From Closterium sp. NIES-65 (lineage: Eukaryota > Streptophyta > Zygnematophyceae > Desmidiales > Closteriaceae): a stretch of 64,000 nt of DNA. The notes under the pieces are model-generated. The model saw only the letters and a list, made by a program, of their open reading frames with translations. It did not search any database and had not been told where the DNA came from. The position numbers and the translations under genes were made by a program. Where the stretch lies: positions 1-64,000 of the forward strand of contig CANXME010002001.1 in assembly GCA_948144175.1 (NCBI GenBank), given 5' to 3'. The stretch's first letter is position 1; every line of letters begins with the position of its first letter. Below, piece by piece: positions 1 to 64,000 of this stretch.

Positions 1-625
1 GTTTGTGTCTCCGCGCGCGGTTTCTATTTTGTCGTGGCGGTTTCTATTTTGTCCTGTGTCGAACGTTCGGTGTGTCGCAGGTGTGTGCAGCAGACCCATC
101 AAGAACTCAAGGATGAGTTTGTGATGAAGAGCCCGAGCCTTGGTGTCAAGCATCAAGTGATTTCGAAGCTCGCCAAAAGGGTACACCTCAAGATATTGAA
201 GATAGTTACATTACTTTGTGTAGTGTAACATTTCACTTGGTGTAGGCCCTAGTGAAGGGTAGTTTCGAGACCCTTCGTGATTGGGGACAGTGCGGTACTG
301 TTCCACATCACTGTACCTCGGCTCTTGGGGTTTGTAGGAGCTGGGAGTCATTCCCAACTCGTAACTCTTCCTAACTCTTCCTATCTTGTGTTCTAAGACT
401 ATAGTGGCTGCCATAGTGCCGTTCGTTCAAACTGCCGTTGTGTCGTCAATACTGGTGAAATCGTGCGATCTAAACTGCCTATTGTAGGCGACAATAAGAC
501 GCTCAGATCCAAGTTGAATCAAGTCATTTGAAGTTGTGAACACAACGCTATGAACGTTTGAAGCTGCTGTACAGAAATCCGGCTTTGCACTCTATCTTTC
601 ATTTGAGCCTACTGTGACTATAACA
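1..625 (+). repeat. 5' LTR (partial) of copia-1
   Basis: This stretch matches 5670-6305 almost base for base, apart from small indels near its start and end. It ends in ..ACTATAACA and is followed by a tRNA-iMet primer-binding site, so it is the right-hand part of a 5' LTR whose beginning lies left of the window. Small ORFs inside it are not genes. Confidence 0.88.
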
Positions 626-627
626 AG

Positions 628-642
628 TGGTATCAGAGCCCC
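628..642 (+). other. primer-binding site of copia-1
   Basis: TGGTATCAGAGCCCC starts two bases after the 5' LTR. It is complementary to the 3' end of plant initiator-Met tRNA, the usual primer of Ty1/copia elements. Confidence 0.8.
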
Positions 643-659
643 TTGGAGCAGTTTCGACG

Positions 660-1760
660 ATGGATGGACCTGAGGAAAGGGGTGGCAGAGGTCCTGGTGG
701 CAGAGGAGAAGCCCAAGCTCAAGGCCAACCCCGTGACTCAGCCATGGCGCCCGTGCAACCAAGTGTTGGCCCATCTAGGGATGAGCCTAGAGTGTTTGGC
801 CTTGACAAGTTCAATAGTGACAACTTTGCTGAGTGGTCCTTCAGAATGGAGAACATATTTGACCACTATGACCTGCTGGAGGTGATGGAAGGAACGGAGA
901 AGCGTCCCGAGAACGACCCGGAGAAGAGCCCGTGGGTGCGGAAGAGCGCACAAGGCTACCTCCTACTTGGGCAAGCGTTGGGGAGCAGCCAAATCCGTCA
1001 CATCAAGCCTTTCCAGCGTGAACCAGAGAAGGGACCAAAAGCATCGGCTGCTCTCAAGGGTGTACACGCTCCTGCAACAGCGGCGGTAGCTGTGGTGTTG
1101 GAACGGCAAATGGCGACGTTACGAATTGAAGAGGATGAAGCGGTTGAAGAAGGGGTGCAGAAATTCTTCGACTTGTTGACGCGGCTTGAGGGAGTGGATT
1201 TGAACTATAGTGAGCTCGAAAAGAAGACCAATTTGCTGGCCCTACTCCCTGAATCATGGTCCTCGGTCATCATCAACCTGAATCGCGACTTGCCCCGCCT
1301 CTCGCTCGAAGACGTGAAGCGAGCTATCCTTCAAGAGGATTTCCGCCGCCGTGAGTTGGCGAGTGCGGATGGCGCTGGGGCAGCGAGCATCAGCCGTGGA
1401 TATGGTCGAGGAAGAGGCAGAGGACGAGGGGGAGGAAGGCTTGGTGGCAGCAACTTCGGCGGAGGCCGCGAGAGTGGCGGTTACGGCAGCGACGACAAGA
1501 GCTACGGGCGCGGTCACGGCCGATTGGACGGCGAATGCCATTATTGCCACAAGAGCGGACATATGGGGCACGATTGCTACAAGCTCCCTAATGGTTGGAC
1601 CCCTGCTCAAGGCCAGGAGCGTAGAGGAGCAGGAGAAGGGAGAAGAAGAGGCCGTGGAGGTCGTGGCAGTCGCGGTGGCGGAGCTGCAAACATGAAGAGC
1701 GGAGACAATGACAAGGACCCGAGTAACGATCGGTACCCGGGTCTATTCTACTTCGTGTAG
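660..1760 (+). CDS. copia-1 Gag
   Basis: Nucleocapsid-type Gag of a Ty1/copia retrotransposon, about 366 aa from the ATG at 660 (the frame is open from 627, before that ATG). The N-terminal third has the copia Gag signature (FNSDNFAEWSFRMENIF), which packages element RNA. A Gly/Arg/Ser-rich RNA-binding stretch follows, with a zinc knuckle C-x2-C-x4-H-x4-C (CHYCHKSGHMGHDC, nt about 1538-1580), then another RG-rich tail. The frame closes with TAG at 1758-1760, just before the protease. In related elements gag and pol are continuous, so this stop may be a mutation. Gag is intact, but its pol is not. Confidence 0.8.
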   Translation: MDGPEERGGRGPGGRGEAQAQGQPRDSAMAPVQPSVGPSRDEPRVFGLDKFNSDNFAEWSFRMENIFDHYDLLEVMEGTEKRPENDPEKSPWVRKSAQGYLLLGQALGSSQIRHIKPFQREPEKGPKASAALKGVHAPATAAVAVVLERQMATLRIEEDEAVEEGVQKFFDLLTRLEGVDLNYSELEKKTNLLALLPESWSSVIINLNRDLPRLSLEDVKRAILQEDFRRRELASADGAGAASISRGYGRGRGRGRGGGRLGGSNFGGGRESGGYGSDDKSYGRGHGRLDGECHYCHKSGHMGHDCYKLPNGWTPAQGQERRGAGEGRRRGRGGRGSRGGGAANMKSGDNDKDPSNDRYPGLFYFV

Positions 1761-1799
1761 ACGCAAGTACTGACTGGTCCAGAGAAGGATGAAGGCTTT

Positions 1800-4700
1800 G
1801 AGGAGCCAGCAGCTATGGGGAAGGTGACACTACACCCCCTGGACTATTGGGTGATCGATAGTGGCGCTACCTATAGCATGACACCTCGCCTGGACTTGCT
1901 CACCGAACTCGAACCGTCACCGGTGAAGCATGTCACATCGGCTTTGGGGCAGCGAGCGGAGGTGAAAGGCATGGGGCAAGGCCATGTTTAAGGGTGCTGA
2001 TGGGAAGATGGTGGGCCTCAAGAATGTGCTTTGGGTGCCCAGCCTTGCTGCCAACCTGATTTCCGTGCGGCGGTTGGCAAAGGCCGGCATGGACATGAAC
2101 TCGAAGGGAGCCAAGACATACACCGCAAGGCTTGGCGATCGGATTCTTTGGGACCTTCATGAGGACAGAGATGTCTACAACGAGATGTGGCAGATCCCTG
2201 TGGTCCCAATGCCTAAGGAGAGGCAAGTGGCAGCAAGCGTCAGCACCAAAGGTGGAGCGGTTGGTAGCGGCGATTGCGCGGACGGTAGCGCTAACGAGAA
2301 GGAGTCCAAGAAGTGCAAACTTGGAGGGACCATCAAGCTTGGTAAACCTATGGAGAAAGGTGCAGCAGCCAAGGAGCAGCAAAAGGGTGAGGAGAACCCC
2401 AAGGCAGCAGCGAAGGAGGACTACGGAGAGAGTATGTGGGGCGCTATTGCGAGCGCGGCATTCTCCAATCCAACTTCGGCTACGGGGGAGTGTGATTGGC
2501 TCACCTTGCATCGGCGCATGGGGCATGTGGCCTGCCCATCTTGCAGCAGCTAGTGAAGAATGAGATGGTTGCTGGCATACGTGTGAAGAGGGAGCCCGAT
2601 GAGGTACTTGGCTGCCCGACGTGCATGCAAGCCAAGTTCACCCGTTTCCCATTCTCTAGTTCGGAGGCAACGGCTAAGGCACCACTTGATGAGGTGGTGA
2701 TGGACGTGGTGGGCCCCTGAAGCTTGGAGCTGCTGCAGCTGAGTATTCCTCACTATTGTGGACGTCTACACCCGTATGACTTGGGTGTACGTGCTGGCCA
2801 AGAAGAGCGACGTGGCTGAAACGTTGAAGGCGGATTGGTTCCCGATGGTGGAGCGGCAACAAGACCGTCTAGTCAAGTCAATCCGCACCGATCGAGGGGA
2901 GAGTTCCTGAGCAAGGAGTTTGGGTTGTGGCTGAAGAAGAATGGTATTCGGCACTCCCTCACCATGCCATTCTCCCCTGCAATGAACGGCATCGCCGAGC
3001 GAGCGACCGCACAATCACGGAGGCGGCACGCGGGTTGCTCATTGAAGCAGGGGCTACCCGAATATTTCTGGCCTGATGCGGTTGCGGAGTGCGTGTGGTG
3101 GCCAAGAACAGAGCCTTGACTCATGTGGGAGCAGAAAAATGGGGTGCCCCTATGTGGAGTGGCTAGGAAGGAAGCCAAAGGTGGATATGCTTCTGGTGTT
3201 TGGGTGCATGTGCATGGCGCTCGTGCCTAAGCATCTTCGGCACAACAAGCTTGGTGCCAAGGCGGTGTGGGCCGTGGGGCATGGCTCAAAACAGCAAGGG
3301 ATGGCTTCTTTGGGACCCATTCACCAAGAAGTTCTTGGTGATCAGGGAACTGCAAGTTCATGGAGAACTTCATGTACAAGGATTGGAAGGCGGAGAATGA
3401 GGCGAAGATAGGCGTGCGGTTTTGGGGAGGTGAAGAGTTCCGGTTTGGAGCATGTGGAGCTGCCTTTGGAGCTGAGCAGCAGAAGCACTACCACAAGGCA
3501 ATCTTCCCTTGTGAATGGGGGAGAGGAGGCCAATGATGCCGAGGAAGAAAGAGGAGGAGGTGCAGCAAGTGAGCGAGCGTGCACCGTCACTCCCTTCCCG
3601 CACATACGAGTGCTCCACGGATTCGAGCCACACCGCAGCAACGCCAAGGCCTTCAAGTCCCTGCAGCTGAGGAGGAAGGAAGGGGGGAAGAGGAAAGTTC
3701 AAACCCCCTAATAGGCTGACTTATGATGCACTGGGAAAGCAAGGCAAGACAGCATTGGCGGGAGCGACAATGATGGTTCGGAGACGACGAGGAGAGTGAC
3801 TACGAGGAGTGTGTCTTCCACGTTCTTCTCTCCGGTGGAGATGCCGGGGAGAAACCAGCAACCTCAAGGAGGCTTTGGAGAGTAGTGATGCTGAGGATTG
3901 GAAGAAGGCCATGGAGAGTGAGCTGAAGAGCATTGAGGAGAATGACAGCGTTGAAATTGGTGGAGCTACCGGAATGGCGTACGGCGATAACGTCCAAGTG
4001 GCTCTTCAAAATCAGTCGGATGCCGACGGCAAGATCGAGCGCTACAAGTCTAGGCTTGTAGCCAAGGGGTACCAGCAGAAGGAGAAGGTGGACTTCAAGG
4101 AGCTGTTTGCCCCTGTGGTGAAGCCGACGACGCTGCGAACCCTATTCGCGGAGCCGCCATCAAAGGATGGGTGGTGAAGCAAATGGACATTGTGACGGCA
4201 TTCCTAAACGGCATCCTTGAGGAGGAGATTTTATGGCGCAGCCAGAGGGGTTGATGATGGTAGTGGCAGAGTGTGGAAGCTGAAGAAGGCCCTCTATGGG
4301 CTGAAGCAGGCCCCTAGGCAATGGTACATGAAGCTGCGCGAAGTGTTGGAGGAGATCGGCTTCACTCCCTCAACAGCCGATCACTCCTTGTTCATGCTTG
4401 GCGATGGGGAGCAAAGGAGTTTCATGGTGGTTTATGTGGATGACATTCTCATATTCTCACCCTCCTCTGACCTTGTGAAGGAGGGTGATGCTGAAGCTGC
4501 ATGACAAGTTCAAGTGCAAGTCCCTTGGTGACGTGAACTTCTACCTTGGGCTCCACATCGAACTAGACGTGGAGAAGCGTAGCATGCGAGTGCACCAACG
4601 GAAGTACCTGGAAGGCGTTGGCTGCCAACTTTGGCCCAGAGTGAAGGTCATGTGGCTACTCCCTTTCCCTCTGGGTTCAAGTGTGTGAAGGGACCAGAGG

Positions 4701-5430
4701 AGGAGAGCGTTTGTGAAGAGGAGAGGCGCCGTTTCACTCGTTGGTGGTGCAGCCTCATGTATGCGGCGGTAAACACCCGAGGCCCGGACGTCGCGTTTGC
4801 TACCGGGCAGCTATCTAGGTTAGTGCAATGCCCTAATGAGGAGCAGGTAGCAGCTGGAATGAGGGTGGCAAGTATCTTGGCCAAACACCCGACCGTTGGG
4901 CTGCAATACTCGGCGGCGGCACAAAGGCGCCAAAAGGATGCGGATGTGTTGAGCCCGGGCGTTTGTTCCTCACTACCTACTCGGATGCTTCATATGCATC
5001 AGAAACAGAGGACATGACAAGAGTGGGGAGGCTTCATATGCTGTGTTGGTGGAGGCCCAACTGCTTGGGAGAGCAAGAAGCAGGTTGACCAAGCTTTGAG
5101 CTCGGTGGAGTCCGAGTACATGGCACTCTTCCGTGCGGTACGAGAGATTGTGTGGCAGCGGCGTTTGTTGGCTGAATTGGGGGGAGGAGCAGCAGGACCT
5201 ACCCCACTGTATTGTGACAGCCAGGTGCCATTGCTCTTGCTAAGAACCCTGTGTTGCAATGGACTCACGAAGCACATGAGGGTGAAGTGGCTTGGACGAG
5301 GAGCGTGGTGCCGCGGGTGAAGTTGAGTTGCGCTACGTGAAGACCACGGGGCAGCCGGCTGACATGATGACCAAGAGGCTGGTGGAGCAGCAGCATTGGA
5401 AGTGTTGCAAGCTGCTGGGATGGCTCTGAA
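1800..5430 (+). pseudogene. copia-1 Pol remnant (PR-INT-RT-RNase H)
   Basis: Broken Ty1/copia polyprotein read in pieces across frames. The order is aspartic protease (WVIDSGATYSMTP, about 1850), a GAG-pre-integrase motif (LHRRMGH, about 2506), integrase core pieces (2700-3120, with the GIAERA active-site Glu region), reverse transcriptase (KSRLVAKGYQQKEKVDF at about 4050, YGLKQAPRQWYMKL at about 4300, catalytic YVDD at about 4433) and RNase H (VESEYMALFRAVREIVWQ at about 5110, ending ADMMTKRLVEQQHW at about 5360-5400). Frameshifts occur near 1985, 2550, 2720, 3120, 4175 and 4500. PR-INT-RT-RH order defines Ty1/copia. It cannot encode a working polyprotein. Confidence 0.88.
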
Positions 5431-5476
5431 CTGAGAGAGCAACATATCCTAAAGGCCAACAATCCGAGGGGGAGTT

Positions 5477-6305
5477 TGTTGGTGCAACCCTATGGTTTGC
5501 ACTCGGCTTGTTGTCCGTGTGCATGCATGTGTTGTGTGTATAGAATGGTATGAGGGCATGGGATTAATATATATTTCATGCTTATAATTGTGTGTGAATG
5601 TTGAGTCATGATGTCGAGTGTGTGTGTCGAGTCAATAGCGAGTTATCGCTAGACGCGTGTTACGCGGTCGTTTGTGTCTCGCGGCGGTTTCTATTTTGTC
5701 GTGCGCGGTTTCTATTTTGTCCTGTGTCGAACGTTCGGTGTGTCGCAGGTGTGTGCAGCAGACCCATCAAGAACTCAAGGATGAGTTTTTGATGAAGAGC
5801 CCGAGCCTTGGTGTCAAGCCTCAAGTGATTTCGAAGCTCGCCAAAAGGGTACACCTCAAGATATTGAAGATAGTTACATTACTTTGTGTAGTGTAACATT
5901 TCACTTGGTGTAGGCCCTAGTGAAGGGTAGTTTCGAGACCCTTCGTGATTGGGGACAGTGTGGTACTGTTCCACATCACTGTACCTCGGCTGTTGGGGTT
6001 TGTAGGAGCTGGGAGTCATTCCCAACTCGTAACTCTTCCCAACTCTTCCTATCTTGTGTTCTAAGACTATAGTGGCAGCCATAGTGCCGTTCGTTCAAAC
6101 TGCCGTTGTGTCGTCAATACTTGGTGCAATCGTGCGATCTAAATTGCCTATTGTAGGCGACAATAAGACGCTCCAGATCCAAGTTGAATCAAGTCATTTG
6201 AAGCTGTGAACAGATCGCTATGAACGTTTGAAGCCGCTGTACAGAAATCCGGCTGTTCACTCTATCTCTCGTTTAGGCACATTGGAGCCTACTGTGACTA
6301 TAACA
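5477..6305 (+). repeat. 3' LTR of copia-1
   Basis: 829-bp LTR beginning TGTTGGTGCA and ending ..ATAACA, preceded by a purine tract (GAGGGGGAG). Its right part duplicates 1-625. Sequence resumes at 6306 inside a different retroelement (gypsy-1), so copia-1 inserted into gypsy-1. The matching target duplication would lie left of the window. Confidence 0.88.
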
Positions 6306-6778
6306 AGGCTCGCGTGCCAGACCTCAGTGTTGCTTATGGAGGCAGGAGCAGTGGAAGTGGAGGGGATGAAGGTAAAGACAGCAATCATTGACACTGGAGG
6401 ACAGAGCGTGATGTTGGGTAGGGGGATGGCCGAACATTTAAGGCTGATGGCACCGGAGAGGCATGTGGCGAAGGGGATGCTGGTCAATGACGGCAGAGGG
6501 AGGGGAACCAAAGTGGATGCCGTGCATGCGGACCCCCATAGAGTTGACCCTGCTGCCAGGAGGAGAGCATGAAATGAGGATCAGGATGAAGTGCGGGATC
6601 TTGGAGTCTGAGGACTTCGATCTGCTGGTGGGGACTGAACTGGTGTTCGCTGTAGGCATGGGCATATGTACCTGGACAGAGAAGGTGGAGTTCAGGACGA
6701 GGTACTGGATGAAGGAGGGACCATTGGGGCAGCTGCCAGTGCAGTTTGTGAAGGTAGAACCGAAGCGGGCCTATCAAG
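6306..6778 (+). pseudogene. gypsy-1 aspartic protease
   Basis: Retropepsin-type protease of a Ty3/gypsy polyprotein. The flap and active-site region reads VKTAIIDTGGQSVMLG (Asp-Thr-Gly catalytic triad, about 6370-6418). About 75 residues later comes the expected second half, ESEDFDLLVGTELVFAVG. The two halves lie in different frames, so there is one frameshift near 6500-6515. The upstream part (gag) was displaced by copia-1 and is outside the window. The protease normally cleaves the Gag-Pol precursor. Here it directly precedes a methyltransferase domain. Confidence 0.75.
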
Positions 6779-7795
6779 TTGGGGCAGGAGGGGCACAGAA
6801 GGGGCAGGGAGGGGACAACAGAGGCCAAGGAGGGGCCCAGGATGAAGCCGATGGACAGGCCGGGACAACAGAGCGACTGGCAGCAGCCCATTCGGCTGGT
6901 GGAGTTGTTTGGGGGCATTGGGGCAGGGCTGGCAGCAGCGGTGAGAAGTGGGGTTGCAGTGCAGCAGTGGATCTATGTGGAGCGGGCACCACAGGTGCGA
7001 AGGATGGCTGAATATCATGCGCCGCAGTTGAGAAGGGAGTTCCCAGACCTCCTGAGCGAACGAGTGATTCAGGATGCCATCATGAGCGGTACCGTGCACG
7101 ACGTGAGTCAGATCACAGAGGAGTGGGTGGCTAGCTGGGGGCAGGTGGACCTGCTGGTGGCAGGATGGGAGTGTCAAGGAGTGTCATGAGCCGGAGGGGG
7201 AAAAGGGGGAGAGGACCCAAGGACGCAGCTGATGGACAACCTGTTCAATATCTTGGAGTGGCTGCAGGAAAGGCAGGGCAGAGTAGCGTTCTTGCTTGAG
7301 AATTTGGACTTAGATGGGGACTGCAGAGAGCCGATTCGACTGGTGAGGGAGAAGATAGGCAGGCACTTGGGTAAGGGGATGAGCTGTGATGCAACTAGAG
7401 TGGGATCGTACGCACACCGCCTCAGGATGTACTGGCAGAACGTGGTTCCAGTGATGGACCTGCAGGAGGAAGCAGAGGGGATGAGGAGGGCAACAGGGAG
7501 AAGGGTGGTGGACATCCTAGAGCCAGGATGGACTCCCGCGCCAGTCTGCCAAAGGAGTTACAGCAGGCATTACCCATGTAACCAGGTGGGGCAAGACAGG
7601 AGGGCGCTGCCCACCTTGGTCGCGTATGCAGGGGCAGCAGGCTACAGATGGGAAGGGGGGCAGCCTGGGCCCGGGCTGGTATATGACCACAAAAGGGGAC
7701 GATGGGAGGAACCAACGGCATTGGAGCGGGAGCTGGCTATGGGGTATGGAGAGAACGACCCTGTTCGACAGGCAGGCACCTCCTTGGAGAGCTAG
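6779..7795 (+). pseudogene. retrotransposon-encoded C5-cytosine DNA methyltransferase (one in-frame stop)
   Basis: A DNA (cytosine-5) methyltransferase domain lies inside the pol region of a Ty3/gypsy element, after protease and before reverse transcriptase. Visible motifs, numbered from 6779: motif I LVELFGGIGAGL (residues about 40-51, SAM binding); motif IV DLLVAGWECQGVS (catalytic Cys about 132; ECQ where PCQ is usual); motif VI-like LLENL (about 172-176, ENV in most members); motif VIII-like AHRLRMYWQN (about 212-221); and a late ALERELAMGY motif (about 314) resembling the motif IX region. The frame stays open except for one TGA at 7187-7189, directly after motif IV, where this family usually has Arg (CGA to TGA). 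The first 35 residues are a Gly/Gln-rich linker. At about 300 residues it is a compact enzyme without chromatin-reader domains. DNMT capture by retrotransposons is known from dinoflagellates and charophytes. The inferred role is methylation of element or host DNA. A cellular DNMT pseudogene is unlikely given the flanking PR and RT of one element. Confidence 0.85.
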
Positions 7796-8559
7796 GGTTA
7801 GGCTAGAGCTAAGAGGAGTTTTCGAAGTAACTTCTCCTAGGCTAACCCCCCACCCACGAAATCGGAAGCAGCGCCTCCCGAGGTCGGAAGGAGGGGGTCG
7901 TTATGGCGATGTTGCCACCCCTCCTTCCACCATCTTCATCGTGGGCAGGGTCTAAAATTTTGCATAGGGATGGCATGGAACCTGGGTAACTCAAGGGAAT
8001 AAAAAAGATTGGAGAAGTGGAGAAATGAGAGTCGTGCGTGTCTGGTGGCTGGTTTGGTTGTGTGAGGAAGGGACTTTTTCAGGGGCAGAGATGGGAGAGG
8101 CAAGAGCATGGGCACAGGTGGGAAAACTTTCGTAGGGTATGGGGTGGGTATTCCCTCCCGTATGCAACCCTAACCTAGCCCTTGGCCAACCTTCCTTCTG
8201 GGGATTGGAGGGCTGGGCTAGAGCTAGGTTAAAGTCTGTGCGGGAGAGAAGGAGCTAGGAGCTTTCGGGGGAGATAAAGTTGAAGGGTTAATGTCGCGTT
8301 CGACAGGCTAACCCTTAACCCTTCAAGGTTGTAGGGCGTTAAAGCCTAGTGACACCAGTTTGCGGGCTGAGCGTGAGAAAAAAGCCTAAGTGGAGACAGC
8401 CGTGATGATTCCGCAGAAGGGCTCGCCTGCCTATCGAACAGGGCCAACGTGACAACAGCACCAGGGGTGAGTGAGGAAGACAGGAGGAGGGCACTGGGGA
8501 ATGCCATGGACGGCTATATGATGAGGTGGCTGCTGCAAAGGATGTGGTGAGAGATGGTC
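7796..8559 (+). other. spacer between DNMT and RT in gypsy-1
   Basis: About 760 bases without a long frame in any register. The G-rich, purine-biased composition matches the rest of gypsy-1, so it is probably decayed linker or connection coding sequence, perhaps once part of a longer pol. No domain is recognisable. Confidence 0.5.
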
Positions 8560-11526
8560 CTAGGCTGGGGGCAAGAAGCGGAGGAGGTGGCGGCAGCAGC
8601 AGCCCCACAAGGAGTGTGGAGCTGCAAGGCAGAGGAGGGAGAGAAGTGGACAGTGGGGGAAGCGATGAGCAAGGAGGGAAAGGGGGCCATGCTGGAGCTG
8701 CTAGCCAAGCACAGGAAGTGCTTTGCCTTCACACTGCAGGAACTGGGAAGGTGCAAGGTGAAGGAGATGGAGCTGAAACTGAGCAGCATGGAGCCAGTGC
8801 TCCAGCGGCGTAGGAAGATGCAGCACTTAGATGAGGAGATATGCAAGGAGAAGATTAAGGAGCTGCTAGCGGCTGGGCTGATCAGGCGCTCCGAGTCCGA
8901 ATACGCCACGCCAACGGTGGCGGTAGCGAGGAAGGACTTGACGGGGGAGATCCTGAGCAGGAGGATGTGCGGAGATTACTGAGCGCTCAACAAGATTACT
9001 GTGGCGAGCAGATACCCAATGCCGATGGCGGAGGAGATATTTGACAAGTTGGCGGAGGGGGTGTTCTTCACGACGCTGGACCTGCGACAGGGGTTCAACC
9101 AAATAAAAATCAGGGAGGAGGACATCAAGAAGACGGCCTTCCATGGGCCGGATGGGCTGTATGAGTGGCCTTATATGCCATTCGGGGTGAGGAACGCATC
9201 AGCAGTGTTCCAGAGGGTCATGGATGAAGTGCTGAGGGATGTGGAGTGTGCGGCGTACTACATAGACGATGTAGTGATCTTCAGCACCTCTGAGCAGCAA
9301 CACCTGCAGGACGTAGACAAGACCCTGGCGGCAATAGAAGCAGCAGGACTTACGTGTCATCCGAAGAAGTGTAGGTGGGGCGAGCAAACCGTTCAGTACC
9401 TGGGCTATGAGGTAAAGGGGGGGCAGATCGGGATACAGCAAGCGAAGATGGAGGTGCTGTATAGGCTGCGAGAGCCAAAGGACAAGACAGGGCTAAGAGC
9501 GGTGCTGGGATTCCTGAGCTACTACCGGCGGTTCATGCCCAACTTCAGCAGGTGAGCAGCAGTGCTCAACAGGGCTGTTAAGAGAAGACAAGACATGGGA
9601 GTGGGGGGAAGCGCAGAGGGGGGCATTGCAGGACCTGATGGCAGCGGTGAAGACAGCAACCGTCTTGCAGCTGCCCGCGGCAAACCAGCCCTTCACCCTT
9701 TACACAGACTGGAGTAGCCAGGGGATGGGCGGGATACTCTGCTAGGAGGTGGAAGGAGATGAGAAGGTGGTGGCCTATGCGAGCAGGAGCTGCAACTTGG
9801 CGGAGGCACAGTACAGCTCATACACAGGGGAGGGATTGGCGGCAGTATGGGCCGTGGGGCACTTCAGGGTCTATCTGCAGGGGCGGGAGTTCACCTTAGT
9901 GACGGACCACCAGCCTTTGACCTGGCTGATGACCACAACAGGGCTAACAGGCAGGAATGCACGGTGGGCGATGAAGTTGCAAGAGTACGACTTCAAAATC
10001 AAGCACCGGCGGGGAAAGACACTGCAACATGTGGACGGCCTCTCCCGTAACCCCCCACCATTAGAGCCCACAGGGACTCTAGCAGTGCTGGCCAGACAGG
10101 TGGAGCTGAGCGAGGCAAAGGGGGGCAAGGGGCCAGCAGACATATGGGAGGATGAGCAGGCCGTGAGATGGGTGAAGGGGGAGATAGGGGCCGACGAGGA
10201 GATGAGCGAAAGGGTGAGAGCAAGGGGGCACCACTACAGGTGGTACCAGCAGCAGTTGCAGATACAGACTGAGGACGGGTGGAAGCTGGTGCCAGCACCA
10301 GGCGACAGAGAGGCAGTGATCAGGGAGGTGCACTCAAAGTTGGGACACTTCGGGCATGAGAGGACAGTGCAGCTGCTGAAGACAGGCTGGTGGTGGGAAG
10401 GAATGCGCAGGCAGATGCAGAAGTGGGTAGAGGGATGCGAGGCATGCCAAAGGAGCCGGGAAAACCTCACTCAAGTGAAGGCCGAGCTGCAGTCCTTGCC
10501 CATTTGCGGGTTAGGCTTTAGGTGGTCCTTGGACCTGGCGGGAACTGCCGCTGAGTCGGGGGGGGAAGAGGTACATAGTGCTCATGGTGGAGCACGTGAG
10601 CAAGTGGCTGGAGGTGAGGGCTATCCCCAGCAAGAGCTCAAGGCACGTAGCTGCAGCATTCGAGGAACAGGTGGTGTGCAGATTTGGGGCGTGTGCAGAG
10701 GTGCTCACTGACCAAGGAACAGAGTTTCAAGGGGAGTTCAGGGAGCTGTTAGAGGAAGTAGGAATCACTCACCGACGCACCTCTCGGTATCACCCACAGA
10801 GCGATGGGCTGACCGAGCGCCTAGTACAGACACTGAAGCGAGGGCTGCGGGCATATGGGGAGAAGAGGAAGCAGGAATGGGACAATGAGCTGCACTAGAT
10901 CGCGGCAGGATATAGGTTTGGGAAGCAGGCAGCCCTGAGAGATCATTCACCCTATAGTCTCCTGTTCGGTTGTGAGCCGGTGCTGCCGGTGGGGGCACCA
11001 CGGGTCCTCACGGACACTGTGACAGCAGGTACCATAGACAACTGGGTGGCCTTGTCAGAAGCAAGGGCAAGGTACCTCCAAGTGATAATGCCAGCCGTAC
11101 TGGAAAACCTGCACACGGCATAGCTGAGGGACGCCAAGCGCTATGAGCAATGCCAGCAGCAAAGGGATGGGAAGGAAGGAGAAGAAGGGGCCGGTGAGGG
11201 ACAGGAGGTGTACCTGAAACGGGCGAAACAGGATACGCTGGACGTCGGGGTGGGGACAGAGAGGTGGAGGGTGAGGGAGGTTCGGCCCTCAGGGATTCTC
11301 GTGCCGGAGAACGAGAAGGGGGCACAGCTGAAGGAGCACCAGACCAACAAGGCCCTGGTAAGGGGGAGCAAGCCTCAACCAGCGGGTCCTGTGACTCGAG
11401 CTCAAGCCACTTGTGCACGGGCACAGGAGGGGGTAGTGGGTGACTGAGGAAGGGCAGCACCGAGCAAGGAGGGGTAAGGGGAACAATGGAAGAAGAGCAG
11501 GGGCTGGTGGAGGTCACATACTCCGA
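8560..11526 (+). pseudogene. gypsy-1 Pol: reverse transcriptase, RNase H, integrase
   Basis: Ty3/gypsy polymerase region. RT: PTVAVARKDL (about 8910), YPMPMAEEIFDKLAEGVFF (about 9012), TLDLRQGFNQIKI (about 9076), MPFGVRNASAVFQRVMD (about 9177) and catalytic YIDD (about 9260). RNase H of the gypsy type: LYTDWSSQGMGGILC (about 9700), LVTDHQPLTWLM (about 9895). Integrase: zinc-binding H-H-C-C (HSKLGHFGHERT ... CEACQRS, about 10330-10450), then LMVEHVSKWLEVRA, LTDQGTEFQGEF and HPQSDGLTERLVQ with D-D-E residues (10583-10830). In-frame stops include TGA 8980, TAG 9743, TAG 10896 and TAG 11121, with a frameshift near 10550. No chromodomain is visible at the C-terminus. The closest relative in the window is gypsy-2. 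Confidence 0.9.
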
Positions 11527-12053
11527 TAGCTGTCACCGCATATGCAAGGAATGCATATGCAATAACAGTAGCGTGCGGTGTTGAAGAAGTAGTATTAGAA
11601 TAGTTAGGAATATAGTGAAGTAGATGAATAGGAAGTAGTGTAGCTTTGCAGCCAGTAGCGCAGTGTCGGTTGCTAAGGGGTGTAGAAAGGGGGGGAATAT
11701 GTGAGAGCGGGTTGGGATAGTGGGGGGAAAGCACCGAAGGGCGAAATGGGGATTTGAACGAATCCCAACCTCGAGCCGCACATTGGAAATGTGCAAACCG
11801 AGGTCGGGTAAGTTCACCCACGCCAAGTCATTCGATGCCTATTGTGTGGTATTCTCTCAGACTAGTGGATAGTTGTCATACTAGCCTCAACACGCAGCGA
11901 CACAACACTAAGGGGGAACCTGTGGGGTGAGGGAGCAATCCCGTTCATTGGGGGCAGTGGGTGACTGAGGAAGGGCAGCACCGAGCAAGCAGGGGTAAGA
12001 GGAACAACGGGAAGAAGAGGGAAGAGCAGGGGCTGGTGGAGGTCACATACTCC
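11434..12053 (+). repeat. direct repeat of the gypsy tail flanking about 420 bp
   Basis: About 95-105 bases at 11434-11526 (GTGGGTGACTGAGGAAGGGC to the ..CACATACTCCGA block) recur at 11949-12053 with a few changes and a short insertion. The 420 bases between them hold no gene. This segment may be an LTR or the product of unequal exchange. The second copy leads straight into a hAT coding fragment. Confidence 0.7.
11740..11824 (-). other. cloverleaf-like tRNA relic (weak)
   Basis: On the minus strand, 85 bases begin GGCG and end CGCC and contain three nested hairpins: GGGT/ACCC, a long anticodon-like arm (GCACAT loop ATGTGC inside CCTCG/CGAGG) and a T-arm-like GGGATT/AATCCC around TTCAAAT. This resembles a degraded class-II tRNA or tRNA-derived SINE head. 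The acceptor and D arms are poor, so it is not called as a working tRNA. Confidence 0.25.
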
Positions 12054-12605
12054 GACAACATGTTTTGTTGTGTTTCGAATGTGCCTAGCAGGAGATGGCC
12101 CAACCTCATCCTGCTGTGGCATGCGGTGGCTGTGCTTCCCCTCTCCACCGTGGAGTGCGAGAGGGGGTTCTCCAGGCAGAACATCATCGAGTCCTGGGTG
12201 CGTGGAGCGCTCTGCAACGCTCGTCTGGGGGAGCTGATGCAGATATCGCTCCTGAAGTACGAGATCGAATGGTCGGAGGCACTGGAGGTGTGGAGGTCCA
12301 TGCGGAGGAGGCGCCCTGTGAAGAGCCTGAAGCTGGCCGTGGCAGAGAGGGAGAGGAAGAGGAAGCAGAAGGAGGGTGAAGCTGTGGCTGCTGGAATTGC
12401 GAGGGAGAACGAGGACGAGGGGGAGGGGGAGGAGGAGGAGGAGGAGGAGGAGGAGGAGGAGGAGGAGGAGGAGGAGGAGGAGGACGATGAAGTGGAACAG
12501 GACTTGGGCGACGATCAGGAAGTCGTGGAAGAGAAGGACAACCCTTTCTTGTCGGACGATGAGGTCGTAGAGGAGGTGTACTTCATTGACAAACCCATGC
12601 ACTAG
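12054..12605 (+). pseudogene. hAT transposase C-terminal dimerisation domain with acidic tail
   Basis: The frame (open from 11961) holds the hAT-family C-terminal dimerisation signature: PNLILLWHAVAVLPLSTVEC, then ERGFSRQNIIESW and LGELMQISL, about residues 48-95. After it come a basic stretch and a run of about 20 Glu residues encoded by a GAG microsatellite (12419-12482), then D/E-rich sequence to TAG at 12603. The BED zinc finger and catalytic RNase-H fold of a full transposase are absent. The 5' end joins directly to the duplicated gypsy tail, so this is a chimeric fragment. A second, separate copy of the same domain lies at 43716-44010. Confidence 0.75.
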
Positions 12606-13144
12606 ATAGTGTACCCCCCTCCTAAGGAGGCGACGTCCGCGGCGCCTGCAGACTGGAGGTATGCTTGGAGGCAAGCGTTGTCGGGAGACATCGAGGACGA
12701 AGGAACCCACCTGTCGTCTGCTGCGTCGTAACCACGCCAACGAACCAAGAAGTTGATGAAAGAGACACCCCCTTGGAGACGGCGACGGTGCTTGAGGATT
12801 CACTGGACGTGGTAGTCGGGCTCGTTGGTGTCAATTGCTACCGGCAGTGGAGTGCGGTCACGACCCGAGAAGGTGGCGTTGGGATCGGTGTAAGGACGAA
12901 GAAGCGACACGTGGAATGATGGGTGCATGCGGAAATGAGCGGGAAGGCGGAGGCGGTATGCGCTTGGACCAAGTGCGCGCTCAATGACGAATGGACCAAT
13001 GAAACGTGTCCTGTGGCAGTCGGCGGATGCGGCTATCCACAAGAATACGGTCGCCGACTGCGAACGACACCTCACGATGACTGCGGTTGGTGGTGCGTGC
13101 CATGCGTGCATTTGCGAGCTCAAGGTGATTCCTCGCGAGATCAT
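12606..13144 (-). pseudogene. Ty3/gypsy (chromovirus) integrase C-terminus and chromodomain
   Basis: On the minus strand from 13144 the frame gives the late integrase segment FIGPFVIERALGPSAYRLRL and HPSFHVSLLRPY, typical just before a gypsy C-terminus. After an in-frame TGA (VQ*ILKHRR, probably from CGA) comes a chromodomain-like module, FLVRWRGYDAADDRWVP (about 12700-12760), which in chromoviruses targets integration to heterochromatin. Nothing of RT remains. It is a different lineage from gypsy-1 and closer in layout to gypsy-3. Confidence 0.75.
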
Positions 13145-13154
13145 GCACGTTGGG

Positions 13155-13203
13155 TTTTAGGTTTAGGGTTTAGGGCTTAGGGTTTAGGGTTTAGGGTTTA
13201 GGG
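13155..13203 (+). repeat. interstitial telomere-like array (TTTAGGG)
   Basis: About seven units of the plant telomere heptamer TTTAGGG, two slightly mutated (GTTTTAG, GCTTAGG), sit directly beside the chromodomain remnant. The plant-type motif supports a green-lineage host. Confidence 0.9.
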
Positions 13204-14152
13204 TCAAGAATGGCTTAGCCAAAATAACAAGAGTACCTTGAACGTCGCGCAGCGTATCGTGCAGACCGTCAATCGGATTAAGCTGAGAAATTTCTATATC
13301 GAAGCTCGCTCCAAGAGCTTTAAAATAAGCCAAGTTGCCTCACGAAAAGTTCTGCCATTATGGAGTTATGGCTTGGACAGAGTTTGCCTAGCATTGGAGT
13401 GCTAGCATACTAGCGTTGAATCGGGTAGCATTCCACCGTCGTACCGCGTAGAAATGAAATTCCAAGAAGGGAGGAATTCGCTTGAATCAAATTTACTATA
13501 TCCAGGTACAAACAGAGAAGGAATAAATAGTTCTAGCTAGCAAGGACCTTGGGAATCTACCTGAGAACAGCCAAGGATGACCCCAAATAATTCCAAGCAA
13601 CAGAACCAACCTGGCTGGACAAAACAGCAGGTGGTAGTTGGTAAACAACCTCTGGTTCTGTTATTCCAACATGGGAAAACAACAACCAGGTTCAGGTCCT
13701 AAAATCAGACCCTGTTTTGCCTTTGCCCAACCAGCCAAATGCTGGATTCGCTGGTTTCCCCTGGCCCTGTAGCATGCAGATACAGACAAACAACATCCAA
13801 CCTTCACTCAAATTGTACCCCTATAGTGCCTGCCCTGCTGCACTATAGTTAACCAAACAAAACAGTACACTTTCGAGTTGGATAGAACTGAATCTGCGCA
13901 ATCAAGTGAGCCGAACTGCAAAACTTCCAACTTGGGTTCCTTTGCAAGCTCGTCCTTTCTGCTTGTACTGTTCATAGCGCAGACAATGTTGTTCCGAATC
14001 GCACAATGCATGAGTACCTGCAAATGCTTCAAGCAAAAAATGCAAAAGCAAACAACCACACAAACACACCCTTCACACGCAAATGCATTTGCACACGCAT
14101 TCTCCTACAAACAGACGGATGGATGTCGTTTAATGTGAATTTGCACCCAACA
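13204..14152. other. unassigned A+T-richer DNA
   Basis: About 950 bases with lower GC than their surroundings. No convincing frame, repeat or RNA gene was found. The short ORFs at 13808-14138 look fortuitous. The segment ends abruptly at the 5' truncation point of gypsy-2. Confidence 0.5.
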
Positions 14153-16808
14153 GCCTTCACCCTGCAGGAATTGGGGAGGTGCAAGGTGAAGGAGATGGTG
14201 TTGAAACTGAGCAGCACGAAACCAGTGTTTCACCGCAGGAGGAAGATGCCACACGGGGATGAAGAAATCTGTAAGGAGAAGATCAAGAAGCTGCTGGGAG
14301 CGGGACTGATTAGGAGGTCAGAAGCAGAGCACGCCACATCGACAGTGGTGGCAGCCAGGCTGGACTTGACAGGGGAGGTGTTGAGCAGGAGGATGTGTGG
14401 GGACTACAGTGCACTTTACAAGATCACCATAGCGGACAGATACCCGATGCCAATGGCGGAAGAGAACTTTGACAAGCTAGCAGAGGGGGTGTTCTTCACA
14501 ATGTTGGACCTGCGGCAAGGGTTCAACCATAAGATCAGAGAGGAGGACATCAAGAAGACGGCCTTTCATGGGCCGGACGGGCTGTATGAATGGTTGTACA
14601 TGCCATTTGGGTTGAGGAACGCCTCATCCGTGTTCCATAGGGTCAACGACAGCGTGCTGAGGGGCGCGGAGTGGTGATCTTCAGCACGACAGAGCAGCAG
14701 CACCTGCAGGTTGTGGAGAGGACCCTGACAGCAATAGAAGCGGCGGGACTCACCTGCCACCCAAAGAAGTGTAGATGGGGGGAACAGACAATGCAATACC
14801 TGGGTTACGAGGTGAAGGGGGGGCAGATGGGGATACAACAGGCCAAGGTGGAGGTCCTGGATAGGCTTAGGGAGCCTAAGGACAAGTCAGGACTGAGAGC
14901 GGTGCTGGGCTTCTTGAGCTACTATAGGCGATTTGTGCCTAATTTCAGCAAGAGAGCGGCGGTACTGAATGGGCTACTGCGGGAAGACAAGGCGTGGGAG
15001 TGGGACTGCAGGACTTAATGACAGCAGTAAAGACAGCTACGGTGCTCAAGCTGCCCGCCGCCGATCACCCGTTCATGCTCTACACCGACTGAAGTAGCCA
15101 AGTGATGGGGGGGATACTCTGCCAGGAGGTGGAGGGAGAGGAGAAGATGGTGGCATATGCGACTAGGAGCTGTAACTCGGCGGAGGCACAGTACAGCTCT
15201 TACATAAGGGAAGGATTGGCAGCTTTATGGGCTGTAGGGCACTTCAGAGTGTTCTTGCAAGGGAGGGAGTTCACCTTGGTGACGGATCACCAGCCTCTGA
15301 CGTGGCTGATGACAACACCGGGGTTGACGGGCAGGAATGCACCGCGGGCAATGAAGCTGCAGGAGTATGACTTCAAAATCAAACACAGGCATGGAAAGAC
15401 ATTGCAGCATGTGGATGGTCTCTCTCGGAACCCCCCACTGCCAGAGCCCACTCTGACCCTGATACTGCTGGCAAGGCTGGTGGAGCTGAATGGGGCCAAG
15501 GGACAGAAGGGGCCAGCAGATATTTGGGAGGATGGACCAGCCATGCGGTGGGAGAAAGGAGAAACAGGAGAGGACGAGGAGCTAACAGCGCGAGTGAGGG
15601 CAAAGGAACAGAACTACAGATGGTACCAACAGCAGTTGCAGGTACAGACAGAGGACGGATGGAAGCTGGTGCCAGCGCCAAGCGAGAGGCAAGCGGTGAT
15701 CAAGGAGGTACATACAAAGCTGGGACACCTTGGGCATGAGAGAACGGTGCAGCTGCTGAAAATAGGATGGTGGTGGGAAGGGATGCGGAAGCAAGTAAAG
15801 GGGCGGGTGGAAGGCTGTGATGCATGCCAGAGGAGCAGGGCAAACCTCACCCAAGTGAAGGCTGAGTTGCAGTCCCTGCCCATCCGAGGCCTAGGGTTCA
15901 GATGGTCCTCGGATTTGGCGGAGGAGCTGCCGCTAAGCCGGGGGGATAAGCAGTATATTGTGCTCATGGTGGAGCATATGAGCAAGTGGCTGGAGGTGAG
16001 GGCTATCCCGAGCAAGAGCTCTAGGCATGTGGTAGAAGCGTTCAAAGAGCAGGTGATATGCAGATTCGGGGCATGTGCATAGGTCCTCACGGACCAGGGA
16101 ACCAAGTTCCAAGGGGAGCTCAAGAAGCTGTTGGAGGAGGCAGGGATCACCCACAGGCGCACTTCTCGATACCACCCACAGAGTGATGGGCTGACAAAGC
16201 GCCTAGTGCAAAACCTGAAGCGGGGACTTTGAGCATATGGGGAGAAGAGGAAGCGGGATTGGGATGAGGAGCTGTACTGGATTGCAGTAGGGTACAAGTT
16301 TGGGAAACAGGCGGCCCTGAGAGATCCCTCTCCATATAGTCTCCTATATGGATGTGAACCGCTGCTGCCGGTGGAAGCAGCCCGGGTCCTCACAGTCATA
16401 GTAACGGCAGGCACCATAGAGAACTGGGTGGCTCTGTCAGAAGCCAGGGCAAGGTACCTGCGGGTCATGATGCCAGCTGCATTGGAAAACCTCCACACCG
16501 CACAGCTGAGAGATGCTCGGCGCTATGAGCAGCGGCAGCAACAAGGGGCAGGGGGGAAAAGCAAAGAAGGGAGTGAATCAGGGACAGGAGGTGTACCTGA
16601 AACGGGCAAAGCGAGATACCCTGGATGTCGGGGTGGGCTCTGAGAGGTGGAGAGAGAGGGAGGTACGTCCCTCGGGGGTACTGGTGTTGGAAAATGAGAA
16701 GGGAGCAGTTCTGAAGGAGCACCAGAGTAACACAGCCATGGTGAAAGGGGGCAAGCCTCAACAGGATGGTCCTGTGACACAAGCTCAAGCAGCTCGAGCA
16801 CGAGCATA
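14153..16808 (+). pseudogene. gypsy-2 Pol (5'-truncated relative of gypsy-1)
   Basis: Begins inside the pre-RT region (AFTLQELGRCKVKEM) and runs through RT, RNase H and integrase with the same motifs as gypsy-1: YPMPMAEENFDKLAEGVFF (about 14440), MPFGLRNASSVFHRV, LVTDHQPLTWLM (about 15280), HTKLGHLGHERT plus CDACQRS (about 15710-15835) and LMVEHMSKWLEVRA (about 15960). The active-site stretch around YIDD is missing: about 15 codons are deleted near 14672, where gypsy-1 has AAYYIDDV. Stops include TGA 15090, TAG 16080 and TGA 16230. Protease and DNMT are absent. Length and order otherwise match, so the two copies can be compared codon by codon. Confidence 0.9.
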
Positions 16809-17022
16809 GGAGGGGGCAGTGGGTGAATGAGGCTAGACAACACAGAGAACGGAGGAACAAGAGAGACAGCAGGAGAAGAGCAGGTGCAGGAGGAAGAGAC
16901 AGCGGGAGAAGCGCAGGTTCAGGAAGAAGACCAAGGTCCAGGAAGAAGACCAAGGTTCAGGAAAAAGGTTCTCCGACATTGAAGATCAACATCAACCGCC
17001 ACCAAGAACACCTACATCTGAC
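16809..17022 (+). other. purine-rich low-complexity stretch
   Basis: GAG/AAG-rich sequence with short internal repeats (AGGAAGAAGACCAAGGT.. twice, 16920-16960). It joins the gypsy-2 tail to the first exon of the next gene. No function is visible. Confidence 0.5.
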
Positions 17023-20000
17023 ATGAATGAGCATCTTGAGAGCCAGCCTGAAGGGAGTCTTGCCTCGCCGCCGACAATCATCTCCGGACAGATCGATGCC
17101 TCGCCCCTCAATCCGCTTGCATTGAAGCTGCTACATTTCGTTCGTCGCGTGAATGGCGGAATGGGAATGGCGGAAGTTGACATCAATGGCCTGCTTCAGC
17201 TCGTGGTAGAGCCTGGCCTTGCGCCTCTTGTAACCTCGGAGAAACTGCAAGGATCTGGAGCGTTTAGAGATGGAGTGCTTGGCGGGGCTCAATTGCGGAT
17301 GGTTGGTGGCGACCTTCGAGATTGACGGCCATCCGCCACAGCGCCTGCTCTTCTAGAACTCAGCTCAGGTAAGCCGACTCTGAATCCTTGGCAGTGAAAT
17401 GCTGATGCGGCAACCATGTGGTACTTGCTGTAAGTTATCTTGTATTAACCCTAGACCCACCTTCAACGCCACTAACCATGTCCCTGTTCTCTCCTACCTT
17501 CGCCACCGTACACTAGGCATTCGCTGAACTGTTTGGCATTCCAACAACACGCCCGACTTCAAGCTCAAGGCGCGTGTCGATAAGGACCCTGACACAGGCG
17601 AGCGTCGCTATATCACGCCGGAAACAGGAACGTGGTGGAACGATGCTCAGGTAAGGAAATACCCCGTTGCCACCCAAAACCAAATCCATGCTCATGCCTC
17701 CGTTGCTGCGCTGATGTGTCCGGAGCATCTTGAATGTGTCATGTTCGTTGCACATCCTATGAAGTTGGTTCAATCCGCCAAGCGACAAGTTACTGTGGTG
17801 GTGTTTGACCATGTGTCCGTTGCCGCCTTGTCGTGCATTGCAGGAACACTTCAGATAGACCGAAGTTGTGGGGGGGGTCTTCCTATATTCGGATGTGATG
17901 CACATGAGCAACAACGGCCAGAAGAAGGCATGGCCGCTCATGATGACGCTTCCTAACATCTCCCAGGCCAAGCGATGGGGGAAAGCCAGGCACACGCTAC
18001 TTGCCCTCCTTCCTATCCCCCATTCTGCAATGTCTGCCATGTGAGAAGGTGATGCTCTTCCAGCGATGCATCATCACCATGCTGCAGCCGCATCTTGATG
18101 GCATGGAAATGTCCGTACTTGATTTGCATCTTGCTGTGTCGTCACCCAATCACCTGCATAGTATGCAAAGCGTCTCTGTATGTAGCAGTCCCCTTGCCCC
18201 TCTTCGTACATGCACAAAGCCGTCCTCTGAATTCCTATTGCCACTCTACCTGTTCCTTGAGGCGGGTTTCGTCTCAGGGACCCTTTCGGTGATTGGCAAA
18301 CCGTGCAGCCCCTGCTGTACGCCTGGGTGTGCGACTACCCCAAGAGCGTCAAGATCAGTTGCACACTCCTACATGGATCGCGGATGTTACACGAAATCAC
18401 CCCACATGGTCAGATGGGCTCCCCGGGTCTCACAAGTACATTTCTCCTCCATTCCCACCACATCCCCATTTCCAGTATGTGCTCTGGAAGTGGGATGTCC
18501 CAGGGACCGCATAGGGCAATCCCTACCTCGTTGTCATGCCTGACATCATGCACCAGGCGGACCTGGGCATCATGAGCCACGTTGTGGCTGTCGTGCGCAA
18601 GATGAAGAAGCGGCGTGTGAAGCAGATGGACAGGTCAGTGTTTTGGGGGATTGGATTTGTTGTTCTTGGTCACATTTACTTAAAGCATAACTACTGTGCT
18701 ATTACTGACATTTTTCCGGATTTGTGCCACCATTAAACTGATGTGTATGGGCAAGCGTCTGTCACTGATCGCGACCGCACGTGCCTGAATCACATGCGCC
18801 AGCCGGAGAGCACCTACTTCGGGACCGGAGCATGTGTCACGGCCTATGAGCACAGGGCCGTCATGCAGGTATGAAAGCCTTGCATGTTATCATCTTGTGC
18901 AATAGGTTGCGCCCGCTACACACAGCATGTTGAATCCATGTTACAACACACACCCTGCTGCCTGCTCCCTCCTCCATTCCCTATTGCTTGTCCCCACTGC
19001 CCCTCAACCAGTCTGCTCATGCTGCCACTCTTTGTCCCTACTCCTCACACCATCTGTGCTCACCCTCCCTTTTGCTGCTATCCACGAATTTTGCTGGTCA
19101 TGGTGTTTGTTTTTGCCGGCCTACTTTGCCAGCCCTAGGTGGATGCAGTTCATGCCTATCTTGGCTGGTACCTCCTGTTCTCCCACCCTGAGGGGCACAC
19201 TGAGCGGTCCCTCCGGGAGATGGAGAAGATGACCTCCCGGTACTATTACCATGCATGTAAACCCCTGTGCATGGAATGAATGCCTGGCTACTGTAAATGT
19301 GCTCTTGTAGTCGGCAATCTTGTGAGTTTGTTGCTGCTAAACTTTAACAGGAAACTAATTGGAATAAGAAAGCCTGAATAAGTAGACTCTGATGTGATTG
19401 CACGTGTTGTCATTTCCCACTTCCATCAGGCTGGTAGAGCAGTTGCAGGCTGCCTTTCCAATGCAGCCATCCTCTTGGTGCCTTGTGAAAACCCATCTCA
19501 TGTCGCACTACATCGACTCCATTCGTCAAGCGGGTCATGTGACCCAATTCAGCACCAACATGTTTGAGCACTTGCACGGACCGTTGGAAAAGAGGATCTA
19601 CCGTCGGTCCAACAAGCGCAATGTAGATGGGCAGATCATGAAGTTCCATGCTAGGCGCATTCCGGATGTGGTGCCGGTAGACGATCCTGCTGGCCAGGAC
19701 ACCGCCATGCGGCAGGTAAACATGTTTAGTGCTTGAATTGCATGGATATAAATTGAGAATGTAATAATAACAATATCATATGTTGGCAGGCAATTGAGAC
19801 CGACACACAGACTCTTATCAAGGAGTCATACTTCCTCCCAGTGGAGTTACCAGGAGAACCCACCTCCACCAACTGGTTTGCAAGAAAGTGGGCCAAGTAA
19901 CACCCTGGTGCCCAAGCTGCCCTCAAGAATGTGCTAATACATCATGCCAGATGCGTCACCAAGATTCGAGTAAGTACTTGAATGTTTATGCAATCAGCCA

Positions 20001-20439
20001 TCATTTGGCTGGTTCGTATCATCGATGACTAACAACAATGGTTATGCAGGCCCATGCATCGCTGGCAATCCCTGTGGCAGACGACGCCAACTTCTCAAGA
20101 GCTTCTAACTTCATTCGAGCAACTCCTGACTATTTTGAGAGGCCATGGTACTCGGATGTTGTAGTGGAGGGTGTAAGGTATGGTCGGAGAGAGGAGTGGT
20201 ATGCAAGGTTGCTTCTGTTGTTCCATACAAAAACACATGGAGAGTGGGAGGAGCTGGCTTACATTAGATATTGGAATGCAAGCGGAGAGGATGCTGCAAC
20301 AGCAAGCCTTCGCCTCAAGTGGACGACAGGAATGTATGCGTACTCCGTGATTCTGATTGAAGCGCTGCTCCGCCACGTCTATGTGGTGAAGGCATTCCAT
20401 CTGGACAGTACCTATCTCCTTAATAGGTATCATATGTGA
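17023..20439 (+). pseudogene. Plavaka-like (CACTA-related) transposase, about nine exons, damaged
   Basis: Exon-sized pieces joined by plausible GT-AG introns spell a KDZ/Plavaka-type transposase. Exon 1 (17023-17325): SPLNPLALKLLHFVRRVNGG. Exon to 17650: GERRYITPETGTWWNDAQ then GTAAGG. From 17844: LYSDVMHMSNNGQKKAWPLM. To 18633: LVVMPDIMHQADLGIMSH then GTCAGT. 18756-18868: STYFGTGACVTAYEHRAVMQ. 19139-19255: YLGWYLLFSHPEGHTE. 19430-19715: KTHLMSHYIDSIRQAGH and STNMFEHLHGPLEKRIYR. 19790-19969, then 20050-20439 to TGA. The motif order (WW..Q, MSNNGQKKAWP, D.MHQADLG, HLMSHY, STNMFEHLH) follows this family, best known from fungi. Damage: TAG after the 17844 acceptor (HFR*TE), a frameshift near 18350-18520 and TAA in the 19790 exon. 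A host-domesticated gene is possible but the stops argue against it. Confidence 0.65.
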
Positions 20440-20720
20440 TGCATTTACCTTGTAATAAAATGGCCAGCATATTTTCCAACAGTCACATTTTACAGAAGTC
20501 AAAGCTAAAAAAAATTACAACAAATTTGGCATGCTCCAAATAAATAACAATGTACCGGAGTCGCGAACTCGATTTTGGATACGACAAACAAGCGCGTTCC
20601 GATTTCATCTCGTGATTGGTTGCGATTTTGTTTCGAAATTTCGCCAACCAAAACACAAGAGCTGTACCCCCCTTCGAACCCCCTTCAAAAACCAAGGTTT
20701 TTTGTGATCTGACCAATTGA
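20440..20720. other. unassigned A+T-rich spacer
   Basis: About 280 bases between the Plavaka-like stop codon and the gypsy-3 gag remnant. No feature was recognised. The 5' LTR expected for gypsy-3 is not visible here. Confidence 0.5.
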
Positions 20721-21708
20721 ATGACTTACAAGGAGATGAAGGAGCAGGTGATAAAAACCGACAACAGCATTTGCACGTACATGTATGGTCCCGAAAAGCC
20801 AGACCAGCAGCCCCGTGCTGAAGGCTCTTGTGGTCATGGGAACCGACCCCAGAATGCCACGGGTGGAGGCAGTTGTAACAAGCAGCCTTTCCAGCAGCGT
20901 GATCACCAGCCTGGACCGCAGGCCAAGAGGGCTAACGGAGGGGGAGGGTGTGGCCCTAATACCCCGGCCCTCTCCGACAAGCAGTGCAGGGGCTGTTGAA
21001 GGAAGGGCGCACATCGAAAAGCAGTGCCGTGATAAGAACCCAATCAAGTATTATAGGAAGCTTAAGCCAGGCGGCGTTGGACCTTCTATATTGAAGGATT
21101 TTCAGAAGCCCAACTAGGGTGTGGGTACCTAGTTGGAGGAATAGATCGAGTGGATGAGGCATATGTGTTGTGTGATGATGATATATTAAAGCTAGAGAAC
21201 CTTGCTGAATGCAGAATTTCTTGTTTGTTTGCCTCTTCTTTTAATAAAAAACTGTGTTTTTTATTCTCGGTCGTACCCATTTGAGAAAATTTCCATGAAA
21301 GCAATGCTTTATAAATTTTCAATTATCTTCTGTGGCTCGGACATTCTGCCTTTTGTCATTGAAATAGTGAGTCGTTGCACTCAAGAGCACCCCCTGATTT
21401 TGGTCGCATTGGTGACCCGCACAGTGAAAAGCGAATTGTTCCACGCGTTTCATGGATGGCCGGTCCTGGCGTCGTGACAAGGGACACCATATGTGGACGC
21501 ATGGACGTGCTTGTCACAAAGACAAGGTGTATTACAAACCTTCGACAAATGTTGTGGCATGTACTATTTGCCCAAAGCATCAACAAAATCTGTTGCTTGC
21601 GGGTAGCGTGAACGGGGAAAATGAAAAAATCATTGTTGATACGGGTGCAACTAGTTTCCTCTTTGACTAAAAGTGGGTCACAGCACGCACGATCCTCGTT
21701 GAAGGACC
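20721..21708 (+). pseudogene. gypsy-3 Gag zinc knuckle and start of protease
   Basis: Starts with a Gag tail rich in Gly/Gln/Pro, followed by a nucleocapsid knuckle C-x2-C-x4-H-x4-C (CRGC.RKGAHIEKQC, 20986-21030). The knuckle is interrupted by TGA at 20997-20999, where Trp or another residue is usual. About 600 bases on, KIIVDTGATSFLFD (21625-21667) is the retropepsin active site, Asp-Thr-Gly-Ala, followed by TAA. The protease is then split by the TRIM-like insertion at 21709 and continues at 23332. The order Gag knuckle, PR, RT fits Ty3/gypsy. Confidence 0.75.
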
Positions 21709-23331
21709 TGTCAGAATATTATTGTTCTCTAGCCTGCAGTGGGGTACTCTATAGCGAGTTCAACCCTGTTAGGGTTTGCTATATGTATCCTGCTGCTTTC
21801 TAGTGAACACCCTCCTTTTGCTTATTCTCTCTTGCCTAGCGAGGGCTTACATAGCTATGGCACCTCACTATACCTACTATCTTCACATGCTATCAGAGCG
21901 GTTACGCTCCTGGCCTATGGGCCCACCTACTTCTGCTGCCCTACTGTGTGTCGCGCGCCCCGTGGCGCGCGACCTACGATTTTTCTTCCCGCCACGCGCT
22001 CGGGGCGCGTGACGGTTTTCTGCCCGCCGTGCGCCCCGAGGCGCGCGGCGGGTTCCTGCTTCGTGCGGTGCCCTGGGGGCCCGCGCGCTGGCCCCTCCCG
22101 TCGCCTCGTCGCGGCGCCTTGGGGGCCCGCGCGTCGGCCCCAACTTTCGCCTCGTCGCGGCGCTTTGGGGGCCCGCGAGCCGGCCCCTCCTGTCGTTTTG
22201 TCGCGGCGCCTTGGGGGCCCGCACGCAGGCCCCTCCCGTCGCCTCGTCGCGGCGCTTTGGGGGCCCGCGTGCCGGCCCCTCCCATCGCCTCGTCGCGGTG
22301 CCTTGGGGGCCCGCGTGCCAGCCCCTCCCGTCGCCTCGTCGCGGCGCCTTGGGGGCCCGCGCGCCGTCCCCAACCGTCGCCTCGTCGCAGCGCTTTGGGG
22401 GCCCGCGCGCGGCCCTTCCGTCGCCTGTTGAGCCGCCCTCGTGGGCCCGTGCGCGGCCCCCCTCCCGTCACCCGCCGTGGCGCCCTCGGGGGGCCCGCGC
22501 CCTGCTCCTTCGTGGCGCCCTGGAGACCCCCCGCCGCCTCCCTTTCCCTCCGTGACCTGTCCCTACAGCTTCCTCCGCTCCTACCTACGTTAGGGTTTGG
22601 GGGTGGCGGGTGTGGGGGTGGCGGTTGTGCGTTCCTCCCCTTGCTCCTCCTCCTCCCTCGTCTCCCACTGCTGCAGCTGCCGTTGAGGAGGGTGGGTGTG
22701 TGGGAGCCTAGGGTTTAGGGTTTAAGGGGGGTGCTGTGGGAGTGGAGTTAGGGGTTCAGCAGGGGGTGTGTGTCGAGGGTGTGGGGCAGTTGGAGGAGGT
22801 TGTGTGGAGGTAGCGGTCGTGTCGCCTGCAGCGCCTGTAGTCCGTCGCCCTTGCTTTGGTAGCAAGTGAGCCTGTTGCACCAGTCGCCAGTGGGTCCGTT
22901 GCTCCTGCCGCTCGTCTATAGCCGCGGAGCCAGTTACTCCAGTAGTCCGTCGCCCTTGCTTCGGTAGCCACTGAGTCAGCCGCTCCTGTGCCTGTGCCTC
23001 TGCAGCTTCAGTCGTTGCCTCCCATCTTCTCTCCTTCCACAGTTCCTCCTCCTCACTTGCCCTCTGCGACTGCCTCTAGCTTTACTTGTGCATGTGAACC
23101 TGCTCTAGGACTACTTGCTCTGCTGATTATACCCCACTTTGACTATGGGGGTGTGTCAGAATGTTATTGTTCTCTAGCCTGCAGTGGGGTACTCTATAGC
23201 GAGTACAACCCCTTACGGTTTCCTATATGTATCATGCTGCTTTCTAGTGAACACCCTCCTTTTGCTTATTCTCTCTTGCCTAGCTAGGGCTTACCTAACT
23301 ATGGCACCTCATTATACCTACTATCTTCACA
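21709..23331 (+). mobile_element. TRIM-like non-autonomous LTR element inserted in the gypsy-3 protease
   Basis: Two short direct LTRs, 21709-21887 (179 bp) and 23154-23331 (178 bp), both TGTCAGAAT..CTTCACA and clearly similar, flank about 1.27 kb without retroviral genes. The left LTR is followed by a PBS-like TGCTATCAGAGCGG and the right one is preceded by a short purine tract (ATGGGGGTG). Flanks GGACC and GGGCC look like a 5-bp target duplication with one change. The interior is dominated by a GC-rich 46-bp tandem repeat. The long frames there (up to 256 aa, Arg/Pro/Ala-rich) follow from that repeat and are not called genes. Mobilisation would need proteins from another element. Confidence 0.82.
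22080..22445 (+). repeat. 46-bp GC-rich tandem repeat inside the TRIM-like element
   Basis: About eight imperfect units built on CGTCGCCTCGTCGCGGCGCC plus TTGGGGGCCCGCGCG and a CCGGCCCCTCC linker. It is extremely rich in CpG. Both strands stay open in several frames because stop triplets rarely occur in the unit. Confidence 0.85.
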
Positions 23332-26253
23332 GGGCCGTCTTGCCCCATTCGCCTTGGTGATGATAGCATCATCCCAAGCAAAGGGCGGACACGGATCAAC
23401 ATGGAGATTGAAGGTTATCGCCAAGAAAATTGCACGTATGTTTTACCCCTTCTCGCAGGCGTCGACCTTGTCCTTCGAATGGATTGGCTTCGAGCAAATG
23501 AAGTCAAGCTCGCTTCCAAGGACAATACGGTCTCATTATCAAAGAACGGTGACACTGTCCAGCGGCAAGTGCCTAAGGACTTGATCACGAACGAGCAACA
23601 CACGTTGGAACGCCCCGATGTAAGTTTTGCGCTTGCGAACGAGTTCGAATAGCATGTTCGACAAGCTGATACATTTTTTTTGTACACATTGAGAATGCTG
23701 GATGCGAGCTGCCTGGGGTTGAGGATTTCTTGCCTCAGATAAAATAATTGGCGGACGAGTTTGCGAAAGTTTTTGAGCCCATCCCAGATGGCCTTTCTCC
23801 GGACCGTGCGGTCGGTCATACCATCCCCGTAGAGCCGGGAAGACTCCCACCGTTCAGAACTCTGTATCGCCTTAGTCCAGCTGAGTACGAGGAGGCTCAA
23901 ATCAAGGAGTATCTCATGAAGGGATGGATTGAACCAAGTGCATCACCTTATGTTCGTGAACAAAAAGGGCGGAGGGTTACACATGTGTGTAGACTACTTT
24001 GCTCTGAACAAGATAATGGTGAAAAACAAATACCCCCTTACCAAGGATATAGGATCTGTTCGACAAACTCCAAGGTGCCAAGTGGTTCAGTGTATTGGAC
24101 CTCGCGCAGGGGTATCACCAATTGTGCATCACTGAAGAATATGTACCCAAAATGGCTTTCTGATCACCGTTTGGTTATTTTCTGTGGCGAGTGCTGAGCT
24201 TTGGCTTGACCAATGCTCCTGCCTCTTTTCAAAGGGCTATGAATTATGTATTTCGCGAGGCGATTGGATAGTTTGTTCTAGTCTATCTGAATGACATCTT
24301 AAGTGGGTGTTAGGGAAACTACGAGAGCATCAGTTCTATGCTCGTCTGTGAAAATGTCATTTCTACAAATGCATGTTGAAATATCATGGCCATCTCGTGG
24401 GAAATGACAGTCTCAAAGTAGACCCAAATAAAGTTGTCGCAGTCCAGAACTAGCCGGTGCCACAAGATGTGGGTCAAATCAGGTTGTTTTTGGGACTGGC
24501 AAACTATTTTCATCGATTTTTGCAAAATTATTCTACCATTGTTGCTCCGTTGACGGCCCTCACTCGCAAGAGTAGTGCTTGGCAATGGACACAGCAATGA
24601 CAAAAGGCATTTGACGAGGTCAAGCGAATGCTGGCCAATGCTCCGGTACTGGTTTTACCAGATCCAATGGAACCCTATGAGGTCGTTACTGACGCCTCAT
24701 TGATAGGGATCGGGGCTGTCCTTTTGCAAGAGGGGAGACTAGTGGCATTTGAGATTCGAAACCTCTCCCCAGCAGAGCAGCGCTATACGACGTCCAAACA
24801 GGAATCGTTGGCGGTCGTTCATGCGCTACGAACGTGGTGATGTTATCTGGAGAGTGTGGACTTTGTGGTTATGACCGACCACTGTCCAAACACCTACTTC
24901 TCCAACCAAGCCACGGTAACTCGACGTCAAGCCCGATGGGCTAAAATCCTTAGAGGTTTTACATTCGATATTCGATATCGAGCTGGTTTGACGAACCTGG
25001 CTGACCCCCTCAGCAGACAGCCGATAGGGGCAGCAACACGGCTAGACGACATGGAAGATGCGGCAGTATTTTCTGCTTTTTCAATGTCCTAACAGCAGCT
25101 CGAGTGAGTGAGATCACCTTCAGCGGTTTTCTAAAACGCATCCACACAGGGTACCAAATTGAATCCTGGTTTCCGAACCCACGAAACACCAAGGAACTCA
25201 AGTGGGAGCATGAGCTTTGGTGGCGTGCGAAGCAGATTGTTTTACCTCACGTGGGTAACATGCGGAATGACATTCTGGAAGAAGTGCATGCCACTAAGTA
25301 CGGAGGACACCTAAGGGTCAAGAAGACCAGGTGGGTCTGACAAATGGTGCATTTTGTGGCTACGACAACTGACCTTTAGGATGTCATCGGCGTTCCACCC
25401 ACAAACGAATGGGTAGACGGAACGAACAAACCGGACACTTGAGCAGATTCTTCGTTCATTCATTGGCCCAACTCAGGATGATTGGGACGAGTTGTTGCCT
25501 GTCGTTGAATTCGCAGTGAACAATTTAGTTCATGAAGGTACACATGCGAAACCTTTCATTCTGAACTATGGTCGGCATCCCGCAACACCTGCTACGCATA
25601 GGATCGGTGGATTGAAAATTCCAGCCGCTAAAGACTTTCTTGGCAAGCAACAACAAGCGCTTAAGTCTGCTTGCCATTGGCTGCAACTTTCTCAGCAGCT
25701 TCAAAAGTCTTACGCCAACATGAAATTCCGGGAAGTCTCATTTGAGGTTAGAGACAAAGTTTTGTTGAGCACAAAGAACATTCGTCTCAAAATCCCTAGA
25801 GCACGAAAGCTGTTCCCTCGATGGATTGAGCCATTCAAGGTGATCAAGAGTGTTGGAGTGGTAGCTTACAAGCTTAAGCTACCTGATACATTACAGATTC
25901 ACAGCGTCTTTCATGTGTCTCTGTTGAACAAGTATGTTGCAGAGAGCAAGTACTTGTCGCCACCAACAATCGTCTTGAGGGAGGAACTATTTTACAAAGT
26001 CGGACGATTGCTGATGCATCGTGATCGACAACGCGGCCACAAGACAGTACGAGAGTTCCTCATCAAATGGAAAGGCTATGGGCCTGAACACAACTTATGG
26101 GAGCCAGAAAAGCATCTGAATGAAACTGCAGTTCAGTCGTACATGGCAAATCTGGCCCGACGAGCTGCCGCACAACCAGTGGATGGTGTTGAGACTGGTC
26201 GTAATGCGACACGGCATGCTCGAAGCGCTCGTCCTCAGAAGCACCCTTAGGCA
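23332..26253 (+). pseudogene. gypsy-3 Pol with C-terminal chromodomain
   Basis: Continues the split protease (YVLPLLAGVDLVLRMDWL, about 23434), then RT pieces (VGHTIPVEPGRLPPFRTLYR at about 23810, [20 protein letters not shown] at about 23980, RLFLGLANYFHRFL at about 24480), RNase H (VVTDASLIGIGAVLL at about 24683, VMTDHCPNTYFSNQA at about 24868) and integrase (VVEFAVNNLVHEGTHAKPF at about 25500; FKVIKSVGVVAYKLKLPD and HSVFHVSLLNKYV at about 25830-25930). The C-terminus is a clear chromodomain: VREFLIKWKGYGPEHNLWEP, about 26047-26106. From 25492 to 26250 the frame is intact for 252 aa. Upstream are many stops and frameshifts. Most of the integrase core is deleted around 25340. This is a chromovirus, unlike gypsy-1 and gypsy-2. 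Confidence 0.88.
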
Positions 26254-26284
26254 ACGGGGACGTTGCCACCTAGTGGGGGAGGAG

Positions 26285-26993
26285 TGTAATGCAAAACCTA
26301 ACTAGCCGACTAACCAACCTTCCTAGTCAATGTCGAGAAGAGTCTCGACAAGGATATGGGACTACGGGAGTTGTGTTGGTTGGGTTGGGAAGGTTGAGTT
26401 GGAGAGGAAGATTGGTTCGGCATTTCCAACCCATCAAAGTGAAGATTGGAAAGGTTGAATTTCCAACCAATCAGAACTTGACGGTTGTGGTTACAATCCA
26501 CACAAACTTAAAATGAACCATACAACACAATTATGTTGGGTTTCCCCAACCAAACAAAGATACCACATAAGCTCAAAGCCTATGAGCTCCCTAACCATGG
26601 AAGCCATGGTTGGAGGAGCCCCTGAGGGGTATTATGAAAGGGGTTAGAGCCAACAAGCTCGTTCCTCACTTCCCAACTCAACACACCGATTTGGAAATGG
26701 GATTACTCTAAGTCTTTTTGGTTCTCCTAACAGACTCTCCTACACAACTAGAGTTGTGGTTTCTTCAATGATAAGTTCCACAAGAAGCTAGCTACCTGCT
26801 TGTTACAGCTTCATCAACATTCATCAGCTCCCTTTCTCCTCTCAAGCTTCAAGAGTACTATCAAGGCTAGATTATCTCTTGGTGGGAATAGTTCAATCTT
26901 GGAAGCCTTGTTATTTTATTTTATTTATATTGTCAAGAAGGATTTACATTCAACACACGGTTGCCCATTGTTATAATGGCCGTGGTTGTTACA
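26285..26993 (+). repeat. putative 3' LTR of gypsy-3
   Basis: Begins TGTAATGCAAAACC directly after a purine tract (TAGTGGGGGAGGAG), 30 bases past the pol stop, and could end at TGTTACA. There is no second copy in the window to confirm the ends. The segment is A+T-rich and gene-free. Confidence 0.45.
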
Positions 26994-27660
26994 CGTGAGT
27001 TGCTACTACTAGTAGATGTCTGAGGCGGGTGCAGCTCAGCGCCTGGTGCGTGTGCCAGTGACTCGCGAGGTGCGTGCAATTATATGTCTGACCCACACGA
27101 GGACTGCTCCTTTGCCCGTTGAGCGATCTGCTCCATGCCCGGTGGGCGATTTAAGGGGACCAAATCGCGCCCGCTCTCTTCTAGAGTGTTTTAAAGCCTA
27201 GACTACACGACGGTTTCTTGTTGTGGCTAGCTCCTACCTAGGTGGCGTTATTAGTAGCACTTGCGCTGCTCTGTATTTATATTTTTGTTAGCATCGAGTC
27301 GAATCAGTGGAGACGTGCAGCCACAGTTTCCACGTTCGTCGTAGGAGTGGCCGTGTGTGTGAAACATTAGGATTGGCTAGAGTGTCTCTTCATGCAACAC
27401 TCTTTTCGCTTCAGGGTTGGTGGGATTCGCAGGTTTGGTGCACGTGGGAGGTTCACTTTCTCGCGGAGGAATCTTGTTCTCGCCAAAGCCATACAACCGA
27501 AATAGGTTTCACAGACCCTCACCTACAGCCCATGTCAACCCCACATAACTTGAAACTTAACAGTGTTAAGCTCAGGCTTTAAGTGGCCTTGTGGCCTTTT
27601 ATTTGTTGTTGTATTAGTAGTGTCGCTCTGATTTTTTCCCATTTTCTAGGGATTACACCT
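26994..27660. other. unassigned DNA between gypsy-3 and copia-2
   Basis: About 670 bases without a recognisable gene. Two short plus-strand frames (61 and 91 aa) show no known motif. Possibly old LTR or untranslated retroelement sequence. Confidence 0.45.
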
Positions 27661-28101
27661 TGTTAAAATCAGGAAGTGATAGTGACCAGGATCACCTCAG
27701 GAAGGTTCGCACAATTCTAGTCCAGTGGTGGTGGGCCCTTGACCTCAATAGCAGACTGAATGTAAATTCTTGAGATAATAAAAGCGTGCAGTACAAGGAA
27801 TATAAATATGAGTACATTGGAATTCGAAACGACCTAACTAGCCATGACTCTAAGGGGTACATTCCCTTATTGCAGCGAAATCCAACCGTGCGACTCCGAG
27901 TGGTTACGTAACTGTTCGGGCAGAATCCTCGCCACTGCTGCTGTCTAATGCTGTCTGCCCGACGGTCCAGATGCTCCTCGTAACCGTCTGTCCCTTCGCC
28001 TTTCTTCTGCCTTTTCGTCTTCAATCTCGATAGTGCGTGCTTCGGCTTTGCTACGATGAGGAGTGCGCAACAGTGTTTTTCATTAACCACTATTCATAAC
28101 A
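27661..28101 (-). repeat. 3' LTR of copia-2
   Basis: 441 bp; in plus orientation it begins TGTTAAAATCAGGAAGTGAT and ends ATTCATAACA. Similar along its whole length to 32916-33357. Confidence 0.9.
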
Positions 28102-28164
28102 CCCCCCTTCACTCCTGGCCGTAGCCAGCATTGACCCGCTTGGCTACCTCGCTGAGTTCGGAGC

Positions 28165-30348
28165 AGTGCTGGTACTGCTAACGCGACAGTCTCTTCGTGA
28201 GGAAGTCTGCTGCCATGTCACCCGTTGGGCAGTATGTCATGTCAACTTTGCCTTTGTCAACTTCGTCCTTGACGAAGAAGTACCGCAGTGCGATGTGCTT
28301 GGTGCGGTTGACGAAACCAGGTTTGTTCGCGATCCTGATCGCGCTCTGATTGTCGCAGTGCAGGCGAAAGTTTGTTGAGGCCGGAAGTTTTGCTTCCTGC
28401 AGCAGTTCCCGAAGGTAGAGACCTTCACGAACAGCTGCTGTTGCTGCGATAAATTCAGCTTCCGCCGATGACAGGGCAACCAGCTCTTGCTTCTGAGAGT
28501 CCCATGAGATGGGGCCGCTGGGCTCGAGGCGGAAGAGGAACCCTGTCCTGGACCGTCAATTGTCAGGGTCAGGCGTGATCGGCATCCACGTAGCCAACGA
28601 GGCTGAAGGATGTGGTTGGGATGGTGGAATAACTGAGCCCGACATTGGGCATGGAGATGAAGAATTGAAGGGCTCGCTGAAGATCTGAGAGATTCTCAGC
28701 CGTTGGTTTGCGTGAGTACTGAGCCAACTGGCTCGCAATGTAGGAGAGGTCGGGCCTGTAGGTAACATATGCGAAAAGCAGGCATCCCAACTGCTGCTGG
28801 TAAGTGTGAAGCCCAGCAGAGGACAGGGCTTTGTTGTCAAGCTTGTGGTTGGGTCCTGGAGCGCGGTAAGGGGTGGAGAGTGGTGCAGGCGCAATGTTGA
28901 AGCGCTTGCTAAGCTCCTCCGCATACTTCGTTGCTGAGAGATGAATGGCTTCCGACGAGTGGGTGATCTTGAGTCCTAAGAAACTGCTTCACGTCATGAT
29001 TGCAGGTGATGTCGACGCGCCCTGCGAGGCTTCTCTCAAATTGCTTGAGCAGTTCGTTGCTTGAGCCTGTGTAGAGAAGGTCGTCAATGTAGACCGTGAG
29101 GAGGATGTATTCGCCACGGAAATCGCGGCGATACATTCCAGGATCGTGAGGCAGCTGCTTGAACCCGATTTCAAGCAGTATGTTGTGCAGGTACTGCTGC
29201 CAGAGTCTCGGTGCCTGTTTGATCCCATAGAGGGACTTGCGTAGCTGACAGACGCATGGGTCTCCGTCGCCGTAAGTGTGTGGCTGTTCCACGTAGATTA
29301 CGGCGTCCACTAATGCGTACAGGAACGCATTCTTCACATCGATCTGCCGGAGTGGTAGGTGTCGTGCGGCTGCGATAGCGAGGAGAATTCTGACGGACGT
29401 GTGATGGCTGACTGGTGCAAATGTATGGTCAAAATCAATCCCGTGCCTTTGATCGTAGCCGCGCACCACCCAGAGTGCCTTGAATCGCTCAATCCTTCCA
29501 TCGGCTCCTGTCTTCACTCGGAAGACCCATTTGCCGGAGAGAATCCTTCTGCCCTTTACTGCTCCACGGTCGACGAGCACCCAGGTGTCGCGCGACTCAA
29601 GTGCCCGGATTTCCGCATCCATTGCTTCGCGCCACTCTTTGCTGTGTGGGCCTGTGAGGGCTTGTCGTGGGTTCTTAGGTTCGATGATGCGCGGATCAGT
29701 GGAGATGGCAGTGTGTAGTCCAAGTAGCTGGAGACCGGTGACAGTGCTGTCGTGGCGATGTTGAGTGACGACTTCCTGCACGTCGTCATCATCGCTTTCT
29801 GGTTCAGGCGGTGCTGGCGGTGCTGTGTCTCCGCCGCTCCTGCTTCCTCCTACTGCACCTCCTTCTGTTGCGCCTGTTCCTCCTTCACCTGAATTATCGT
29901 CGTCGTCGTCGCGGCGATCGCCCCTTGTGAACTCGCCTCTGGGATCCTGCTCCAGAATTGCTGCTGTTGCTTCGTCCTCAGATGAGGCGTAGCTGTGGCC
30001 CTCGTTGGCGTAGATGCGGTTTGCATTCGTCTGCTTGTCGTCACGAAATTGTTGCAGAAACAGTCGCTTGTAGAAGATGACATCGCGCGCATTCTTGATT
30101 TTCTGGCTTAGGAGATCCAGGATGATCCACGCCTTGTGTTCGTGGCTGATACCGAGATGGATTCCCCAGCGCGCGCGGCTTTTGAACTTCCCGATGGTTG
30201 ATGTTGGCGGTCGGTATTGAACCATGCAGCCCCAGACGTGGAGCATGGATGTGTCCCCCTTTCTTCCCGTCCATTTCACGTACGGCGAGGAGTTGCCGGT
30301 GATTGCGGTGGTTGACAGCAGGTTGTGCACCCGCACGGTGTGGTGCAT
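28165..30348 (-). pseudogene. copia-2 Pol: late integrase, reverse transcriptase, RNase H
   Basis: Reading the minus strand from 30348, a 479-codon frame covers the integrase C-terminal region (WTGRKGDTSMLHVWGCMV), a linker with a Ser/Glu/Asp-rich stretch, and RT: NPRQALTGPHSKEWREAMDA, IDVKNAFLYALVDAVIYVEQ, YGIKQAPRLWQQYL and catalytic YIDD. A frame change near 28915 leads to 28556-28924 (FAYVTYRPDLSYIASQLAQY), then RNase H (SSAEAEFIAATAAVREG, HCDNQSAIRIA, TGDMAADFLTKRL) ending near 28165. All copia polymerase domains can be seen, but frameshifts and stops prevent a full polyprotein. Confidence 0.9.
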
Positions 30349-30357
30349 CGCGTAGGT

Positions 30358-31146
30358 CTAGTAGATCGGCAGGAGCTTTGCCTGCCGCATTAGCGCCCGT
30401 ACCTTCGTCATGAGGGTGCGATTCGAGCGCTCCGCTACGCCCTGCTGCTGGTGCGCGTAGGGGAGGGAGATGTGATGTTCGATCCCCTTTTGCGCGAGGT
30501 AATCCTGCAGTTCCTTGCTCGTGAACTCTGCCGCACCATCGGACTGCCAGATCTTCAATTTCTCCCCAGATTGTTGCTGCGCATGCGCCAGCCACAGACG
30601 GAATGCTTCGTAGGCTCTGCTACGCGCTTCCACGTTTACGACCCACACGTGGCACGTTCCGGCGTCAACGAAGGTGAGTTTGTAGAGTTCGTCGTTGATG
30701 CCGCAGTGTCCTACGTTGAGAAAGTCACTGTAAACCTTCTCAAGCTTGGCGTAGCGATTGGTTCCTGGCTCGAGTAGGGGGAAGGGCTGGTGACTTAGCG
30801 AAGCTTCGGGGCAGACAGTGCAGCTGCGCGGGTGAGTCCCTCCTCTCACTTTGGAGCCACCAGGGCGCAACAGCGCGCCAGGTGCAAAGACGCCGGCTTC
30901 GATGCAGTTCTTCAGGGTCACGCGCGAAGGGTGACCCAGGCGCTGATGCCAGATGGCGTCGTCGGCACGGAATCCAGATGTGCGCATGTAGCGCTCCAGT
31001 GCGGCTGCGGGGTCTTTGTCAGGTGCCGGTGCAGGTGTAGGCGCTGCTCCCTCATTCTCTTCTTCCTCGTTCGCCGTCGTTAGCATGAGGGCGAGAAATT
31101 CTCTGTCGCGGATGATGGAGTAGGGGATGTTGGTTCCGGGGATCAT
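30358..31146 (-). pseudogene. copia-2 GAG-pre-integrase and integrase core
   Basis: A 262-codon minus frame. IWHQRLGHPSRVTLKNCIE is the GAG-pre-integrase zinc-binding segment, with CTVCPEASLSHQPFPL next. The DDE core follows: YKLTFVDAGTCHVWVVNVEA, IWQSDGAAEFTSKELQDYL (second Asp) and HQQQGVAERSNRTLMTKVRA (Glu). The frame ends at TAG, 30358-30360, immediately before the RT-bearing frame, so a single lesion separates them. Confidence 0.88.
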
Positions 31147-32915
31147 GCCAAGTACAAACGCCGGTTTGCGTGGTTCAGGGGCAGGTCCGTAGACAGTGCG
31201 TTGCGGGGTGAGTGGTTCACTTCCCGAGTCAATGGTGTCCCAGGGGTCACTACCTGAAGGGATGTCAGGCGGCGGTGGTCCTAACGCAGGGCGGCGCGGA
31301 GGTCGTCCGAGAGGAACAACAGGAGGTTCGGCCTCAGCATGCGAAGGTTCTTCTTCGTCTTCCCCCCTTTGATCCTCGCGGAAAGCTCCCTAGCCACTCG
31401 TCTCGCCGCCTTGTGCTGCGCCCCATCCGCCGGTTGCGATGCCCCAGCCGCTGGTTTCGCTCGTTCCCCATCCGCCGGCGCTCCCCCACCCCCTTCATTG
31501 GAGGCGCTTTCCTCGTCCGTGGGGAGGGCTCTCACGCAGTGGGACTGGTAGATTCCAGTCCTGGTTGTCGTCGCCGCTGTAGCCGTGATGCGTGCTGAAT
31601 GGATTGTTGTTCGGAGATGCCTCGATTGGGTCGGGCGCCGGCTCAGGTGAGAGTGAGCGTGCGCGCGGGCGACGAGAGCCGCTCGTCATGGTCATGTTCC
31701 CCATGACGTTGCGGATGGGGGCAGCTTGTGGTGGCTGCTGCTGCTGCTGCTAAGTTGTTGGATTCAGGTTGCGCGGTGGGGGTTGAGACCCCTGGGCGGG
31801 ACGCGTGTCGTTTCTTGCGTCTTGTCGACCGGACCAAGTGCTCGGATTGGTCTGGCGAGGGCGAGATCGATGCTTGCATCCATCCGCCAAGTGCCCGAAA
31901 TTTCTACAGATCTTGCAGTAGAGGCGCCATGGTCGTCGCTCTTCCGTGTTGTCTGTGTAGGATGCGAGACGTTCTCTCTCTCGTCGTGGCGCTGGTCACT
32001 GCTGGTCCATATCCCGTTGTTCGACGAGGAGGGCGGCGCAAAGGGCGGCCTCCGAGATGACCCCTTGCTGTCAGAGAAGCGCCTTGCAGGGCCGCCACTC
32101 TGGGCCGAGCCCTTGGAGCACGATGTTCACGAAGATCTCTTCAGAGATCGAGCTCCCCAATTTCGCGATTTGATCGCGTAGACTCCGACAGCGATTCAGG
32201 TAACTATTGGCTTTCTCTCCTGGTGCCATCCTTGTTTCCAGTAACTGCTGGAGGAGGCGGCTCGACGACACTGAGTCCTTGGGTTGGTATACGCCATTGA
32301 GGTGGCGCCAGGCGTTGAGGGCTGGAGCAGGGGAGGTCTTGTATGAGCAAATGCTCAATTGCTCCGTCGGCGACATGTTCCGCAGAAGAACCCCATACGC
32401 CATCAGGGACTCGTTGTAGTACTTGGGTTTTGCGTCGTCATTTTCTTCCGTAGGCCCGAGTAGCTTCCGTCGAAATAATGATAAATCTGCGCGTTTTGCA
32501 GTAGCAGCTCCAGCTCAAAGCTCCAGGTATAGAAGTCTCTGCCGTCAAAGCACGCACTTGTCTTAGGGGTTGAGCTGTTCGCATCGAGAGAGAAGCCTTG
32601 TGGGCCGGAGTTCTGGCCATTTGAGGCCGGTTGAGTGGGTTGGGAAGAGGTTCCCGCATCGCCATTCCGCAATGTCTGGAGCCCTTGCTCCAGGCTTGTG
32701 AGTCGCTGAAGCAGTTGTGCGAGGACGGAGGAAGGAATCGTCGTCGTTTCCTCGTTTGTCGCAGCCGGGTTGGGCTGCGCTTCAGCCGTCAGATTCGTCT
32801 GACCTCCAGATCCTCCGGCCATCTTTACACGTGATCGTGTGCCGGACGCCACTTTCCGAATGTCGCAGATTTCGGAGATGGCGGTGCGAAGGATTCCTGA
32901 GTCGCTCTCATACCA
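31147..32915 (-). pseudogene. copia-2 Gag and protease region
   Basis: The Gag N-terminus starts at ATG about 32822 (MAGGSGGQTNL), with a Gln/Leu-rich coiled segment (VLAQLLQRLTSLEQGLQTL) and a CFDGRDFYTWSFELELLL motif. After a break at 32403 the UBN2-type Gag core continues: YGVLLRNMSPTEQLSICSY and SRLLQQLLETRMAPGEKANS. A zinc knuckle C-x2-C-x4-H-x4-C (CKICRNFGHLADGC) lies at about 31870-31915, then a Pro/Arg/Ser-rich tail. The protease active site is not clear between 31150 and 31500. Confidence 0.8.
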
Positions 32916-33357
32916 TGTCAAAATCAGGAAGTGATAGTAACCAGGATCACCTCAGGAAGGTTTGCACAATTCTAGTCCAGTGGTGGTGGGCCCTTGACCA
33001 CAATAGCAGAGTGAATGTAAATGCTTGAGATAATAAAAGCGTGCAGTACAGGGAATATAAATATGAGTACAGGGGAATTCGAAACGACCTAACTAGCCAT
33101 GTACTCTAAGGGGTACATTCCCTTATTGCAGCGAAATCCAATCGTGCGACTCCGAGTGGTTACGTAACTGTTCGGGCAGAATCATCGCCACTGCTGTTGC
33201 CTGATGCTGTCTGCCCGACAGTCCAGATGCTCCTCGTAACCGTCTGTCCCTTCGCCTTTCTTCTGCCTTTTCGTCTTCACTCTTGATAGTGCGTGCTTCG
33301 GCTTTGCTACTGTGAGGAGTGCGCAACAGTGTTTTACATTAACCACTATTCGTAGCA
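32916..33357 (-). repeat. 5' LTR of copia-2
   Basis: 442 bp; partner of 27661-28101. In plus orientation it begins TGTCAAAATCAGGAAGTGAT and ends TTCGTAGCA. The adjacent bases 32904-32915 are the complement of a Met-tRNA-like primer site. Confidence 0.9.
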
Positions 33358-34683
33358 CACCTTACCTAGCCTAGGAGGTGAGTCAACATACACATATGCA
33401 TTGGCATGCCTATTCTTTAGGCTATTTTGGGTTGCACTATGGACGGTACGGGTTTGCTAGATACAACCCCTCTGTATGCCTTCATTCATCATTCATTCTG
33501 TACTTGACAGAGGCGTGCCTAGCAGGTGGCTAGTCTAGCAAGAGATTGTAGGAACATGCTCTAATGAATGTGCGGGTTTTCACAAAAACTGCCACACACA
33601 TCTCAATGGGTTCTGAGATGGTCACAGCAGGCTGTGATGTGGCTTCTCATGTCTCTGTAACGAGCACACCTGCAGCAACAGCATTGCCTTGCTCGCTGTG
33701 TGAGCTTTGTTGGTGCGGCGTGACATTGGCTCAAATCCACGCCACCGTGGCAGCGATGGCATGCTGGTCGCAGTAGATCCTGTGAAATCCACATTGGGGA
33801 GGCACGGCAGCACGGTGAGCTGCATGGACGGCTGGCCTGACCTGCCTGCCCGGCATGGTGCACCACCCATGCACTGGTGGACGGAGTAGAGCAAGGAAGG
33901 AAAGAGGGGAACTGGGGAGAGCAGGTGAGGGCAGTAGAGAGCAGGCACAAAAACGAGAGAGGGTGGAAGAAGCAGAGAGCATGCGAGGGTGGGATGAGAG
34001 AGAGTCGTACTCCAGTGTTGCCCAATACCCCTTTAGCGCCCTCTCCTCCTCCGCCCTCTCCTTGCACTGCTCTCACCTCACCAACTTCTCACGCGCCCCC
34101 GCACTGCCCCCTCCTCCTCTGCCCTCTCCTCCTCCGCCCTCTACTTGCGCTGCTCTCACCTCACCAACTTCTCACACGCCCTCGCACTACCCCCTCCTCC
34201 TCTGCCCTCTCATCCTCCGCCCTCTCCTTGCGCTGCTCTCACCTCACCAACTTCTCACACGCCCCCGCACTGCCCCCTCCTCCTCCAACACCACCCAGCC
34301 CCCCTTCGCTCTCTGCCCCAAACCTCCCCTCCACATCCGCGTGCCCCTCCCCACCTACGTGCCCCTCCCCACCTGTCGGCCCATCAAAGTCTCGCAGCAC
34401 CATCCGCACCAGCTCCTCATGGGGAGGCAAGAATCGATTGAGCAAGTGCACCCGAGTACAGCTGCTGACACGGGCGAGCAGAGAGGCAGGGACGCAGTTC
34501 AAGTAAGAGAAAACTCTAAGGCAGCGGCAATCACCAGGTAGTTTCACACACTAGGGGGGGAAATTCCCCTCACCAGGGAGGCAATTCCTCTCACCAGGGA
34601 GGCAATTTCTCTCACCAAGGAGGCAATTCCTCTCACCAGGGAGGCAATTCCTCTAAACCAGAGAGGGGGACAATTCGTCTCAC
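33358..34683. other. gene-poor stretch with two minisatellites
   Basis: 33358-34037 shows no gene. 34038-34286 is three units of an 83-bp CT-rich repeat (GCCCTCTCCTCCTCCGCCCT..). About 34569-34655 is four or more units of a 21-bp repeat based on CTCACCAGGGAGGCAATTCC. The minus strand at about 34400-34460 (LPPHEELVRMVLRDFDGP) might be one more exon of the neighbouring IPT9-like remnant, but this is uncertain. Confidence 0.6.
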
Positions 34684-36400
34684 CAGAGGGGTGTGGGCGG
34701 GCAGCCAGTGGAAGAGTGGCTGGGAGCGGAACTAGGTGATCTGGCGCTTGGAGTAGCGCCGTGACGCCTGCTAGAACTTCACGGTGAACGCCACCAGCGC
34801 CGCCTGCAGCGCCCGCTACTCCTCCACCTGCTGCTCTTCCACCTGCTGCTCTTGCTGCCCTCGCTCCTCATTGGTCCCCGCTTACTCCATGAGGCGCTGG
34901 CAGTGCAGCAGGAAGGACATGGCCTGGCGGTAGCCGATGACGCGTGTGGGCGACGAACAGTCGGGCTGCAGCCCTGCTCGCAGCAGCGCCAGGCTCTCCT
35001 CCAGCAGCCCACTTGCCCGCCACACAGGCGGAGAGAGCACGAGTGAGGGCGCGGGGCGATGGGGCATGCAGAGGAAGGCAAGAGATGGAGGCATGAGGAC
35101 GAAGGGGTGCCGTGGGGTTGAGAAAGGCGCGTGGCATTGTGTGGTGTAGGCGAAGGCAATGGTGAGAGGAAGGTGCAGCGGTCTGGAGTCACCAAGTACA
35201 AGCATTTGTTTGGTAGAATCTCAACGGCCGTAAGCCCTTCCACCTAGAAGCATCGTGGCTCGCCTCACCTTTCACCGGCTCTTCGCAGCGTCGATATATT
35301 TGGCGGTACAGTGGGAGGCGAGGGGCGTCCAGGAAAAAGCAGTAGAAGGCGAATGCTGGCACCGAGGCCCCAGCAGCAGCAGCAGCGGCAGCAGCAGCAG
35401 GAGGGGAGGGGAGATGCATTTGGCCTGGTGGGATGGCACGGTGATCTCTTATCGCGGCCGACCTGCGGCCTGAGGGAGGGAGACAGGCAGAGGCTTACAG
35501 AGGCGCTGATGAAAAGGGCGTGATGTGGAAAGGACGGAAAATTGTCATCAAGGTGAAGAGGAGTGAAAAAGAGGTAAAGAGGGAAGGAGGGGATGGTTGT
35601 GCGGGCGATTTTGAGTGGCTCACTGTCCCTGGCCTGCTGGATGCGGGACACTCCTCCACCATTATCCTTCCACCACTCTTGCCCCTCTACACACACACAG
35701 TGCCTCCTACATGCACACATACCCTTAGAATCTCAAACGCTCTGGTCAGCCGGTACCAGTCATTCCGTGCCAACTGGCCTGCTGTGAGTGGGTCGCCCGT
35801 AGCAGCAAGAGCAGCGAGAGCAGCGTCCCAGTCGCCGTCCTCCGCATATCACGCGGCTGCCTGTTCGCCTCGCCCCCCCCTGCTCCCTCTCCTCTCCCCC
35901 TATCCCTGCTTCGGCCTGCCCCCCCCCCCCCCCCCCCCCCATCTCCTCCTTCATCCCTCCCATAACCATGTCAACCCCCCCACACCCACACCCACAACCA
36001 CACCCACACCCACACGCGCACCATCGTTGCCCTCCTCGCTCCTCAACGCTTTCTCCTCACTGAGTCGCCTACTAACGCCTGTCCCTCCATCACTCCCTCT
36101 TCTGCATCCCCCTCACGTCCACCTGCTGCCTCGTCTACCCCACCACCCGCCACTATGCTCCGCTCATCCCCCCTGGCAGCCCTGGCCTGCCGGGCGCGCA
36201 TGACAGTGGCGTGGATCTTGGCAGCCATGGCGCGCTCAAGCGTGGGGCACGAGGGGCACGAGGGGGGCGTGGCGAGGAGGCCGCACAGCAGCCATGCGAG
36301 GTAGAGTCCCGTGCCGCCCACCGCCATGGGCACGCCCCCCCCCTGCAGCACGCCCTCCACCGCTGCACGCGCCGCCTCGTAGAATCGTCTCCCGTGAACT
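34684..36400 (-). pseudogene. IPT9: tRNA dimethylallyltransferase, IPT9-like, 5'-truncated with nonsense codons
   Basis: Host gene remnant. The enzyme adds an isopentenyl group to A37 of tRNAs reading UNN codons, and in plants is a source of cis-zeatin. Exon A (about 36150-36400, acceptor CAG at 36401-36403): FYEAARAAVEGVLQ, VPMAVGGTGLYLAWLLCG. Exon B (35723-35842, donor GTATGT): DWDAALAALAATGDP, ARNDWYRLTRAFEIL, the plant-type block. Exon C (35269-35355, donor GTGAGG): FYCFFLDAPRLPLYRQIYRRCEE. Exon D (34684 to about 35025): GLLEESLALLRAGL, VIGYRQAMSFLL, then QASRRYSKRQ and LFHWLPA. Exon D has four in-frame stops: TAA 34882-34884, TAG 34816-34818, TAG 34771-34773 and TAG 34732-34734. The last replaces a conserved Trp (RQxxWFR) and the third a Gln. 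The C/D splice phase does not match. The N-terminal P-loop exons are missing; copia-3 sequence begins within about 110 bp upstream. Confidence 0.85.
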
Positions 36401-36506
36401 CTGGGGGTGCCGGAGGGGGGGGGGGGGTGGGGGCAGGGTCGGCGATGAGAGGGCATGCCTTTGTTGACATGCTGCTGCTCATGGGCATGCCCCCCCTATT
36501 CCGCGT

Positions 36507-38218
36507 TGCTCCTGAGCGAGGGAGAGCTGGTGCAACCTGTCCTGGACAAGACGCGCGACCTCTACGCGAAGTTGGCGACCGCGGGAATCACCTACCCGGA
36601 GCAGACCAAGTGCCTGAAGATGCTCTCACTGCTGCCTGAATCATGGCTTCAATTCACGAGTGGATTGAGCCTGCCGCAGAACCAGAGCTCGTGGACACTC
36701 GAGTGGGTGCGGACAAAGATTCTGAAGAGAGGACTTCCGTCGCCGCCAACTGAGGGGTGGAGACGACGGCAGCAGCGGCTACGGGATGCAAGGAAGCCAA
36801 CGTGGCAGAGGACGTGGCTTCGGTGGTGCTGGACGCGGTGCGAAGAAAGACGACAACTCCAACGACCAACAAGGAGGTACTCGTTGGGGTCGCGATGCGA
36901 AATCTGGACGTGGGAGCAAGTCGAGTGCTTGTGGCAAAATGAGAGGGAGTTGCTGGTATTGTGAGAAGGAGGGGCACCCCTGGTTTTTGTGCTATAAGAA
37001 ACCCGATGGATGGACCCACCAGAATCGTCACCAGAATGGCGACGCGCGGAGGAAATAGAAAAGCGGCGCGAGCATGGTCGCCGATTCGTCTGACAACAAC
37101 CCGAGAAGCAACGGCGGTGCGGAAAAGAAGAAGGAGCGCACCGCGGGCCAGTTCTTCCATATTGGAGTGCAGGGGGAGCAAGGAGACGCCTCTGCCAAGG
37201 TTGGAGCAGAGCTGCACCCCCTGGACTATTGGGTGTTGAACATAGGCGTTGCTTGGACGATGACGCCGCGCAAGGACGTGCTGGACGACATACGCGCTGT
37301 ACCGATCAACGAGGTGTGTTCTGCCTCTGGACACGATCTAAAGGTGGCTGGTGCGGGACGAGCTGCGTTTAAGGGAGCGGATGGCAAGCCGGTGGTGCTG
37401 CACGACGTTCTCCTCGTTCCTGATCTCAAGGCCAACCTCATCTCCCTCCGAAAGCTTGGCAAGGCTAGGGTCAGCACTAGCACGGATGGGGCACGCACTT
37501 ACAAGGGGCAGCTGGGCAATCAGGTGCTTTGGGATCTGCACGAGAGCAAGGACGCGTACAGATCCATGTGGCAGCTGTCGGCGTTGGCGTGGCAAGGTGG
37601 GGGGCAGGCTGGAGAGGGGTCTGCAACCCAGGGGGAGTGCAAGGCTTTTGGAGGGGTTGGTGTGAAAGTATCGGCCAGATCTGGGAAGACGGATTAGGCA
37701 ACGGCACAACGACGCTTGGGGCATATGGCAATGCCCTGGTTGAAGCAGTTGGAAAAAGATGGAGCCGTTAAGGGTGTGAACCGTAACAGACAGCCACCCG
37801 ATGATAACTGTGAAATCTGTTTGCTCTCAAAGTTGACCCATTTTGCCTTCCATAGTGTGGCTGGCAGGAGCAAGAAGCCTTTGGAGCTGGTTCACATGGA
37901 CTTGGTGGGGCCGCTGCCAGTGCAAGGGCACAAGAGGGAGTGGTATTTCCTAGCCATTGTAAATGATTGGAGCAGACTCATGTGGGCGTATCCGCTGAAA
38001 CAAAAGGACCACGCCGCCTCCACGATACGGGAAGATTGGCTGCCATTCGTGGAGAAGCAAGCGGGATGTGTGGTGAAGCGGATTAGGACAGACCGGGGTG
38101 GTGAGTTCCTTGGAGCTGAGATGACGGCCTGGCTCAAGAAGCAGGGCTTCCAGAGGGAGCTGACCACGGCTTACACCCCACAGTCCAACGGTGTAGCAGA
38201 ACGGGCGAACCGGACTTT
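36507..38218 (+). pseudogene. copia-3 Gag-PR-integrase fragment
   Basis: Starts in the middle of a copia Gag (GELVQPVLDKTRDLYAKLAT, CLKMLSLLPESWLQFTSGL), passes a zinc knuckle (CWYCEKEGHPWFLC, about 36953), then a protease-like segment with the active site damaged (HPLDYWVLNIGVAWTMTPRK, where DSGA is expected; about 37210). The post-PR block follows (FKGADGKPVVLHDVLLVPDL, LGNQVLWDLHESKDAYRSMW) and integrase (HMDLVGPLPVQGHKREWYFL, IRTDRGGEFLGAEMTAWL, SNGVAERANRTL). It is the same family as copia-1, with shared blocks such as HPLDYWV and FKGADGK. It breaks off inside integrase at 38218. Confidence 0.85.
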
Positions 38219-38690
38219 GGCCTTTACAACACGGTCGCCAGAAGGTGGCATTTATACAGACGATGGTATAGACGAAGGTACGGGACAGCTTTATGTTGTT
38301 TGGACACGCGTGGTGCTTTGACTTGGTTCCAACTTGAGTCTAAAATGCTACCACTTTCTAGCTTGCATCGCAATGTCCCATCCCCTTTGCATAGGAATTG
38401 GTTTGTCTTGCTGAACAATGTCTCCATGAACACACCAATCGAGCGACATGTTCCACCTCTGAAGAAAGGTAGAGGGCGAAAGCGAAATGGGAAGCGATCT
38501 ATAGCATCGTACGTGGACAATGGTGCGGCGGCATTTGGCTTACCTGGTGCGGATGCGTCGCACATGGCTGATGCGGCTGTGCATGGTGGTCATGGTACAA
38601 ACGAGTCGCACATTGTTGGTGTGACGGCACATGGTGGGCATTACATGAACGCGTCCCTCAGTTGTGCAAACACGCAGTTCGTCGGCGCCA
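38219..38690 (+). other. segment of unknown origin between two integrase copies
   Basis: Part of a 225-codon frame (38300-38977) with no known motif: a basic patch (KKGRGRKRNGKR) and an Ala/Gly/His-rich part with a loose HGGHGTNESHIVGV / HGGHYMNAS repeat. It lies between duplicated integrase pieces and may be an inserted fragment of another gene or element. Confidence 0.4.
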
Positions 38691-38693
38691 CCT

Positions 38694-38911
38694 CGCTTGC
38701 AATGGCAAGCCACGGCCTATCCTCCGCCTTCGCCTCTCCTGTACCTCCACTCACTGTTTCCTCACTCTCCTCTGCCTTTCTCCAGTCCCCCTCCCAGCTG
38801 CTCACCTCGCCAGCAATGGCAAGCCACGGCCTCCCCTCCTCCTTTGCCTCTCCTGCACCTACACTCGCTGCTTCCTCACTCTCCTCTGCCTTTCTCCAAT
38901 ATCCCTCCCAG
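38694..38911 (+). repeat. 114-bp minisatellite, small array
   Basis: About two units of the same 114-bp repeat as at 39745-40610 (CAATGGCAAGCCACGGCCTC ... CTCCCAGCTGCTCACCTCGC). It ends exactly where the second integrase copy begins. Confidence 0.85.
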
Positions 38912-39735
38912 TGGTATTTCCTATCCATTGTGGATGATTGGAGCAGACTCATGTGTGCGTATCCGCTGAAACAATAGGACCAATGCCGCCTTCACTATAC
39001 GGGAAGATTGGCTGCCATTCGTGGAGAAGCAAGCGGAGTGTGTGGTGAAGCGGATTAGGACAGATCGGGGTGGTGAGTTCCTTAGAGCTGAGATGACGGC
39101 CTGGCTCAAGAAGCAGGGCATCCAGAGGGAGCTGACCACGGCTTATACCCCACAGTCTAACGGTGTTGCAGAATGGGCCAATCAGACAATTCTGGAGACA
39201 GCTACGGCGCTGCTCATAGAATCTGGGCTGGGCAACTCGATGTGGCCCCATGCTGTTCGGCACGTTACCGTCGCTAGGAACAGGGTGCTCACCAAGGTTG
39301 GGGATGACTAGTGGGTACCGTTGGAGAGGTGGCTTGGGAGGAAGCCGCCGGTAGACATGCCGAGGGTGTTCGGTTGCGTGGCAGTCGCCCACGTCCCCAA
39401 GAAGTATCGAAGTAAGTTGGGGGCGAGTGCAATCTGGTGTGTGCATTTGGGGCTAGCTGCTGAGAGCAAGGGATGGCTGCTGTGGGAACCATCCAAGGTT
39501 GTGCTGTTTGACAGCAGGGATGTGAAGTTTGTTGAGGGCATGATGTATGGGAGCTGGGAGAAACAGCCGGAGGCCAGGGTGTCCCAGCAGATGGAGTAGA
39601 TCGCCGTGCAGCTATACTTGACTCCTAGTGTGTGGGAGGAGGGAGAGGAGGCAGCTGCAGAGGGTGGTGATGGAGAGAAGGTACAAGAGGCACCTGCTGG
39701 TGGAGAAAATGATGTGGATACTGGCGGTAGCACTA
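38912..39735 (+). pseudogene. copia-3 second integrase copy
   Basis: Repeats 37945-38218 (WYFLSIVDDWSRLM, IRTDRGGEFLRAEMTAWL, SNGVAEWANQTI) and goes further, through VRHVTVARNRVLTKVGDD and RKPPVDMPRVFGCVAVAHVP to the linker before RT (WCVHLGLAAESKGWLLWEPS, then a Glu-rich stretch). RT and RNase H are absent because the frame runs into the minisatellite. Glu of the DDE triad is kept (AEWA). Stops at 38976 (TAG) and 39309 (TAG). Confidence 0.8.
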
Positions 39736-39744
39736 GTGGAGCTG

Positions 39745-40610
39745 CTCACCTTGCCTGCAATGGCAGGCCACGGCCTCCCCTCTGCCTCCGCCTCTCGTGC
39801 ACCCGCACTCGCTGCTTCCTCACCCTCCTCTACCTTTCTCCAGTCTCCCTCCTAGCTACTCACCTTGCCAGCAATGGCAGGCCACGGCCTTCCCTCCGCC
39901 TCCGCCTCTCCTCCACCTCACTCGTTGCTTCCTCACCCTCCTCCGCCTTTCTCCAGTCTCCCTCCCAGCTGCTCATCTCGCCTGCAATGGCAAGCCATGG
40001 CCTCCCGTCCGCCCCCGCCTCTCCTGCACCTGCAGTCGCTGCTTCCTCGCCCTCCTCCACCTTTCTCTAGTCTCCCTCCTAGCTGCTTACCTCGCCAGCA
40101 ATGGCAAGCCACGACCTCCCCTCCTCCTCCGCCTCTCCTGCACCCGCACTAGCTGCTTCCTCACCCTCCTCCGCCTTTCTCCCATCTCCCTCCCAACTGC
40201 TCACCTCGCCTGCTATGGCAAGCCACGCCCCCCCCCCACCCCGCCTCCGCCTCTCCTGCACCTGCACTCGGTTCTTCCTCACCCTCCTCTGCCTTTCTCC
40301 AGACTCCCTCCCAGCTGCTGACCTCACCAACAATGGCGAGCCACGGCATCCCCTCCTCTTCCTCTCCTGCACCTGCACTCGCTGCTTCCTCACCCTCCTC
40401 CCCCTTTCTCCAGACTCCCTCCCTGCTGCTCACCTCGCCTGCAATGGCAGGGCACGACCTCCCCTCCGCCTCTGCCTCTCCTGCACCTGCACTCGCGGCT
40501 TCCTCACCCTCCTCCGCCTTTCTCCTGTCTCCCTCCCAGCTGCTCACCTCGCCTGCAATGGCAAGCCACGGCCTCCCCTCTGCCATGGCTCCACCTGCTC
40601 TTGCCGGTCA
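39745..40610 (+). repeat. 114-bp minisatellite, main array
   Basis: About seven to eight units. Because 114 is a multiple of three, each frame stays open for long stretches (on the plus strand a 38-residue Ser/Pro/Ala unit MASHGLPSASASPAPALAAS.., on the minus strand an EEGEEAASAGAGEAE-rich unit). These frames are products of the repeat. It abuts the Glu-rich end of copia-3. Confidence 0.88.
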
Positions 40611-40713
40611 CAATTCTTATGTACCTCGTTCGCAGCCAGGCCTGCCACTCCCTTCAGCATCTCCCAGTTCTCATCGCCCCTCCCCCCCCACAACCGCCAT
40701 AGTTGTTTGGTAG

Positions 40714-41859
40714 TTGGGAATTCGCCCTCGCAAGGAGAAGCCCAGGAAACCAGACCCTGCTCCCATGCAGGGGGCGTCTAAGTCAGATGATGAAAGCCAA
40801 GATGAAGAATCAGTAGATGAAGACCTTTCGGACAGTGATCCTGAGCCGCTGAGCCTCCTTGCTGCTGTAAGGCGGGCTGGAATCACTAAAGTAACGTGAG
40901 CTGCATATCAAGCATCTCAAGAAATGAACCGCGAGCAGGCTTGTCGCATCATGGAACTGGAGAACCAAGTACGTCTCACAAACGCGGCCCCAAAATCCCC
41001 TAGCACCGAAGGGGGCATTGGCGGTCAGGCACTTGTACCACAACTTGTATCAGCCCCCCTTGCTGTGCAAGCCCAACGTGTGTCTGCTCCTGTCAATCGC
41101 TCTGCACTTCATACTCAGCTCAACCAACCTTGTAGCAGCCCCACTCCAAAACTTCCCTATGCTCTATCTTCTGTAATGTGGCCACGCACCCAAGCTGCGT
41201 TCTGTCGCATGGTGGCACGGGCACACGTTCGGAGGCAGCAGATCGATTGCTCTGAAATTACGCAACGACAAAAAGATTGGGCTGTGAGGGTCATCACCGC
41301 TATAGATTCATTCCCGGATGTGGATGATGGTCTAAAGGCGAGTCATGAGAAACGCGCATGCGCTTTGGTCGATTACCTCATCCAAAATGGTTGTTCTCAT
41401 GCCTTCAGTAACACGCTCCGAATGATATTCCACTTTCCCTCAGCCCCTGTGACACCCGCCCTTCCCCCATTCCTACATACACACCCCACCCTCTGTTCTC
41501 GAATTCAATGTCTACTCATGCTTGTGTGCAAGGAAACCATGGCGAGGTCATTGACATAGTCTATTTCAGAACATGTCTCCATGACTTCATAATGTGGCCC
41601 AAGCGCAGGCGCATTGAATATGCCCTGCACATGGCACTGGACCTCACCGAGCCAGAGGAGCAACATGTTGTTGCTGTGGTTCTCGCAGCCGACATGCATC
41701 GGGCCTCATATGTCTGAAAGATGTTTCAGAAGTTTCGCAACAAGGCATTGACTGGCGAGCGCGATTGGGTGTACAATATCATCGACTTGCTGGAGCGAAG
41801 CTTGGCGGGAAAAAGAGCGGCACTACAACTGTTGAACAGTTCCAGACAGACTTCAACCC
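40714..41859 (+). pseudogene. unassigned spliced ORF, possibly 5' part of a hAT-type transposase
   Basis: Not recognised. One frame runs from 40714 (acidic start, DDESQDEESVDEDLSDSDPE), through a TGA at 40897-40899, to about 41436 (NREQACRIMELENQVRL coiled stretch; QRQKDWAVRVITAIDSFPDV; ALVDYLIQNGCSHAFSNTL). An intron-like pyrimidine-rich stretch follows. A second exon-like block from about 41531 reads GEVIDIVYFRTCLHDFIMWP and DLTEPEEQHVVAVVLAADMH, then TGA 41715, and KFRNKALTGERDWVYNIIDL. A strong donor GTAAGT follows at 41860. The hAT dimerisation domain at 43716 could be its last exon, across an intron of tandem repeats. This link is an inference from order and splice signals. Confidence 0.4.
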
Positions 41860-43715
41860 GAGTAAGTATGGAGCTGGCCCTCTCTTCCCGCCTTTGCTGC
41901 CTCTGCCCTCCTTCTATCCCACATTCGCCACTCCTCCCTGCCACCACCACAGCCTTAAACCCTTCCATGTAAATCCCTTAATTCCAGACTCCTACCTCAC
42001 TCGCACGGAGCTGCCCCCCTCTGCCCAATTTGTTGTCACTCTCCTCACTCAGTTCCACATCCCCTCCTCCCTCCTGCCACATCCTGCTCTCCTCCCCGCC
42101 ACCACCCCAGGCTCTAATCCTCCGCTGGAAATCCCAAGAGCCCTTCCTTTTTCCCACCTCGCAAGGAGCTGGCCTCATCTGCCCACCGTTTTGACTCTGC
42201 CCTCACTCTGTTCCACATCCCCTCCTCCTTCCTCCCACACCCCCCTCCCCTCCCCACCAGCAACCCAGACTCTAATCCTTCCATCTATATACCCCAAGCC
42301 CACCCTTCTCGCCTCACAAGGAGCTACTCCACTCTGCCCAATGTGTTGTCACTCCCCTCACTCTGTCCCACATCCCTTCTTCCCTCCTCCCACATGCCCC
42401 TCTCCTCCCCGCCACCACCCCAGGCTCTAACGGTTCCACAAAAATCTCCTAAGCCCCTCTTTCTTGCCTCGCAAGGGACTGCACCCTCTGCACACCGTAT
42501 TGTCTTTAACCCTTCTTCTTTCTGTCATCCTTGAAACCCTCCTCTCACTTCCCCCTCTCCGCCCCACCACCAACCCAGGCTCTAACCCTTTGATCCAATC
42601 CCTAGAGCCCCTCCTTTTACCTCACTCACAAGGAGTTACCCCTCTCTGCCCACCGTGTTGTCTCAACCATCACTCTGTCGCACATCCCCCTCGCCTGCCC
42701 TTCAACCCCCTAGGTCTAACCCCTCCAGCCGAATCTCCTAAGTCCCTTTTGTTTTCTCACCTCGCAATGAGCTACCCCCCTTGGTTTGGCCTCTTTGTCT
42801 CTCCCCTCACTCTGTTTCACATCCCCTCCTTCCTCCCACATCCCCCTCTCCGCCACCACCCCAGGCTCTAACTTTCCGAGCCAATGCCAATAGCACATCC
42901 TTCCCGCCTCGCAAGAGTCTGTTCCTCTTTGCCCGCACTCTGTCCCACGTCCCCTCCTCCTCCTCCTCCCACATCCCCCTCTCCTCCACGCCACCAACCC
43001 AGACGCTAATGGTTCAACCAAATCCCCTACGTGCTTGCTTCTTCCCGCCTTCCGAGGAGCTGCCCCTCTCTCCCAACTGTGTTGTCTCACCAATGATTCT
43101 CTCCCACACCCCCCCCGCCTCCCCGTTACCACCCCAGGCTCTAATCCTCCAAGCCAATCCTAAGAGCCCCATCTGCCCACCGTTTTTTCACTGCCCTCAC
43201 TTTATCCCACATCCCCTCCTCCCCTGTCCCACATCCCCCTTTCCTAAACCCGCCACCACAACAGGCTAAAACCCTTCCATCTACATCCCCCATTCCCGTC
43301 CTTTCTCCTCACCCGCAAGGAGCTGCCACCCTCTGCCCACTCTATTGTCTCAACCATCATACTATCCCAAATCCCTTCTTCCTTCCACATCCCCCTCTCC
43401 TCCTCGTCACCACCCTAGGCTCATTCCTTCTACCGACACTCTAATCCCCTCCTATCCTAAGCCCTCAAAAGGAGCTGCACCACTCAGCCCACCGTTTTTT
43501 CACTGCCCTCACTCTCTCCACATCCCCCTCCTCACTCCTCCCACATCCCCCTCTCCTCCTCACCACCATCCCAGGCTCTAATCCTCTGAGCCAATCACCA
43601 GAGCCCCTATTTCAACCTGCCATGCAAGGAGCTGCCCAACTCTGTTGGCCGTGCGCACGTTCTTAAAACTTCCAATGATTGTCATTTTCATTTTCTTCCC
43701 TTTGACCCCCGACAG
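41860..43715 (+). repeat. pyrimidine-rich tandem repeats filling an apparent intron
   Basis: Starts with donor GTAAGTATGG and ends in TTTGACCCCCGACAG, an acceptor. Between them lie about ten to twelve diverged units of roughly 150 bp, each with blocks such as CTCTGCCCACCGTTTTTTC, CACATCCCCTCCTCC, CACCACCCCAGGCTCTAA and CTCGCAAGGAGCTGCCCC. The strand asymmetry is very strong (C+T rich). Confidence 0.7.
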
Positions 43716-44010
43716 GTGTCCAGTTCAGGGAGTGCGAGAGGGAGCTAGTACTGTTTCTGCACACCATGGACAACAACCACGGGGCACTGAGTTCTACAAG
43801 TCGTTGACTGTGATGCTGCAGTCAACGGACTATGCGGGTGCATACCCGAACATGGTGTGTTTGTGGCAGGCAGTGGCAGTGCTCCGGTTGGACACTCTTT
43901 AGTGCGAGCGTGGTTTCAGCCGACAGAACCGCATCAAGAGCTGGACACGTAGCAGTTTGAGAGATGCACGACTGCGCGATTGATGACCTGTGCACTTCTT
44001 TTATCGACAT
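43716..44010 (+). pseudogene. hAT transposase C-terminal exon
   Basis: After the acceptor at 43715, VQFRECERELVLFLHTMD is followed, one frame over, by EFYKSLTVMLQS and YPNMVCLWQAVAVLRLDTL, then a TAG (43902) and CERGFSRQNRIKSW. This is the hAT dimerisation motif with a stop in its middle and at least one frameshift. It is clearly related to 12054-12605 (LWHAVAVLPL, CERGFSRQN). It ends 37 bp before a TIR element. Confidence 0.72.
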
Positions 44011-44046
44011 GTGTGAACTGGATGAACGCAGTGGTGCTCTTTCGTA

Positions 44047-44537
44047 TCGTATAGTTCCGGCTAGAAGACCCGGGGGACTCTCTACAAATGCTTAAAAATA
44101 TGCTTGGGTGGACATTATGGCGGTTGCAATTTTTTAAGACCCGGGGTACACTTATTTATCATATATCAATTTGTCATTTAGGGTGTACAGCTCAATTTGG
44201 GGCAGGGGGGGTCTTATATTCGTAACGAAAAACCGCCTTCGCGTGCAAATTTCGCGCGAGCGGCGCGTCAGATTTCTGTCAGAATTCGAGTCTGACACAA
44301 TCAAAGTGTCAGAATTCGAGTTTGACACAAAATGAATGTCAGAATTCGAAAATTTGCCAGTAAAAACTGACTCACAATTGCAATAACAACTACTTTATAC
44401 ATAAAAGGGGGGTCTTATGATGATTAGAGGCCAAGGGGGGGTCCTCACAATATCTGCCACAATAAGAGTCCCCCTACCCGTTCAAGAGTCCCGGGGGACC
44501 TTCTTACCGGCGGGTCTTCTAGCCGGAACTATACGGT
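44047..44537. mobile_element. TIR element (MITE-like), non-coding
   Basis: The left end ATAGTTCCGGCTAGAAGACC is found inverted at the right end (GGTCTTCTAGCCGGAACTAT, about 44509-44533), giving terminal inverted repeats of about 22-24 bp around about 490 bp without genes. A subterminal GGGGGACTCT/AGAGTCCCGGGGG pair is also inverted. The interior has TCAGAATTCGAGT repeats (44280-44350). The target duplication is unclear, so the superfamily is not assigned. Confidence 0.7.
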
Positions 44538-44930
44538 AGTCTCAAGAAGCGCCACCCGGCTGGCGATTTTGTTGATGATGTTTTGTAGGCGTGCATGGTA
44601 GATTGTGAGTACCGTCATACCCCGGATATAAGCGCCACCCGCGTATAAGCGCCTGGCGCTTTTAATTGGCGTGTGGCGCTTATATCCGGTGCTCGATTAT
44701 AAGCGCATACCTAAAAGGCTTACAGATTATAACCGCATACCTATACCGACCACATTATAACCGCCACCCTGTTTTTTTTGTTGTTTTTTTAATTTGAAGA
44801 CATTTTATACATTTTATCCACTAGCATATCATGTTAGTTAATCTACAACTAGTTTATCTACTTCTAGTTAATCTAATTCTACCTACGAGCTTCACACAGG
44901 CTTCACCATTTTCTAGAATTCTACCCTACT

Positions 44931-47119
44931 CTAATCATCAGCTACAGTGGGGTCATCTGGGTCGGCCTCAGAGTCCGACCCAGGTTCCTCTACGTTGTTG
45001 CAGAAGAAACCGTCAGCTGCAATTTCATCATCCATGTCAACCTCCTCGCCCTCGAGCTCGTCTCGCCTGTGTTGCAGGCAGAGCTTGTCCTGGGACCCAT
45101 CCAGGGCGTTGCTGATGCCGCAGGTGAGGAACGCTCGTTGAATGAGCTCCTTGGGCACGGACTTCCAGGCCGTCGAGATCCACTTGAGCGTCAGCTCGAC
45201 AGGAGGCTTCTTGATGTTGCCTGCCACGCAAATCCACAAACCGGGTCAGCACGGGTTAAAGAAATAAAAACGTTATCAGTGCTGCACCTCTCACCTTTCT
45301 TCGTCAAGGTGTCGACCCCCTCACGCTCAAACCACTCCTGGTAGAGCTGGCGAACGGCGGCCTTGAAAAAGCGGTTAACCGCGACATCGAGGGGTTGAAT
45401 CTCCGAGGTGCAGCCAGCAGGGATAACCGCAGGGACCAGGTTGAGCTCGCCAAACTTCTTCACCTCCGGGGTCAGGTGCCCGCGGTACGAATCGAGGACG
45501 AGCAGAGCCTTGCAGGGACGGACTCCGAACTTGGGGTTGATGTACGGCTTCACCGCCCCGTCCAGCCACTCGATGACCCCGTCCGCGTCCATCCAACCGT
45601 TGGGATGGACCCCCACGTGGATATCTGCACAACATAAAAACCACGATGTTAGTTACCGTACGTTTAACACCTGACATGAATATGCCACCGCGTAATCGAC
45701 GTGTGCTTCATACCTGAAGGAAAATCTCCTTTGGGGACGGTCTTCCTTTTGAAGAAGACCCACGGCTTCAACTTCTCCCCGCTGGCGGTGCAGGCGAGCA
45801 TCACGGTAACCCGCTCTTTCTGGTAGCCGCCGCTGCGGACGGGCACGGAGCGCGAGCCAACCTCTTCAACGGTGCGTTCGGATGGCATCTCAAGCCAGAG
45901 GGGCGTCTGGTCCGCGTTTATGATCCACGGCAGGTCGATCTTGTACTAGCGGCGGGAGTTACGCACATACGTCCAGAAGTTCTTGACATCAGTCTCGCAG
46001 TCTGGGACACGGGATGGGAGGAACAGAAAGCACAAACACAGAGTGAGAGCCGTGAATAGATGGGAACAGACAAACAACAATACCACCAAATAACAACTCA
46101 CTAGACGAGAGCTTCTGGCCGACCCGGGTCTTCGCTCTGGTCGTCAGGTTCCAGCGGCGGCGAAAGCGCTGAGTCCACCGCTGAGAGCCGGCCCACTTTT
46201 CACCTGCGTGTAACTCTTTCATCACCTCGTGCGACCACTTCTGCAGTCGTGCGATCGAGACGGCGAGGCACTTCTTGCGGTGGGCGAGAAACCTCCGGTA
46301 CACCTCCGCTTCCATGTCGCGATACCACGAGCTCCTTCCGCGGCCGTGCAGGCGACAGCGTGCACCGTGCGCGCCCTCAAGCTCAGCCTTCCGGCTCTTC
46401 CACTCCGTGAGACACCTTCGGGAGATGCCGGATTCGCGAGACATTCGCCGCACACTCATCTCTCCGTTTTCGAGCTTCAGAATCCATTGCAGCTTCTCAT
46501 GCGAGGTGTAGGAATTGCGCCTGTGCTTTGTTGGCTTGTGCCTGGGGGAGGGAGGACGGGCATCACGATTATCGCGAGATGGGTGGGGCCTTTTTTTATT
46601 CAGAGGGGGGAAGGAGGGAATTGGAAGGTGCTCGGGGAGACCGTCAGCAGCCCAGAACTCCACGTCGTCGTCTGCACCGGTTGCGGATTCGTCCAACGGG
46701 CAAGCAGCCGGCGCTCCCCACCGTTGCTCCGGTGCGGAGGAAGATCCTTCGCCGCCGCTGCGTTCAGGCTCGGACAGGAAGGCGTCGAACGCCGAGTAGC
46801 CAGGCGGGAGGAGAAGCTGCAGAACCCCCTGTCCCGGAACACAAACAGTAGGCGGGACAGGAGGGGCCGGAGGAACGGGAGGAATAGGAGGCGCCGGGGG
46901 AGCGGGAGGGGTAGGAGGCGTAGGAGGAGTGGGAGGAACGGGAGGCACTACTGGTTGTGATGGAGGGACGGGCGCAGGGCGCGACTGCCATTGAGAGTAG
47001 TCACGGGTGTCTCTGCAGGTACTTTCTCTAGCAGCAGGTCGGCGGCGGAACAAGAAATGCGTGCCTGGAAGGTCCGCCATGGCCACGGCAGGCCAAGCGA
47101 ACAAAGAAAACTGAATCAA
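44931..47119 (-). pseudogene. pogo/Tigger-like transposase, four exons, one in-frame stop
   Basis: DDE_1-type transposase that cuts and rejoins element ends. Exon 1 (46102 to about 47119 or the internal ATG at 47080): Pro-rich region, then DNA-binding helix-turn-helix (SYTSHEKLQWILKLENGEMS, RESGISRRCLTEW) and a CENP-B-like second HTH (VSIARLQKWSHEVMKELH, WAGSQRWTQRFRRRW); donor GTGAGT. Exon 2 (45714-46001): INADQTPLWLEMP (first Asp), QKERVTVMLACTASGEKLKP. Exon 3 (45295-45625): LLVLDSYRGHLTPEV (second Asp) and EIQPLDVAVNRFFK (third Asp). Exon 4 (44931-45220): KWISTAWKSVPKELIQRAFL and an acidic tail to TAG. All introns have GT-AG ends. The only lesion seen is TAG at 45946-45948 (RR*YKIDLPW), probably from CAG. 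Pogo-type enzymes use a DDD triad, as here. Confidence 0.85.
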
Positions 47120-47279
47120 AAGCTGAGAATGAGGGCCGTATGAAGCCCTCGCCCGAGACCCCTTCAGTTTTGCGGCCCGACTTCCTCTGCGGGGAAAGTC
47201 CAGCCATAGTCAAGATTCCACGCAGAGGAGCTGAGCTGGGAAGCTCTTTGCCTTAGTGGCAGGGAATCTTGATGTTGAT

Positions 47280-47440
47280 GGGCACGTCGTGGCTGAACCA
47301 CGACGTGCCCACGATCGCATGCAACCATGATTGGGCCGCTGTGATGCGAAGTACGTGTGCGCTGGCATGGGCCAGGTTCACGTTCGATGAACCTGGCTTG
47401 ACCAACAAGGCGTGGAAGGCGTCATGCCACGCCTTGTTGG
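47280..47440. repeat. three perfect hairpins in the 5' region of the pogo-like element
   Basis: 47280-47310: 13-bp stem GGGCACGTCGTGG with a 5-base loop. 47372-47396: 9-bp stem CCAGGTTCA with a 7-base loop. 47402-47440: 14-bp stem CCAACAAGGCGTGG with an 11-base loop. All stems are perfect. A looser pair CAAGATTCC/GGAATCTTG lies just outside (about 47212 and 47263). They lie upstream of the transposase start, in its promoter or leader. Confidence 0.9.
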
Positions 47441-47657
47441 CCGTTTCACGCGCAAAGCATGCACAATTTCGAACGTTCTCGACTCAGGTGAATTCGCCTT
47501 TGAGAATGCTTCGATTTGATATATTTAAAAACAAATTTCATTTTTGACATAACATAAACGCCGGCGCTTATAATTTTACTATATTATAAGCCCACCCCCT
47601 AAAAAAAACATGTTTTATTAGTGCCCCCCATGGGGGTTTATTTGGGGTATGACGGTA

Positions 47658-48028
47658 GTTGAAATTGAAAAACTTAAAAAAAACAAGATTTCCTAGAAAA
47701 AAAGGGACTTCTTCACATTACACTGATGAGTAGAAATAAACTCAACCAAAACCCTTACCAGAAAGAGTGAATTTCGTGCCTCACACTGATAGAAAAAGTA
47801 CGGTACCTGGGAGGCGGTGGCCTTACGTGAAAGCGTACATAGAATCCTAACCAGAGCACTGGACCACCTCCCAAACCCTTTAGTATCCTTCTTGTTGAGA
47901 AACCCTTTATTGAAAAGCTCTTTTGTTCCTAGCATGGTTCATGTGCAAGTTGGCTCTTAAGATTTGTCGGCTCCAGGACCAGGTTCTAAGATGAATAGTA
48001 TCTTGACCCATTCTACGGTAACAGAAGG
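47658..48028. other. spacer between the pogo-like element and the SRFR1-like gene
   Basis: A+T-rich, with no gene or repeat recognised. It includes the sequence downstream of the SRFR1-like stop codon and may carry its 3' UTR. Confidence 0.5.
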
Positions 48029-48889
48029 TCAGCCTTGATGGTTGAGAGCAGCGATGACGTGGCGTGTGGAGGGCAGCACGTGGGCCACGAGCGGCAGGTG
48101 GGAGGGCGCAGCGAGCACGGTGGCGGGCGCGTACAGCCACGGCGCCACCGACGCGTTGAAGGCTGCGAAGTGCGGCACGAGGATGGCCTCCCAGTCCACC
48201 TGCAGAGGAAGGGGAAGAGGGGGGAGGGGAGGGCGGAGAGTGGGGAGGCGGAGAGAGCAGCAAGAGGGATCAGCTATTGCTGGCAGCTGTGGCAACCATG
48301 AAGTGAAGGGAGGAACGTAAACAGCAGCACCAAATAACTGAAATTCGAAGCGAGGTGTGCAGAGTGGAGGAGCAGAGCAGGGACCTGCATGGCATGCGGG
48401 ATGGGGGCGGTGGTGAGCATGCCGGCGGCCATGGAGAGGCCGAGCACGGCGATGAGCCCCACCATGGCACTGCCGCGCGTCAGCGGCATCAACTGGTACC
48501 TGCTCCGCCCACGGGCCGAGCGCCGCGACAGGGGGGGCAGGCGAGAGGGGAGATAGGGGAGGAGAGACAGGTAGGGCAGGAGATGTAGGGGAGAGGAGAT
48601 ATGAAGCACGGGAAAAGACAGACGAGTGTGGCAGAGTTGAAATGTAGATTCTCAATACTCAGTGCATCTTCCCAACTGCCCGCCTCTCCTGCACCGCCCC
48701 CCAACACACCCCCCACTGCCTTCCAACCCTCATCCTGGTGAGCGCACACCACTGCAAGGCAATTACCAATAGTATCCAATTCGCAGAATATTTTCCTGAA
48801 TGCGTTGGCGATAGCGGGCGGCATCAGCTGTCTCCAGGGCACGGTCCAACACGGCGGCACAAAGATCCTGCCACTCCCGATGACAAGGC

Positions 48890-48972
48890 AGAGATGGGTG
48901 AGGATTCAGAGGTGGGTGAGGATTCAGAGGTGGGTGAGGATTCAGAGGTGGGCGAGGATTGAGAGGTGGGTG
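48890..48972 (+). repeat. 18-bp repeat in an SRFR1-like intron
   Basis: Four units of GGTGAGGATTCAGAGGTG with small changes, just upstream (in gene orientation) of exon 3. Confidence 0.85.
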
Positions 48973-49074
48973 AGAGGGAAAGTGAGAAATACATGCAAAT
49001 GCACACGCGGCAGCAGCATCAGTGTGTATGCGGCACTCCTTGTCAGCCCTCACCTGCCTCCCTCTTTGTTGACC

Positions 49075-49320
49075 ACACACCCACCCCCCTCACCCACCCC
49101 CCTCACCCACCCCCCTCACCCACCCCCCTCACCCACCCCCCTCACCCACCCCCCTCACCCACCCCCCTCACCCACCCCCCTCACCCACCACCCTCACCAA
49201 CGCCCCGCACCCACCCCCCTCACCCACTCCCCGCACCCACCCCCCTCCCCCACCCCCCGCACGCACCCCCTTCCCCCACCCCCCTCACCCACCCCTCTCA
49301 CCCACCCCCAATCACTCACC
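49075..49320 (+). repeat. 13-bp C-rich repeat in an SRFR1-like intron
   Basis: About eighteen units of CTCACCCACCCCC, degenerate toward the right. It reaches the splice donor of exon 2. Confidence 0.88.
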
Positions 49321-49559
49321 CGCCACGCGGCAGTGAGCTCGGCGTCAAACTGCTTCCAGCGCGGCGGCGTGACGGGCGTGCGGATGGCAAAGTCAAACCC
49401 CGCCCCACTGCCATGCATGCACGGGCAGGGGCGCAGCGGGGCAGCCAGTAGGGGAATGGGTAGGCGAGGGCAGCATGGTGGTGAGGCATTGCAGACGCAG
49501 CTGAACGAGTGCAGCACACCAGGGGAGAGGGATGCGGATGAGTGAGAGTGGTGGGTCAG

Positions 49560-49815
49560 TGGAGTGGAGAGGATGAGTGAAGAGGAATGAAGGGAGAGGA
49601 ATGAGTGGGGAGGAATGAAGGGAGAGGAATGAGTGGGGAGGAATGAAGGGAGAGAAATGAGTGGGGAGGAATGAAGGGAGAGGAATGAGTGGGGAGGAAT
49701 GAAGGGAGAGGAATGAGTGGGGAGGAATGAAGGGAGAGGAATGAGTGGGGAGGAATGAAGGGAGAGGAATGAGTGGGGAGGAATGAAGGGAGAGGAATGA
49801 GTGGGGAGGAGAGGC
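49560..49815 (+). repeat. 28-bp repeat in an SRFR1-like intron
   Basis: About nine nearly identical units of GAATGAGTGGGGAGGAATGA AGGGAGAG in the intron between exons 1 and 2. The minus-strand frame (SSPLIPLPSFLPTH..) is only the repeat read as protein. Confidence 0.9.
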
Positions 49816-49949
49816 GGAGGGCATTGGGCAGCACTCACGACTGGACGACGGTGAGCTGCGTGCCGTTGAGCACCACGCTGGTGCCGCCACATGCAAGGGC
49901 GGTGGGGCAGACAGGGGGGGCAGGAGGAGACAGGTGAGTGGCAGGTTAG

Positions 49950-50461
49950 ACACATGAGAGGGAAAAACACATGACACATGAGAGGGATAAACACATGAGA
50001 GGGATAAACACATGAGAGGGATAAACACATGAGAGGGGTAAACACATGAGAGGGATAAACACATGAGAGGGATCAACACATGAGAGGGATAAACACATGA
50101 GAGGGATAAACACATGAGAGGGATCAACACATGAGAGGGATAAACACATGACATGGATAAACACATGAGAGGGATAAACCCATGAGAGGGATAAACACAT
50201 GAGAGGGATCAACACATGAGAGGGATAAGCACATGAGAGGGATAAACACATGAGAGGGATAAACACATGAGAGGGATCACCACATGAGAGGGATCAGCAC
50301 ATGAGAAGGATAAACACATGAGAAGGATAAACACATGAGAGGGATAAACACATGAGAGGGATTAACACATGAGAGGGATCAACACATGAGAGGGATAAAC
50401 ACATGACATGGATAAACACATAAGAGGGATAAACCCATGAGAGGGATAAACACATGAGAGG
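49950..50461 (+). repeat. 17-bp satellite, block 1
   Basis: Tandem copies of AACACATGAGAGGGATA with point variants (GATCAAC, GACATGG, AGAAGG). The block starts beside SRFR1-like exon 1 and is split from block 2 by a solo LTR. Confidence 0.95.
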
Positions 50462-51938
50462 TGTCAACGGGAGTTGTGTGTTGGCCCCGTCCTCGCTTGG
50501 GCGGAGCCGACATCGTGGTCGGGTGTGAGGGGAACAGCCGACCTACAGCAGTGGGCGAGCTGGTTGACGAGGAGGTCGACCTGCACGGGGACCACTGCAC
50601 GGGCGCCGAATTCAGGGTGGCGCTGACTTCGGGGAGGTCGACTTGGGAGTCGACCTGCGGAGGACGTCAATTAGGGATGAGCAAGGTGGCGAACACCTGT
50701 TCGGTTCGCCTCGAACGTGTTCGAGGCGAACCGAACAGGTTTTGTTTTTTAGCTCAAATCGTTCGCCGAACAGTGTTCGATGTTCACCCGAACACGTTCG
50801 TGTTCGGGCCGCTGCTGAAATTTGCCCGCGACGAACACGAACAGTGTTCGAGGTTCGCCCGAACACGCCTTCACAGGCGAACGGCGAACACCATTTTTTG
50901 CTCAAAGTGTTCGCCGAACCGAACAGTGTTCGGTTCGGCAAAAGAGGGTGTTCGACAAGGGGCGAAGACGAACATGTTCGTGTTCGCCCTTTGCTCATCC
51001 CTAACGTCAATTTGGTGACGTCAACTTGGGGAAACCGACTTCGGTGGTCGGCTGATGGACCGCTGGTCGACCTGCGGGTGGTCGACTGGACCTGGTGGAC
51101 GACGAAGGAGGGGCCAACGTCGACCCCGACTCAGGACGCCGAGAAGTTGGGCATCGAGTAGCGGGGCGTCAACTTCGTGACGCCAACTTCGGGTGGCCGA
51201 CGTGGGTAGTCGGCCGACGACTGTGCTGGTCGACGAGGAGCAGGTCGACCAGAAGGGACATCGACCTGGAGCTGGTCGACCAGGGGCGTGGTCGACCTGG
51301 TGAGGTCGACGTGGAGGTGGTCGTCGACTTGGGAGGTCGACGGGCACGTACGGGAGTTGCTGGTCGACGTGGTTGCTCGGTCGACCAGGTTACCTGGGTG
51401 ACGAAGTACTGCGGAGGAGTGCGACGGTCGCCCAGGCGAAGTTGGCGAGCCCGACCTCGGCGGTGGTATCCCGAGGTCGTCGTGGCGGATCAGAGGCAGT
51501 CGTCAGCTCGAGGTTGACGTGGTGTGTGCGCTGTGCAGGTGACGAGACTCTGCACGCCAATCATCTGCGCGCACCTGCGAAGCGGGTGCACTACTGTTCT
51601 GCGCAAGCAACGCTGGCTCGCCGTCAACCTGCGACGTTGGCACGCCGTCGACCTTGCCTTGTTGGAGCACGGTCGACCAAGCAGTGCTGGAACGCAGTCG
51701 ACCAAGCTGCGCTGGCAGTTGGCCGACCTGAATGCTCACTCTGATGTAGTCTTGCTATGCCAACTTCATTGAATCATTGTTCTGAACTTTTCGTAGTGGA
51801 ACTCTTGCCAATTTTCCCCGTGAACTAGCGAGTAGTGTGTGCAGAAGGAAAACGACTAAGGACTAAGGAACGCAGAGATCACACGAGCACACGTGCCTAA
51901 CCCGTAGTCTAGCTCCCGTTGCTGCAGTTATCTCCGCA
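50462..51938 (+). mobile_element. solo LTR inserted in the satellite, carrying a hAT MITE
   Basis: Starts TGTCAACGGGAG and ends ATCTCCGCA, with a 5-bp target duplication AGAGG at 50457-50461 and 51939-51943. Both ends match the LTR at 60078-61148 in reverse orientation, so this is an LTR of the copia-5 family left after LTR-LTR recombination. It is unusually rich in GTCGAC motifs between 51040 and 51380. Frames inside are not genes. Confidence 0.87.
50672..51003. mobile_element. hAT-type MITE, copy 1
   Basis: 332 bp with terminal inverted repeats TAGGGATGAGCAA / TTGCTCATCCCTA (near-perfect) and an exact 8-bp target duplication ACGTCAAT (50664-50671 and 51004-51011). An 8-bp duplication and this terminal sequence are typical of hAT. 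The interior is dense with GTTCG and CGAAC words, many in inverted pairs, and has no coding capacity. Confidence 0.92.
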
Positions 51939-53146
51939 AGAGGGATCAACACATGAGAGGGATACGCACATGAGAGGGGTAAACACATGAGAGGGATAAA
52001 CACATGAGAGGGATAAACACATGAGAGGGATCAACACATGAGAGGGATCAACACATGAGATGGATGAACACATGAGAGGGATAAGCATATGAGAGGGGTA
52101 AACACATGAGAGGGGTAAACACATGAGAGGGATAAACACATGAGAGGGATAAAGCCATGAGAGGGATAAACACATGAGAGGGATAAACACATGAGAGGGA
52201 TTAGCACATGAGAGGGATAAACACATGAGAGGGGTAAACACCTGAGAGGGATAAACACATGAGAGGGGTACACACATGAGAGGGATAAACACATGAGGGG
52301 GATAAACACATGATGAGAGGGATAAACACATGAGAGGGATAAACCCACGAGAGGGATAAACTCATGAAAGGGATAAACACATGAAAGGGATCAACACATG
52401 AGAGGGATAAACCCATGTGAGGGATAAACCCATGAAAGCGATAAACACATGAGAGGGATAAACACATGAGAGGGATATACACATGAGAGGGATAAACACA
52501 TGAGATAGATAAACACCTGAGAGGGATAAAGCCATGAGAGGGATAAACACATAAGAGGGATAAACACATGAGAGGGGTAAACACCTGAGAGGGATAAACA
52601 CATGAGAGGGGTACACACATGAGAGGGATAAACACATGAGAGGGATAAACACATGATGAGAGGGATAAACACATGAGAGGGATAAGCCCATGGGAGGGAT
52701 AAACACATGAGAGGGATAAACACATGAGAGGGATAAACACATGAGAGGGATAAACACCTGAGAGGGATCAAGAGAGGGATAAGCCCATGAGAGGGATAAA
52801 CACATGAGAGGGATAAACACATTAGAGGGATAAACACACGAGAGGGATAAACACATGAGAGGGATAAACACATAATGAGAGGGAAAAACACATGAGAGGG
52901 ATAAATACATGAGAGGGGTAAACACCTGAGAGGGATAAAAACATGAGAGGGGTACACACATGAGAGGGATAAACACATGAGAGGGATAAACACATGATGA
53001 GAGAGATAAACACATGAGAGGGATAAACCCATGAGAGGGATAAACTCATGAAAGGGATAAACACATGAGAGGGATAAACCCATGTGAGGGATAAACCCAT
53101 GAAAGCGATAAACACATGAGAGGGATAAACACATGAGAGGGATAAA
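51939..53146 (+). repeat. 17-bp satellite, block 2
   Basis: Continues block 1 after the solo LTR: AACACATGAGAGGGATA units with insertions such as ACATGATGAGAG. Minus-strand frames up to 247 aa (CLSLSCVYPSHVFIPLM repeated) arise because three 17-bp units make 51 bases, so every frame reads the same 17 residues. Confidence 0.95.
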
Positions 53147-53434
53147 TGTTGGTGTTAGGCCCCAATCTCACATTTTGTACTTGTACTTTTATATCCTAGT
53201 TTAGTGTAGTTTGCACTTTGTGTTTGGTTGGGTGTACACCCACATCCCAACCAAACCCAAATGTAATCTCCAAGCAATCTCCAACCCACCAATTGGAGAT
53301 TGCCTTGGGATTACCCTTGATTCCCTAGGATTGCCTCCTGATTCCCTCCTCATCCCTACCTTGCTCATTCCGGATGTACTTAAAGAGCTTTGAGCTCACT
53401 ACTATAGTATCGATTCTAAGCTCAAGTTCTGACA
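53147..53434 (+). repeat. 5' LTR of copia-4
   Basis: 288 bp, TGTTGGTGTTAGG..GTTCTGACA. No difference from 58670-58957 was found on reading both. A TTTTATATCC stretch about 50 bases in could be a TATA-like element. Confidence 0.96.
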
Positions 53435-53449
53435 TGGTATCAGAGCAGC
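53435..53449 (+). other. primer-binding site of copia-4
   Basis: TGGTATCAGAGCAGC directly adjoins the 5' LTR and is complementary to the 3' end of initiator-Met tRNA, priming minus-strand DNA synthesis. Confidence 0.9.
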
Positions 53450-54046
53450 TCAACCGCATACGCGGATCGTGATCCTCTCATCTCTGCGGATACTTGTCCC
53501 GCAAACCTCGGGGAAGCCATCGCCAATCTCGTCGCCGTTGATTCGCGACATTCATCGGCGGAATTTCTCCCGCCAAATCTTCCCGTCACCATCGACGGAA
53601 ACTTCTCTGGTAAGCGCATCGTCGGCGCTCTAACCTAACACTCGTTTTCATCAATTCGTCACTTCTTCTCCTCGACGGGCTGCCGCCCGTCGCCCTGCAG
53701 CTTCTCGTCGGGCCGCCGCCCGTCGCCCCGCAGCGTCATCTTCGGGCTGCCGCCCGTCGCCCCGCATCTGCACTCCTACCCCCATCCCCCCTCTTTCCCG
53801 CAGCTGAACAGGTGCAGCAACGCAGCCGAGCAGCAGCGTAGCCGCGAAGCTGAGGGTGGTGTGTGGGGGGGTGTGTGGGAATAGGACTAGTAGGTAGTTG
53901 ACACTAAATTGGCGTCTCAGTCAAATTCTCCTTCGTAAACCCTAAACCTCCGGTTCTTCAAAATCTCCTTTGGAAACCCCAAACCTCAAGTTCCTATTGG
54001 TGACTTAAGAGCGGCGCTCCGCGCGAGAAGTTAAGGGGTCTCCACC
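53450..54046 (+). other. untranslated leader of copia-4
   Basis: About 600 bases before the gag start. Holds three copies of a GGGC(T/C)GCCGCCCGTCGCC motif (53681-53767), which could fold into stable GC-rich stems, and a pair of AAACCCTAAACCTC / AAACCCCAAACCTC blocks (53937-53990). No open frame of note. Confidence 0.6.
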
Positions 54047-57000
54047 ATGGCTTTCTCGTCTTCCACCATGGCGAACCCCATCACCCCGCTCCGCCTTGAA
54101 GCCGATGGCTCTAGCTCCAACTTCAAGGCGTGGAGCTACGGAGTTGACAAGCACCTCCTGAGCCGTGACGTGCAGGGCCTTGACCTCAAGGACGTCCTCC
54201 TCAACCGTGGCAAGGGGAAACAGCCCACTCTTCCCCGTGAACCGACCGAATCTTCAAGTGATGCTGACGTGATGACGTACGAAGAAGCTGTTGAGAAGTA
54301 CCGGAAGTGGGAGAAGGCCGATGCTGCCATCATCAGCGTCTTCATTGCCTCCACCCCTCCCGAACTTGTCAACACGTTCCACAACTACCCTACCTCCAAC
54401 GCCATCTGGAAGTATCTCCAGGATCGGTTCATGAACAAGACGGCGGTCGGAGTGGCGATTCTCATCCCCAGCATGTTTCAAGTCCGCCTTGAGGACTGCT
54501 CAGGAATGGCTGATTACATCGCCAAGGTGCAGACCATTCATGGTGAACTCAAGGAGCTGGGTATAGTCTTCCCCGAACAAGCCCCTGCAGCCGCCCTTCT
54601 TGTTGGTCTCTCCTCGGCATATGAAGTGACGAGGAAGATGCTCCTCACGCTCTCAGCGGAAGACCTCACCTTTGCTAAGGTCTCCACCGCACTCCTCTCT
54701 GCCGAGAAAGACTCCACTGCTCAGGCCAAGGCATACGCCATCCGTGCTCCCATGCCCCTAGCAAGTGTTGCAGCAGCCCTTGCCTCGGCGCCTTTCCAGC
54801 GCAACCGCTTTCCTCCGTGCACCTACGTCGTCAAGTATGGCAACCGCAAGGGACAAGTGTGTGGTGGCACTAACCACCCCCTTGCCACGTGCTTCAAGAA
54901 GAAAGACGACGAGTGGTATGCCATCCACGGGGTTGACAAGAAGCCGCCAAACTGGATGCGCGCTCGTAAGGCCAATCTCGTTGAGGTCCAGGACCCCTCT
55001 TCGGCTAGTGCTAGTGACAGTGCTCCTGTTGATGTGCGTATCAACCTGTTGTTTCCTGGCACTGCCATGATTAATGAAGCCACTTCCCAGTACATCGACT
55101 CATCACAGGCACCACAGTACATAGAGTTCACACTCGACAGTGGGGCCACTCACACTGTGCTCAAGGAGACACTCTCCTTCAAACCCTATCCAGCACCTAT
55201 CCCTCTCTTGGGAGCTGACTCCAGCTTCACCACCCTAGCCAAGGGCACCTCCACAGTCCCATGCCCAGCCTTCCCTTCCGGCACCGTCACTGGCATGTGC
55301 GTGCCTTCACTACGCCACAATCTAGTGGCTCAAACAGAAATTCAGAAAGCAGGGCTACGCACCATCTTCTCGGAGAATGAGGACCACTGCGACATCATTG
55401 ACCCACTCACCAACAAGGTCTTGGCCCGCTTCACCCTCAATAGCAGCGGCCTCTACACGCTACGCGTTCCTCTCCCACAGGTTTCAACCACCCAAGCACA
55501 GGCTCCCATCACACCATGCACATGTCGCAGCCTCTCCAACCCGACCATCCTCTATCATCATCGGTTAGGGCACCCAAACTTCCGCACGCTTGCTGACATG
55601 GCCTCCAAGAAACTTCTTCTCGGCCTGCCAGCCACACTTCCTCCACCACCTGACTCACCCGCTCCCACGTGCCTTGATTGCACCAAGAGCAAACTGCGCC
55701 AACAGCCCCACACTGCCTCACCCACAATCGCAGCGGCACCACTGGACCTAGTGCACATGGACGTCTGGGGCCCTGCCCCTGTTCTTGCACGAGGTGGATA
55801 TCGCTACTTCCTAGTTATCGTGGATGACCACTCACGATACGTCTCTGTTCACCTCCTCCACACTAAGGCTGAGGCTCCAGAGGTCATCATGGCGTGGGTC
55901 AAGCAGGCACAGACCACCTTTGACCTCAAGGTCAAGCGCCTTCACTCGGATGGGGGGGGTGAATTTTGCAACGACAAGCTTAAAGCCTTCTGCTCCTCCG
56001 AAGGCATCCAGCAAAACTTCACCCTCCCTGACAGCCCTCAACAGAACGGCATAGCTGAGAGCCGCAACCACACTCTAGTGCAGATCACTCGGTGCCTCCT
56101 CAGCCACTCCAACGCTCCACACTCTCTCTGGGGATACGCTCTCTACCACGCCGCCCTCCTCTACAACCTTTACCCCCATCCGCACCTTCCCGACACCACT
56201 CCAACCACACTCTGGCTCGGGAAAACGCCCACTGCTCGCTCTCTTCGCGTTTGGGGATGCACCGCCTATGTCCTCCTCAACCCTCAGGCTCGACGCCAGA
56301 ACGGTGGCAAGCTCGGTCCCAAGACTCAAACGTGCATCTACCTTGGGCACAACGCCGACTCACCTGACTACCTCTTCCTCAATCCCTCCACTCAACAGTT
56401 GGTCAGGAGCCGCGACGTTGTCTTTGATGAGACCCGCCCATTCTACTCCCCTTCGGGACGGGACCCTCTCCCTGATCCACCCTCCCTCGTGTGGGCAGAC
56501 TTTGACGCGCCTCCCGACCTCCCGCCTGCTCCTGCCCCCTCACCTCCTCCCTCTCCTGCCATCCCACCATCTCCCTCTGAGGTCTCTGACCCGGCCTCAC
56601 CGGTGTCTTCGGCGGCTGCTCCGCCCCCCCCCTCACCTTCCTCACTTCCCGCTGCGCCGCCCCCTCCGAGCGCACCTATCACCTACCATCGGCGGTCCCA
56701 CCCTCCGGCCCCACCTCCTCCCCCAGTTCCCCCCACCACAGAGGAACCCGCTCTCCCACAGTCGCCCGAGCTGATCACGTACCGCCGGCGGCCCATTCCC
56801 CCACCCAAGCCTCCTAAGCCACCCTCTCCGACACCGCCTGCCCCGCCCTCCTCACCGGTGGCTCATGGCACCCGCTCCCATCGCGCTGCTCTTCCACTCG
56901 CAATGGTTCTTCGATACACAATGATCACACCGCCTCCTCCTGCTGGGGGGGATGTGCCCTCTACCCTTCTAGAAGACAGGCATGAGGAGCTGTGTGATCT

Positions 57001-58645
57001 CCATGCAGTCATTCCTCAGCTCTCACACATCTTCCCCGATATCACTGGCTCACCCTCCCTCAACCTCGCGGAGAACCCGACCATCCCTATCCCTCTCACC
57101 GTCCAAGAGGCTCTCTCAGGCCCTCATGCTGCCGAATGGCGTGCTGCCATGGACGCGGAGATTGCAGCATTCACTCGCAACCACTCTTTCGATGACGAGA
57201 CTCCACCTCCAGGAGTCAACATCGTCGGGGGCAAGTGGTTGTTCCGTGTAAAACAGCTCCCAGACGAGGCACCGGTGTTCAAAGCGCGTTACGTAGCCAA
57301 GGGCTTCACCCAGCAGCGGTACCGCGACTTCGACCTAATCTTCTCCCCCACATCCAAACCTCCCACCATTCGAACGCTCATGGATGTTGCAGCTCGAGAA
57401 GACTTTGAGATCAAATCCATGGATGCCTCCTCCGCTTTCCTACAAGGACGTCTCAAGGAGACAGTGTTCATGGACAGACCAGAAGGCTTCCCAGGAGAAT
57501 TCCCTCCCAACACAGTCTGGAAGCTGAATCGCCCCGTCTACGGCCTTAAACAAGCCCCTCGCGAATGGCACAACAAGGTGAAAGAAGTCCTCCTCTCCCT
57601 GGACTTCCACCCCTCAACTGCTGACCCGACTCTCTTCATCCGTCGTCATTCTGAGCCATTCTACATCCTAGTCTACGTGGATGATTTTATCCTCGTTGCC
57701 AAGGACTCGGCCCAAATGACCTCTGTCCAGGCAGCCCTGAGCAAGGCCCTCCAGATGAAAGACCTTGGTGACCTCAAGCACTACCTGGGAATGGAGATCA
57801 CTCGTGATCGCAAGGCTCGCACCATCTCACTCTCCCAGGAGTTCTACATCGACAATGTGCTCAAGCGGTTTGAGATGGAGCTGTGCACACCTGTTGCCAC
57901 CCCGCTGCCGCTGCAACACCTCCTTACAGCTCCTGCTGTACCCACACCAGAGGCCTGCTCTGAGCCATACCCGGAACTTGTTGGGTCCCTCATGTACGCC
58001 ATGATGTGCACCCGACCGGACTTGGCCTACCCAGTCAGTGTTCTCTCTCGTTACGTGGCCCCGGGTCGCTTCACTAATCTTCATTGGAAGGCAGCAAAGC
58101 GGGTGCTGCGCTATCTTAAGGGCACAAAGTCCCACGTTCTCACACTCGGTGGGCTCTCCCCTCCTCGCCTGGAAGGTTACACAGACTCCTCCTGGGCTGA
58201 TGACCAGACCGACCGGCGCTCCTCTCAGGGGTACTGCTTCACCCTCGGGAGCGGAACTGTCAGTTGGCGCTCCACCAGGTCGTCTGCAGTCTCCCTCTCC
58301 TCCTGTGAGGCGGAGCTCTACGCAGGCACCATGGCTGCTCAGGAGGCCCGTTGGTTCACCTTCCTACTCCAAGAGCTTGGCTTCCCTCAGTCAGCCCCCA
58401 CCCTCTGGTGTGACAACCAGAGTACCATCCACATCTCTCAAGACCCTGTGTATCACACCCGCACCAAGCATATTGAACTTCGGCACTTCTTCATTCGTCA
58501 CCTTGTGCAACAAGAGCAGCTGAAGGTGGAATACGTGGCATCTGACTGCAACCTGGCTGACCTGTTCACCAAGCCCCTTGGGAAGGTTCCCCACCATCGT
58601 CTCCTTGGCGCCATGGGGCTCTGCGCTCCTCCTTCTCCGCCATGA
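54047..58645 (+). CDS. copia-4 Gag-Pol polyprotein, 1532 aa
   Basis: Complete single-frame Ty1/copia polyprotein, ATG at 54047 to TGA at 58643-58645; the second ATG (codon 8) could also serve. Gag about residues 1-310, with an atypical knuckle (CGGTNHPLATC keeps C-x4-H-x4-C). Protease: FTLDSGATHTVL, about 361-372. GAG-pre-integrase: LYHHRLGHPNFRTLADM, about 501. Integrase with the DDE triad: HMDVWGP (about 570), RLHSDGGGEF (about 632), NGIAESRN (about 669). A long Pro/Ser-rich linker follows, about 825-955. RT: KARYVAKGFTQQRYRDFDL (about 1080), SMDASSAFLQGRL, YGLKQAPREWHNKV and catalytic YVDD (about 1210). RNase H: YTDSSWADDQTDRRSSQGY (about 1378), LWCDNQSTIHISQ and ADLFTKPLGK near the end. 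All catalytic residues are present and no frameshift separates gag from pol, so expression of Gag alone would need another mechanism. Confidence 0.97.
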   Translation: MAFSSSTMANPITPLRLEADGSSSNFKAWSYGVDKHLLSRDVQGLDLKDVLLNRGKGKQPTLPREPTESSSDADVMTYEEAVEKYRKWEKADAAIISVFIASTPPELVNTFHNYPTSNAIWKYLQDRFMNKTAVGVAILIPSMFQVRLEDCSGMADYIAKVQTIHGELKELGIVFPEQAPAAALLVGLSSAYEVTRKMLLTLSAEDLTFAKVSTALLSAEKDSTAQAKAYAIRAPMPLASVAAALASAPFQRNRFPPCTYVVKYGNRKGQVCGGTNHPLATCFKKKDDEWYAIHGVDKKPPNWMRARKANLVEVQDPSSASASDSAPVDVRINLLFPGTAMINEATSQYIDSSQAPQYIEFTLDSGATHTVLKETLSFKPYPAPIPLLGADSSFTTLAKGTSTVPCPAFPSGTVTGMCVPSLRHNLVAQTEIQKAGLRTIFSENEDHCDIIDPLTNKVLARFTLNSSGLYTLRVPLPQVSTTQAQAPITPCTCRSLSNPTILYHHRLGHPNFRTLADMASKKLLLGLPATLPPPPDSPAPTCLDCTKSKLRQQPHTASPTIAAAPLDLVHMDVWGPAPVLARGGYRYFLVIVDDHSRYVSVHLLHTKAEAPEVIMAWVKQAQTTFDLKVKRLHSDGGGEFCNDKLKAFCSSEGIQQNFTLPDSPQQNGIAESRNHTLVQITRCLLSHSNAPHSLWGYALYHAALLYNLYPHPHLPDTTPTTLWLGKTPTARSLRVWGCTAYVLLNPQARRQNGGKLGPKTQTCIYLGHNADSPDYLFLNPSTQQLVRSRDVVFDETRPFYSPSGRDPLPDPPSLVWADFDAPPDLPPAPAPSPPPSPAIPPSPSEVSDPASPVSSAAAPPPPSPSSLPAAPPPPSAPITYHRRSHPPAPPPPPVPPTTEEPALPQSPELITYRRRPIPPPKPPKPPSPTPPAPPSSPVAHGTRSHRAALPLAMVLRYTMITPPPPAGGDVPSTLLEDRHEELCDLHAVIPQLSHIFPDITGSPSLNLAENPTIPIPLTVQEALSGPHAAEWRAAMDAEIAAFTRNHSFDDETPPPGVNIVGGKWLFRVKQLPDEAPVFKARYVAKGFTQQRYRDFDLIFSPTSKPPTIRTLMDVAAREDFEIKSMDASSAFLQGRLKETVFMDRPEGFPGEFPPNTVWKLNRPVYGLKQAPREWHNKVKEVLLSLDFHPSTADPTLFIRRHSEPFYILVYVDDFILVAKDSAQMTSVQAALSKALQMKDLGDLKHYLGMEITRDRKARTISLSQEFYIDNVLKRFEMELCTPVATPLPLQHLLTAPAVPTPEACSEPYPELVGSLMYAMMCTRPDLAYPVSVLSRYVAPGRFTNLHWKAAKRVLRYLKGTKSHVLTLGGLSPPRLEGYTDSSWADDQTDRRSSQGYCFTLGSGTVSWRSTRSSAVSLSSCEAELYAGTMAAQEARWFTFLLQELGFPQSAPTLWCDNQSTIHISQDPVYHTRTKHIELRHFFIRHLVQQEQLKVEYVASDCNLADLFTKPLGKVPHHRLLGAMGLCAPPSPP

Positions 58646-58661
58646 GTTCGATTGACGCCTC

Positions 58662-58669
58662 AGGGGGGG
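58662..58669 (+). other. polypurine tract of copia-4
   Basis: AGGGGGGG directly before the 3' LTR, the plus-strand DNA primer. Confidence 0.85.
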
Positions 58670-58957
58670 TGTTGGTGTTAGGCCCCAATCTCACATTTTG
58701 TACTTGTACTTTTATATCCTAGTTTAGTGTAGTTTGCACTTTGTGTTTGGTTGGGTGTACACCCACATCCCAACCAAACCCAAATGTAATCTCCAAGCAA
58801 TCTCCAACCCACCAATTGGAGATTGCCTTGGGATTACCCTTGATTCCCTAGGATTGCCTCCTGATTCCCTCCTCATCCCTACCTTGCTCATTCCGGATGT
58901 ACTTAAAGAGCTTTGAGCTCACTACTATAGTATCGATTCTAAGCTCAAGTTCTGACA
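58670..58957 (+). repeat. 3' LTR of copia-4
   Basis: 288 bp, same as 53147-53434; starts 24 bases after the gag-pol stop codon. Confidence 0.96.
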
Positions 58958-60077
58958 ATAAACACCTGAGAGGGATGAAGCCATGAGAGGGATAAACCCA
59001 TGAGAGGGATAAACACATGAGAGGGATAAATACATGAGAGGGATAAACACATGAGAGGGACAAACACATGCGAGGGGTAAACACATGCGAGGGATAAACC
59101 CATGAGAGGGATAAACACATGAGAGGGATAAACACATGATAGGGGTAAACACATGACATGGATAAACACATGAGATGGGAGGGATATACACATGAGAGGG
59201 ATAAACACATGAGAAGGATAAACACATGAGAGGGATAAACACATGAGAGGGATAAACACATGAAAGGGATAAACACACGAGAGGGGTAAACACATGAGAG
59301 GGATAAACACATGAGAGGGGTAAACACATGAGACGGATAAACACATGAGTGGGATCAACACATGAGAGGGATAAACACATGAGAGGGATAAACACATGAT
59401 GAGAGGGATAAACACATGGGAGGGGTAAATACATGAGAGGGATAAACACATGAGAGGGATAAACACATGATGAGAGGGATAAACACATGAGGGGGATAAA
59501 CACCTGAGAGGGATAAACACATGAGAGGGATAAACACCTGAGCGGGATAAACCCATGAGAGGGATAAACACATGAGAGGGATAAATACATGAGAGGGATA
59601 AACACATGAGAGGGGTAAACACCTGAGAGGGATAAACACATGAGAGGGGTACACACATGAGAGGGATAAACACATGAGAGGGATAAACACATGATGAGAG
59701 GGATAAACACATGAGAGGGATAAACCCATGAGAGGGATAAACACATGAGAGGGATAAACACATGAGAAGGATAAACACATGAGAGGGATAAACCCATGAG
59801 AGGGATAAACACATGAGAGGGATAAACACATTAGAGGGATAAACACAAGAGAGGGATAAACACATGAGAGGGATAAACACATAATGAGAGCGATAAACAC
59901 ATGAGAGGGATAAACACATGAGAGGGGTAAACACATGAGAGGGATAAACACATGAGAGGGATAAACACATGAGAGGGATAAACACATCATGAGAGGGATA
60001 AACACATGAGAGGGATAAACACCTGAGAGGGATAAAGCCATGAGAGGGATAAACCCATGAGAGGGATAAACACATGA
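58958..60077 (+). repeat. 17-bp satellite, block 3
   Basis: Continuation of block 2 after copia-4. AACACATGAGAGGGATA units with CACCTG, CCCATG and ATGATG variants. The 376- and 301-aa minus-strand frames are repeat artefacts. Confidence 0.95.
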
Positions 60078-61148
60078 TGCGGAGATAACTGCTGCAACGG
60101 GAGCTGGACTACGGGCTAGGCACGTGTGCTCGTGTGATCTCCGCGTTCGTTCACTTAATCGTTTCCTTGTGTTCACGTTTCTTGCTAGTTCACGTGGAGA
60201 ATTGGCAAGAGATTCACTAGGAAAACATGACAACAATGATAGCAACAACATTGGCAGCATTGACTACATCAGAGCTAGCTAGGCTGCTGGTCGACCTCCA
60301 GCGCAGCACGGTCAACCGCACTCCAGCGCAGCAGCGCTCGCACTGTTCCAGCGTAGCAGAGTAGCGATTCGCCAACGTTGCAAGTCCACGGTGTGCCAGC
60401 TCTGCACCAAGTCGGCTGCACAGCGTTGCACTCGCAGGACAACGGTGCACCTGCTTCACAGGTGCGCGCAACTGGTTGGTGCGTACTTCCCTGTCACGTG
60501 CACAACGCAGACTCATGGCAGACTCCACGCCAGCGACTGTGCCCACCAGCCACGTCGACCTCGGGATACCACCCCCGAGGTCGGCCTCGCAGACTCCACC
60601 CTGGCGACACTCGCACACGTCGCCCGAGTATTCCGCTCGACCTGGCAATCACGCTTGGTCGACCCACGCAGTCCGTAGCCGGCCACGCATGCCCGGCGTC
60701 CCCAGTCCAGCGTCCAGGCGCCCAGGACGCCTTCTGAACCCCCCAGGTCGGCGTCCAGATGCCCAGGACGCCGAGCAAACCTCCAGAGCGGCGTCCCTCC
60801 TCCCAGGACGCCGACCAGACACCCACGTCGATGTCTGGGCCCCCCGGGCCGCCCAGGTCGGCGTCCGGACCCCCCGGACGCCGTGCAGACGCCCACGATG
60901 TCGACCATGCGCCCGGGTAGTTGTGGCGACGCCCAGCTCGGCGTCAAGTTTCCCAGGACGCCGTCCAGGCGTCCGGGACGCCAACCAGGCGTCCAGGGCG
61001 GCGTCCTCCTGCTCGGCGCCCTCCAGCTTGGTGCCCTTGCAGTGGCCCCCGTGCCCACTGCTGCAGGTCGGCTGCAACCCCCGCACATCCGACCACAATG
61101 TTGGCTCCGCCCAAGCGAGGAAGGGGCCTTACAACGCTCCCGTTGACA
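60078..61148 (-). repeat. 3' LTR of copia-5
   Basis: On the minus strand it starts TGTCAACGGGAG (61148) and ends ATCTCCGCA (60078). Both ends, about 60-100 bp each, match the solo LTR at 50462-51938. The middle differs: here it carries many imperfect units around GCGTCCAGGCGCCCAGGACG (60700-61010) in place of the GTCGAC-rich stretch. Confidence 0.85.
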
Positions 61149-63050
61149 CTCCCTTGCCACGTTCACGCTTGGGCCCCTAGCCCACACGGCAGTACAACTC
61201 CGAGAATAGCCCGTCGGCGTGCACCCAACACACAGCACGCCGGTCACCGCACCAGCCATGCAAGAGGGCATGGCACCTACTGCTGCACGTCGTTGTCGCC
61301 GTCGCCCACGTCGGCCAAGCGCACTTGGCCGATTGCGACGGAGCACCGGTTGAAGGCCGGATAGTGCAGCGCCTTCGTCAGGAAGTCGGCTGGCTGCTCA
61401 GCGGTTGGGATGTACTGCAGCGAAAACTTCCCACGCTTCACCATGTGCTGCAGCCAAGCCTGTCGCCGCTCCATGTGCTTGAGGTTGCCTGTCAACCCCA
61501 TGCCCTCGGCGACCGTGATGGCCGACTTGTTGTCCACGCGCAGGACAGTCGGCTTCCCGACGTCCAGCTGCCGGAACTCGGCGAGGAGGAAGCGAAGGCG
61601 GCGTCCCTCCCTGCCAGCTTCAGTGGCCGCCACGTACTCCGACTCGGTTGACGACAACGTCGCGCACTTGATGCGCTGGCTCGACCAGGAGTCTGCAGCC
61701 CCTCCGTAGACGAACACGTAGCCGCCCGTAGGGATGAGCAAGTGGCGAACACGAACGTGTTCGTGTTCGCCCCTACACGAACACCTTTGTTTGCCGAACC
61801 GAATATTGTTCGGTTCGGCGAACACTTTGAGCAAAAAATGGTGTTCGCTGTTCGCCTGTGAAGGCGTGTTCGGGCGAACCTCGAACACTGTTCGTGTTCG
61901 TCGCGGGCAAATTGCAGCAGCGGCCCGAACACGAACGTGTTCGGGCGAACATCGAACACTTTTCGTTTTTTTGCTCAACCCTAGCCGCCCGTGCTCGTCC
62001 TGTTCTGTTTGTCACCAGCGTCGTCGGCGTCCACGTAGCCGACCAGCTCCAGCGACTCAGGTCCACCGCCAAACTCCAGGGCGGTGTCACGCGTGTTGGC
62101 GAGGTAGGCGAGGCAACGGTCGACCTCGCGCCAGTGCTGGTCGCTCCTAATCGTGAGGCTGCTCCCCAGCTTGCTGCAAGCGAAGGCGATGTCCGGCCTC
62201 GTCGTCGTCGCCGCGAACTGCAGCGAGCCGACCTTCTGCCGGTACTCCTCCTCCTGCCGTTCCTGCGCCTCCTCATCGTCGAAGGTGAGCTCGGCGTAGG
62301 CGCCGACCGAGACCGGCGTCTTCGGGGTGCGCCCGGTCTGCTCCTCGTCGATGAAGCGCCTACGCAGCTTGTCGGCGTAGCCCTGCTGTTGCAGCCACAG
62401 CTTCCCCGCCGACCTGTCGCGCATGATCTCCAGCCCGAGGTACTTCTGCACCGGCGAGATCTCGCGCAGCTCGAAGACGGCTTCCAGCAGCTCCTTCAAC
62501 TCCTTAAGCATCGCGGCGCTGCTGCTGGCGGCAAGCAGGTCGTCGACGTATACCAGCACCCAGCAGGCCACTTCACCCTCGCCAACCTTGAAGTAGAGAG
62601 CCTCGTCGACCTGGCTCTTCTTCCACCCGGCGCTGACCAGCACATCGTTGAGCGCCAAGTACCACAATAGCGGCGACTGCTTCAGCCCGTACAGGCTCTT
62701 CAGCAGCTTGCACACCCGGCCCGAACCTTCATTGAAGTAGTCCGGCTGGGACATGTACAGCACCCGATCGAGCTTGCTCTGCAGGAAGGCGTTCTTCATG
62801 TCGAGCTGCATCAGGTTGAGGTTGAGGACGGAGACGATGCTGAGGAAGATCCTCAGCGTAACGTAGCTGCCCACCGGCGCGAACGTCTCGTCGTAGTCGG
62901 CGCCGTACACCTGTGTGAAGCCCTTCACGACAAGCCTCGCCTTCTCACGCTCGACGGTGTCGTCGAATGGTACTTCGTCGTCAACACCCACCGGTTATTC
63001 ATGACGTTCACCCCCGATGGGCGTTCGACCAGCTCCCAAGTGCCCATGTT
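61149..63050 (-). pseudogene. copia-5 RT and RNase H, 5'-truncated and split by a hAT MITE
   Basis: Minus-strand pol fragment. From 63048: MGTWELVERPSGVNVMNNRW and, after a frameshift near 62990, RT: RLVVKGFTQVYGADYDETFA, QLDMKNAFLQSKLDRVLYM, YGLKQSPLLWYLALND, catalytic YVDD (about 62540) and VQKYLGLEIMRD. RNase H begins LVGYVDADDAGDKQNRTSTG, is interrupted by the MITE at 61729-61983, and resumes GGYVFVYGGAADSWSSQRIK, TESEYVAATEAGREG, RVDNKSAITVAEG and PADFLTKALHYPA to the end at about 61277. Without the MITE and one target copy the frame would be continuous. Gag, protease, integrase and the 5' LTR are missing, as the sequence turns into satellite at 63050. Confidence 0.9.
61729..61983. mobile_element. 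hAT-type MITE, copy 2
   Basis: 255 bp, TAGGGATGAGCAA..TTGCTCAACCCTA, with an exact 8-bp target duplication GCCGCCCG (61721-61728 and 61984-61991). Same family as copy 1 but about 77 bp shorter. It interrupts the RNase H coding region of copia-5. Confidence 0.92.
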
Positions 63051-64000
63051 GATAAACACATGATGAGAGGGATAAACACATGATGAGAGGGATAAACACA
63101 TGATGAGAGGGATAAACACATGAGAGGGATAAACACATGAGAGGGATAAACACATGAGAGGGATAAACACCTGAGAGGGATCAAGAGAGGGATAAACCCA
63201 TGAGAGGGATAAACACATGAGAGGGATAAACACATTAGAGGGATAAACACATGAGAGGGATAAACACATGAGAGGGATAAACACATAATGAGAGGGAAAA
63301 ACACATGAGAGTGATAAACACATGAGAGGGGTAAACACCTGAGAGGGATAAACACATGAGAGGGGTACACACATGAGAGGGATAAACACATGAGAGGGAT
63401 AAACACATGATGAGAGAGATAAACACATGAGAGGGATAAACCCATGAGAGGGATAAACTCATGAAAGGGATAAACACATGAGAGGGATAAACACATGAGA
63501 GGGATAAACACATGAAAGGGATAAACACATGAGAGGGGTGAACACATGAGAGGGATAAACACATGAGAGGGATAAACACATGTTGAGAGGGATAAACACA
63601 TAACAAGGACAAACACCTGAGAGGCGTAAACACATGAGAGGGATAAACACATGAGAGGGATAAACACATGAGAGGGATAAACACAAGAGAGGGATAAACA
63701 CATGAAAGGGATAAACACATGAGAGGGATAAACACATGAGAGAGATAAACACATGAGAGGGATAAACATTTGAGAGGGATGAACACATGATGAGAGGGAT
63801 AAACACATGCGAGGGATAAACACCTGAGAGGGGTAAACACATGAGAGGGATAAACACATGAGAGGGATAAACTTATGAGAGGGATAAACCCATGGGAGGG
63901 ATAAACTCATGAAAGGGATAAACTCATGAGAGGGATAAACACATGATGAGAGGGATAAACACATGAGAGGGAAAAACACATGAGAGGGATAAACACATGA
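63051..64000 (+). repeat. 17-bp satellite, block 4 (runs off the window)
   Basis: AACACATGAGAGGGATA units to the last base. Similar higher-order segments recur: 63121-63480 resembles 52700-53080 (for example the GATCAAGAGAGGGATAA irregularity at 63180 and 52768), so longer blocks were duplicated as well as single units. Confidence 0.95.

Follow-up and report, generated by a model that had tools for sequence, protein, structure and literature searches.

A DNMT3-like cytosine methyltransferase domain in the polyprotein of a Ty3/gypsy retrotransposon family of Closterium

Within the 64,000-nucleotide stretch of Closterium sp. NIES-65 DNA analysed here (contig CANXME010002001.1; hereafter the window), a Ty3/gypsy element with a cytosine DNA methyltransferase (DNMT) domain between protease (PR) and reverse transcriptase (RT) occupies about positions 6308-12055 of the + strand. 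Our own profiles and Pfam place protease, DNMT, RT, RNase H (RH), integrase (INT) zinc finger and integrase core in this order on that strand, and the succession PR-RT-RNase H-INT with a DDE (rve) integrase is the Ty3/gypsy domain order. The retropepsin-like protease (6327-6642, +) lies in two frames because of a frameshift and is matched by our PR profile at 2.3e-13 and 5.6e-14, while the Pfam gag-asp_proteas match, at 0.0011, falls under the curated cut-off of that family. Motifs I to IX of the DNMT follow at 6881-7762 (+; E 3.3e-116, 383.7 bits, with a profile whose seeds include Closterium), with a TGA stop codon at 7187-7189, directly 3' of motif IV (ECQGVS). The domain is split by a MITE-like insertion of 685 bp (7759-8443, no strand), which is bounded by 19-bp terminal inverted repeats (inverted repeat I2, arms 7759-7777 and 8425-8443; 18/19 matching), and the motif X region resumes past it at 8437-8547 (+; profile E 1.1e-5), where residues 465-503 of P0001 align by tblastn at 8446-8562. 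Further along the + strand are the RT (RVT_1, 8893-9411; Pfam 4e-28, own profile 3e-88), RNase H (9602-9988; own profile 1.1e-64, Pfam RT_RNaseH 2e-24), the H2C2 zinc finger (10271-10474) and the rve core (10542-10802), the latter two found by Pfam and our own profiles in differing frames. The original prediction of a C5-DNMT between the protease and RT of one gypsy element, all on one strand, is thus borne out by profiles and Pfam; it also held that the element has no chromodomain, and none was found in the Pfam matches (E up to 0.01) of Closterium P0132 or at 11208-11447 of the window. Its DNMT interval of 6779-7795 does contain the methyltransferase domain, but not the domain's end, which lies beyond the insertion together with motif X. 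The window copy is dead, given the copia LTR at its 5' side, the frameshifts, the DNMT stop codon and the 685-bp insertion, and cannot supply a working enzyme.

The neighbour on the 5' side is a copia element (1-6307, +), the 5' LTR of which is clipped by the window edge and ends at 627, with the 3' LTR aligned at 5670-6307 (95% in the alignment of 1-627 with 5670-6307); TGGTATCAGAGC stands directly after its 5' LTR, and RVT_2 lies inside it (Pfam 5.2e-21). The copia LTR cuts the gypsy element on its 5' side, so that the window contains neither its gag nor its 5' repeat. At the right end, a repeat B1 (11429-11526, +), which overlaps the end of the pol frame, matches a repeat B2 (11950-12055, +), the proposed right end of the element, at 87.7% over 106 columns with 8 gaps; the sequence between them (11527-11949, +) is read as repeat A2 from its position, as the window holds no A1 for comparison. 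The element thus probably extends beyond 11526 to 12055 via this B-A-B block (11429-12055); A1 would fall outside the window. Of the limits 6306 and 11526 given in the original prediction, a gypsy element does lie between them, but the first is merely the end of the copia LTR and the second probably falls short of 12055. When an LTR pair and a target-site duplication were looked for, the right end was found to be B-A-B rather than a plain LTR and the 5' side to be cut off by the copia element; a plain LTR as the 3' end is not favoured, as the B block is present on both sides of 11527-11949. Possibly, the B-A-B end is the product of a tandem or deletion event. For a hAT-like piece adjoining the right end, Pfam returned no match up to E 0.01. 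Copy 2 of this gypsy family spans RT to integrase (14153-16894, +) and has a single B-like block; it is 5'-truncated and starts downstream of the would-be DNMT site, so that it is uninformative on DNMT presence, and its reading as a DNMT-less relative was rejected.

With the stop codon read as X, the DNMT frame matches Pfam DNA_methylase (PF00145) at 4.9e-6 and 26.6 bits (cut-off 22), whereas the two halves submitted separately gave no Pfam match up to E 0.1; the best database relative has an E of 6.8e-160. In addition to this match, the hallmark motifs of C5-cytosine DNMTs are present, namely I, IV (Cys), VI (Glu), VIII (R.R) and X. When the DNMT family profile was searched against the PDB, DNMT3A was nearest (1.1e-18), followed by DRM2 (2.1e-10), HhaI (7.4e-8) and DNMT2 (0.012), and no DNMT1 chain appeared up to E 1. 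The family therefore appears to be DNMT3-like, with DNMT1, DNMT2 and bacterial methyltransferases as more distant relatives, a class call that comes from the PDB profile search and not from the trees, the rows of which hold no host DNMT3s.

The catalytic residues stand out from a diverse background. While the commonest residue of the median alignment column reaches only 51%, the motif IV Cys is kept in 67 of 68 ungapped rows, the motif VI Glu in 71/71 and the motif VIII Arg in 64/66 at each of two sites (76 rows in total), selection being assessed here from protein conservation only. The residue before the catalytic Cys, where Pro is expected, behaves differently. Of the 68 ungapped rows of the family, 45 have Glu and one has Asp at this site, and all 23 ungapped Closterium rows are acidic there; if the outgroup is taken as Pro, the tree requires a minimum of 9 switches between Pro and an acidic residue. 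The ECQ motif, which the original prediction had called distinctive, is thus common in the family, and a Glu ahead of the nucleophile, unusual as it is, could alter or reduce activity. In one Closterium copy, P0148, Ser replaces the Cys itself. These departures are what would be expected if the DNMT fold were retained for nucleic-acid binding or polyprotein folding, with catalysis changed or lost. We regard this explanation as improbable, given that the Cys, the motif VI Glu and the motif VIII Arg are near-invariant in both classes of the family (A and B, see below) and would be unneeded for mere binding.

The DNMT is joined to gag/protease before it and/or to RT after it in 39 of the 64 Closterium proteins retrieved, on both sides in 10, and the remaining 25 are DNMT-only fragments. 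The long Closterium proteins derive from gene models, in which false introns are likely because some are without inner DNMT pieces; P0133 reads CCHC-PR-DNMT-RT-RH-INT and P0137 CCHC-PR-DNMT-RT, and in the fused model P0160 RT pieces flank the DNMT on both sides. The polyprotein order of the family is gag-CCHC-protease-DNMT-RT-RNase H-integrase, with the DNMT as a standing component. The PR-DNMT order is common to P0175 of Klebsormidium nitens and environmental proteins, and is therefore not distinctive as first proposed. Environmental relatives carry the same DNMT in a second slot, flanked by RNase H on one side and integrase on the other, and frequently have a PHD finger as well; Tetradesmus obliquus probably has its DNMT in this slot too. 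A PHD finger 3' of the integrase was found in 17 of 191 proteins, namely P0169 in class A and 16 of the 25 in class B, and in none of the 64 Closterium proteins, 25 of which are the DNMT-only fragments. No element among the 191 proteins has both slots filled.

The possibility that a methyltransferase gene landed by chance in a single gypsy copy, or that the domain is a bacterial contaminant, is practically negligible. Nothing was found in its favour, and it is refuted by the recurrence of the same joint in several Closterium strains, in K. nitens and in environmental samples. The original prediction, which had argued against a chance insertion, thus stood its own refutation test, both through the significant PF00145 match and through the other copies that carry the domain. 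A prokaryotic or viral source of the DNMT was likewise rejected, as one scan each of viral contigs (37 loci) and genome contigs (21 loci, best segments up to 161 of 326 residues, 24-46% identity) returned remote methyltransferases only.

The DNMT tree and the RT tree are divided in the same way, the two slot orders corresponding to one split in each, and DNMT and RT distances are correlated (Mantel r 0.78, 30 proteins, 0/2000 permutations; 0.61 after thinning to 18 rows, 0/2000 permutations). Because the K. nitens record has no RT, this species is represented in the DNMT tree alone. The DNMT diverges faster, with a median identity within class A of 47% vs 70% for RT. A single split per order, together with the lack of any element with both slots filled, would fit two captures from closely related donors, one into the PR-RT and one into the RH-INT slot, instead of a single capture followed by a move in pol. 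We consider this doubtful: the class A and B DNMTs are mutual nearest kin among the rows used, which include no host DNMT3, and are joined by a long stem (100/100) to the ordinary methyltransferase outgroup, and PHD fingers are present in class A as well as in class B, which makes a shared Pol ancestor likely. With a confidence a little short of even, we propose one ancient gypsy lineage with a single DNMT uptake, kept in the streptophytes Closterium and Klebsormidium, the chlorophyte Tetradesmus and environmental eukaryotes and coinherited with RT, in which the DNMT moved between the PR|RT and RH|INT slots, a PHD finger was gained or lost, and the residue before the Cys changed repeatedly between Pro and Glu. 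The outcome would be a family of DNMTs specific to retroelements, the active-site chemistry of which is altered. If this single-lineage reading is true, the capture is not confined to the K. nitens lineage.

The ratio of observed to expected CpG is 0.48 in the gypsy element, vs 0.69 for the interior of the copia element and 0.68 for the window as a whole, and 0.55 in the 685-bp insertion, which is also low though foreign to the family. Between gypsy copies 1 and 2, CG was kept at 35 sites and swapped with TG/CA at 74, while GC was kept at 156 with 65 transitions (Fisher p 3.5e-11). This pattern of substitutions points to CpG loss as the mark of CpG methylation of the copies. The loss is silent on which enzyme methylated them, and host DNMTs would suffice; moreover, the gypsy copies are likely older than the copia element, and age confounds the comparison.

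As a whole, these data are best explained, in our judgement with somewhat better than even probability, by a standing DNMT3-like enzyme in a gypsy family that serves to methylate, de novo, the copies newly made by the element. The original prediction, too, had suggested that the enzyme could methylate element DNA, which is a plausible role. The DNMT would be translated within Gag-Pol and, once released by the protease, would be packaged alongside RT and integrase. Its substrate would be either double-stranded cDNA or the newly integrated copy, methylated de novo at CpG sites. Each new copy would come pre-marked with the host silencing mark, which might lower the cost to the host or conceal the copy from defences against unmethylated DNA, such that the family stays heritable. 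This reading is supported by the joined architecture in P0133, P0137 and the other joined Closterium proteins, the kept catalytic residues, DNMT3A as the nearest solved structure, the covarying DNMT and RT distances and the CpG loss in gypsy copies, and it is weakened by the Glu before the Cys, by the low CpG of the insertion and the failure of CpG loss to identify the enzyme, and by the faster divergence of the DNMT. From PMC5890265, we count in its favour the de novo CG methylation by Symbiodinium DIRS DNMTs in yeast, and against it the K. nitens gypsy DNMT, the sole gypsy DNMT tested, which gave no methylation in yeast, a result its authors call inconclusive. We give little credence to the view that the DNMT acts chiefly in trans on host chromatin or methylation, thereby helping the element to be expressed, to integrate or to persist; the PHD finger might be a chromatin reader and a Discussion passage speaks of retrotransposon DNMTs acting by accident on host DNA (PMC5890265), but the fixed site inside Gag-Pol favours packaging with cDNA, and the Closterium proteins are devoid of PHD fingers. 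An element that keeps its own DNMT is a paradox, because host DNMTs silence transposons; if the module stayed with the element over a wide green-algal divergence, it must pay. Nature provides retro-DNMTs of P-type and E-type, in either slot and with or without a PHD finger, and with so many variants the self-marking of retroelement DNA becomes testable.

By profile, the catalytic domains of DNMT3A and DRM2 are the nearest solved relatives of these retro-DNMTs. Motifs I, IV, VI, VIII and, weakly, X of DNMT3A align collinearly with the retro-DNMT profile, whereas motif IV is of the SPCN type in the aligned DNMT3A and ECQ in retro-DNMTs, which also have a region of their own between motifs VIII and IX (DILEPGR...CN.G...LPTL). 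Chromoviruses are gypsy elements with a chromatin-linked pol module, the chromodomain, at the integrase end; no chromodomain was found here, and the integrase end carries the PHD finger in most class B members.

In the literature searched, no published description of second-slot elements was found, and among the matches listed no title or abstract start dealt with a Closterium or Tetradesmus DNMT retrotransposon, supplements being outside the search. Symbiodinium retrotransposons carrying cytosine DNMTs, SymbioDIRS-Dnmt3 (DNMT3-class domains, A-coding-B-A-B repeats) and SymbioLINE-Dnmt, have been described (PMC5890265); compared by description, these are DIRS (tyrosine recombinase) and LINE elements, in contrast to the DDE-integrase gypsy elements here. 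The closest known element, from the same paper, is KnitGypsy-Dnmt3 of K. nitens, an LTR gypsy with a DNMT3-class domain inside its coding region, and the B-A-B right end in the window resembles DIRS-type repeats reported there. P0175, a partial gag-protease-DNMT record that stops after the DNMT, carries a homologous DNMT (35% identity, 3.3e-35) and is, judging from species, domains and family rather than an accession match, probably one of the KnitGypsy copies of that paper. Its PR (587-692) and DNMT (828-1155) follow the order of P0133 and P0137, the frames of the window copy being broken, and it falls inside the class A clade on a long branch with moderate support (90/82). Thus, DNMT clade and protease-DNMT order place the window family with KnitGypsy-Dnmt3, from which the Closterium element differs in genus, in sequence (about 35% identical) and in having ECQ vs PCQ. 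The kind was already known from K. nitens (PMC5890265); the Closterium copy adds a member, sequence comparison traces the kind to further green algae and environmental sequences, and the apparent shared clade bears on the independent acquisition proposed for the K. nitens lineage in that paper.

Our own domain profiles placed protease, cytosine methyltransferase (DNMT), RT, RNase H and integrase in this order on the forward strand of gypsy copy 1, the Ty3/gypsy element at about 6308-12055. The motifs listed for its DNMT in the original prediction are present in the sequence, and the expected C5-MTase match was confirmed by Pfam DNA_methylase at 4.9e-6 once the one stop codon in the frame was replaced by X. 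A single-sequence search against the PDB returned DNMT3A at 6.2e-6, and a profile of the DNMT family built from eight sequences favoured DNMT3A (1.1e-18) over DRM2 (2.1e-10), HhaI (7.4e-8) and DNMT2 (0.012). The RT of the window shares up to 91% identity with the Closterium protein P0032, suggesting a host in Closterium or closely related to it.

Gypsy copy 1 is dead. Its protease is split over two frames according to our profiles, a TGA stop codon lies in the DNMT at 7187-7189, the integrase is in two parts in different frames, and a MITE-like insertion of 685 bp with 19-bp terminal inverted repeats (7759-8443) sets motif X of the DNMT apart at 8437-8547. The 4-bp AACG at either flank of this insertion may represent a target duplication. 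A copia element with an RVT_2 match and LTRs at 1-627 and 5670-6307 abuts copy 1, and hence the gag and left end of the latter fall outside the window. The simplest reading, although unproven, is that copia inserted between gag and protease of copy 1, the left flank lying outside the window. The copia element itself (1-6307) is nearly complete, with LTRs about 95% alike and TGGTATCAGAGC behind the 5' LTR.

CpG is depleted (observed/expected) in 6306-11526 (0.48) and in gypsy copy 2 (0.44), a member of the same family at 14153-16894 on the forward strand that is truncated 5' downstream of the expected DNMT place, compared with 0.69 in the copia interior and 0.68 in the whole window; the 685-bp insertion is also low (0.55). 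Between the two gypsy copies, 35 CG sites are conserved and 74 are exchanged for TG or CA; the figures for GC are 156 conserved sites and 65 transitions (Fisher p 3.5e-11 vs CG). Judged from sequence, this pattern fits genomic CpG methylation of both copies and does not tell which enzyme would be responsible.

A protein search with the DNMT gave 32 matches, 26 from Closterium and 6 from others, and a further search, confined to longer proteins, yielded 60 (27 Closterium, 32 others and one Klebsormidium nitens protein, KFL_013780020, here P0175). The profile search gave 291 matches; among those of the best 120 that span 65% or more of the first profile sequence, family members scored at least 247 bits against 58 bits for the top ordinary MTase, P0059, while short fragments blur this border. 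One such listed match, the Tetradesmus obliquus fragment P0064 (2.8e-9), was placed among the ordinary MTases.

The architecture scan ran our profiles over 191 proteins, and the architecture, tree and active-site counts cover the retrieved and listed proteins only. In Closterium, the DNMT of 39 of 64 proteins is preceded by gag/protease, followed by RT, or both (both in 10), and in 25 it stands alone. Our profiles found no Closterium DNMT flanked by RNase H and integrase, but in the fused model P0160 the DNMT has pieces of RT to its left and right. Some long Closterium gene models miss inner DNMT pieces or join other elements, and false introns and fusions are therefore likely in them. The 53 mostly metagenomic proteins divide into 10 with the protease-DNMT-RT order (class A), 25 in which the DNMT follows RNase H, precedes integrase or does both (class B; both in 13) and 18 with only a DNMT. 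The K. nitens protein P0175 reads gag-CCHC-protease-DNMT. In the 178-aa T. obliquus P0064, an RNase H-like tail precedes DNMT motifs; the tail is short and was not detected by our RNase H profile. BLAST matched the fragment to P0047 (tail 3e-9, DNMT 1e-12) and P0054 (tail 2e-6, DNMT 1e-9), both of class B, and P0064 is thus a probable, not certain, member of this class. Seventeen proteins have a PHD finger downstream of the integrase: 16 belong to class B and one, P0169, to class A, and our profiles found no PHD finger in any Closterium protein.

The 82-row DNMT tree gave one change each for class A and class B (SH-aLRT 84), with 21 rows of unestablished order left uncounted. A 53-row tree, hand-picked from these by dropping 29 rows, including two on long branches (P0044, P0062) and many near-duplicates from Closterium, supported B at 99/92, A at 90/82 and the outgroup of five ordinary MTases at 100/100, with Closterium P0004, P0009, P0010 and P0040 assigned to class A by taxon rather than by their own architecture. 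Here P0175 and its near-twin P0178 fall inside class A on a long branch. The RT plus RNase H tree (36 rows, none of them from K. nitens) split A from B at 98/98; its outgroup was a remnant of a different gypsy lineage at 24029-24957 (RT, RNase H). DNMT and RT distances correlated at r 0.78 (30 proteins) and 0.61 (18 thinned), with 0/2000 permutations each, a correlation that owes part to the A/B split itself. Median identity within class A was 47% for the DNMT against 70% for RT; the DNMT diverges faster, and constraint on the two is therefore unequal.

The active site was counted at ungapped positions after alignment of 76 family rows with the profile. Motif IV Cys occurs in 67/68 rows, motif VI Glu in 71/71 and motif VIII Arg in 64/66 at each of two sites, while the commonest residue of the median column reaches 51%. 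ECQ, in which Glu precedes the catalytic Cys, had been regarded as distinctive, a view that did not hold up: the preceding residue is Glu in 45 of the 68 rows, Pro in 22 and Asp in one. A second alignment (MAFFT, 79 rows) gave EC 46, PC 24, DC 1, ES 1 and gap 7. Within Closterium (31 rows, median column 71%), Cys is kept in 22/23 and motif VI Glu in 26/26, and the residue before Cys is acidic in 23/23. With the outgroup set to Pro, at least nine switches between Pro and acid occurred on the 82-row tree. Since Glu is common and the changes are repeated, ECQ is a recurrent family feature and no quirk of a single copy.

The pol of copy 1 stops near 11441, and block 11429-11526 recurs at 11950-12055 (87.7% over 106 columns, 8 of them gaps), both B blocks finishing with identical letters. 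Beside this right end, 12056-12605 resembles by eye a hAT transposase C-terminus with an acidic run at its finish; Pfam gave no match to it at E up to 0.01. Elsewhere, interstitial plant-type TTTAGGG repeats lie at 13162-13203, and a tandem array of 155-158 bp units (41917-42696) adjoins strongly negative GC skew (-0.52 at 42001-44000). Arrays of a 17-bp minisatellite (ACACATGAGAGGGATAA) occupy 49950-50461, 51939-53146, 58958-60077 and 63063-64000, some surrounded by longer inverted repeats.

In the literature searched, supplements excluded, we found no description of the RNase H/integrase slot, of the PHD finger in DNMT gypsy elements, of the family's reach to Tetradesmus or of the recurrent Pro/Glu exchange. 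The main text seen of PMC10407611, on Closterium genomes, contained no methyltransferase, retrotransposon or Gypsy, and the available part of PMC12344493, which places some DNMT3s within streptophyte and dinoflagellate retrotransposons and names LTR Copia and DIRS, made no mention of Closterium. The available text of PMC5890265 describes a K. nitens gypsy with DNMT3 domains as well as Symbiodinium elements that carry DNMTs; in yeast, the DIRS enzymes gave CG methylation and the K. nitens enzyme gave none. It also gives this gypsy the A-coding-B-A-B layout of DIRS elements, whose right half resembles the B-A-B of copy 1. The resemblance is a lead, not proof, because A1 would fall outside the window and copy 2 has a single B-like block only. 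Given the published K. nitens gypsy with DNMT3 (PMC5890265), gypsy copy 1 joins an already reported sort of element, the retrotransposons with their own DNMT.
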